A DNA stretch of 32,080 bases from Alicyclobacillus sp. (GTDB taxonomy: Bacteria; Bacillota; Bacilli; Alicyclobacillales; Alicyclobacillaceae). Under the pieces are notes generated by a model. That model did no database searches, was not told where the DNA came from, and saw nothing but the letters and a program-made list of their open reading frames with translations. Both the position numbers and the translations under genes were made by a program. The first letter of the stretch is position 1, and the number at the start of each line of letters is the position of its first letter. The stretch spans positions 1 through 32,080 of the forward strand of contig NZ_JAIMAV010000025.1 in NCBI RefSeq assembly GCF_023511815.1. The letters are read 5' to 3'. This document shows, in pieces, positions 1-32,080 of the stretch.

Positions 1-2
1 CT

Positions 3-89
3 TGGTGCGGTCGAAGGGACTTGAACCCCCACGGTGTTGCCACCACAAGAACCTGAATCTTGCGCGTCTGCCAATTCCGCCACGACCGC
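3..89 (-). tRNA. tRNA-Leu(CAG)
   Basis: The minus strand folds as a class II tRNA. The acceptor stem GCGGTCG pairs with CGACCGC, with discriminator A and a genomically encoded CCA end (plus-strand TGGT at 3-6). The anticodon stem CAAGA/TCTTG closes the loop TTCAGGT, which gives anticodon CAG (plus-strand 53-55). A long variable arm, typical of tRNA-Leu, and a GGTTCAAGTCC T-arm are present. It reads CTG leucine codons, which are abundant in this GC-rich genome. Confidence 0.96.
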
Positions 90-148
90 ATGGTCTTCGT
101 TTTGCACCCTCGCTCGCGGCGCCCGTGCCGCTCGCGAAGACAAGACTG

Positions 149-177
149 ATTATAGCAGCGGTCCTCTGGTTGTGCAA
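149..177 (-). promoter_or_regulatory. Promoter of tRNA-Leu
   Basis: Read on the minus strand there is a -35 TTGCAC (177-172), a 17-base spacer and a perfect -10 TATAAT (154-149). This lies about 60 bases upstream of the tRNA 5' end. It has the consensus spacing expected for a vegetative sigma-A promoter. Confidence 0.7.
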
Positions 178-221
178 CCCCATGGAGAGAGGAAATTTCA
201 TACATTGGCCCAGGGGTCGGA

Positions 222-250
222 TTGCGGTCATTCGCAGGGCCGAATATGGT
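222..250 (+). promoter_or_regulatory. Probable dapF promoter
   Basis: TTGCGG (222-227), a 17-base spacer and TATGGT (245-250) lie just upstream of the dapF ribosome binding site. The spacing is ideal and the hexamers are moderate matches. The predicted 5' leader is only about 18 bases. Confidence 0.5.
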
Positions 251-274
251 AGACTCGTGCCAGGAGGCGAGACC

Positions 275-1114
275 ATGCTGCGCGTGACGAAGATGCACGC
301 TCTCGGCAACAACTACATCTATATCAACCACCACGAGCAGGCCGTCGACGAACGGGCCTTGCCACAGCTCGCTCGGGCGGTCAGCGATGTGCGCCGAGGC
401 ATCGGGTCCGACGGGCTCATCTGGATCGGCCCGTCCGACCGGGCCGACCTGCGCATGCGCATCTTCAACGCGGACGGTTCCGAGGCGCAGACCTGCGGGA
501 ACGGGCTGCGCTGTGTCGCCAAATTCGCGTGGGACAGAAAGCTGGTGCATCGGGATCGATTCACCATCGAGACGGGGGCGGGCGTGGTCGAGGCGCTCGT
601 CCATCCGGAGATGGGCGCGGTGCGGCGGGTGACCGTCGACATGGGGCCGGCCCGCTTCGGGGCGGGTCCGGTCCCGTACACCGGATCGACCGAGGGCGAG
701 TGGGCCGTCGTCGATGTGGATGGACGGACGTTCCGCGGGCTTTTGGTGTCCATGGGCAACCCGCATTTCGTCTGCTTCGTCCCGCGGGTCGACGAGGTGC
801 CGCTGGCCGAGGTCGGCCCGCGCATCGAGCGCCATCCGGATTTTCCGGAGCGCGTCAACGTGGAGTTCGTGGCGCCGCGCGGGCGGGGGGAGCTCGATTT
901 TCGCGTGTGGGAGCGCGGCTCCGGGATCACCTTCGCCTGTGGCAGCGGGGCCTGCGCCAGCGTCGCGGCCGGGGTGCGGCTTGGTCTGCTGGAGAACGCG
1001 GTCACGGTCCACCTGCAGGGGGGAGACCTGTCCATCGAGGTTCGCGACGGGCGTGTGTGGATGACCGGCGAGGCTGTCGAGGTCATGACCGGTTGGTATC
1101 ACGAGCCGTGCTGA
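275..1114 (+). CDS. dapF: Diaminopimelate epimerase
   Basis: This cytoplasmic enzyme interconverts LL- and meso-diaminopimelate, the last racemisation step toward lysine and the peptidoglycan cross-linking residue. The 279-residue product has the family length. Both catalytic cysteines are in their usual motifs: C74 in TCGNGLRC and C222 in FACGSGACAS, the thiol pair of this PLP-independent epimerase. The N-terminal motif HALGNNYIYIN is a variant of the usual GNDF motif. The ATG at 275 is chosen because AGGAGG lies eight bases upstream (262-267); the frame stays open further 5' through the tRNA, but that part is not coding. The 3' end overlaps the convergent membrane-protein gene by 16 bases. 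Identification is firm from the sequence motifs. Confidence 0.95.
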   Translation: MLRVTKMHALGNNYIYINHHEQAVDERALPQLARAVSDVRRGIGSDGLIWIGPSDRADLRMRIFNADGSEAQTCGNGLRCVAKFAWDRKLVHRDRFTIETGAGVVEALVHPEMGAVRRVTVDMGPARFGAGPVPYTGSTEGEWAVVDVDGRTFRGLLVSMGNPHFVCFVPRVDEVPLAEVGPRIERHPDFPERVNVEFVAPRGRGELDFRVWERGSGITFACGSGACASVAAGVRLGLLENAVTVHLQGGDLSIEVRDGRVWMTGEAVEVMTGWYHEPC

Positions 1115-1788
1115 GCGAAGACGCGCAGGAAGACCAGGATGAACAGGGAGAGCACCCCGAGGGCGGCGGCGACGGCGATGGCGCCGATGCCAAGCACGAA
1201 CACGGTCACCAGGGTTGCGCCCGACCACAGCCACAGCCCGGCCGGGGCCGAGCGGTGAAACACCGCGCCGCACCCGACGGCCATGCACCACAATCCGGCG
1301 AGGGCGGACAGCGCGGCGACGGTCCATCCCAGCACGGGCGCCCAGCGCGTCAGCGCCACGCCCACCACGGCTGGAGCGGCCAGCGCGAGGGCGGTGCACT
1401 CGACGTTGAGCAGGCGCAGGCGTTGACCGCGCGCTTTGAAGACGCTGGTGGCCATGACGTGCGCCACCAACGTGTACAGGCGCAACAGACCATAGACCGC
1501 GGCGGCCAGGCCGATGGCGAAAACGACCCAGACCGCGGCCAACACCGCCGGGCCCGCGTGAGGAGGGAGGTGGAGGACCCGCTGCGGGGCCACCCACAGA
1601 TCTGGCCTTGCGATGCACACGGCCAAAAGGCCAAGCGCCGTCACCCACCCGGCCGTGCCGCGGCTGCGGCGGATGGCGAGATCGAGGGGAATGTCGAGGA
1701 GTTCCAACACCGCACCCGGGCCGCGGCGCAGCCGCCAGAGCGTGCGCCAGAAGCCGGGCGGATGGCCTCGGTGTGTCTGTTGGAGCAT
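1099..1788 (-). CDS. Multi-pass membrane protein of unknown function
   Basis: A 229-residue protein with about five hydrophobic stretches that look membrane-spanning (roughly residues 45-60, 80-100, 130-150, 155-175 and 190-220). A basic amphipathic N-terminus of about 45 residues contains a proline-rich, Arg-rich segment. The pattern is reminiscent of Yip1-like integral membrane proteins, but I see no diagnostic motif and claim no function. The start is the ATG at 1788, preceded on the minus strand by GGGAGG with eight bases of spacing; the open frame upstream lacks coding character. The gene is convergent with dapF and overlaps it by 16 bases, so no terminator can lie between them. Confidence 0.75.
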   Translation of the reverse strand: MLQQTHRGHPPGFWRTLWRLRRGPGAVLELLDIPLDLAIRRSRGTAGWVTALGLLAVCIARPDLWVAPQRVLHLPPHAGPAVLAAVWVVFAIGLAAAVYGLLRLYTLVAHVMATSVFKARGQRLRLLNVECTALALAAPAVVGVALTRWAPVLGWTVAALSALAGLWCMAVGCGAVFHRSAPAGLWLWSGATLVTVFVLGIGAIAVAAALGVLSLFILVFLRVFAQHGS

Positions 1789-1891
1789 GCCGTCCACCTC
1801 CCGCTGCGTTTCATTATACAGAAACCGGCGCTCCGGGCGGGGACAGGCGCCCTGCCGCGGATCCTCGCATAGGATGCGCGAGGACGGAGGG

Positions 1892-2152
1892 ATGGCTGTG
1901 GCGGTGTTCATCGCGTTTGGCGGCATGAAGATCGCCGCGCAGTCCAACTGCGCCGGCGTGTGGTTCGGTCAGAACATCCAAAACGGATGGGACGCGCACT
2001 CGGTGACCAAGATGGCGAGCGGATTCGCGATGGGAGATTTCAACATCCTCCCGTCGTTCGTGAACATCTATCTGGACCCGGATCTGTTGGATACGCCCGT
2101 GTTCGATCCGGACGTCAAATCGAACGCCTCCATCTACGCGCAGGGCCTGTAG
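1892..2152 (+). CDS. Small conserved-looking protein, possibly spore-associated
   Basis: An 86-residue protein. After a short hydrophobic start it has Asn- and Gly-rich text including SNCAGVWFGQN, NGWDAH and GFAMGDFN, then a DPDLLDTP segment. Alternating Gly/Asn/Phe with GDFN resembles the small GerPA/GerPF-type spore proteins of Bacilli, but the match is from memory and weak, so the family call is tentative. The ATG at 1892 follows GCGAGGACGGAGGG; another in-frame ATG lies at 1874 without a good ribosome binding site. The gene sits alone between the divergent membrane-protein gene and the Nudix gene. No transmembrane or catalytic motif is evident. Confidence 0.6.
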   Translation: MAVAVFIAFGGMKIAAQSNCAGVWFGQNIQNGWDAHSVTKMASGFAMGDFNILPSFVNIYLDPDLLDTPVFDPDVKSNASIYAQGL

Positions 2153-2226
2153 CCGCCCTGGCCGCGCCCGCGGCCAGGTCTGTTCGCGGCGCCGCGTCCG
2201 TGCGGGAGGCGCAGGAGGGGATGGCC

Positions 2227-3015
2227 ATGACCGGATCGAGAGAACCGGGTCTTGACGGGCAGCCGGTGGACGAGCCGTTCGGCGGGGGCCGGGCGCGGCC
2301 GGGCGGACCCGGTTCGGGCGGGCGGAATCCCGCCGTGCCGCGGCCGGCCGCGACGCTGATCCTCGTGCGCGACGGGGCCGAGGGGGTTGAGGTGCTGGGC
2401 GTGCGCCGGGCGGCCGGGATGCGGTTTTTGCCGGGGCACGTGGCGTTCCCCGGGGGCGCCGTGGATGCGGCGGACGGGCGGCCTCTGGACGGAGCCGTGC
2501 GCGGCGGGGTGCAGATGCCGCAACCGGGCGGCGACGACCTGACCGCGTACGCGGTTGCGGCGGTGCGGGAGTGCGCGGAGGAGATCGGCTGGCTGTGCGC
2601 CCTCTCGGGGGCGGCCGGCCCGTCCCGCCGGGTGCCGGGGCCGCTTCGCACCGCGCTGCTGGAGGGGCGTGCGGACCTGTGGTCGGTGTTGGCGGCGCTG
2701 GACGAGACCATCGATCTGAGTCAGCTTCGCTACGTCGGCCGTTGGATCACGCCGCCGCCTCAGCCGGTCCGCTTCGACACCCGGTTTTTCATCTGCCGGA
2801 CGGGGACGGCGATTCAGCCCGATTGGCACCCGGCGGAACACGACTGGGCCGGCTGGCGGCCGGCCCGGTGGTTGCTGTCGGAGATGATCGGTGGCAGGGC
2901 GCAGGCGGTGCGGCCCACGCGGGCCATGCTCGAGGCCGTCGCGAGATGCCGCACAGCCGAAGAGGCGTTCACGACCCTGTGGGTGCCGGGCCCTGTGGAT
3001 GGACGGGCCCCGTGA
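2227..3015 (+). CDS. Nudix hydrolase (NUDT7/NUDT19-like, split Nudix box)
   Basis: A 262-residue hydrolase expected to cleave a nucleoside diphosphate linked to another moiety; CoA or a similar dinucleotide is plausible from the subfamily. The core begins near residue 38 (AATLILVRDG) and continues through FLPGHVAFPGGAVD. The catalytic helix carries RECAEEIGW, matching REUXEEXGU. Between the GG and RE halves lies an insertion of about 25 residues, as in the NUDT7/NUDT19 type. The first 35 residues are a Gly/Pro/Arg-rich low-complexity tail. The ATG at 2227 is preferred over 2221 because AGGAGG (2213-2218) is then eight bases away. The 3' end overlaps the convergent MBL gene by 47 bases. Confidence 0.85.
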   Translation: MTGSREPGLDGQPVDEPFGGGRARPGGPGSGGRNPAVPRPAATLILVRDGAEGVEVLGVRRAAGMRFLPGHVAFPGGAVDAADGRPLDGAVRGGVQMPQPGGDDLTAYAVAAVRECAEEIGWLCALSGAAGPSRRVPGPLRTALLEGRADLWSVLAALDETIDLSQLRYVGRWITPPPQPVRFDTRFFICRTGTAIQPDWHPAEHDWAGWRPARWLLSEMIGGRAQAVRPTRAMLEAVARCRTAEEAFTTLWVPGPVDGRAP

Positions 3016-3865
3016 CCAGCCGGTACACCGTGGCGTTGTCGGAATCGATCCGCTCCACCTGGCCGAGTTCCACGAGGTGCTGCAGGTGGCCCTCGACGGT
3101 GCGCACCGCGGCCGTCCGAGCGCCCTCCGGAATGGTGCCTTCGTACAGCGCGCGGGCAAGATCCTCGACGGTCCCGGGTCGGCGCGCCAGGTGCGCCAAA
3201 ATCTCGCGTTCGCGGCCCTGGCGGCGGGCCTTGAGCGCGCGGGCGGCCGCCGCCGCGTCCATGAGGGCCGGGCCGTGGCCGGGGCCCGCGATGCGGCAGG
3301 GGCTGTCGGCGATGGCGTCGAGCGCGCGATAGTAGGACGCCATGTGTCCGTCCGGCGGGCCAATCCACACGGAGCCTTCTCCCGCCAGGTGGTCGCCGAC
3401 CAGGATCACGCCCTCGTCCGGAATCTCCACGTGCACGTGGCCCGGCGTATGGCCGGGGTGGTGCCGGATGAAAAGCGTGACGCCGGCCACGTGGAGCGCC
3501 GGGGGCGGGGGCGCGAGGGCCGCGCGGTCCTCGGGGGACCAGGAGAGCCGCGCCTGGTCGAGCGGGTGCATCAGCACGTTGGCATCGAGGGTGCGGTGAA
3601 GGGCGGGCAGGCCCGCGGTGTGGTCGCGGTGGTGGTGGGTGGCGATGAGGGCGACAACGCGCCGCACCCCGAGGTCGGCGAGGATCGACCGGAGCGCTTC
3701 GAGCGACGCTTCCTCGGACGTACCGGCGTCCACCAGGACGCCTTCTCCATCCTTGCAGATGACGTACGTGTTGGTGGCCACGGCCGGCGGGAGCGTGGAC
3801 GTCGGAACACTGATCTGATGCACGTGCGGGGACAACCGGGTGACCGGAAGTTGCGGTGTCGGCAT
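2969..3865 (-). CDS. MBL-fold metallo-hydrolase (LACTB2-like) with C-terminal winged helix
   Basis: A 298-residue metallo-beta-lactamase-fold protein. The metal-binding motif is THHHRDH with H77, H79, D81 and H82. Later ligands fit HPGHTPGH, GDHLAGEG and GPGHGP. Residues about 225-290 (AHLARRPGTVEDLAR through LVELGQVERID) look like the short winged-helix tail seen in LACTB2-type proteins, some of which act on RNA; the substrate is not readable here. The start at 3865 has AAAGGTGGGA upstream; an in-frame ATG at 3889 has no site. A minus-strand TATAAT at 3893-3888 may be its -10 box. The gene is divergent from the adenosyltransferase, with only 54 bases between them. Confidence 0.88.
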   Translation of the reverse strand: MPTPQLPVTRLSPHVHQISVPTSTLPPAVATNTYVICKDGEGVLVDAGTSEEASLEALRSILADLGVRRVVALIATHHHRDHTAGLPALHRTLDANVLMHPLDQARLSWSPEDRAALAPPPPALHVAGVTLFIRHHPGHTPGHVHVEIPDEGVILVGDHLAGEGSVWIGPPDGHMASYYRALDAIADSPCRIAGPGHGPALMDAAAAARALKARRQGREREILAHLARRPGTVEDLARALYEGTIPEGARTAAVRTVEGHLQHLVELGQVERIDSDNATVYRLVTGPVHPQGPAPTGS

Positions 3866-3919
3866 CGGGATCCCACCTTTCAGCGTCATTATATCGTTTT
3901 CAGAGGAGTCGAGGATGGC

Positions 3920-4510
3920 ATGCGGATCTACACCAGATCGGGCGATGAGGGGCAGACCAGCCTCATCTACGGACGGCGGGTGAGCAAAGCGTCCCAACGC
4001 GTTTGCACGTATGGGACCATCGACGAGGCCAATTCCGCCATCGGCCTGGCGGTCGCGCGCCTGAATGGCGACGCGCGATTCGGCGACCTTTGCGGGTATC
4101 TCGGGCGGGTGCAGCGGGATTTGTTCGATCTCGGCCGCGACCTGGCCACACCGCTGGACAAACCGTCGACACCGTACACCACGGAGGAAGACGTGCTCTT
4201 GTTGGAGAAGATGATTGACCGGCTCGACGCCGAAAACCCTCCGCTCACGCGGTTCATCCTGCCGGGCGGCCACGAGGCGGCCGCCCGGCTGCATCTGGCC
4301 AGGACGGTGGTCCGGCGCGCGGAACGGGAGGTGGTGGCGCTCGGCGAGGCCGAGCCGGTGCAACCCTTCATCCGGCGGTACCTCAATCGCCTCTCCGATC
4401 TTCTGTTTGTCATGGCGAGGGTGGTGAACACGCGCTGTGGGGTGGAGGAGCCGGCGGTCGACTTTCAGGCGCCAAAGCCAAACCCGTTTGCGGACGAGCC
4501 AAAGGCGTGA
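3920..4510 (+). CDS. pduO: PduO-type ATP:cob(I)alamin adenosyltransferase
   Basis: A 196-residue enzyme that transfers the adenosyl group of ATP to cob(I)alamin, making coenzyme B12. Family signatures are present: the N-terminal ATP loop TRSGDEGQTSL, TYGTIDEANSAIG, FILPGG, and VRRAEREV followed by RYLNRLSDLLFVMAR. The length is typical for the homotrimeric PduO/MMAB family. The ATG at 3920 is preceded by GAGGAG and GAGG; an ATG at 3915 is in another frame. It ends 27 bases before the HAD gene and probably forms an operon with it. The adenosylcobalamin-dependent ribonucleotide reductase lies about 1.6 kb downstream and would use its product. Confidence 0.93.
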   Translation: MRIYTRSGDEGQTSLIYGRRVSKASQRVCTYGTIDEANSAIGLAVARLNGDARFGDLCGYLGRVQRDLFDLGRDLATPLDKPSTPYTTEEDVLLLEKMIDRLDAENPPLTRFILPGGHEAAARLHLARTVVRRAEREVVALGEAEPVQPFIRRYLNRLSDLLFVMARVVNTRCGVEEPAVDFQAPKPNPFADEPKA

Positions 4511-4537
4511 CGGAACATGGACGGGAGGCTTGCCATC

Positions 4538-5350
4538 ATGCGACATCATGAACAGGTGAATTGGGACGCAGCGCTGCTCGATCTCGACGGCACCCTGTAC
4601 CGGGGCCACGAGGTGGTCCCCGGTGCCGGGGCGTTCGTGGAGCGCCTTCGCCGCCGCGGCATTCGGCCCGTCTTTTTGACCAACAACTCCACCCGGACGC
4701 CGCGGCAGGTGGCGGAAAAACTGAACGGGATGGGCATCGAGGCGCATCCGGACGAGGTGTGCACGTCGGCGGAGGCATCGGCGCATCGGTTGGCCCGTCT
4801 TCTGGGGCCTTCCGCCGTCGGGTACATTGGGCTTGACGGATTGCGCGAGGCCTTGGTGGAATTCGGGCACACCGCCGTGGCGCTCGGAACTCCCGAGCAG
4901 GCCGGGGCGCCGCCCGTTTCAGCCGTGGTGATTGGGCTCGATCCCGAGGTCAACTACCCCCGCCTGGCCGCGGCCTGCACGGAGGTGGCACGGCTCGGTG
5001 CGTTTATCCTGACCAACGGGGACGTCCGCCTGCCCTCCGGAGACCGTTTCATGCCGGGCAACGGGGCGCTCGGTGCGTTTATCGAAACCGCGACCGGCAT
5101 CCTTCCCTACGTGGCGGGCAAACCCAATCCCGATTTCATCGACTTCGCCCTCGCCAGGTATGGGCTGGATCGGGCCAGGGTGCTGCTCATCGGCGACAAC
5201 CGGCGAACCGATGTGTTGGCCGGCCGACGGGCAGGCGTTTACACGGTCCAGGTGTTGAGCGGCGTGCGCTACAGCGAGGCGGAGTCGGATCCGGACGGTC
5301 CTGAGCCGGATGAGGTGCATCCATCGGTTGCGGAGCTGTTCCTGAACTAG
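4538..5350 (+). CDS. HAD superfamily IIA phosphatase (NagD-like)
   Basis: A 270-residue HAD hydrolase with all four motifs: LLDLDGTLYRG (nucleophile and acid/base aspartates), FLTNNSTRT (motif II), GKPNPDF (motif III lysine) and LIGDNRRTDVL (motif IV acids). A C2-type cap lies between motifs II and III, as in the NagD/p-nitrophenylphosphatase subfamily, which dephosphorylates small phosphorylated metabolites; the true substrate cannot be read from sequence. The ATG at 4538 is preferred over 4517 because GGGAGG ends nine bases upstream. It follows the adenosyltransferase by 27 bases and is probably co-transcribed. It lies far from the amino-sugar island, so a NagD role in amino-sugar metabolism should not be assumed. 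Confidence 0.88.
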   Translation: MRHHEQVNWDAALLDLDGTLYRGHEVVPGAGAFVERLRRRGIRPVFLTNNSTRTPRQVAEKLNGMGIEAHPDEVCTSAEASAHRLARLLGPSAVGYIGLDGLREALVEFGHTAVALGTPEQAGAPPVSAVVIGLDPEVNYPRLAAACTEVARLGAFILTNGDVRLPSGDRFMPGNGALGAFIETATGILPYVAGKPNPDFIDFALARYGLDRARVLLIGDNRRTDVLAGRRAGVYTVQVLSGVRYSEAESDPDGPEPDEVHPSVAELFLN

Positions 5351-5375
5351 GGATTCACGGCGTGGATCGGTAGAC

Positions 5376-5404
5376 TTGCGAGCCATATATGTGGTGTGTA
5401 TAAT
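5376..5404 (+). promoter_or_regulatory. nrdR promoter with NrdR-box-like AT-rich sites
   Basis: TTGCGA (5376-5381), a 17-base spacer and a perfect TATAAT (5399-5404) make a strong sigma-A promoter. The spacer contains CATATATGTGG, and about 45 bases further on is ACACTAGATGTATGG (5425-5439). Both loosely resemble the NrdR box (acaCwAtATaTwGtgt). Autoregulation by NrdR is therefore plausible, but the box spacing is not the usual one. Confidence 0.65.
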
Positions 5405-5485
5405 GGGCCCTGAACCGGTAACACACACTAGATGTATGGGATTATGGTAACCCGTCAGGACCGCCGATGATAGACTCGCGAACCG

Positions 5486-5519
5486 GCGGGACGGCCCGCG
5501 GATGCGGGGTCCGTCCCGC
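5486..5519 (+). promoter_or_regulatory. Strong hairpin in the nrdR leader
   Basis: GCGGGACGG (5486-5494) pairs perfectly with CCGTCCCGC (5511-5519). Inside, CCCGC and GCGGG extend the stem around the loop GGAT, giving 14 pairs with a two-base bulge. No T-run follows, so it is not a standard terminator. It lies between the promoter and nrdR, about 30 bases before the start codon. It could be a leader structure, or a weak 3' end for the HAD transcript. Confidence 0.5.
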
Positions 5520-5548
5520 GTCCCATCCTGAGAAACGAGGCGTGACCC

Positions 5549-6034
5549 ATGCGCTGCCCCTACTGCGAAACGGACAACTCCCGCGTGATTGAATCCCGCG
5601 CCAGCGAGGACGGCACCAGCATCCGGCGCCGGCGCGAGTGCACCAACCCCGCGTGCGGAAGAAGGTTCACCACGTACGAACGAATTGAACACCGGCCGCT
5701 GATGGTCGTCAAAAAGGACAACAAGCGCGAGGAGTTTTCGTACGAGAAGCTGTACCGAGGGCTGATGAAGGCGTGTGAGAAACGGCCCATCTCGGCAGAA
5801 CAGGTGGAGCGGGTGGTCGAGCGGATCGACCGGCGGCTGCGCCTGGAGTACGAGCGGGAGGTGCCCTCGGCCGTCATCGGTGAGCGGGTCATGGAGGAGC
5901 TGCGCGCGCTCGACGGTGTGGCGTACGTGCGCTTCGCGAGCGTGTATCGGCAGTTCCGGGACGTGGAGACGCTGGCCAAGGAGGTCCTGTCCCTGTTGCA
6001 GGAGTCGGCGGGCGGGCGGAAGCCGGGGACGTGA
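5549..6034 (+). CDS. nrdR: Transcriptional repressor NrdR
   Basis: A 161-residue regulator of ribonucleotide reductase genes that senses ATP/dATP. The N-terminal zinc ribbon shows CPYC (residues 3-6) and CTNPAC (31-36), followed by the DNA-binding segment RRFTTYERIE. The ATP-cone domain follows from about residue 49 (MVVKKDNKREEFSYEKLYRGL), ending with VAYVRFASVYRQFRD, which is highly characteristic of NrdR. The ribosome binding site is weak (GAGG about eight bases before ATG). The gene has its own promoter and is followed 75 bases later by nrdJ, so the two are probably co-transcribed and under NrdR control. Confidence 0.96.
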   Translation: MRCPYCETDNSRVIESRASEDGTSIRRRRECTNPACGRRFTTYERIEHRPLMVVKKDNKREEFSYEKLYRGLMKACEKRPISAEQVERVVERIDRRLRLEYEREVPSAVIGERVMEELRALDGVAYVRFASVYRQFRDVETLAKEVLSLLQESAGGRKPGT

Positions 6035-6109
6035 GGGTGTGTGCCATCCGGCACGGTCGTACATACTTTTGAGGCATTCGCCGCGTCAGGGCGGCGGGGA
6101 GGCGGAGAT

Positions 6110-9100
6110 ATGGCCAAGGTGATGGAAGAGAGCATGCTGCCGTTCACGGACGAGGACCGGCTCGGTGCCACCGGGGAGCGGATTGTGGCGGATCGCTATC
6201 TGCTCAAGGACGTCCGCAAGGAGACCCTTCAGGTGGGGTCGCTGGTGGTGGCGGTGCTCGACAAGAAGCGGGCGTACCACGAACTGGCGAGGGTCGTCGA
6301 ATTGGATGAGGAACACCACACCGTGACCGTCGAGTTGAAGGACGGTCATCGGGAGGTGCTGCCGCATCACCAGGTGGATGTGCTGCTGGAGACGTCGCCG
6401 CGTCAGATGTGGCGGCGCGTCGCGGCCGGAGCGGCGGCGGTCACGCGCGACCCGGAGCACTGGGCGGGGCGGTTCTACCAGCTGCAGACCGGTTGGAAGT
6501 ATGTGCCCGGCGGGCGCATCAACGCGTCTCTGGGGACGGGCATGCAGGTGACCAGCTACAACTGTTTTGTCATCCCGAGCGTCGGGCCGACGATGCGGGA
6601 TTACGCCGAGTCGTTCGGGCAGACGTTGGAGATCCAGGCGCGCAGCGGCGGCGTGGGCATGAATCTGTCCCGCATCCCGCCACAAGGTACGTACATCCCG
6701 GTGTTCTCCGGCTCGCGGCGGCCGTACCTGCATCTGGTGCTGGACGTCTGGCATCCCGATCTGCCCGAGTTTCTGCAGGCGGAATACCCGCACAGCACAA
6801 AGGTGGTCCGGGTCAGCCGCGAGTTTTTGCGGGCCGTCGAGGAGGATGCCCCTTGGCGCATGGGCTTTCCGGAGACGAGCGTGGACGGGTATGACGACCG
6901 TTGGACCGGCCGCCTGGAGGACTGGCTGGAAGAGGGGCTGCCCGTCAACTGGCAGGAACCAATCCCGGCGCGCCGGCTGTACGAGTCCATCCTCTCGAGC
7001 GGCGCCCTGGTGCTCAGCGACGTGATCGGCACCCTGCTCGTCCCGGGCGACCAACGCAGCACCATCGCATCCACGCTCGGCGACATGTGGGAACGCATGG
7101 CCGAGGGCAAGCAGGTGTCCATCCTCCTGTCCTCTCTGCGCCCGCGCTACAGCTATGTGCGCGGGGTCAACGGGCGCAGTTCGGGCGCCTACTCGTGGGG
7201 CACGCTGTACGACAAGGGAAACCAGGTGTTCGGGGAAGGCTTCGGCCCGGTGGGCGTCGGCGAGATCATGAGCGTCGGCTGCCAGCTTACCCTGCAGGGC
7301 GGGTCGCGGCGCGGCGCCCTAATGCTGATTCTCAACGACCGTCACGCGGACGTGCTGAAGTTCATCCGCTGCAAACAGGTGGACGGGGTGATCACCGGGG
7401 CCAACATCTCCGTCGGCATCTCCGAGCGCTTCATGGAGGCCAAGGAGAGAGGGGAGCCCTGGTCGCTCGGGTTCGTCCCGAAGGACAGTTGGTCGGCGTT
7501 TGACGGCGATTTCGACGCTTGGGTGAACGCGGACAACCCGTTCGAGGTGACCGAGACCATCCAGGCGGACGCGCTGTGGGACGAGCTGGTTCACTCCGCG
7601 TGGAAATCGGCGGAACCGGGCGTGGTGTTCCTCGGCCGCGCCAACCGCATGAGCAACTCCTGGTACTACAATCCCTTGGTGGCGACGAATCCGTGTTTCC
7701 ATCCGGATACGCGCATCGCAACCGAGTTCGGATTGGTCCGCATTGAGGATTTGCATCGCCGTGTCGGGCGGAAGGCGTTTCGACTGGTGTCAGACGACAG
7801 GACGTGGGCGGCTTCGGTGGTCGTAAACGGCCGCAGTTATCCAGCAGTGGGGACAACGGTCCGAGAGGGCCTCGTGTTTCCAACCGGGGTTCGACAGACG
7901 GTCCGCGTGGTGCTGGATAACGGCATGGAATTGAAGGTCACGCCGGATCACCGCCTGCTCACCCGCCGGGGATGGGTCGAGGCCGGAGCACTCACGGCGG
8001 AGGACGTCGTATATGTCCAGTCCGGTCCGGGCCTGTTCCCGGCGAAGGACGACCTGGGCCAGGAGTGGGGGTGGTTCCTCGGGTGGCTGACGGGGGACGG
8101 GTGGATCTCGACGAACGGGCAGGTCGGGCTGGTGTTTGGGGCCGAGGACGCGGAGGCGGCCGCGGTGTTGCGGGAGATCGGCAATGCGCTGAGCGGATCG
8201 AACGTGTCCGTCACGCGGCGGCAGAACGGGGTCCTGCAAATCACGTGGAAGCGCAGTGCTTTCCGTCAGCGGCTCCTTGAACTGGGGGCGGGAGTGGTCC
8301 GGGCCCATGAGAAGCGCGTTCCGGAAGCCATCTTCCAGGCGGCCAGGCCGACGGTGGTCGCATTCCTGCAGGCTCTGTTCAGCGCAGACGGAACGGTGGG
8401 TTACACGGACGAAGCCCATCGCACTGTTCGACTGTCGTCGGCTTCCAAGGAATTGCTTCAGGATACCCAATTGCTCCTGTTGCAGTTCGGTATCCACGGC
8501 AAAATCTATGCCCGTCCGAAGTCAAACCAGAGGCGATTTACCTACCAAACCTTGGACGGTGAGGAGAGGACATACGACCATCACCCGCACTTTGAACTGA
8601 TCCTTTCCGGGAATAACGTGGATCAGTTCTACCGGGACATCGGGATGCCTTTGGTGGCGCGCAAGCAGGCCCGTCTGACGGAGATGGCTCGACCCTCTCG
8701 CAAGTCGGAGAAATTCGAGAGTCGGGTCTCACGCGTGGAACCGGGTGAGGAAGTGATGGTGTATGACATCCATGAGCCGATGACGCATTCATTGATCGCC
8801 AATGGCCTGGTGGCGCACAACTGCGGCGAGCAGCCACTTCCGGCCAACGGCATCTGCAACCTGGGGGCGGTGGTGCTGAGCAAGTTCGCGGCCGGGTTTG
8901 CGGACAGCGGAGAACGGGTTGAATTCGCCGACCGGGAGAAAGAGGCGTATGTCCGCGGCTGGCTGCGGAAGCACTTCGACGAGGAGAAGGCGGAGTTCTT
9001 GCTCCACCATGTCAAGTGGGAGCAGCTCGAGGACACCACGCGCGCGGGGATCCGGTTTCAGGATGCGGTGATTGACGCCACGTATTACCCGTTCGAGGAG

Positions 9101-10474
9101 AACCGCCGCAACCAGATGCAGGAGCGGCGCGTCGGCCTCGGCATCATGGGGCTGCACGACCTGTTGCTGTACTGCGGCATTCGCTACGGCTCAGAGGAAT
9201 CGGTGCGCTTCATCGACGTCCTGATGGGGTTGATGGCCGAGTGGTGTTACCTGGAGTCCGTCGAGATCGCCAAAGAGTATGGGCCGTTCCCGGCGTTTGA
9301 CGCGGAGAAGTTCCTCGCCTCGGGGTATATGCAACGGATGGCCGAGGAGCGGCCGCACGTGGCGGAGGCCATTCGGAAGCACGGGGTGCGCAACGTCACC
9401 TTGATGACCATCGCCCCGACGGGGACGACGGGCACGATGGTGGGCTGCTCGACCGGATGCGAGCCGTACTACGCCTGGTCGTACTTCCGGAACTCACGCC
9501 TGGGCATGTTCGAGGAGAACGCGTCCATCGTGCAGGAGTACTACGACACCCACCCGGGCGCCGAGCGGCTGCCGGATTACTTCGTGACGGCGATGGAGCT
9601 GTCGCCGGAGGACCACGTGCGGGTGCAGGCGGCGCTGCAGAAGTGGATTGACAGCTCCATCTCGAAGACGTGCAACGCGCCGAACTCGTACACGGTCGAA
9701 GACACCAAACGCCTGTACGATCTCGCATATCAGCTCGGCTGCAAGGGGATCACCATCTATCGCGACGGGTCCCGCTCCGAGCAGGTGCTCTCGTTGAAGG
9801 CGGACAAAGCCGCGCAGGCGGGGGCCACCGAGGAACCTCACGGTGCGGGGCACCAGGACGGCGGGCCCCAGGGGGCCGCGCCGAGCGAGGCGGCGCCGAC
9901 GTCGGATCGCACGCAGAACGCCCCGCCCGCTCAGGCGGCCTACCAGAAGCGCAGGCGGCCGGACGTCCTGTACGGAGCGACGTACAAGAAGGAGACGCCG
10001 CTCGGCAAGGCGTACATCACCATCAACGACGATCCGGAGGAACACGTCGCCCTCGAGATCTTCGTCAACATCGGCAAGGCGGGCAGCGACGTCTACGCGG
10101 CGAATGAGGCGCTGGGCCGCGCCATCACGCTGTATCTGCGCGACTCGCGCAACCCGAACAAGGAGGCGGAGCTGGTCAAGCACTTCGCGGGGATCGGCGG
10201 ATCGAACTCCGTCGGATTCGGGGATCGGCGCATCACCTCGGTCCCGGACGCCATCGCCAAGGCGCTCATTGAGCACTCGGAGACGTTCCCGCTGCGCAAG
10301 GCGGCCTTCCGCGAGTGGGCGAGCGGCCAGGAGACGGCCGTGGCCGAACCCGAGCGGTCGGCCCTGCGCGAGTACTCGGTGGGCAAAGATCTGTGCCCGA
10401 ACTGCCACCAGCACACATTGGTCCGCACCGGCGGTTGCTACGAATGCGAGGCCTGCGGATTCAGCAAGTGCTGA
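6110..10474 (+). CDS. nrdJ: Adenosylcobalamin-dependent (class II) ribonucleotide reductase, intein-containing precursor
   Basis: It reduces ribonucleotides to deoxyribonucleotides using adenosylcobalamin. The precursor is 1454 residues; residues 529-904 are an intein, leaving a 1078-residue enzyme. Redox cysteine C152 is in SYNCFVIP. The radical cysteine C905 begins the C-extein in CGEQPLPANG, and C916 in ICNLG is its redox partner. The phosphate-binding APTGTTGT segment follows. Residues about 35-94 are an SH3/Tudor-like insertion with LQVGSLVVAVLD and VTVELKDG. A TSCPD domain spans about 1287-1395. The tail C1429-C1454 has six cysteines (CPNC, CYECEAC, C-terminal C), suited to zinc binding or re-reduction of the active site. 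The ATG at 6110 has GGGAGG seven bases upstream. The upstream nrdR and nearby adenosyltransferase support the class II assignment. Confidence 0.95.
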   Translation: MAKVMEESMLPFTDEDRLGATGERIVADRYLLKDVRKETLQVGSLVVAVLDKKRAYHELARVVELDEEHHTVTVELKDGHREVLPHHQVDVLLETSPRQMWRRVAAGAAAVTRDPEHWAGRFYQLQTGWKYVPGGRINASLGTGMQVTSYNCFVIPSVGPTMRDYAESFGQTLEIQARSGGVGMNLSRIPPQGTYIPVFSGSRRPYLHLVLDVWHPDLPEFLQAEYPHSTKVVRVSREFLRAVEEDAPWRMGFPETSVDGYDDRWTGRLEDWLEEGLPVNWQEPIPARRLYESILSSGALVLSDVIGTLLVPGDQRSTIASTLGDMWERMAEGKQVSILLSSLRPRYSYVRGVNGRSSGAYSWGTLYDKGNQVFGEGFGPVGVGEIMSVGCQLTLQGGSRRGALMLILNDRHADVLKFIRCKQVDGVITGANISVGISERFMEAKERGEPWSLGFVPKDSWSAFDGDFDAWVNADNPFEVTETIQADALWDELVHSAWKSAEPGVVFLGRANRMSNSWYYNPLVATNPCFHPDTRIATEFGLVRIEDLHRRVGRKAFRLVSDDRTWAASVVVNGRSYPAVGTTVREGLVFPTGVRQTVRVVLDNGMELKVTPDHRLLTRRGWVEAGALTAEDVVYVQSGPGLFPAKDDLGQEWGWFLGWLTGDGWISTNGQVGLVFGAEDAEAAAVLREIGNALSGSNVSVTRRQNGVLQITWKRSAFRQRLLELGAGVVRAHEKRVPEAIFQAARPTVVAFLQALFSADGTVGYTDEAHRTVRLSSASKELLQDTQLLLLQFGIHGKIYARPKSNQRRFTYQTLDGEERTYDHHPHFELILSGNNVDQFYRDIGMPLVARKQARLTEMARPSRKSEKFESRVSRVEPGEEVMVYDIHEPMTHSLIANGLVAHNCGEQPLPANGICNLGAVVLSKFAAGFADSGERVEFADREKEAYVRGWLRKHFDEEKAEFLLHHVKWEQLEDTTRAGIRFQDAVIDATYYPFEENRRNQMQERRVGLGIMGLHDLLLYCGIRYGSEESVRFIDVLMGLMAEWCYLESVEIAKEYGPFPAFDAEKFLASGYMQRMAEERPHVAEAIRKHGVRNVTLMTIAPTGTTGTMVGCSTGCEPYYAWSYFRNSRLGMFEENASIVQEYYDTHPGAERLPDYFVTAMELSPEDHVRVQAALQKWIDSSISKTCNAPNSYTVEDTKRLYDLAYQLGCKGITIYRDGSRSEQVLSLKADKAAQAGATEEPHGAGHQDGGPQGAAPSEAAPTSDRTQNAPPAQAAYQKRRRPDVLYGATYKKETPLGKAYITINDDPEEHVALEIFVNIGKAGSDVYAANEALGRAITLYLRDSRNPNKEAELVKHFAGIGGSNSVGFGDRRITSVPDAIAKALIEHSETFPLRKAAFREWASGQETAVAEPERSALREYSVGKDLCPNCHQHTLVRTGGCYECEACGFSKC
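7694..8821 (+). mobile_element. NrdJ intein with LAGLIDADG homing endonuclease domain
   Basis: An in-frame 376-residue intein (precursor residues 529-904), inserted between NP and CGE of the NPCGE active-site motif. Splicing residues are canonical class 1: Cys1 in CFHPDTRIAT, block B VTPDHRLL (TxxH), block F VYDIHEPMTHSLIANG, and block G VAHN with penultimate His and terminal Asn. The +1 residue is the enzyme's radical cysteine. Two dodecapeptide motifs, FLGWLTGDG (656-664) and FLQALFSADG (752-761), keep both acidic residues, so the homing endonuclease may be active. No stop or frameshift interrupts it. Splicing is needed to make functional reductase. Confidence 0.96.
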
Positions 10475-10569
10475 CGGCGGGCCATCCCCGGGCGTTGCCG
10501 GGGAGGCGGTTCATCTCGGTTCCGCGGGCATGGCATTGCGGTTGATGCGTTGCGCGGCCAGCGGTGCGC

Positions 10570-10610
10570 GACGGGGGGTGGGCGACCCAGGTCGCCAACC
10601 CCCCGTCTTT
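10570..10610 (+). terminator. Rho-independent terminator after nrdJ
   Basis: GACGGGGGGTGGGCGAC (10570-10586), the loop CCAG and GTCGCCAACCCCCCGTC (10591-10607) form a 17-position stem with one mismatch, followed by TTT. It lies about 95 bases after the nrdJ stop and should end the nrdR-nrdJ transcript. Confidence 0.75.
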
Positions 10611-10728
10611 GATACCGGGCGGCAATCCGGTCGGGATCGCCATCCCAATGTGTCAAATTTGGCTTCCTTCGGCCGCAGCTACCAATGAACCCATCAATTA
10701 AATATACACTTCCTCAATGAACTCTATC

Positions 10729-10734
10729 TATAAT
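10729..10734 (+). promoter_or_regulatory. -10 box upstream of the first c-di-AMP riboswitch
   Basis: A perfect TATAAT lies in a strongly AT-rich stretch that contrasts with the surrounding GC-rich DNA. No good -35 is found at 17 bases upstream. Transcription from here would start just before the riboswitch aptamer at 10756. Confidence 0.5.
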
Positions 10735-10755
10735 CAGAGGAGGTTTCCATAAAAC

Positions 10756-10886
10756 TGCCGAATCACCGGTGCTCCACTGCCGGTGTACGGGGGACGCAAC
10801 AAAAGGGACCAATCCCTTGGGGTGAATCGCGCGACCGGCGCGAGGGGTGTTCTCGTACCCGAACCCGACAACTAACCCCGGAGGCA
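10756..10886 (+). ncRNA. c-di-AMP riboswitch (ydaO-yuaA type)
   Basis: The leader carries the conserved ydaO landmarks in order: TGCCGAATC, CGGGGGACGCAAC, TTGGGGTGAATCG, and the 3' core ending CCGAACCCGACAACTAACC then CGGAGGCA. The outer P1 helix is TGCC (10756-10759) with GGCA (10883-10886). Internal hairpins CACCGGTG.../...CCGGTG and AAGGGACCAATCCCTT are visible. This class senses cyclic di-AMP and usually lowers expression of wall hydrolase and osmolyte genes when the ligand is high. No terminator separates it from the GTG start at 10906, and the ribosome binding site follows within a few bases, so translational control is more likely. Confidence 0.88.
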
Positions 10887-10905
10887 AACGAGAGGTGAGG
10901 TTGCT

Positions 10906-11688
10906 GTGTCCTTCACATGGAAGAACACGTTGTGTTCGTTGGGTGCTGCGGTCACGTTCGTGGCGGGTACCCCGACCGCGATGGCGAGCGTCGTCACGGT
11001 CGGCCCGGGCGACTCCCTGTGGACCATCGCTCGGTCGCACCAGGTGTCCCTGACCGAGGTGGTGCAGGCCAACCCGAACGTCGACCCGAACCGGCTGCCC
11101 GTCGGGGCGCGAGTGGTGGTACCGGACCGGCACACATACGTAGTGCGCGACGGGGATTCCCTGTGGACCATCGCAAACCAGCACCACGTATCTGTGCAGG
11201 CCCTCCAGCAGGCCAATCCTTGGGTTGTGCCCTCCAATCTGCCTGTTGGGGCCACGCTGAACCTTCCGGCGAACGCGTCCACGACCTCGTCCAATGAGGC
11301 AAACTCGAAACTCGCCACGTCGGACAACCTGTACTGGATGGCGCACATCATCCACGCCGAGGCGGGCGGCGAGCCGTTGAACGCCAAGATTGCCGTCGGG
11401 GATGTCGTGTTGCACCGGATGCAGGACCCGGCGTACCCGGACACCGTAAAAGGCGTGGTGTTCCAGGTGGTGGACGGGCACTATCAGTTTGAGCCGGTGA
11501 TGAATGGGTACATCTACACGACGCCCGATGCCGAGAGCATCCAGGCCGCCGAAGCGGTCCTGCGCGACGGCAGGGACCTGGTCCCGGGGGCCATGGTGTT
11601 TTACAACCCCGCCCAGACACCCGCGGGCAGCTGGGTGTGGACCCGCCCCGTGATCACGCGTTTGGGCCATCTGAACTTCGCCCGCTGA
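10906..11688 (+). CDS. Secreted cell-wall hydrolase: two LysM repeats plus SleB-type (Hydrolase_2) domain
   Basis: A 260-residue exported wall enzyme. A signal peptide covers about residues 1-27, ending TPTAMA. LysM repeats at about 29-73 and 75-120 share PGDSLWTIA/DGDSLWTIA and would bind peptidoglycan. From about 140 the SleB/CwlJ-type hydrolase domain begins NLYWMAHIIHAEAGGEP, with E152 as the likely catalytic glutamate, and continues AVGDVVLHRM and HYQFEPV. The family cleaves spore cortex or vegetative wall glycan. The GTG start is preceded by GAGAGGTGAGG. The gene is preceded by a c-di-AMP riboswitch, which fits control of wall turnover by turgor signalling, and followed by a terminator. 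Whether it acts in germination or growth is not readable here. Confidence 0.92.
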   Translation: MSFTWKNTLCSLGAAVTFVAGTPTAMASVVTVGPGDSLWTIARSHQVSLTEVVQANPNVDPNRLPVGARVVVPDRHTYVVRDGDSLWTIANQHHVSVQALQQANPWVVPSNLPVGATLNLPANASTTSSNEANSKLATSDNLYWMAHIIHAEAGGEPLNAKIAVGDVVLHRMQDPAYPDTVKGVVFQVVDGHYQFEPVMNGYIYTTPDAESIQAAEAVLRDGRDLVPGAMVFYNPAQTPAGSWVWTRPVITRLGHLNFAR

Positions 11689-11717
11689 CAGGCCAGGTTC
11701 CATCGAGTTGCCGGTCA

Positions 11718-11747
11718 AAAACGCCGATGCATGCGCATCGGCGTTTT
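11718..11747. terminator. Rho-independent terminator after the LysM hydrolase
   Basis: AAAACGCCGATGC (11718-11730), the loop ATGC and GCATCGGCGTTTT (11735-11747) form a perfect 13-pair stem flanked by A-run and T-run. It can work in both directions, but only the plus-strand gene needs it. Confidence 0.9.
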
Positions 11748-11938
11748 GCGATTCTCGAGCGGATGCCATGCGGGTCCGCGCCGCACGGGTGCGGCAGTTT
11801 GCCGTCCCGAAGGGGCGCCCAGGCGGGCTCGCGTTTGGCCGCGGGATCGACTACACTGGGGACGGCATGGGGGCTCGGGGTCCTGATCCGCGGCTCAGGG
11901 GCCCGGCTCAACGCCCGACCGATGGAGGAGGAAATTGG

Positions 11939-12457
11939 ATGGAACCGAAATTTTGCCGTGAATCGCGCTGTGTGAAGATCAGCCGCGTCTTTCCAAACGA
12001 TCTCAACGACCACAACACCCTGTTCGGCGGCAAGCTGATGGCGTACATCGACGACATCGCGTCCATCTCCGCGGCCCGGCACGCCCGTGCCAATGTGGTC
12101 ACGGCATCGACTGACTCGGTGGACTTTCTGTGTCCGATCCGGCAGAGCGACTCGGTCTGCCTGACGTCCTACGTCACCTGGACCGGCAGGACGTCGATGG
12201 AGGTGTTCGTCAAGGTCGTCGCCGAGGACCTCAAAACCGGTGAACGGCGCATTGCCGCGACGGCGTTTCTGACGTTTGTCGCCCTGGATGATCAAGGCAC
12301 GCCCGTTCCCGTTCCGCCGGTGCGCCCGGAATCAGAGGAAGAGCGCGTCCTGTACGAGACGGCGCCTCGCCGAGCCGAGCTTCGCAAGCAGCACCGCAAT
12401 GAAAGCAAGGCGCTCGCCGCGCATCTGAGGACGGAGAAATTCTGGGACGAGGTTTGA
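11939..12457 (+). CDS. Acyl-CoA thioesterase, hotdog fold (YkhA/YciA-like)
   Basis: A 172-residue cytoplasmic thioesterase that hydrolyses acyl-CoA to free acid and CoA. The hotdog signature FPNDLNDHNTLFGGKLMAYIDD contains the N/D and GG positions around the catalytic helix. ASTDSVDFLCPI and TSYVTWTGRTSMEVFVKV give the dimer-forming strands. An Arg/Glu-rich tail (about residues 128-172, EEERVLYETAPRRAELRKQ) is typical of the YkhA group. The ATG at 11939 has AGGAGGA upstream with seven-base spacing. It is probably transcribed alone: a strong terminator lies upstream and an 11-base tandem repeat follows immediately. The acyl-chain preference cannot be read. Confidence 0.9.
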   Translation: MEPKFCRESRCVKISRVFPNDLNDHNTLFGGKLMAYIDDIASISAARHARANVVTASTDSVDFLCPIRQSDSVCLTSYVTWTGRTSMEVFVKVVAEDLKTGERRIAATAFLTFVALDDQGTPVPVPPVRPESEEERVLYETAPRRAELRKQHRNESKALAAHLRTEKFWDEV

Positions 12458-12765
12458 GCGCCTTGCCACGGGATGTCGTGGGGATGTCGTGGGGATGTCG
12501 TGGGGATGTCGTGGAGAGGCCGTCCAGGGAACCGGGTTCGCGCGTGAGATGGGTTGCCCTGGAGCGCTGACGTTGCCACGAGGCCTGCCCGTTCCCCCAG
12601 GGAAATGGGGTTTCCCACGCAGGGGATACAGCCCGCCCACGAGGTTCGACAAGGGTCGACGGCTCCCGCGTGAGGACGAGCCGGAATCCTTCTCTCCCTG
12701 GCACTCTGTCCATGCCGGCCTGGCCCGATCCGGCATATGTGTGCTAGCGAAGGGAGGGGTGTTGT
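12458..12765. other. Intergenic region with tandem repeats, otherwise unexplained
   Basis: No supportable gene is present. The region begins with the four-unit 11-base tandem repeat at 12470-12513. Further on it has short G- and C-runs around 12595-12625 that could form weak hairpins. The last bases carry the ribosome binding site of the Trp-rich protein. I see no clear promoter. Confidence 0.5.
12470..12513. repeat. Tandem repeat, four perfect 11-base units
   Basis: The unit GGGATGTCGTG occurs four times without mismatch, starting 13 bases after the thioesterase stop codon. CCACG just before the first unit can pair with a unit's CGTGG, so the array may offer alternative hairpins. Copy number is likely to vary between strains. 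Confidence 0.95.
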
Positions 12766-13107
12766 GTGTGCACGATGGGTCAGTGCATGAAACTGCGCGG
12801 TCAGTGGGTACACTTCTACACGCAGTGGGGCTACCACCGCGGCATCATTGAGGATGTGAACAATCGTGCGGTGTTGGTGCGGATGCCGCGCCGATACGCG
12901 CCGCTCGGCCTGGCCAGCCACGCCCCGCAGTTGGACACCGGCGCAACCGATGAGCAACGCCTGGACCTGGTCCTCGCCGCTGTCTACGGCCCCGGATGGG
13001 GGTACCGCGGCTGGGGCTATCCCGGTTGGGGCGCTTGGTGGGGCGGCTGGTGGTGGTGGTGGCTGGCGTTTTGGTGGATCTTTGCCTTGGCCGCGCTGTG
13101 GTGGTGA
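12766..13107 (+). CDS. Small protein with a Trp/Gly-rich hydrophobic C-terminus
   Basis: A 113-residue protein of unknown function. Residues about 8-60 look like a small folded domain (LRGQWVHFYTQWGYHRG, then VLVRMPRRYAPLGLAS). The last 39 residues hold 14 tryptophans, including five in a row, with Gly and Tyr spacing (GWGYRGWGYPGWGAWW) and then a hydrophobic end (AFWWIFALAALWW). The tail may insert in or coat a membrane or spore surface; this is inference. The GTG at 12766 is chosen because GGGAGG ends eight bases upstream; ATG codons at 12775 and 12787 are alternatives. A terminator lies at 13254-13277. I do not recognise a named family. Confidence 0.7.
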   Translation: MCTMGQCMKLRGQWVHFYTQWGYHRGIIEDVNNRAVLVRMPRRYAPLGLASHAPQLDTGATDEQRLDLVLAAVYGPGWGYRGWGYPGWGAWWGGWWWWWLAFWWIFALAALWW

Positions 13108-13506
13108 ATGCATCGCCCGGGCGGCTCGGCGCAAGGCCCGCGGCGAGGTTGCCTGTCGGCGACTGTCACCGGTGCTTTGGCAGGCGCTTTGGCCGGCCCT
13201 GCCGTGTCGATGCGTCATCGCGGTCGCACCTCAATGGCGAATGGGATCCGGAGAAGCCGCCGTCTGGGGCGGCTTTTCTATGGCTATGGTTCGTGCGCCG
13301 CTCTTGGATTTCGCGATGTTCCCCAATTGAAAACCGATGACATCCTCCGAACCTGGTGAAATCACAGACACGCCGGTGTTCTCGCCGCTTGGATACGAGC
13401 TCGGTGACCACCGCCACCTTCCCATAGGATTGACCTTGCACGTTCAGGCAGTTCAACGTTCCGCGTACAGTCTGCTTCCCGCTGCGCTATTCTGTAGAGG
13501 GGGGCG
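13108..13506. other. Intergenic region without a supportable gene
   Basis: An 83-codon open frame (13108-13359) runs through it but lacks a ribosome binding site and contains the terminator, so I do not call it. The only convincing element is the terminator at 13254-13277. Sequences near TTGACC (13430) have no well-spaced -10 partner. Confidence 0.5.
13254..13277 (+). terminator. Rho-independent terminator after the Trp-rich protein gene
   Basis: AAGCCGCC (13254-13261) pairs with GGCGGCTT (13268-13275) around a six-base loop, followed by TT and a short pyrimidine stretch. Confidence 0.75.
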
Positions 13507-13776
13507 ATGGGGTTGATGCCCGAAGACCTGTGGCATGCCATTGTAAACTGTGACGTCGCATACGATGGACGGTTTTACTACGGTGTGGTGTCTACTGGGG
13601 TTTTTTGCCGGCCATCCTGCAGGTCGAAGACTCCGAAGCGAGAACACGTCCGGATCTTTTTGACCACTGGGGAAGCCAGGGCGGCGGGATTTCGACCCTG
13701 CAAAAGATGTAAACCGGATCTTCAGAGCGCTGCATGCATCCCGCGGGATGGCGAGGTGGACGTGACGAGGGCGTGA
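13507..13776 (+). CDS. Stand-alone Ada-type zinc (methyl-phosphotriester acceptor) domain
   Basis: An 89-residue protein consisting almost only of the Ada N-terminal domain. The four zinc ligands are visible as C34 and C38 in FCRPSC and C65 and C68 in CKRCKPD. W9 and the segment DGRFYYGVVSTGVFCRPSC match the family. In full-length Ada/AdaA the first cysteine accepts a methyl group from DNA phosphotriesters and an AraC-type domain follows; here translation stops about 18 residues after the zinc domain. It may be a genuine short protein or a remnant. The 3' flank shows no recognisable HTH in any frame. The start at 13507 follows GAGGGGGG closely; ATG 13516 is an alternative. Confidence 0.82.
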   Translation: MGLMPEDLWHAIVNCDVAYDGRFYYGVVSTGVFCRPSCRSKTPKREHVRIFLTTGEARAAGFRPCKRCKPDLQSAACIPRDGEVDVTRA

Positions 13777-13854
13777 AAAAAATGCCGCATGACTCCATCG
13801 AGGATCATGCCGCATACGGTGGGAGTGCGTATAGTCTTACTGAACCAATCGGGT

Positions 13855-13860
13855 TATAAT
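13855..13860 (+). promoter_or_regulatory. -10 box upstream of the DUF4395 gene
   Basis: A perfect TATAAT lies about 35 bases before the chosen start codon. A -35 at the correct distance is poor (TAGTCT at 13832-13837). Confidence 0.4.
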
Positions 13861-13894
13861 CTTTATAGAACTCATGGGAAAGGTGATGACTTTC

Positions 13895-14329
13895 ATGCAT
13901 CGACCCGATTCCATTCCGCGTCCACTCGTCCGGGCCAATCAATGGGTGATTGTCCTGGCTGTGCTGCTCTCTTGGATCACCGCCTGGAGTGGGTGGCTGG
14001 TGGTGCCTCTGGTTGCAGGTCTGTTGGGCCGATTGTTCGGTTGGAACCCGGTCATGCGGTTCGCAAAGCTCTTTCTGAGGAAGGATCCGTCGACGTACGT
14101 TCCGGAAGATCGCCGACAGCAGGAGTTCAGCCAAACCATCGCAATCGTTTGCCTCGCGGTTGCGTTGATTGCTCACGCATTCCGCTGGACCGCGGTTTAT
14201 TGGGTGTTCAGCGCAATGGTGGCGGTCGCGGCCTTCGTCGCCATCCTGGGCTTTTGCGTTGGTTGCTTTCTTCACTATCAGTGGACACAGTACCGGTACC
14301 GCCAGCACCAACGCGCGAAACACGTGTGA
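13895..14329 (+). CDS. DUF4395 family membrane protein
   Basis: A 144-residue protein with four predicted membrane segments (about residues 18-34, 36-50, 90-108 and 111-132). The opening RPLVRANQW and the later GLLGRLFGWNPVMRFAKLFL match the DUF4395 pattern as I know it. The family has no assigned activity; members often sit near thiol-redox or sulfur genes, which is not the case here. The C-terminus is basic and probably cytoplasmic. The ATG at 13895 is preferred: AAAGGTGAT upstream resembles an anti-16S match, whereas the earlier ATG at 13874 directly follows the -10 box. The gene is convergent with the ROK regulator. Confidence 0.75.
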   Translation: MHRPDSIPRPLVRANQWVIVLAVLLSWITAWSGWLVVPLVAGLLGRLFGWNPVMRFAKLFLRKDPSTYVPEDRRQQEFSQTIAIVCLAVALIAHAFRWTAVYWVFSAMVAVAAFVAILGFCVGCFLHYQWTQYRYRQHQRAKHV

Positions 14330-14408
14330 GGGGTCTGCCGTTTTGCAGCGCGTATAGAGTAAAGAGAGGCGGAATCGGATTGGGCGGCCCCTTCCGATCT
14401 CGCCGGCC

Positions 14409-15560
14409 TCACAGTGAGGGTGTGGCCTCGAAATTGTGGATGACCGCGAGGGCGGCGCCCCAAGCCGAGGCGTGGGCGGTGCGGAGAAAGAGAAGCTGGG
14501 TATGGCTCGCCGGAATCTGCAGCGCCCTATCGCGCACCGCATCCCGAACGGCCTGCTGAAACGTGCCGACGTCGTTGTAGGGGGCGTCAATCACGATGTA
14601 CTCGGGATTGAGGAGATTGATCACAAGGGCGATGGCCGTGCCGAGGTGTGTTCCCACTCGTGCGAGCACATCGTGGAAGGGGTCGCTGGTTGGCGCATGC
14701 TGCCGGTCTGCGAAGAATGACCTGACGGTGTCGTCGTCTGCGGGATCGATTTTTCTCACTCCAAGCCGATCCAACACGGCGGGCACGCTCACCATCTGCT
14801 CCAAACATCCGCGCTGGCCACAGGTGCAGCGTGGCCCATCTGGCGCCACGACCACATGGCCGATCTCGCCGGCGGTCCGGCTGAACCCGTGCACAATCTC
14901 GTTGCCGAGCACAAAAGCCCCGCCGACCCCTTCATCGATCCGGATGTAGAAGGTGCTGTGAGCATCCTCCGGGATCACGTGCACGGGGGCGAGGGCTGCC
15001 GCCTTGACCCGATTGAGCACCTGCACCGATACCCCGAGGCGTTGCGCGAGTGGCTCTGCGACCGGCACGTCCCGCCACCCCAAGTGGGTGGAATAGCGGA
15101 CGAGGCCGGCGTCGGGATCGACCAAGCCGGGTATGGACACCCCGAGGCCAAGGATGTTGATGCCGGGGCCTGCGAGACGGTGGACCAGATCCTCGATGCA
15201 AGCCAGGCATGCCTGCGGGTCCCGTGAATGGACATTTACACGTGCGGACTTGAGCATCGCCCCATGGTAGTCGGTGAGCACAGCCTCGCAGGAGGTATCC
15301 CGAACCAGGATGCCGAGCACGCGGAAGGCGTCCGCGGCGAGACACAGCTGTGTCCGCGGCCGCCCGATGCCTTGGGGATCCGCCCCCACCTCCTGGACGA
15401 GCCCATCCTCCAAAAATTTCTCGACAATCAGGGAGACGGTGTTCTTACTCAGCCCGAGCCGTTCGGCCATCTCCTGACGCGAGCTCACCCGGTTGGCGCG
15501 CAGAAAGGAAAGGATGCGCTTTTCGTTGATCTCGCGTAGCAAGGTCGGACCTTTGGGCAA
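14409..15560 (-). CDS. ROK-family transcriptional repressor (NagC/XylR type)
   Basis: A 383-residue regulator. An N-terminal winged helix-turn-helix (about residues 10-60, RILSFLRANRVSSRQEMAERL then GLSKNTVSLIVEKFLEDGLV) precedes a ROK domain. The zinc site is intact: GEIGHVVVAPDGPRCTCGQRGCLEQ contains CxCGxxGCxE. The kinase catalytic Asp is replaced: the usual NDxxAAALAE reads NRVKAAALAP, so it should bind but not phosphorylate a sugar. The TTG start at 15560 is chosen because GAGGAGG lies eight bases upstream; a GTG 54 bases earlier has no site. It is divergent from the SSS symporter and most likely represses that operon. Confidence 0.9.
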   Translation of the reverse strand: MPKGPTLLREINEKRILSFLRANRVSSRQEMAERLGLSKNTVSLIVEKFLEDGLVQEVGADPQGIGRPRTQLCLAADAFRVLGILVRDTSCEAVLTDYHGAMLKSARVNVHSRDPQACLACIEDLVHRLAGPGINILGLGVSIPGLVDPDAGLVRYSTHLGWRDVPVAEPLAQRLGVSVQVLNRVKAAALAPVHVIPEDAHSTFYIRIDEGVGGAFVLGNEIVHGFSRTAGEIGHVVVAPDGPRCTCGQRGCLEQMVSVPAVLDRLGVRKIDPADDDTVRSFFADRQHAPTSDPFHDVLARVGTHLGTAIALVINLLNPEYIVIDAPYNDVGTFQQAVRDAVRDRALQIPASHTQLLFLRTAHASAWGAALAVIHNFEATPSL

Positions 15561-15695
15561 CTGGGGCACCTCCTCGTGAATTCCATAATAGTACAGGTTT
15601 GCGGAGTTTGTCACTTGACGCCATCGTACATCTGCACGGCACGGCTCTAAGCCAGGGCGAACAAAATTTTTACCCGGTCAAATTCTCTGTTGATA

Positions 15696-15725
15696 TTGAC
15701 GATTCCGGTGTATGCGTGATACATT
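15696..15725 (+). promoter_or_regulatory. Promoter of the symporter operon
   Basis: TTGACG (15696-15701), an 18-base spacer and TACATT (15720-15725). The stretch is AT-rich and lies in the ROK/symporter divergent region, upstream of a perfect palindrome and a cre site. Confidence 0.55.
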
Positions 15726-15737
15726 CAACACACATAG

Positions 15738-15750
15738 TCATAATTTATGA
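15738..15750. promoter_or_regulatory. Palindromic operator candidate
   Basis: TCATAATTTATGA is a perfect 6-1-6 inverted repeat that starts 12 bases after the -10 box, at about the transcription start. It is a good candidate for repressor binding, most simply by the adjacent ROK protein. This is inference from position and symmetry. Confidence 0.45.
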
Positions 15751-15809
15751 CAAATAGAAAGACAAGAAGGAACGGGGTGATGGCAGGGGGCGGTACAGGC
15801 GGGTAACCT

Positions 15810-15823
15810 TGAAAACGGTTTCG
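15810..15823 (+). promoter_or_regulatory. CcpA cre site
   Basis: TGAAAACGGTTTCG matches the catabolite-responsive element TGNAANCGNWNNCA at all fixed positions except the last base. It lies downstream of the promoter and 29 bases before the symporter start, a position where CcpA blocks elongation. This suggests carbon catabolite repression of the operon. Confidence 0.7.
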
Positions 15824-15852
15824 TTCTTCACGAGAAAAGGAGGGGCGTGAAT

Positions 15853-17364
15853 ATGTCCGGATTGGATTGGTTTATCCTCATCGCATACTTCTTCGTCATG
15901 ATCGGTATTGGGATTTGGTCTTACAGGCGTGTCGGAAGCGCTGACGAATACTTCACCACCGGCGGTAAGATGCCCTGGTGGCTGGCCGGGGTGTCTCACC
16001 ACATGTCGGGGTACAGCGCCGCGGTGTTCGTGGCGTATGCCGCGGTCGCCTACACCAATGGCTTCACCCTCTATGTCTGGTGGGCGGTGCCTGTCTCCAT
16101 TGCGGTCTTCGTCGGAGCCATCTGGATTGCACCTCGCTGGGCGCGGCTGCGGGAGCACTACCGCGTGGGTTCTCCGATGGAGTACCTGGCCACCCGCTAT
16201 AACGTGCCCACCCAGCAGCTGATGGCCTGGTGTGGCGTACTGCTCAAGATCTTTGACGTCGGGGCGAAGTGGGCGGCCATCGCCATCATCCTCCAGGTAT
16301 TCACGGGGCTGCCGCTGCCAGTCGGCATTCTCCTCTCCGGCGGTGTATCACTCATCTACTCAACCATCGGTGGACTGTGGGCGGACGCGCTGACGGATTT
16401 CGCACAGTTTATCATCCAGCTGGTCGCGGGGATCGCCATGTTCGTCATCGTGCTCGCCAAACTCGGGGGCATCGATGCCATCGGCGGCATCTGGGCAAAG
16501 CTGCCGCCCAACCACAGTCATCTGTTCGACGGACCGTACACATTCTGGTTTGTTGTGGCCTACCTCTTGATTGACTTTCTCAGTTACAACGGCGGTACGT
16601 GGAACTTGGCGCAGCGGTATCTCGCGTCGCCCAACGGGACGGAGGCGAGAAAGGCCGCCATTCTGTCCGGCTTTCTGTATCTTCTGTGGCCCCTCATTCT
16701 GTTCTTCCCGATGTGGGCGGCACCGATCTTCTTTCCGCACCTGGCCAAGCCGGATCAGTCCTACGCCCTCATGGCGCGCACCTTCCTGCCGCCGGGGCTC
16801 GTGGGCCTCGTCCTGGCCGGGATGTTCAGTCACACGATGGCCATGACCACGTCGGACGCCAACGCCATCTCGTCCGTCGTCACACGGGACATCCTACCGC
16901 GTCTTTCGGCACGGACGCGGAACCTCAGCCCTCGGGGCGCACTCGTCGCCGCCCGGACGACCACGCTGGTGTTCGTGTTGCTGACCATGCTGGTGGCCGT
17001 CGAACAGAACGCCTTCGGCGGTGTGTTGGGCCTCCTCATCACCTGGTTCGGCGCCCTCGTCGGGCCGATCTCCATCGCCATGCTGTTCGGCCTGCTGCCG
17101 GCCTTCCGCCACAGCGGCCCCGCGGCCGCCATCGTCTCACTGGTCGGCGGCGTCGTGACGTTCGCCCTCGATAAGTACGCCTTCCATGTCAGCACGGCCG
17201 CGACCGTCGGTCTGCCCGTGCTCGTGTCGTTGATCCTTTACACCGTCATCGGCTGGTTCTCCCGCGGCCGCGCGCTGAAGCCAGAGGTCGCCCGGATGAT
17301 GGAGGCCCTGAGTCAGGACGTACCGCCGCCGGCTGACGTGTACACCACGACCGGGCGTGGCTGA
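15853..17364 (+). CDS. Sodium:solute symporter (SSS family), probable amino-sugar uptake
   Basis: A 503-residue membrane transporter with about 13 hydrophobic segments starting WFILIAYFFVMIGIGIWSY. The SSS pattern is visible in ADEYFTTGGKMPWWLAG, then GYSAAVFVAYAAVAY, and in the TM5-6 region GGLWADALTDFAQFIIQLVAG. It would couple Na+ entry to uptake of an unphosphorylated sugar or N-acyl amino sugar; the substrate is inferred only from the downstream catabolic genes. The ATG at 15853 has AGGAGG nine bases upstream; a GTG at 15847 is too close. It is the first gene of an operon that continues 76 bases later with the epimerase and is under probable ROK and CcpA control. Confidence 0.9.
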   Translation: MSGLDWFILIAYFFVMIGIGIWSYRRVGSADEYFTTGGKMPWWLAGVSHHMSGYSAAVFVAYAAVAYTNGFTLYVWWAVPVSIAVFVGAIWIAPRWARLREHYRVGSPMEYLATRYNVPTQQLMAWCGVLLKIFDVGAKWAAIAIILQVFTGLPLPVGILLSGGVSLIYSTIGGLWADALTDFAQFIIQLVAGIAMFVIVLAKLGGIDAIGGIWAKLPPNHSHLFDGPYTFWFVVAYLLIDFLSYNGGTWNLAQRYLASPNGTEARKAAILSGFLYLLWPLILFFPMWAAPIFFPHLAKPDQSYALMARTFLPPGLVGLVLAGMFSHTMAMTTSDANAISSVVTRDILPRLSARTRNLSPRGALVAARTTTLVFVLLTMLVAVEQNAFGGVLGLLITWFGALVGPISIAMLFGLLPAFRHSGPAAAIVSLVGGVVTFALDKYAFHVSTAATVGLPVLVSLILYTVIGWFSRGRALKPEVARMMEALSQDVPPPADVYTTTGRG

Positions 17365-17440
17365 ACATCGCAGGCCACCCGTGAATCGACCATCTGTATG
17401 CCTTCGGTCACCTGGATCTCACGCGTAGGAGGAGATGTCC

Positions 17441-18706
17441 GTGTGCGCCACCCAGGACCTTCGGACTTTCTACGAGGAGCACCTCCGGACGGTACTGCTG
17501 CCGTTCTGGCAACGCGCCGTCGATCCCCGTCACGGCGGGGTCTACACCTGCTTTAACAACGACGGTACGGTCCTTATCAGCCGGGATAAATACACCTGGT
17601 CGCAGGGGCGATTCGCTTGGCTGTGGTCGACTATCGCACGTCTGGCCCAGGACGGTGTCCTGTCCATGCCGGCCGAACCGTTCCTGGCACAGGCCGGGCG
17701 GACCGTCGCTTTCCTTCGGCGGCACGCCATCCTGCCGAACGGCAACTGCGCCTACCTGCTCGCGGAGAACGGGGTGCCGAAGGAAGCCATACAGGGCGCC
17801 GGGCATGACATCAGCTTTTACGCCGATTGCTTCGTCATCCTCGGCTTTGCCGGATACGCGCGTGCAAGCGGCGATGAGGCTGCGGTGGAGGACGCGCTTC
17901 GATTGTACGATCACGTCGTCGAACGCGTCCAAGCCGGCGAGTTCCGCACCGAGCCCTACCCAATTCCGCCGGGGATGCGGGCGCACGCCGTTCCCATGAT
18001 TCTCCTGAATGTGACACAGGAGCTGTTGGACCTGCTCATGGCGATGGGCCACTCGAGGACAAGGGAGATGCGGGATCGCCTCGTCGAATACGCCGAGGAC
18101 ATCCTCGCCACCTTCATGCAACCGGACGGGCGGGTGAAGGAAATTCTTTCTGACCGGACGGAAGACGACAACACTGTGCTATGCCGCCATCTGAATCCTG
18201 GGCACACCATCGAAGACATGGGGTTCGTCCTGCGGGCGGCCGGGCAGACCGGGAGGTCGGATTGGATTGCCCCCGCTCTTCGGGCCATCCGCAAGGCCTT
18301 TGAACTCGGTTGGGACGACGACCACGGCGGACTCCTGCGCTTCGTCGACATGGACGGCGGCTCTCCTCGCGGACGACGATACGGTGATCGCTACGAGCAG
18401 CTCATTCTCGACACATGGGACATGAAGCTGTGGTGGCCTCACGCGGAAGCTCTGTACGCCACCCTGCTCGCGCACCAGATGACCGGGGCGGAGGACATGA
18501 GGCATCTGTATGACCAAGTACACGTCTATACTTTTCAGACATTCCCGAACCCAGAGCAGAAGGTCGGGGAGTGGGTGCAGATCCGGGATCGATCCGGCCG
18601 GCCCGTCGACACGGTTGTCGCTCTGCCGGTCAAGGATCCGTTTCACATCCTACGCAGCGTGCTGCTCATCCTGGAACGCTTGGTGGAGGAAGGGATACCG
18701 AGATGA
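17441..18706 (+). CDS. N-acylglucosamine 2-epimerase (AGE) family protein
   Basis: A 421-residue (alpha/alpha)6-barrel sugar epimerase. Family motifs with putative catalytic histidines are present: RHLNPGHTIEDMGF (H255), KLWWPHAEALYA (H334) and KDPFHILR (H402), together with the early RDKYTWSQGRFAWLWS. In this context interconversion of ManNAc and GlcNAc is the likeliest role, but the family also includes mannose isomerases and cellobiose 2-epimerases. The GTG at 17441 has AGGAGG at eight-base spacing; an ATG at 17435 is only two bases from it. Its stop overlaps the next start (ATGA), indicating translational coupling. No sialic acid lyase is nearby, so ManNAc would not come from sialic acid here. 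Confidence 0.85.
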   Translation: MCATQDLRTFYEEHLRTVLLPFWQRAVDPRHGGVYTCFNNDGTVLISRDKYTWSQGRFAWLWSTIARLAQDGVLSMPAEPFLAQAGRTVAFLRRHAILPNGNCAYLLAENGVPKEAIQGAGHDISFYADCFVILGFAGYARASGDEAAVEDALRLYDHVVERVQAGEFRTEPYPIPPGMRAHAVPMILLNVTQELLDLLMAMGHSRTREMRDRLVEYAEDILATFMQPDGRVKEILSDRTEDDNTVLCRHLNPGHTIEDMGFVLRAAGQTGRSDWIAPALRAIRKAFELGWDDDHGGLLRFVDMDGGSPRGRRYGDRYEQLILDTWDMKLWWPHAEALYATLLAHQMTGAEDMRHLYDQVHVYTFQTFPNPEQKVGEWVQIRDRSGRPVDTVVALPVKDPFHILRSVLLILERLVEEGIPR

Positions 18707-19983
18707 CGGGGCTGTGGCTCGGCGCGACGAAGGTGGACATCACCCCCCGGACGCCCGTGCCTCTGGCCGGGTTCGCGCACCGCACCGGCGTGTCCGAAGG
18801 GGTGGCGCATCCGCTGTACCTGCGCGCCTTCGTCCTCGCCCAGGGAGGCGTCCGCGTGGTGTGGATCACCGCCGATCTCATCTGGTGGGGCCCGGAGTTG
18901 GCCGGACGCCTGCGTCGCCGTATTTCGGATGGGTGGAGCATCCCGCAGGCACACGTCCTGTTGCATGCCACGCACAACCATTCCGGGCCGCAGACCACCG
19001 CCCGCTTCACCGCCCCCCTCGGCCGGCCGGATGAGGAGTACATTCGCCAGCTGGAGGCTGCCGCCGCGGAAGCGGTGGCGGCGGCGTCCGGTCATCTGGA
19101 GCCCGTGTCGCTGGCGGTCGGAACAGGGGTGTGGGGCGCGGGTGTGAATCGACGGCGCGTGATCGACGGAGTCAGCCGGATGGCGCCCAATCCCGAGGGT
19201 CCAAACGATCCACGGGTCACCGTTCTCTCGTTTGTCCGCCCGAACGGCCGCCCGAAGGCACTCTGGGTGCACGCCACGTGCCATCCCACCACCACCGATG
19301 ACAACCGGGTCTCCCCGGACTTCCCCGGGGTGGCCATGGATGCGCTGGAGGCACTCCTGGGCGGTGGGACGGTCGCCGGTTTTCTGCAGGGCTTCTGCGG
19401 TGACGTGCGGCCCAACCTGACACGGAATGGGGAATTCATCCGCGGAACGCAGGCGGACGTGGAACACGTCGCCGGCCAGCTGGTGGATGCGGTCGGGGAG
19501 GTCCTGCACACCCCGCTTCGGGATGCAGGGGCCCCGTTGCTCAAGGTAACCGAGTGGGACGTCCCGCTCCGGTATGCTCGGGTTCCGGGCGAGGACGAGC
19601 TGGGGCAGGCCGCGTCATGTCCCGGCATCCGCGGGGAGTGGGCCAAGCGGCTGATGGCCGAGCGGGAGAGAAGGTGCACATCCGTGCCGCTGCACCTGAC
19701 AACCGTTCGGTTGACGGGAGGGATCGGATTTGTCGCCGCGGACGCGGAGATGGTTTGCGATTACGGGCTGAACCTGCGCCGCATCAGCCAGGGCCGCCTG
19801 CTGCCCGTCGGGTACACGAACGGCATGATCGGTTACGTCCCGACGGCCGGACAGATCCGGGAGGGCGGCTACGAACCGTACGAGTCGTGCTTCTACTTCG
19901 CGTTGCCGTCACCGTTTGACGAGCGTATCGAGGCGGCTATCCTGGACGCCTTTCATCACATCGAAAAAGGGTGTTGGTCGTGA
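18703..19983 (+). CDS. Neutral/alkaline ceramidase-like protein with altered amidase motif
   Basis: A 426-residue cytoplasmic-looking protein (no signal peptide) related to the N-terminal domain of neutral ceramidases. It shows GATKVDITPRTPVPLAGF, then the zinc motif HATHNHSGP (H91, H93), and WVHATCHPTTT (H190, H194) as the later metal histidine region. The amidase hexapeptide of ceramidases, GDVSPN, reads GDVRPN (R236 at the serine position), so the known nucleophile is missing. The C-terminal immunoglobulin-like domain of true ceramidases is absent. It is translationally coupled on both sides, to the epimerase and to the NagB-NagA fusion. A role on an N-acyl amino sugar or glycoside is inferred; ceramide hydrolysis is unlikely. 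Confidence 0.82.
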   Translation: MTGLWLGATKVDITPRTPVPLAGFAHRTGVSEGVAHPLYLRAFVLAQGGVRVVWITADLIWWGPELAGRLRRRISDGWSIPQAHVLLHATHNHSGPQTTARFTAPLGRPDEEYIRQLEAAAAEAVAAASGHLEPVSLAVGTGVWGAGVNRRRVIDGVSRMAPNPEGPNDPRVTVLSFVRPNGRPKALWVHATCHPTTTDDNRVSPDFPGVAMDALEALLGGGTVAGFLQGFCGDVRPNLTRNGEFIRGTQADVEHVAGQLVDAVGEVLHTPLRDAGAPLLKVTEWDVPLRYARVPGEDELGQAASCPGIRGEWAKRLMAERERRCTSVPLHLTTVRLTGGIGFVAADAEMVCDYGLNLRRISQGRLLPVGYTNGMIGYVPTAGQIREGGYEPYESCFYFALPSPFDERIEAAILDAFHHIEKGCWS

Positions 19984-22184
19984 GAGAATTCGTGCATCCT
20001 TGTGTCGACTTCCAAGTGGACGCGCTCGAGGTGCGGGTGTACGAGGATCGCGACGCGATGGGCCAGGCCGCCGCGGCCCACGTCGCGGACCTGATGAACC
20101 GCCTTCTGACTGAGCGCGGCCATATCCGAATGGTCTTCGCGGCCGCCCCCTCCCAGAACGAGCTGTTGGCTCACCTGGCCCAGCATCCAATCGACTGGTC
20201 TCGCGTAACGGCCTTTCACATGGACGAGTACATCGGGCTCGCCTCGGACGATCCGCGCCGCTTCGTCCACTACCTGCGCACGCACCTGTTCGACCTCGTG
20301 CGCCCGGGCACCGTCCATACCCTCGATCCCGCCGACGACCCGGTACAGGAATGCGATCGCTACACCCGGCTGCTCCAGGAGGCGCCCATCGACATCATCT
20401 GCCTCGGCATCGGTGAAAACGGGCATATCGCCTTCAACGATCCGGGCGTCGCCGACTTTGAGGACCCGGCATGGGTAAAGGTGGTACCGCTCGATCCGAG
20501 ATCCCGCCAGCAACAGGTCCACGATGGGTGCTTCCCCACGCTCGACGAGGTGCCGACGGCCGCGGTGACGCTCACGGTGCCCGTCTTCCGGTCGGCCTGC
20601 CACCTGGTGGCGGTTGTGCCCGGCCCGACGAAGCGGGAGGCGGTGCGGCGAACGCTGCAGGGTCCCGTCACGCCCGAATGCCCGGCCTCCATCCTGCGCA
20701 CCCACCCGGACGCGGTGCTGTTCCTGGACCGGGATGCGTACGGGGGAGGAGATGGGGGCGCGAGTGAGCCGGAGACGAGGTTTGATCGTGAATACCCTGT
20801 GAGGCCGGATGAAGTTGTGGGGGGGCAGGCGGGCACACATGGCGTCAAGGACACTCGGTTCGTGACGTCCACTGGTGCGGAAGACGCTGTCCTTCTGGCC
20901 CCTGAGCCCCGGGTGCACGTTTCCGATTGTGAGGCGCTTCTGCGGGTGGAGGGTCGCCATTATCGCACCGGTATGCCCGTGGCGGTGGAGCTTAGGGCGG
21001 GGCGGATCGTCCGGGTGACCACGGCACCGGAGCGGCCTGGGTTGCCGTGGATTGGGCCGGGCCTCGTTGATCTCCAGGTTAACGGCTTTCGCGGGATCGA
21101 CTTCAACACCCGCCCCCTCACGACGGCGGCCATTCAGCGTGTGGTGCATGCCCTATGGGCGGAGGGGGTGACGACCTTTTTGCCGACCCTTATCACGAAC
21201 GGCGACGAGGCCATCGCGGAGCTCGCCGCAAGCGTGGCGCATGCGATTCGGGATGAAGCTGACGGAGGCGTGGGGCAGGGGTTGTGGGATCCGGCCATTG
21301 TGAGCGAACACGACGAGCGGGAACGATCCGGTAGGATCCCCACCATCCCCGGCATCCACCTGGAGGGGCCGTTCATCTCGCCGGAGGATGGCCCCCGGGG
21401 CGCCCACGATCGGCGCTACGTGCAGCCGCCCGACTGGGACCGGTTCCGGCGTTGGCAGGAGGCCGCGGACGGACGGATTCGCCTGGTCACCCTATCACCG
21501 GAGTGGCCGGAGGCGGCGGCCTTCATCGCCCGCTGCGCGGCCTCGGGCGTCCGGGTGGCCATCGGGCATACGGCGGCGGGTTCGGATCAAATCACGGCCG
21601 CCGTCCGGGCCGGGGCCACGCTGTCCACGCACCTTGGCAACGGGGCTCACCCCGTGCTTCCGAGGCACCCCAATTACATCTGGGATCAGTTGGCCTGTGA
21701 CGATCTGTGGGCGTCCGTCATCGCCGATGGCTTCCATCTTCCGGACGCCGTGCTGAAGGTGTTCCTGCGGGCCAAGGGGGAGCGGGTGTTTCTCGTCAGC
21801 GACGTGGTGGACCTGGGTGGCCTCGCGCCCGGACGATACACCACCCACATCGGCGGAGATGTGGTCCTCACGCCCGAGGGGAAGCTGCACCTGGTCCATC
21901 AGCCGGAACTCCTGGCGGGTTCGGTACAGAGTCTGCGTCAGGGCGTTGGCAATTTGGTGGCGAAGGGGCTGTGTTCGCTGGCGGACGCCTGGGGGATGGC
22001 GTCCGTGCGCCCGGCGGACTACCTGGGGCTACCTGTGGCTCGTGATATCGCGCCCGGCGAGCCGGCGGATCTGGTGCTGTTCACCTTTGACGGGCAGGTG
22101 CGTGTGAAGCGGACTTTGAAGGCCGGCGTGATCGTCTACGACTCGTACGAAGAAATGGATCCAGGTGGCCGGTCAGGTGTCTGA
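19980..22184 (+). CDS. NagB-NagA fusion: glucosamine-6-phosphate deaminase plus N-acetylglucosamine-6-phosphate deacetylase
   Basis: One uninterrupted 734-residue frame joins two enzymes of one pathway. Residues 1-260 are NagB-like: FHMDEYIGL gives D82, and LGIGENGHIAFNDPG gives H149, with N147 and D154 where E. coli has Asp141 and Glu148. A polar linker runs from about 261 to 305. Residues about 306-725 are NagA-like: GPGLVDLQVNG (the E. coli-type motif lacking HxH), E462 in GIHLEGPFISPE, H530 in IGHTAAG, H551 in STHLGNG and catalytic D608 in LVSDVVDLGG. The GTG start overlaps the preceding stop by four bases. The fusion would deacetylate GlcNAc-6-P and then deaminate GlcN-6-P to fructose-6-P. 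A pre-existing start before the NagA half has no in-frame ribosome binding site. Confidence 0.92.
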   Translation: MREFVHPCVDFQVDALEVRVYEDRDAMGQAAAAHVADLMNRLLTERGHIRMVFAAAPSQNELLAHLAQHPIDWSRVTAFHMDEYIGLASDDPRRFVHYLRTHLFDLVRPGTVHTLDPADDPVQECDRYTRLLQEAPIDIICLGIGENGHIAFNDPGVADFEDPAWVKVVPLDPRSRQQQVHDGCFPTLDEVPTAAVTLTVPVFRSACHLVAVVPGPTKREAVRRTLQGPVTPECPASILRTHPDAVLFLDRDAYGGGDGGASEPETRFDREYPVRPDEVVGGQAGTHGVKDTRFVTSTGAEDAVLLAPEPRVHVSDCEALLRVEGRHYRTGMPVAVELRAGRIVRVTTAPERPGLPWIGPGLVDLQVNGFRGIDFNTRPLTTAAIQRVVHALWAEGVTTFLPTLITNGDEAIAELAASVAHAIRDEADGGVGQGLWDPAIVSEHDERERSGRIPTIPGIHLEGPFISPEDGPRGAHDRRYVQPPDWDRFRRWQEAADGRIRLVTLSPEWPEAAAFIARCAASGVRVAIGHTAAGSDQITAAVRAGATLSTHLGNGAHPVLPRHPNYIWDQLACDDLWASVIADGFHLPDAVLKVFLRAKGERVFLVSDVVDLGGLAPGRYTTHIGGDVVLTPEGKLHLVHQPELLAGSVQSLRQGVGNLVAKGLCSLADAWGMASVRPADYLGLPVARDIAPGEPADLVLFTFDGQVRVKRTLKAGVIVYDSYEEMDPGGRSGV

Positions 22185-22232
22185 GGGCAAAGACGGGATG
22201 TGTCCAGAGGGATTCAAAGGAGGGAGCAAGCG

Positions 22233-22991
22233 ATGACCGAATCGGTCATGACCCAGTATCTCGGCAAGATTCTCCGCCACCTGCAGGCGCTGCACGATGA
22301 GGAGCAGGGCGCCGTTCGCAGGGCGGCGAGGCTGGTGGCGGATCAGGTGAAGGCGGACCGGATTGTGTACGTGTACGGGCCGGGCGGGCACTCGAATCTG
22401 GGCAGCCAGGAGGTTTTCTTCCGCGCGGGCGGGCTCATGCACATCAGCGCCATCCTGGACGAGGGGACGCTGCTCTCCAACGGGGCGCTGAGATCGATGG
22501 CCATCGAGCGGACCCCCGGGTACGGCGCCATCGTGATCGCCGACAACGATCTGAAGGCGGGCGACCTGTTGATTCTGGTCAACGCGTACGGCATCAACAC
22601 GGCGTGCATCGACGCGGCGCTGGAGGCCAGACGGCGGGGCGTGACGACCATCGGCGTGACCTCGGTGCGGCATGCGCAGCGCACACCGCACAATCATCCG
22701 GCTCGTCATCCGAGCAAGAAGAATCTCTACGAGGTGGTCGACGTGGTCCTCGACAGCAAGGTGGACGTCGGCGACGCGGTGGTGGAGATTCCAGGGCTCG
22801 AGCAGGCGGTGGCCGCGATGTCGACATTCGCCAACGCTTACCTGCTGAATTCGCTGATGGCGGAGGCGGTCGCCCTCCTGGTGGCAGAGGGGGTGCAACC
22901 GCCCATCTGGATGAGCGCCAATGCCCCTGGGGGCGACGACGCGAACGCCCGCTTCATCGAGCGGTTCCGTGGGCGGATCCGGAACTTATAA
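22233..22991 (+). CDS. SIS-domain phosphosugar-binding protein (UPF0309-like)
   Basis: A 252-residue protein with a single SIS fold, as in GmhA-type phosphosugar isomerases. After a helical N-terminus (YLGKILRHLQALHDEEQGAV) come the strand-loop YVYGPGGHSNLGSQEVFFRAGG and LLILVNAYGINTACIDAALEARRRG, then TTIGVTSVRHAQR. The overall pattern matches the UPF0309 group, for which I know no firmly assigned reaction. An isomerase or sugar-phosphate-binding role in the amino-sugar pathway is inferred. The ATG at 22233 has AAAGGAGGGAG upstream. It is the last gene of the first operon, 48 bases after the fusion gene, and convergent with the DeoR regulator. Confidence 0.83.
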   Translation: MTESVMTQYLGKILRHLQALHDEEQGAVRRAARLVADQVKADRIVYVYGPGGHSNLGSQEVFFRAGGLMHISAILDEGTLLSNGALRSMAIERTPGYGAIVIADNDLKAGDLLILVNAYGINTACIDAALEARRRGVTTIGVTSVRHAQRTPHNHPARHPSKKNLYEVVDVVLDSKVDVGDAVVEIPGLEQAVAAMSTFANAYLLNSLMAEAVALLVAEGVQPPIWMSANAPGGDDANARFIERFRGRIRNL

Positions 22992-23187
22992 AGGGCTTAT
23001 GGTCGGTTCACAGCGGGCAGGTGTGCCCGGCACCCGAAAAGCATGTCCGCCTTTACCTTCAAAGCAGGTCAGGTGGAGCCGGCCAACCTGCGGGGCTCGA
23101 CTTCGGCCGAGGGGGCGCGTGGGGGTCTGGAGTCGCCTGCGCCCCCGCGTCACGCTCCCAATCCCGGCGTTTCCATGACCTTTGACC

Positions 23188-23970
23188 TCACCTCTGCGCA
23201 GCGGCCTCTCGGGCGCGTACGACTCGGCAGCCGGCCTCGCGCAGGCGTGTGAGGGCCTCTTCCGGCATCCCGTCGTCTGTGATCCAGAGTGCGGGTTCGT
23301 CGATGCGGGCGACGGGCGCCAGGGTGACACGCCCGAACTTGCTCCTATCGGCGACAATGATTCCGCGTGTGGCGGATTGGAGCATGATCTTGTCGGTACG
23401 GCTCTCCATCAGGTTCGGCGTCGTGAATCCCGCCTGTACATCCGCACCATCCACACCGACGAAAGCGAAATCCGCATTCATCTGCGTCAGTGCCTCGTCC
23501 GCCAAATGCCCCACCGCCGCGTATGATCCCGGTCTCACAATCCCCCCGATCATGACCAGCGTAATGTGCGAGTGTCCCGCCAGTTCCGAGGCGATGTTGA
23601 TTGCCGGTGTGATGACCGTCAGGTGCCGTTTCTTCAATAACTCCCGGGCCAGGTAAGTGGTGGTCGATCCCGCGCTCAGCATGACCACCTGGCCATCCTC
23701 CACCATCGCCGCCGCCGCTGCAGCGATCTGGCGTTTTTCCGCGGTGTTTCGCCCCATCTTCTCCTGAAAACGCGTCTCCAGCGCAGACGCTGGATTTGCC
23801 GTCGCGCCTCCGCGGACGCGGCGAATGAGGTTCTGAGACTCCAGGATGTCGAGATCCCTCCGCAGCGTGACCTCACTGACCCCGAAGAAATCGCGGAGCT
23901 GATCGATCCGTACCTCTCCGCATTCCGCCACCCAATCGGCGATTCGCTGTCGGCGCTCGTCTGCCGACAT
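23188..23970 (-). CDS. DeoR-family transcriptional repressor
   Basis: A 260-residue regulator. The N-terminal helix-turn-helix starts SADERRQRIADWVAECGEVR and contains GVSEVTLRRDLDILESQNLI, followed by the RVRGGA hinge typical of DeoR. The sensor domain has EKRQIAAAAAAMVEDGQ, then SAGSTTTYLARELL, and VGVDGADVQAGFT near the phosphosugar pocket. The effector is probably a phosphorylated sugar intermediate of the neighbouring pathway. The ATG at 23970 fits the usual family N-terminus; a TTG at 24021 with GGTGAG upstream would add 17 residues and is a real alternative. It is divergent from the APC permease and most likely controls that operon. Confidence 0.9.
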   Translation of the reverse strand: MSADERRQRIADWVAECGEVRIDQLRDFFGVSEVTLRRDLDILESQNLIRRVRGGATANPASALETRFQEKMGRNTAEKRQIAAAAAAMVEDGQVVMLSAGSTTTYLARELLKKRHLTVITPAINIASELAGHSHITLVMIGGIVRPGSYAAVGHLADEALTQMNADFAFVGVDGADVQAGFTTPNLMESRTDKIMLQSATRGIIVADRSKFGRVTLAPVARIDEPALWITDDGMPEEALTRLREAGCRVVRAREAAAQR

Positions 23971-24267
23971 TCCGTCCCCGGAACGCCCCGCTTCGTTTTT
24001 TACCGTTTCCCGCTGCTCCAATGGATCTCACCCGCATTCCAACCGATCATCTGAGCCTGCGTTGTGCCAATGGGTGATTGTGTCACCTCGGGTAGGACGT
24101 TGCCATCCTCCCGGTTTGTCACCGTCGGGTATCGTACGGACACAGGCCCTCTGGTACCCACTAGCATAGCACACGACGGGAGCCTGATGGACCACAAAAT
24201 GAAAGGTTGGTGTTTCGAACTGGTTTCTATCATTGAATGAATATCGATAAAATGCCTAACGAATAGG

Positions 24268-24296
24268 TTGCGAAATATCTTTGAATCGATTACATT
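24268..24296 (+). promoter_or_regulatory. Promoter of the APC permease operon
   Basis: TTGCGA (24268-24273), a 17-base spacer and TACATT (24291-24296). The -10 hexamer is identical to that of the symporter promoter. Confidence 0.55.
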
Positions 24297-24300
24297 ATCC

Positions 24301-24317
24301 TTGTAAAACGGTTTCAT
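24301..24317 (+). promoter_or_regulatory. cre-like element
   Basis: TTGTAAAACGGTTTCAT has the central CG and a perfect right half of a cre site, but the left half is displaced by one base (TG-5-CG instead of TG-4-CG). It lies at the predicted transcription start. Its core AAAACGGTTTC is identical to the symporter cre, which argues for shared CcpA control. Confidence 0.5.
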
Positions 24318-24404
24318 GTTAGCCGGAATGCATACCGGGAATCCTGTCATTATCACTCCGGTTGTCATTCCCGCCACTTCGGGTTGTGAGAGGAGGAACC
24401 ACCA

Positions 24405-25787
24405 ATGGGACCATCCAACGGGAAACCTGGCGGATTGGTTCGAGCCATCGGGTTGTTTGAGGCAACCACCATCAATATGTCTCAGATGGTGGGGATTGGT
24501 CCATTCATCACCATTCCGCTCATTCTGTCCGCCATGGGTGGCCCGCAGGCATTGTTTGGTTGGATCGCCGGTGCCTTGCTCGCGATGGCCGACGGTTTGG
24601 TTTGGGCTGAGCTTGGTGCAGCGATGCCGGGTGAGGGCGGATCGTACGTGTATCTGCGGGAGGCGTTCCAGTACAGTACAGGGAAACTGATGCCGTTTTT
24701 GTTTGTGTGGTCGACTCTCATCGCCACGCCGCTCATCATGTCGACCGGCATGATCGGAATGGCCAACTACCTCATCTACTTCTGGCCGGGGATGACGCCG
24801 CTGGAGACCAAGTTGGTTGCGGCCGGTATCACCGTCATCACCGTCGCGCTCCTGTACAGGCGGGTGACGGGTGTGACGAAAGTGACCAAGGTACTTTGGG
24901 CTGGTATGATCCTCACCGTGCTGCTCATTATCGTGGCGGGCCTGACCCACTTCCATGCCGACCGGGCGTTCGCGTTCCCCGCAGGGGCGTTTGCGCCCAA
25001 CAAATTCCTCGCGGGCCTGGGCGCCGGCATGCTGATATCCATTTACGATTACCTCGGGTACTACACCGTCGCGTACATGGGGGACGAGGTCAAGGACCCG
25101 GGCCGCACCATCCCGCGTGCGATTGTGCTGTCCATCGTCCTGGTCGCCATCATCGACATGGCTATCAACCTGAGCATCATCGGGGTCGTGCCGTGGCAGA
25201 CGGCGGTCAACAGCCAGAACATCGGTACGCTGTTCATGCAGACCGTGTGGGGCAAGACGGGCGCTGCGCTGATCACCCTGCTGATCCTGTGGACGGCGTT
25301 CGCCTCAGTTTACACGGGTCTGCTGGGTGCTTCGCGACTTCCGTATAATGCGGCGCGCGACGGACTGTTTTTCAGCAGCTTCGGGAAGCTTCATCCCAAG
25401 CACCAGTTTCCGCACATCTCTCTGCTGGTGATGGGTGCGTTCACGGCGGTGTTCTGCTTCTTCAACCTGCAGCAGATCATCAACGCGCTGATGGCGGTCT
25501 CCATTGTCGTGCAGTTCATCGGCCAGATTGTCGCGCTGACCGTCCTGCGCCGCCGCCAGCCGGGTCTGAAGCGGCCGTTCAAGCAGTGGCTGTATCCGTT
25601 GCCCAGTCTCATCGCCCTGATCGGGTGGGTGTGGATCTTCTGGTCCTCCGGTTGGCAGGCTATCGAGTGGGCCATCGTTTGGACCGCTCTCGGGATTGTG
25701 GTATTCCTCGTCTGGGCTGCGCGCGGTCGTCAGTGGCCTTTCGGGGAGAAGGTCATCCACGAACAGTATCTATCCGCGCAACGGTGA
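24405..25787 (+). CDS. APC-superfamily amino acid/amine permease
   Basis: A 460-residue transporter with about 12 membrane segments. The APC signature is clear in TM1 and TM2 (IGLFEATTINMSQMVGIGPF, then AMGGPQALFGWIAGALLAM), in LVWAELGAAMPGEGGSYVYL, and in the loop GDEVKDPGRTIPRAI. The family imports amino acids or related amines by proton or cation symport. In an amino-sugar operon this is unusual. The closest known parallel is FrlA of the E. coli fructoselysine operon, so a glycated amine or amino-sugar conjugate is possible. The ATG has AGGAGG eight bases upstream. It is probably regulated by the adjacent DeoR protein and CcpA. Confidence 0.9.
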   Translation: MGPSNGKPGGLVRAIGLFEATTINMSQMVGIGPFITIPLILSAMGGPQALFGWIAGALLAMADGLVWAELGAAMPGEGGSYVYLREAFQYSTGKLMPFLFVWSTLIATPLIMSTGMIGMANYLIYFWPGMTPLETKLVAAGITVITVALLYRRVTGVTKVTKVLWAGMILTVLLIIVAGLTHFHADRAFAFPAGAFAPNKFLAGLGAGMLISIYDYLGYYTVAYMGDEVKDPGRTIPRAIVLSIVLVAIIDMAINLSIIGVVPWQTAVNSQNIGTLFMQTVWGKTGAALITLLILWTAFASVYTGLLGASRLPYNAARDGLFFSSFGKLHPKHQFPHISLLVMGAFTAVFCFFNLQQIINALMAVSIVVQFIGQIVALTVLRRRQPGLKRPFKQWLYPLPSLIALIGWVWIFWSSGWQAIEWAIVWTALGIVVFLVWAARGRQWPFGEKVIHEQYLSAQR

Positions 25788-25874
25788 GGCGCGGCCGTGG
25801 GACAGCGTGCGACGCGTTATGTGGTCCCACGGCGCCTTCGCCATCTACACTCCCGTGAAAAGGGGGATGGGCGT

Positions 25875-26825
25875 ATGGCACCAGCGTACCTGTTGGCGTT
25901 CGATTTTGGCGGAACAAAACTGGCGATCGCGACGGCCACGCCGGATGGCCGCCTCCTGTCCAGGGCACAGGTGGCGACCGGGGAGTGCCGTGACGCCGCC
26001 GACGCCCTGAGACGGGCCATCGCCGCCGGAAAACAGCTCGCCAGTGGCGCGGAGGCAGAGGGGAAGCGGTTGGCGGGCATCGGGGTTGCCACAATGGGAA
26101 TCACCCGCCGGGACGGAGTGGATATGGCGCCCAACGTGCCTGGGTGGCATGCGCTGCACCTGTGGGACGTCTTCGACGAGGCGTTCCCAGGAACCCCCGT
26201 CGCCATCGCGAACGATGTGAAGGCGGCTGCTCTCGCGGAGGTGTGCAGCGGGGCGTTGCGAGGTGCGAGGAGTGGGATGTATGTCAACCTCGGTACCGGC
26301 ATCGCCGTGGCACTCACGATGGGCGAACAGGTCCTCGAAGGCAGTCATGGCGCGGCCGGCGAGATTGGCTACAACCTGCGCCGACCGGATGAACCACGCG
26401 GGGTCCGGGATGGTGTCGCCCCACTCGAGGAATACACCGGCGGAAAGGCGCTGGGCGAGCGGGCCACGCGTCGATTTGGCCGATCCTTGACCGCGGCGGA
26501 CATATTCGCCCTCGTCGCCGAAGACGCCGAGATGCGGGGGTTCGTGGAGGATGCAATGACAGAGTTGGCCTTTCACCTGGCCAACGCGATGGTGCTCTGG
26601 GACCCGGAGGTCGTGGCATTCGGTGGAGGCATGATGGGCGCCGAGGGGGTCATCCTGCCCGTTATCGAACGATATGTCCGGCGGTTCGTCCCGTTCCCGC
26701 CCCGCCTCAGTTTGGCGTTTTACCGCCGGGATGCCGGCTTGCATGGCGCACTGGAGCTGGCCCGACGAGCCATGGCGCAAGAGAACACGAAACCGGGAGG
26801 CGATTCAATTGTCATACACCCGTGA
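25875..26825 (+). CDS. ROK-family sugar kinase
   Basis: A 316-residue cytoplasmic kinase expected to phosphorylate the imported sugar at C6. The phosphate-1 loop is FDFGGTKLAIA (D10 to K15), and the catalytic base is D114 in ANDVKAAALAE. The phosphate-2 segment NLGTGIAVAL is present. The zinc motif of NagK/glucokinase-type ROK proteins is absent: GEIGH reads GEIGY, and no CxCGxxGCxE follows, as in a minority of ROK kinases. GalNAc or GlcNAc kinase (AgaK-like) fits the pathway. The ATG at 25875 has AGGGGG eight bases upstream. Its end overlaps the start of the next gene by 17 bases. Confidence 0.9.
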   Translation: MAPAYLLAFDFGGTKLAIATATPDGRLLSRAQVATGECRDAADALRRAIAAGKQLASGAEAEGKRLAGIGVATMGITRRDGVDMAPNVPGWHALHLWDVFDEAFPGTPVAIANDVKAAALAEVCSGALRGARSGMYVNLGTGIAVALTMGEQVLEGSHGAAGEIGYNLRRPDEPRGVRDGVAPLEEYTGGKALGERATRRFGRSLTAADIFALVAEDAEMRGFVEDAMTELAFHLANAMVLWDPEVVAFGGGMMGAEGVILPVIERYVRRFVPFPPRLSLAFYRRDAGLHGALELARRAMAQENTKPGGDSIVIHP

Positions 26826-27852
26826 TGAGATTGACCACCAGCCTGAGGCGTGGCGCCTTACCTTGGCAGCGACCGACGCATGGTGGGACGAACACGCCGA
26901 GTACCTCGCGCAGGCCATCGACGGTACGGTGGTCTTCACAGGATGCGGGACGTCGTACCACTTGGCGCACAGCGCGGCGCGTCTGTGGCAGCTCGTCACC
27001 GGGCACCGTGCTATCGCGGTACCGTCGTCCGAGGTGTTCCTCTCCGGCACCGGCGCGCTGCCGAAGGACGGGCCGCTGACGATGTTCGCCATCTCTCGAT
27101 CCGGTACGACCACCGAGGTCCTGTGGGCGGTCGAACAGATTCAGCGGGATCGGCCTGGGAGTCGCGTGGTGGCCGTCACCTGCCACGAGGACAGCGATCT
27201 GGCCCGTCTGTGCGAACGCCCACTCGTTCTTCCACACGCCGCCGAACGGTCGGTTGTGATGACGAAGTCGTTCACCAGTATGCTGCTGGCGTTGCAACGG
27301 CTGGCCGCGCACGCGGCTGATCGAGTGGATCTCGTTGCTGAACTCGACCGCCTGCCGGACGAGCTCGCCCATCGCATGGCTGAGTTCACCGCATTTGGGC
27401 AGTGGGCGGGGGCCCAGGATAGCTGGCGCCAGTACATCTTCCTCGGCCTTGGCCCATATGAAGGGCTGGCGAGGGAAGCGACCCTGAAGCTCAAGGAAAT
27501 GACCCAGGTCGCATGCGAGGCGTACAACCCGCTGGAGTTTCGCCATGGTCCCATCTCTGTAGTGGCGCAGGGCACCGTGGTGGTGTCCATGGTCGATGCC
27601 GCCAACGCCGCCGCTGTGCAGGCCGTGGGACGGGACGTTGCGAGGTTGGGGGGAAGCGTGCTCGAGCTCGTCCCGGAAGGAGTCACCCGCGCACAGGAGG
27701 CGACGCGCGCGTTGGTTCTACCGTCGGTGAGCGACTGGAGCCGGGCCGTGCTGTACATGCCGGCGCTCCATCACCTGGCATTGGCACGGGCTGAGTTTCT
27801 AGGCTTGAATCCGGATCAGCCCAGACATCTGACGCAGGTGGTGACACTGTGA
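26809..27852 (+). CDS. SIS-domain amino-sugar-6-phosphate deaminase/isomerase (AgaS-like)
   Basis: A 347-residue double-SIS protein resembling the isomerase half of GlmS without the glutaminase domain. The first SIS domain has FTGCGTSYHLAHSAARLWQ and ISRSGTTTEVLWAVEQI; the second has FLGLGPYEGLAREATLKLKEM and NPLEFRHGPISVV, where the FRHGP motif recalls AgaS. AgaS converts galactosamine-6-P to tagatose-6-P plus ammonia; FrlB-type deglycases are the main alternative. The TTG at 26809 is taken as start because GGGAGG ends eight bases upstream and no ATG or GTG fits. It is coupled to the kinase by a 17-base overlap. The fused NagB domain is a second deaminase in the same island. Confidence 0.87.
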   Translation: MSYTRDEIDHQPEAWRLTLAATDAWWDEHAEYLAQAIDGTVVFTGCGTSYHLAHSAARLWQLVTGHRAIAVPSSEVFLSGTGALPKDGPLTMFAISRSGTTTEVLWAVEQIQRDRPGSRVVAVTCHEDSDLARLCERPLVLPHAAERSVVMTKSFTSMLLALQRLAAHAADRVDLVAELDRLPDELAHRMAEFTAFGQWAGAQDSWRQYIFLGLGPYEGLAREATLKLKEMTQVACEAYNPLEFRHGPISVVAQGTVVVSMVDAANAAAVQAVGRDVARLGGSVLELVPEGVTRAQEATRALVLPSVSDWSRAVLYMPALHHLALARAEFLGLNPDQPRHLTQVVTL

Positions 27853-27957
27853 CGGGGGTGACCCCGCTGTTCGGTGCGTGACAGGGGTGGTTGCTGGTTG
27901 AACACATCGCACGACTTCAACACGGGGAAGTCGAGCTGACCGAGGGAGGCCTCGAAC

Positions 27958-28815
27958 ATGCCACTGGTCCGGATGATGGACGTGTACGCGCGGGCTCAGC
28001 GACAGAGTTGGGCGGTGGTCGGATTTGCCGCATACAATTTGGAAACTGTCCAGGCATTGGTGCAGACCGCGGACCGTCTCGGTGCACCGGTGCTGGTGCA
28101 GACGACGCCGAGCAATATCGACAACGCGGGCATTCACCTGTTGGCGGCACTCGTCCGTGCAGCAGCGGATCGGGTTTCCGTACCGGTTGGGTTGCATCTG
28201 GATCACGGGGACAGCATCGATCGCGTTCGCCAATGCTTGGAATACGGGTACACATCGGTGATGATAGACGGTTCACACCTTCCATACGCGGAAAACGTGG
28301 CGTTGACCCGCGAGGCGGTGAGGTTGGCGCATGCCCGGGGTGTACCGGTGGAGGCGGAGTTAGGCCATGTCGGCGGTGTGGAAGATGACATGGCTGAAGC
28401 AGAGGCGGCATACACGGACCCGGATCTAGCGGCCGATTTCGTAGAGAAGACGGGCGTCGACGCTCTTGCAGTGGCAATCGGTACGGCGCACGGGCTGTAT
28501 CGGGGGGAACCGAAACTCGACTTCGACCGATTGAGGGCCATCCGCAAACGGGTGTCGGTCCCACTGGTACTCCACGGGGCGTCCGGCGTCCCTGACGCGG
28601 CCATCCGGCGCGCCATCGCGGAGGGAATTGTGAAAATCAACATTGCCACAGAGTTGAAGATCCCGTTTGCGGCGGCGCTGCGCACGTACCTCGTGGAAAA
28701 TCCGGAGGACTCGGATCCGCGCCGCTACTTCAAGCCCGCGCAGTCGGCGTACGCGGCGGTGGTGGCCAAGAAAATCCGACTGGCCGGCGCGGAGGGCCAA
28801 TATGCCGGCGCGTGA
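27958..28815 (+). CDS. Class II tagatose/fructose-bisphosphate aldolase (KbaY/GatY-like)
   Basis: A 285-residue zinc aldolase that splits tagatose-1,6-bisphosphate (or the fructose isomer) to dihydroxyacetone phosphate and glyceraldehyde-3-phosphate. Motifs are HLDHGDS (catalytic D82, zinc ligand H83), EAELGHVGG, the zinc ligand H178 in AIGTAHGLY, and H206 in VLHGASGVP. KINIATELK forms the phosphate pocket. Length and motif spacing match the KbaY/GatY/FbaA group. The tagatose preference is inferred from the AgaS-like and PfkB neighbours. The ATG has GGGAGG eight bases upstream. A gap of 105 bases separates it from the SIS gene with no clear promoter, so it is probably in the same operon. Confidence 0.93.
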   Translation: MPLVRMMDVYARAQRQSWAVVGFAAYNLETVQALVQTADRLGAPVLVQTTPSNIDNAGIHLLAALVRAAADRVSVPVGLHLDHGDSIDRVRQCLEYGYTSVMIDGSHLPYAENVALTREAVRLAHARGVPVEAELGHVGGVEDDMAEAEAAYTDPDLAADFVEKTGVDALAVAIGTAHGLYRGEPKLDFDRLRAIRKRVSVPLVLHGASGVPDAAIRRAIAEGIVKINIATELKIPFAAALRTYLVENPEDSDPRRYFKPAQSAYAAVVAKKIRLAGAEGQYAGA

Positions 28816-28906
28816 AGGTTCCGGCAGAGGACCCGCTGGCGTGGCTGGCGCAAGCACGGGCGTTGACATGGGAGTTCGGTTGGTCTGCGAACGTGAAGGT
28901 GACAGC

Positions 28907-29911
28907 ATGCTTCGTCGGGGGACCGCGGCCCTGCGGGTGTTGACGGTGACACCGAATCCCGCGATCGACAAGACGTATTGGTTGGAGCGAGTACGCCCGG
29001 GGGAGACGCTGCGGGTCAAGCGCGTGACGGCGAGAGCGGGAGGCAAGGGACTGAATGTCCTTCGAGTTCTCACAGCCCTGGGCGTTCCCGCGGAGGCCAC
29101 GGGCATGATCGGTGGGCACGCGGGCGCTTGGATCCGCACGGCGCTTGAAGTGGAGGGGCTGGCGAACGATTTTCTCCAGATTGAAGGGGAGTCGCGTGCG
29201 ACCGTTACGCTGGTGGAGACGGACGGCCGAGTGACGGAGCTGTTGGAACCGGGGCCGCTGGTGAGGGCTCGGGAGGCGGACGCATTCCTCCGGCACTTGG
29301 AACGCTTAGCGGAACGCGTCACGTTTGTCACGATGAGCGGTTCCCTGCCGCCAGGACTCGATCCGAGCCACTACGCCGATATGGTCCGAATGGTTCAGGC
29401 GTCCGGTGCTCGCGCATGTGTCGATACGAGCGGTGCGGCTTTGTCGGCTGCGGTTCCTGCCCGGCCTTTCCTGGTAAAGATCAACCATCATGAGCTGCGC
29501 CAGTGGTTGCAGACACAGCGGGAACCGATGTCGGACCCGGCGGTTGAGCCGGTTTCAAGGTGGGTGATCGATGGAGCCAGGTCGTTGGTGGAGGCGGGAG
29601 CAGAGGTGGCTGTGGTCACCTGTGGAGACCAGGGAAGTTTTTTGTCCACGCGGACGGACGTTTGGTACGCCCGGCCGCTGGTGCTGGTGCCGAAGCACGA
29701 GGACGGAATCAATCCGGTCGGCAGCGGGGACGCCTTTTTCGCGGGTCTGCTTGCAGGTTGGCACCGGTTTGGTGACTGGCTCGGGGCGCTTCGCGTGGCG
29801 ACCGCGGCGGGTGCGAGCAATGCCGAGCATCCGGTGGCGGGAACGGTGGATCCGAGTGACGTATGGCGGCGCAGCGCGGAGGTCGTCGTGAATCATGTCG
29901 TTCACCTGTGA
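28907..29911 (+). CDS. PfkB-family tagatose-6-phosphate / 1-phosphofructokinase-like kinase
   Basis: A 334-residue kinase that would phosphorylate tagatose-6-P (or fructose-1-P) to the bisphosphate used by the adjacent aldolase. Residues about 11-22 LRVLTVTPNPAID and then ARAGGKGLNVLRVL form the substrate-binding start typical of LacC/FruK. VTMSGSLPPGL follows mid-protein. NPVGSGDAFFAGLLAGW contains the catalytic base D275 and the anion hole. The ATG at 28907 has GAAGGTGA upstream; ATG codons at 28868 and 28802 lie in frame but would add a non-conserved extension. It closes the second operon. Subfamily choice between LacC- and FruK-type cannot be made from motifs alone. Confidence 0.9.
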   Translation: MLRRGTAALRVLTVTPNPAIDKTYWLERVRPGETLRVKRVTARAGGKGLNVLRVLTALGVPAEATGMIGGHAGAWIRTALEVEGLANDFLQIEGESRATVTLVETDGRVTELLEPGPLVRAREADAFLRHLERLAERVTFVTMSGSLPPGLDPSHYADMVRMVQASGARACVDTSGAALSAAVPARPFLVKINHHELRQWLQTQREPMSDPAVEPVSRWVIDGARSLVEAGAEVAVVTCGDQGSFLSTRTDVWYARPLVLVPKHEDGINPVGSGDAFFAGLLAGWHRFGDWLGALRVATAAGASNAEHPVAGTVDPSDVWRRSAEVVVNHVVHL

Positions 29912-30119
29912 AGGGTTCAGATGGTTCTTTGCATGGGTTGCTCTTTCGTGGTGACGGACCGTATGTGCGACCGTCAGTGTTCCGTGGAGATAGATCCGGA
30001 GTCGGAGATCCGCCCGCATCCCCCGGGCGGCCATCTTCGATCCACAAAACCTCACCTTGTTGCCCACCGTGAGCGGTTGTCCATCTTCTATGCCTATGTC
30101 ATTTTCGTGAGGATTATGC

Positions 30120-30149
30120 TTGTCAGACAAGCTTGCATTCTTTTATAAT
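30120..30149 (+). promoter_or_regulatory. Promoter of the second riboswitch-controlled transcript
   Basis: TTGTCA (30120-30125), an 18-base spacer and a perfect TATAAT (30144-30149). It lies about 40 bases before the aptamer. Between the kinase stop and this promoter (29912-30119) I see no gene; a short GC hairpin at 30010-30030 lacks a T-run. Confidence 0.7.
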
Positions 30150-30189
30150 CGGTACGAACCGGTGTCCAAGGCCGGACAATTGACGAAAA

Positions 30190-30360
30190 CATCCGAACCC
30201 CGGTGTGGGGGCGGGGGAACTGTGCTGTTTTGGGGCGAATCCTGTTGAAAGGTGCCATCGCGGGGGGAACGTGAGCGTCGCCGTGGGCGATGCGAACCGC
30301 GATGGCGGCAGGTAGGGAGGAGAAGCCGCTCCCGAGCCCGTCAACTAACCTCGCAGGATG
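30190..30360 (+). ncRNA. c-di-AMP riboswitch (ydaO-yuaA type), second copy
   Basis: The conserved landmarks recur in order: CATCCGAACC, GCGGGGGAACTGTG, TTTTGGGGCGAATCC, then the 3' core CCCGAGCCCGTCAACTAACC and CTCGCAGGATG. The outer P1 helix is CATCC (30190-30194) with GGATG (30356-30360). The hairpin between the two halves is longer than in the copy at 10756, including CCATCGCGG and CCGCGATGG arms (30254-30264 and 30297-30306). The ribosome binding site AAAGGGG begins four bases after P1 and no terminator is seen, so ligand binding may act on translation. The downstream gene is a wall hydrolase, the classic target of this riboswitch class. Confidence 0.88.
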
Positions 30361-30376
30361 CAAAGGGGCTTACGGA

Positions 30377-31453
30377 ATGCACATCACTTGGCGAGCGGCC
30401 GTGGGGGTGGCCGTGTGTGCCGCGGGACTCACGGTGTTCGCGGGCACGGGCGAAGCGAAGGTGGCGGCGTCGGGGAACGCGGCGTCGGCGGGAGTTGGGT
30501 TTGGGGCGGCGGTTTTGACAGGCAACGGGATCGGGAGTGGGATTCGCCCGGCCTTGGAATGGCCGGACGGCTTGACGGCGGCGAACACGGTTGCGGCGGT
30601 GGCGCCTCCGTTTCAGTCGGTTCGTGGGATGGCCTTTCGCGAAGGGGTGCTGGCCACGGCGGACATCGTGGACACGTTGGCCAGTGTGCCCCTTGGCCTC
30701 GCCGGGGTTGATGCTGGGCCGGAGCAGGTGTGGGCGGCGGAGGTGCAGCGGGATCGGGCGGCGTACATCGCCACCGGTGCGGCGAGCCGTTCCGGTTCGT
30801 GGCAGGGGAAAAGTTCCGGGGATGGAGCGAGCGGATCCGCTGCGGCGGTGGACGCGACGAAGTCGGGGGCTGCGGCCGGTGAGGCCGTGCAGCGTGCGCG
30901 TTCGGGTGCGAAATCGGGTGGAAACGCGGGGACGGCGAATGCCGCGGCCGGCGGAAAGCCGGCCGGCGGGCAGGCGACCCACGGGCAGTCGGCTGGCGGC
31001 AGGCCGGCCGGGCAGGGGAATCGGCCGGGGGCGTCGGCGGGATCGGCGTCATTGTCGAGCCGCGCGGGCGATCCGGCGGCTGACGCGACGCTGGGCGCGC
31101 GCATCGCGCTCACGGCGGAGTCGTATCTCGGCGTGCCGTACCGGTGGGGCGGGACGTCCGAGCGCGGGTTCGACTGTTCCGGGCTTGTCCAGTACACGCT
31201 GGCGCGCGTCGGCATTCATGTGGGCCGCACGAGCTATGACCAGTACCAGTCTGGGCGTGTGGTCAGCCGGGCGAACCTGGAACCCGGAGATCTGGTGTTC
31301 TTCGACACGGATGGCCCCGGGGCGTCCCACGTCGGCATCTATGTCGGCGGGGGCCGGTTTGTCAACGCGACGAGCTCGGGGGTGCGGACCGATTCTCTCT
31401 CGAGCGGTTACTGGGCATCCCATTACCTCGGTGCCCGTCGGGTGCATCCGTGA
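30377..31453 (+). CDS. Secreted NlpC/P60 peptidoglycan endopeptidase
   Basis: A 358-residue exported enzyme that cuts peptide stems of peptidoglycan. A signal peptide (about residues 1-27) is followed by a poorly conserved region and a Gly/Ala/Ser-rich linker (about 130-235). The catalytic domain covers 240-358, with GVPYRWGGTSERGFDCSGLV giving nucleophile C267, ASHVGIYVG giving H318, and N330 in FVNATSSG as the third polar residue. LEPGDLVFF is the usual strand. No LysM or SH3 wall-binding repeat is present, so the low-complexity linker may take that role. The ATG at 30377 has AAAGGGG nine bases upstream. The c-di-AMP riboswitch in the leader ties its expression to turgor signalling. Confidence 0.93.
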   Translation: MHITWRAAVGVAVCAAGLTVFAGTGEAKVAASGNAASAGVGFGAAVLTGNGIGSGIRPALEWPDGLTAANTVAAVAPPFQSVRGMAFREGVLATADIVDTLASVPLGLAGVDAGPEQVWAAEVQRDRAAYIATGAASRSGSWQGKSSGDGASGSAAAVDATKSGAAAGEAVQRARSGAKSGGNAGTANAAAGGKPAGGQATHGQSAGGRPAGQGNRPGASAGSASLSSRAGDPAADATLGARIALTAESYLGVPYRWGGTSERGFDCSGLVQYTLARVGIHVGRTSYDQYQSGRVVSRANLEPGDLVFFDTDGPGASHVGIYVGGGRFVNATSSGVRTDSLSSGYWASHYLGARRVHP

Positions 31454-31474
31454 CTCCGCCGGATGTGCCCGGGC

Positions 31475-31846
31475 TCACCCCTGTCCGGGTGGGACGAATC
31501 CCGCCGTATCGGCGCTCCGATAGCGGTCAATCACCTGGCGGACCTCCTGGACCGCCTCCCACGGCAGGGATTTAACCATCTCGGCCGTGCGGACCACCTC
31601 CGACCATTGATCGGATGTGAGAGCCCCCTCGACCAGGTTCATCTGGCGGCGCTTCCGGTTGACCTCGTTGGCGGTGACGCCATATATCTGGGCGATCTCG
31701 GCGTCGCTGAGCCCCTGTTCCCAGGATAGGCGCCGCAGCTCCTCCCGCGAGATGAGCGGAAACGGCTTGGCCGGCGCCTGGCGCCATCCGGCCCGGTGCG
31801 GTGGTGTGTGGCGCAACCGGATCGACCTCCCTCCGCATGTGTTCAT
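31475..31846 (-). CDS. Small helix-turn-helix DNA-binding protein
   Basis: A 123-residue protein of unknown target. A basic, disordered-looking N-terminus (about residues 1-28) is followed by helices. ELRRLSWEQGLSDAEIAQIYGV and then TANEVNRKRRQMNL read as a helix-turn-helix (about residues 36-70). A second helical segment follows (TSDQWSEVVRTAEMVKSLP, then AVQEVRQVIDRY). I do not recognise a named family. The ATG at 31846 has GGGAGG at about seven bases on the minus strand; an in-frame ATG at 31882 lacks one. It is convergent with the NlpC/P60 gene, 21 bases away, and downstream of the DUF47 gene on the same strand. Confidence 0.7.
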   Translation of the reverse strand: MNTCGGRSIRLRHTPPHRAGWRQAPAKPFPLISREELRRLSWEQGLSDAEIAQIYGVTANEVNRKRRQMNLVEGALTSDQWSEVVRTAEMVKSLPWEAVQEVRQVIDRYRSADTAGFVPPGQG

Positions 31847-31957
31847 TGGGAAGCCTCCCCGGGATTTCCGCAGGCTATGCACGGGGGCACCTTTCCCACG
31901 GCAGTTGAAAACCGTCTCCGGGCCGGGTATTGGGTGTGCGATTGGACCACCGACGCG

Positions 31958-32080
31958 TCACGCGTTCTTGACGATCACGGAGTCCAACACGTCGGCCACG
32001 TCCTGGCAGCGGTCGGTGATGCCCTCGAGGATCTCGTACACTTCCTTCAGCTTGATGACCTCCAGCACGTCGCGATCCCG
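31958..32080 (-). CDS. DUF47 family (PhoU-like, YkaA-type) protein, C-terminal end
   Basis: Only the last 40 residues are in the window; the gene continues past the right edge. The visible end IKLKEVYEILEGITDRCQDV, followed by ADVLDSVIVKNA, matches the C-terminal helix of DUF47 proteins. These usually sit next to and regulate Pit-type phosphate transporters. A pit gene is therefore expected upstream or downstream of it, outside the window. The HTH gene follows on the same strand after about 110 bases. Confidence 0.82.
   Translation of the reverse strand, partial: RDRDVLEVIKLKEVYEILEGITDRCQDVADVLDSVIVKNA

Follow-up and report, generated by a model that had tools for sequence, protein, structure and literature searches.

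The intein and its splicing residues

The nrdJ gene of the window, by which we mean the whole stretch of 32,080 nucleotides analysed here, encodes a class II ribonucleotide reductase (RNR) that is interrupted directly before its radical cysteine. This raises the questions of what kind of element lies there, whether it could still splice and move, and whether the cell could do without its excision. The features on which the analysis draws are listed below, in window coordinates.

2891..4510, plus strand: open reading frame with a C-terminal PduO-type cobalamin adenosyltransferase (residues 347–521; TIGR00636, 1.3e-56)
5549..6034, plus strand: nrdR, transcriptional regulator of RNR genes, directly upstream of nrdJ (TIGR00244, 5.5e-58)
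6110..10474, plus strand: nrdJ precursor with intein (class II, adenosylcobalamin-dependent RNR), 1454 aa; open frame from the ATG at 6110 to the stop codon at 10472–10474
6110..7693, plus strand: N-extein, 528 aa, C-terminal end ...VATNP
7694..8821, plus strand: intein, 376 aa, CFHPDTRI...LVAHN, from translation, profile matches and alignment
7694..7696, plus strand: Cys1, first splicing nucleophile and sole cysteine of the intein
7940..7951, plus strand: block B, TPDH (T83, H86)
8048..8683, plus strand: LAGLIDADG homing-endonuclease domain, residues 119–330, limits approximate, from profile match and model
8096..8098, plus strand: D135, first LAGLIDADG acidic residue (Asp in 31 of the 32 rows of the close Bacilli clade)
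8387..8389, plus strand: D232, second LAGLIDADG acidic residue (Asp in 30 of the same 32 rows)
8765..8821, plus strand: blocks F and G (D358, H365, H375, N376)
8822..10471, plus strand: C-extein, 550 aa, N-terminal CGEQPL
8822..8824, plus strand: Cys+1, precursor C905, C529 of mature NrdJ, equivalent to Thermotoga maritima C322 by alignment
8855..8857, plus strand: second active-site cysteine, equivalent to T. maritima C333 by alignment, where some relatives carry an extra intein

The intein codons are in frame with nrdJ and run from Cys1 (7694–7696) to Asn376 (8819–8821), followed by Cys905; in precursor numbering the insertion thus lies between P528 and C905. Re-translation gave the same numbering (C905, 1454 residues) as the original prediction. 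The intein was matched by the Pfam profiles LAGLIDADG_3 (PF14528, 3.4e-20) and Intein_splicing (5.1e-10) and by the NCBIfam profile intein_Nterm (1.5e-9), and NrdJ_Z matched over the whole protein (1.7e-154). In natural empty alleles the sequence ...VATNPCGEQPL is continuous, and removal of the intein from the window gene restores NPCGE. In T. maritima NrdJ we take C322 to be the thiyl-radical cysteine and C333 to be the second, redox-active catalytic cysteine. When an empty-site homologue (G001, locus L009) was aligned to that chain (1xje), the NPCGE cysteine fell on position 322 and the cysteine 11 residues past it on position 333. The claim that the intein stands directly before the radical cysteine of NrdJ, splitting NPCGE, is thus borne out by translation together with the alignment to T. 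maritima C322. Chance or an assembly artefact was rejected as an explanation, given the strong profile matches and the same insertion in a second genome; that genome, G009, was assembled as a single 3.6-Mb contig (G009:C1), so the intein is not an artefact of assembly. The open reading frame with the PduO-type domain also lies upstream of nrdJ, and the adenosyltransferase product is the cofactor of NrdJ.

We found that the window intein has every residue needed for splicing, C1, T83, H86, D358, H365, H375, N376 and C+1, and the alignment agreed with the earlier statement that the set is complete. A cysteine at position 1, a TxxH block B, a penultimate histidine, a C-terminal asparagine and a cysteine at +1 are the pattern of a class 1 intein. 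In the close Bacilli clade, with its 32 rows (5 of them exact repeats of other rows, as two collections overlap), C1, T83, H86, K207, D358, H375 and N376 were present in all, and H365 in 27. An AlphaFold model of the intein, built with 12 sequences, had a mean pLDDT of 88.2 and a pTM of 0.89 with a single weak loop at residues 39–51. The model has the Hint fold, and its top Foldseek matches were the full-length inteins 7qsu (6.7e-21), 7qss and PI-PfuI (1dq3, 5.8e-17). PI-PfuI and the TliVMA intein (7qsu) share the overall arrangement of Hint and LAGLIDADG domains with the window intein but are only 13–19% identical to it, and 7qsu interrupts a V-ATPase subunit. From sequence and model, the element is very probably a full-length LAGLIDADG intein of the standard class 1 type. 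It sits at a frequently used RNR hotspot, immediately in front of the class II radical cysteine, and is predicted to be active in both splicing and cleavage.

The motifs and fold suggest a route for splicing. Cys1 would attack the carbonyl of Pro(−1), the radical cysteine, acting as C+1, would accept the N-extein by transesterification, Asn376 would cyclise, and an S-to-N shift would leave the normal ATNPCGEQ peptide. One cysteine would then fill two successive roles, first as splicing nucleophile and later as the thiyl-radical residue of the enzyme. Proline occupies −1 in 32 of 32 clade rows; in several model inteins a proline at this position is unfavourable for the first splicing step, and a literature search that touched on the −1 proline returned nothing. 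The last intein residue was also tabulated for 67 radical-site rows, 57 of which end in Asn, 5 in Asp and 5 in Gln; a non-standard C-terminal residue is therefore found in several RNR inteins that occupy this site.

The endonuclease domain

Both acidic residues of the LAGLIDADG motifs, D135 and D232, were found intact in the alignment, in line with the original prediction, together with the basic block D residue K207, the combination of a LAGLIDADG intein. The window intein has the full 376 residues and no insertions or deletions relative to 11 of 11 aligned relatives. For the endonuclease region dN/dS was 0.04–0.17 in 9 of 12 pairs; in the other three, which include the window pair, synonymous sites were saturated. 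The domain would cut intein-free nrdJ alleles at a conserved run of codons, and repair would spread the element.

A different history is conceivable, in which the intein still splices while its endonuclease is already dead in the window strain and inheritance is now vertical only. Close relatives do include such states, with probably damaged endonucleases in L045 and L096 (Kyrpidia MAG; D232G) and in L089 (D135E) and shortened inteins in L049 (355 aa) and L101 (354 aa), and at the neighbouring site L080 has a mini-intein of 137 aa. In addition, GC3 is lower in the intein (0.75) than in the exteins (0.88 and 0.90), which could mean relaxed selection or foreign origin. The presence of D135, K207 and D232 and the undisturbed length speak against a dead endonuclease, which we regard as unlikely, and a full-length intein that may still cleave is the reading that we prefer.

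Probable dependence on splicing

The window genome is 99.3% complete in 165 contigs, and PF02867 matched only nrdJ and a locus on contig 13. NrdD was absent from this 99.3% complete genome in the profile search. No class I alpha subunit was found in it with PF02867 or with the class I NrdA of G009 as query, and no class I R2, the sole R2 match being an R2-like ligand-binding oxidase. An intact backup RNR was accordingly rejected for this genome on searches with PF02867, PF00268, PF13597 and the class I NrdA of G009.

The locus on contig 13 (G000:C13:55545-56927; L113, 5546-6928, minus strand) is a class II RNR fragment with an uninterrupted NPCGE that is open at the contig end. An in-frame fusion joins it to the C-terminal portion of a PALP (threonine-synthase-like) domain in a threonine-biosynthesis neighbourhood, and it represents either a gene that has been broken or a misjoin in the assembly.

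Because no other intact RNR was found in the genome, splicing of the NrdJ intein is probably essential, judged on genome content only. The earlier claim that excision is essential thus gains indirect support, as NrdD, class I alpha and R2 are missing from the genome and the other RNR is a fragment.

An insertion at an essential catalytic residue in a genome with no other intact RNR would also suit an intein that acts as a regulated switch, in which the radical cysteine is freed only after a redox or other cue. In the accessible part of PMC8772380, the Aquifex aeolicus R2 obtained from a construct with the intein had a higher iron content and doubled activity. We consider such a switch very improbable here. 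C1 is the lone cysteine of the intein, residue −4 is Ala in 8 of the 32 clade rows, the window included, as against Cys (CTNP) in 20 and Ser in 4, and close relatives lack the intein altogether. The suggestion that zinc or redox state modulates splicing therefore found no backing in the sequence, the only intein cysteine being C1. A disulfide between C1 and C+1 of the window precursor is possible, and in the CTNP copies the −4 cysteine could form one with C1. That the intein is instead a degenerate, non-splicing copy that inactivates nrdJ can be set aside almost entirely, as it has no stop codon or frameshift and all splicing residues, in a genome without another intact RNR.

Spread of the intein and a possible hop between catalytic cysteines

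The window genome (G000) has one copy of the intein. Within the order it was present in 2 of 59 genomes, the window's own and G009, which belongs to another genus; a third, weak match in G007 had none of the RNR junction motifs. The original prediction had proposed a comparison with sister strains, and empty sites were indeed found in them: the same-genus genomes G001 and G002 read VATNPCGEQPL without interruption, and the site is empty in other relatives as well. In a sample of the class, a cutoff of 1e-8 gave matches in 17 of 398 genomes. Thirteen of these, the window genome included, have an FHP-type intein at the radical-cysteine site (376 aa in 12, 355 aa in G407). Of the other four inteins, that of G165 interrupts a class I NrdE at the homologous SNL^C site, and three lie in a different gene, which from its motifs is presumably DnaB-like. 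The phylum sample gave matches in 54 of 398 genomes, again counting the window's, and the intein followed directly after the N-P of NPCGE in 29 of the 29 loci read besides the window. A scan of named genomes placed 20 of 20 loci at the radical-cysteine site, 19 of them in Bacilli (Paenibacillus, one Cohnella and one Kyrpidia MAG) and one in a Candidatus Nitrosotalea (thaumarchaeal) MAG. Viral contigs matched at six loci, and the five that were read all had the NP^C insertion. The radical-cysteine site is occupied in dozens of genomes as well as in phage RNRs, and the window insertion is not unusual.

The history of the intein was traced by comparing it with its exteins. Between the window and G009 the inteins are 73.7% identical and the exteins 79.4% and 80.8%. 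Towards the other subgroups, extein identity was taken over 400 residues before and 300 after the intein (L085, L109 and L110 were not used owing to alignment failures). Intein identity to the Paenibacillus, Cohnella and G081 rows compared is 53–63%, while extein identity reaches only 47–52%, and horizontal movement of the intein between NrdJ subgroups is therefore well supported by sequence comparison. For the Kyrpidia-type rows (G097, G078, G121, G112), extein identity is 75% and intein identity 57–63%.

An extein tree of 32 intein-bearing and 28 empty rows (60 in all) placed the window as sister to the empty G001/G002 (support 99) and G009 with the empty G022 (98). On this tree intein presence changed at least 3 times, a minimum, as the empty Paenibacillus alleles were left out. 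In the intein tree the window pairs with G009 (support 98–100). L061, L062, L054 (the second piece of G407) and L079, whose NP^C intein resembles that of L057, were left out of the trees. At the sequence level, identities and trees together show long-term mobility. Within the family there are two carriers (G000 and G009), and an old presence with repeated loss fits as well as separate gains.

More recent events were also considered. When identity in the flanks was followed with distance, no stretch stood out clearly as raised towards G009 and no co-conversion tract was seen, which lends no support to a recent transfer with a co-converted tract. Phages and plasmids were rejected as immediate donors, since the matches, in 35 phage and 3 plasmid records, were all below 60% identity.

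The neighbouring catalytic cysteine can be interrupted as well. In five genomes (G659, G529, G636, G562 and G746) the class II RNR is interrupted twice by inteins, at the radical cysteine and again before the cysteine 11 residues on. These loci of the same phylum (L055, L056, L057, L079 and L080) have their insertions 11 extein residues apart, and the second intein of L080 is the 137-residue mini-intein.

In G659 the second-site intein is 42.3% identical to the window intein, as against 35.5% for its own radical-site intein. A careful intein tree was built with two DnaB-type outgroup rows and three second-site rows kept; 12 near-copies were omitted, as were 4 rows that were long, short or doubtful. 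It joined the second-site rows, the archaeal and viral rows and the Bacilli clade in one group (99/99) among radical-site inteins. When the second-site rows were forced to a basal placement at the outgroup, the cost was 12 log-likelihood units (AU p 0.067), so an origin outside the radical-site inteins is less favoured but still plausible. The nesting suggests that the intein may have hopped between the two catalytic cysteines. We lean slightly towards a history in which one RNR intein lineage hopped between the C322- and C333-equivalent cysteines, its second-site cousins lying in same-phylum class II genes that also bear a distantly related radical-site intein, and in which both cysteines are one hotspot served by switching endonuclease specificity. 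With both catalytic cysteines invaded, and a lineage common to class II subgroups, an archaeon and viruses, the case illustrates why inteins persist at residues intolerant of imprecise loss.

Several described inteins can be set beside this one. Among them are the Bacilli FHPDTR-type NrdJ inteins (Paenibacillus, Cohnella, Kyrpidia), which occupy the same site, are mostly 376 aa long and are 49–63% identical to the window intein; they lie mostly in a diverged NrdJ subgroup (exteins 47–52%) and, unlike the window copy, some have damaged or shortened endonucleases. The SPbeta BnrdE intein (NC_001884, annotated as a putative intein) resembles it in its homologous radical-cysteine site (SNL^C) and in having Cys at 1 and +1, but its host is a class I NrdE and the intein is about 29% identical to the window's. 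The A. aeolicus R2 intein, as far as the accessible part of PMC8772380 goes, is likewise a LAGLIDADG intein splitting RNR catalytic residues and splices out in Escherichia coli; it differs in subunit and site, separating two di-iron ligands and not interrupting the large subunit at its radical cysteine.

In the accessible part of PMC4071816, allele rir1-b comprises 75 inteins (15 from Halobacteria, 55 from Bacteria and 5 from other Euryarchaeota), and its list includes Alicyclobacillus pohliae and Bacillus subtilis. The window site is probably the rir1-b allele, an assignment made via B. subtilis/SPbeta and not from printed insertion residues. That inteins occur in RNRs and at critical positions of replication enzymes is well established according to the accessible part of PMC5874633, and the window intein is a further case. 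The original remark that RNR inteins are known and that insertion at catalytic motifs is typical accordingly stands on that paper and the surveys; its match to rir1-b is indirect, the residues not being printed in the part of the survey at hand. A literature search over titles and abstract openings, with few subscription papers, gave no report stating an intein at the radical cysteine, and we make no claim that it is unpublished.

Taken singly, the window element is ordinary, and its value lies in offering a clean test case. Sister genomes exist with the site filled and with it empty, the searches turned up no intact backup RNR, and the catalytic radical residue doubles as +1, so growth would report splicing directly.

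Elsewhere in the window, an open reading frame of 737 residues at 19971-22184 (plus strand) matches NagB (glucosamine-6-phosphate deaminase) in its first third and NagA (N-acetylglucosamine-6-phosphate deacetylase) in its second half, and is likely a NagB–NagA fusion.

Follow-up and report, generated by a model that had tools for sequence, protein, structure and literature searches.

The 32,080-nt stretch of Alicyclobacillus sp. DNA analysed here (the window) contains what its sequence indicates to be a real gene fusion, limited to one lineage and probably bifunctional, in an under-studied amino-sugar operon. A NagB-like half (B) and a NagA-like half (A) occupy one frame, the fusion is conserved in a congener, both folds and the catalytic residues are retained, and among the samples searched the fusion occurs in this genus only. 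We consider it likely that the product is a single bifunctional N-acetylhexosamine(-6-phosphate) deacetylase/deaminase of the operon, derived from merged operon neighbours. The features discussed below are listed in Table 1.

Table 1. Position of the fused gene, its parts and the surrounding operon genes in the window.
Feature	Position	Strand	Basis
ROK-family repressor with N-terminal HTH	14409..15614	-	
SSS-family sodium/solute symporter	15847..17364	+	
N-acylglucosamine 2-epimerase (AGE) family protein	17435..18706	+	
Ceramidase-like (PF04734 family) hydrolase; stop overlaps fusion start	18703..19983	+	ortholog L024 matches PF04734; conserved neighbour
Fused gene (NagB-like half, linker, NagA-like half), 734 aa	19980..22184	+	frame, Pfam, congener G001
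NagB-fold half, residues 7-256	19998..20747	+	PF01182, AlphaFold2, Foldseek
Residues 55-58 (AAPS), replacing the T-G-x-T/S phosphate loop of canonical NagB	20142..20153	+	alignment
N147-x-H149...D154, equivalents of E. coli D141/H143/E148	20418..20441	+	alignment
Linker, residues 257-317, predicted disordered	20748..20930	+	pLDDT <50; divergence from G001
NagA-fold half, residues 321-722	20940..22145	+	PF01979, alignment, Foldseek
SIS-domain protein, NagS homolog	22233..22991	+	

The fused frame runs without interruption over 735 codons including the stop, and begins with a GTG. Stop/start overlaps such as GTGA are typical of translationally coupled operon genes, and here the start GTG shares bases with the TGA that ends the preceding ceramidase-like gene (GTGA at 19980-19983). 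Because of this overlap, the GTG at 19980 was favoured over another GTG at 19971. Pfam assigned residues 23-241 to Glucosamine_iso (PF01182; E = 7e-24, 85.4 bits against a gathering score of 27) and residues 359-719 to Amidohydro_1 (PF01979; E = 1e-9, 38.1 bits against a gathering score of 25). AlphaFold2 predicted two folded domains for the entire chain (mean pLDDT 80.5, pTM 0.62), and in Foldseek this full-length model matched NagA structures (best E = 6e-29) as well as NagB structures (best E = 3e-19). Three relatives whose separate B and A genes share a frame were included as rows in the alignment for the full-length model, read through their stop. Since the B half of this model therefore rests on few sequences, it was also modelled alone, which gave a pLDDT of 93.7 and the monomeric NagB structures 2ri0 and 2bkv as best Foldseek matches (E to 3e-22). 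The relative placement of the two domains in the full-length model is unreliable (pTM 0.62). Together, the open frame, the Pfam matches, the structure predictions and the congener (G001) confirm the single frame with NagB-like and NagA-like halves that a preliminary description of this DNA had proposed. The linker, however, is longer than the 45 or so residues given there, with 61 residues at pLDDT <50.

In E. coli NagB, D72 and H143 are catalytic, K208 is a phosphate ligand, and T41-G-x-T44 and R172 belong to the phosphate site. According to the alignment, the B half keeps the equivalents of D72, H143 and K208 (D82, H149 and K218), and it shares these residues and the fold with known NagB proteins (the monomeric type of B. 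subtilis, 2bkv; S. mutans, 2ri0/2ri1). It differs from them in its identity of ~30%, its AAPS loop, the Gln in place of R172, the Asp in place of E148, and its connection to a second enzyme. The preliminary description had singled out Asn147 and Asp154, at the positions of E. coli D141 and E148, as changes that might affect kinetics or substrate. Both residues are borne out by the alignment, but neither is distinctive: Asn147 is ordinary, since Asn also occupies this position in B. subtilis NagB, in E. coli AgaI and in the canonical NagB of the same genome, and Asp154, shared by all 44 aligned B proteins, is the norm of the subfamily. The larger changes in the B half, overlooked in that description, appear from the alignment to lie in the phosphate site, where T41-GG-T44 and R172 of E. 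coli are replaced by AAPS and Q179. Across the 44 aligned B proteins A56, P57, S58 and Q179 are invariant, and the one A/S position of the loop varies.

The metal, catalytic and phosphate residues of NagA (E131, H143, H195, H216, R227, H251 and D273 in E. coli) correspond to E462, H476, H530, H551, R562, H586 and D608 of the A half. N219 of E. coli NagA is likewise conserved, such that all catalytic and phosphate-contact residues checked are kept. The A half shares the fold and all eight checked residues with NagA (2vhl, 2p50), but it is distinguished from NagA by a score below the family cut-off, by membership of a subfamily marked by THLGNGAHPxLPRHPNYIWDQLA, and by the enzyme attached to its N-terminus.

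The two halves had been taken for the cell's NagB and NagA, an assignment that does not hold. The B half scored 109 bits (112 in a six-frame search) against TIGR00502 (nagB equivalog), below the cut-off of 236.9, and the A half 185.6 bits against TIGR00221 (nagA equivalog), below the cut-off of 225.65; an unfused member of the A subfamily (213.8 bits) likewise remained under the latter. In contrast, a separate NagB on contig C96 (252 bits) and a separate NagA on contig C80 (308 bits) of the same genome exceeded these cut-offs. On the profile scores, the fused halves are assigned to a paralogous subfamily beside the separate canonical NagA and NagB. The long glucosamine-6-phosphate deaminase-like proteins of NF002557/PRK02122 (653 positions) are likewise long chains with a NagB-type domain at the N-terminus. 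The fusion matched only positions 23-271 of this 653-position profile and not the whole, so that the C-terminal part of these proteins differs from the NagA half.

The gene order ROK-SSS-AGE-ceramidase-like-B-A-SIS was identical in two genomes of the same family (G004, G399) and in Pullulanibacillus (L015), with B and A unfused in all three. Part of this order was found in Vibrio sinensis, Ktedonobacter and Paenibacillus filicis, and plasmids of Nitratireductor and Martelella carried B, SIS and A, some of them with the ceramidase-like gene. The Cohnella versions of the operon additionally encode ManNAc-6-P epimerase together with a ROK kinase, ROK kinases were also present in the operons of Laceyella and Thermoactinomyces, and a related operon of P. 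xylanilyticus included a protein with GH20/GH3 hexosaminidase domains. The epimerase and kinase and the GH20/GH3 protein of these related operons point to scavenging of N-acetylhexosamine and to catabolism of N-acetylhexosamine-6-phosphate. A kinase is absent from the conserved members of the window operon; a ROK kinase gene lies ~3 kb downstream of it.

We propose that two adjacent genes, the NagB-like one followed by the NagA-like one, were joined in frame in the common ancestor of two or more species of the genus, and that a flexible linker of ~60 residues was acquired in the process. Acetate would most likely be removed from an N-acetylhexosamine-6-phosphate by the C-terminal half, through the metal-dependent mechanism of NagA; the N-terminal half would then most likely deaminate the aminohexose phosphate so formed and isomerise it to a ketose phosphate. 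In this proposal, we infer both activities, the 6-phosphate substrate and a single unprocessed polypeptide. The fusion would serve a dedicated amino-sugar scavenging operon with a ROK regulator, an SSS importer, an AGE epimerase, a ceramidase-like hydrolase and a SIS protein, and would run alongside, rather than replace, the cell's separate canonical NagA and NagB. Its chief effect is probably fixed 1:1 production and co-localisation of the two enzymes.

A standard NagB-NagA pair (GlcNAc-6-P deacetylase and GlcN-6-P deaminase) that keeps GlcN-6-P from wall synthesis by channelling, the idea put forward in the preliminary description, is possible, but we would give it less than even chances. 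Although the A-half active site is fully conserved, the B half has the NagB fold and the Cohnella operons carry ManNAc-6-P epimerase and ROK kinase, both halves fall below the equivalog cut-offs in a cell with separate canonical NagA and NagB, and the phosphate-site changes in B are fixed across the subfamily. Moreover, channelling finds no support in the predicted structure, in which the linker appears disordered, without sign of a tunnel, and the placement of the domains is not confident.

The SIS neighbour provides a further view of the substrate. It is a homolog (E = 1e-36) of NagS (SCO4393, PDB 9eol), the GlcNAc-6-P dehydratase of Streptomyces, in which H53, R64, E94, D179 and N228 are essential or important for catalysis, and S54, S119 and S121 bind the phosphate (PMC12680351). 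The SIS neighbour keeps all five catalytic residues and S54, but has Asn for S119 and Tyr for S121. The same Asn and Tyr occur in 36 of 36 aligned SIS rows (~26 distinct homologs); H53, S54, R64, E94 and D179 are kept in these rows, as is N228 except in one gapped row. Because the B half is without the canonical phosphate loop and R172, and the SIS protein has lost two phosphate-binding serines, the substrate may be something other than a common 6-phosphate.

In its full form, an unusual substrate would mean an amino sugar without 6-phosphate (the free sugar or one with another substituent). The SSS symporter would import it, the AGE protein would epimerise it and the fusion would deacetylate and deaminate it, while the SIS protein would work on members of this unphosphorylated series as well. 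We regard this as unlikely. It would fit the replacement of TGGT by AAPS and of R172 by Gln in the B half, the altered serine positions of an otherwise catalytically intact SIS protein, and the lack of a kinase in the core operon. A distant NagS homolog from Paenibacillus selenitireducens did not dehydrate GlcNAc-6-P (PMC12680351), which would also fit, but this homolog may lie outside the subfamily of the SIS neighbour and may not come from such an operon. However, the A half keeps the R227-equivalent phosphate ligand and the B half keeps that of K208 (K218), and the S119A and S121A mutants of NagS remain active (PMC12680351). Furthermore, the ROK kinases of some related operons and the ManNAc-6-P epimerase of Cohnella weaken the strict argument that no kinase implies an unphosphorylated substrate.

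The conserved loss of phosphate-contact residues in B and SIS, with the catalytic ones retained, also gives rise to a broader reading, which we consider doubtful. Here the SSS-AGE-ceramidase-like-B-A-SIS genes would form a widespread uncharacterised amino-sugar pathway for a substrate other than standard 6-phospho-N-acetylhexosamine, with its deacetylase and deaminase steps welded together in this genus. The fusion itself points to a broadly distributed amino-sugar operon; annotation pipelines call its members NagA/NagB or 6-phosphogluconolactonase, although these lie beyond the curated families, and the phosphate sites of two operon members are altered.

The preferred reading, one bifunctional polypeptide, draws on comparison with the congener G001 (a near-complete assembly of 2 contigs), which has the same single-frame fusion at 86% identity with zero stops. 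The dN/dS ratios between the two species (~0.18 for the B half and ~0.15 for the A half; Nei-Gojobori) indicate that both halves are under purifying selection in this comparison. The linker is far more diverged, with elevated dN and dS and several indels, and its length differs by a net 36 nt (12 codons), yet the frame is kept despite the poor conservation. A third member of the genus (G002) has canonical separate enzymes only. Internal initiation, or proteolysis in the long, predicted disordered linker, might in principle yield two proteins from this frame, but this seems improbable. A weak SD-like element in the linker, AAGGA-N10-GTG at 20847-20864 (in-frame GTG at 20862), could start a NagA-like product, but it occurs in the window species only and is absent at the aligned position of G001; the alignment of the two species revealed no conserved Shine-Dalgarno sequence with in-frame start anywhere in the linker. 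An assembly or sequencing artefact, conceivable for a window on a draft contig, has a negligible probability and is ruled out by the same unbroken fusion in the near-complete congener assembly.

No other B-A fusion was found in 61 relatives, 399 genomes of the class, 398 genomes of the phylum and the best 80 named genome contigs. Similarly, none of the nagA-family proteins in 249 Bacillota genomes was in frame with NagB (the one frame >600 aa was inspected). Outside Bacillota, sampling for fusions consisted of the named genome contigs and the Nitratireductor/Martelella plasmid loci. The sampled genome scans, in which only the window species and the congener are fused, indicate that the fusion is rare outside the genus, and in these samples it appears confined to it; almost all bacteria have the two enzymes as separate proteins. 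No description of a NagB-NagA fusion was found in the open-access literature covered (subscription journals fell outside this coverage). Several candidates were rejected: the frames of 660 aa in L119 and 627 aa in L092 contain an amidohydrolase domain only, and the long open frames of some Clostridia B genes consist of B and a different NagA with one in-frame stop between them.

ORF structure was read in the best 80 named genome contigs and in loci from the class scan. The same two genes were unfused at ~85 other loci in Bacillota, Bacteroidota, Pseudomonadota, Planctomycetota and Chloroflexota, usually with B directly upstream of A. Among 84 unfused loci with both genes, B preceded A in 78 and was immediately adjacent to it in 74; the median gap between the aligned cores was 27.5 nt, and B and A were in the same frame in 6 of the 74 adjacent pairs. 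The order of the enzymes in the fused chain, described earlier as reversed, is thus the ordinary operon order of unfused relatives and carries no special meaning; in E. coli, nagB is likewise upstream of nagA.

In trees of either half, both fusions formed one clade within Bacilli that carry separate genes. The simplest history is that the adjacent genes merged in the ancestor of the genus, and the fusion appears to be a recent and local event between operon neighbours rather than a new kind of system. The unfused B/A pairs of Paenibacillus, Laceyella, Thermoactinomyces, Cohnella and others belong to the same subfamily, with the same order and operon neighbours as the fusion, but in these pairs the two ORFs are distinct and frequently overlap or lie within a few codons of each other. 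Close relatives have both enzymes as separate products of the same operon, so the consequences of fusion for kinetics and for leakage of the intermediate are directly measurable, which makes the fusion a natural experiment in joining consecutive catabolic enzymes. Members of the same B subfamily are also joined to an operon neighbour in the TIM-barrel-NagB-like fusions of Paenibacillus (L018, L052, L078), where the partner is an N-terminal AP_endonuc_2 (xylose-isomerase-like) protein instead of NagA. One genome with a related operon showed a merger of A with SIS.

Downstream of the SIS gene, at 23188-29911, lies a second set of genes for an AgaR-like repressor, an APC permease, a ROK kinase, an AgaS/GlmD-like SIS enzyme, a KbaY-like aldolase and a PfkB kinase. 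This set was not found in the stretch of G001 that was read and is therefore probably a separate unit. It resembles a galactosamine/tagatose route; galactosamine use in E. coli needs AgaS, not AgaI or NagB (PMC3668189).

The NagB-like subfamily of the window fusion was also found joined to another operon gene in three Paenibacillus loci (L018, L052 and L078). The partner in these loci was the upstream xylose-isomerase-like TIM barrel, in contrast to the NagA-like partner in the window fusion. Because the three fusions fall apart from each other in the tree of NagB-like subfamily proteins, they perhaps represent separate merger events.

In Clostridia and Atribacterota (loci L061, L070, L075, L081, L121, L129 and L130), the window-type NagB-like subfamily was paired with a different NagA-like branch, which is 25-29% identical to the NagA-like half of the window fusion. 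The two genes often share a frame at these loci, with one stop codon between them. At L102, NagA-like and NagS-like SIS proteins were encoded within a single frame. The NagA part of this frame appears changed at its C-terminal end, and the joining may therefore be a frameshift rather than a genuine fusion.

In the NagS-like SIS subfamily (window 22233-22991 and its homologs at about 25 loci), NAYGIN corresponds to SLSGRN in NagS (SCO4393). Two of the three phosphate-binding serines of NagS are gone, and the catalytic residues are present as in NagS.

Features of the window and of related loci
Feature	Location	Strand	Remark
TIM barrel + NagB-like protein, one chain	L018:12170-13819		Paenibacillus
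TIM barrel + NagB-like protein, one chain	L052:11039-12748		Paenibacillus
TIM barrel + NagB-like protein, one chain	L078:5788-7530		Paenibacillus
NagA-like + NagS-like SIS protein, single frame	L102:667-2598	-	
Second sugar cluster	window 23188-29911		immediately after fusion operon
Ribonucleotide reductase large-subunit gene	window 6041-10474	+	1477 aa

The second sugar cluster encodes an AgaR-like protein, an APC permease, a ROK kinase, an AgaS/GlmD-like protein, a KbaY-like aldolase and PfkB. An amino-acid-type APC permease is uncommon for such gene sets. Elsewhere in the window, the ribonucleotide reductase gene is split in frame by an insert that resembles an intein and matches both Hint/intein-splicing and LAGLIDADG.
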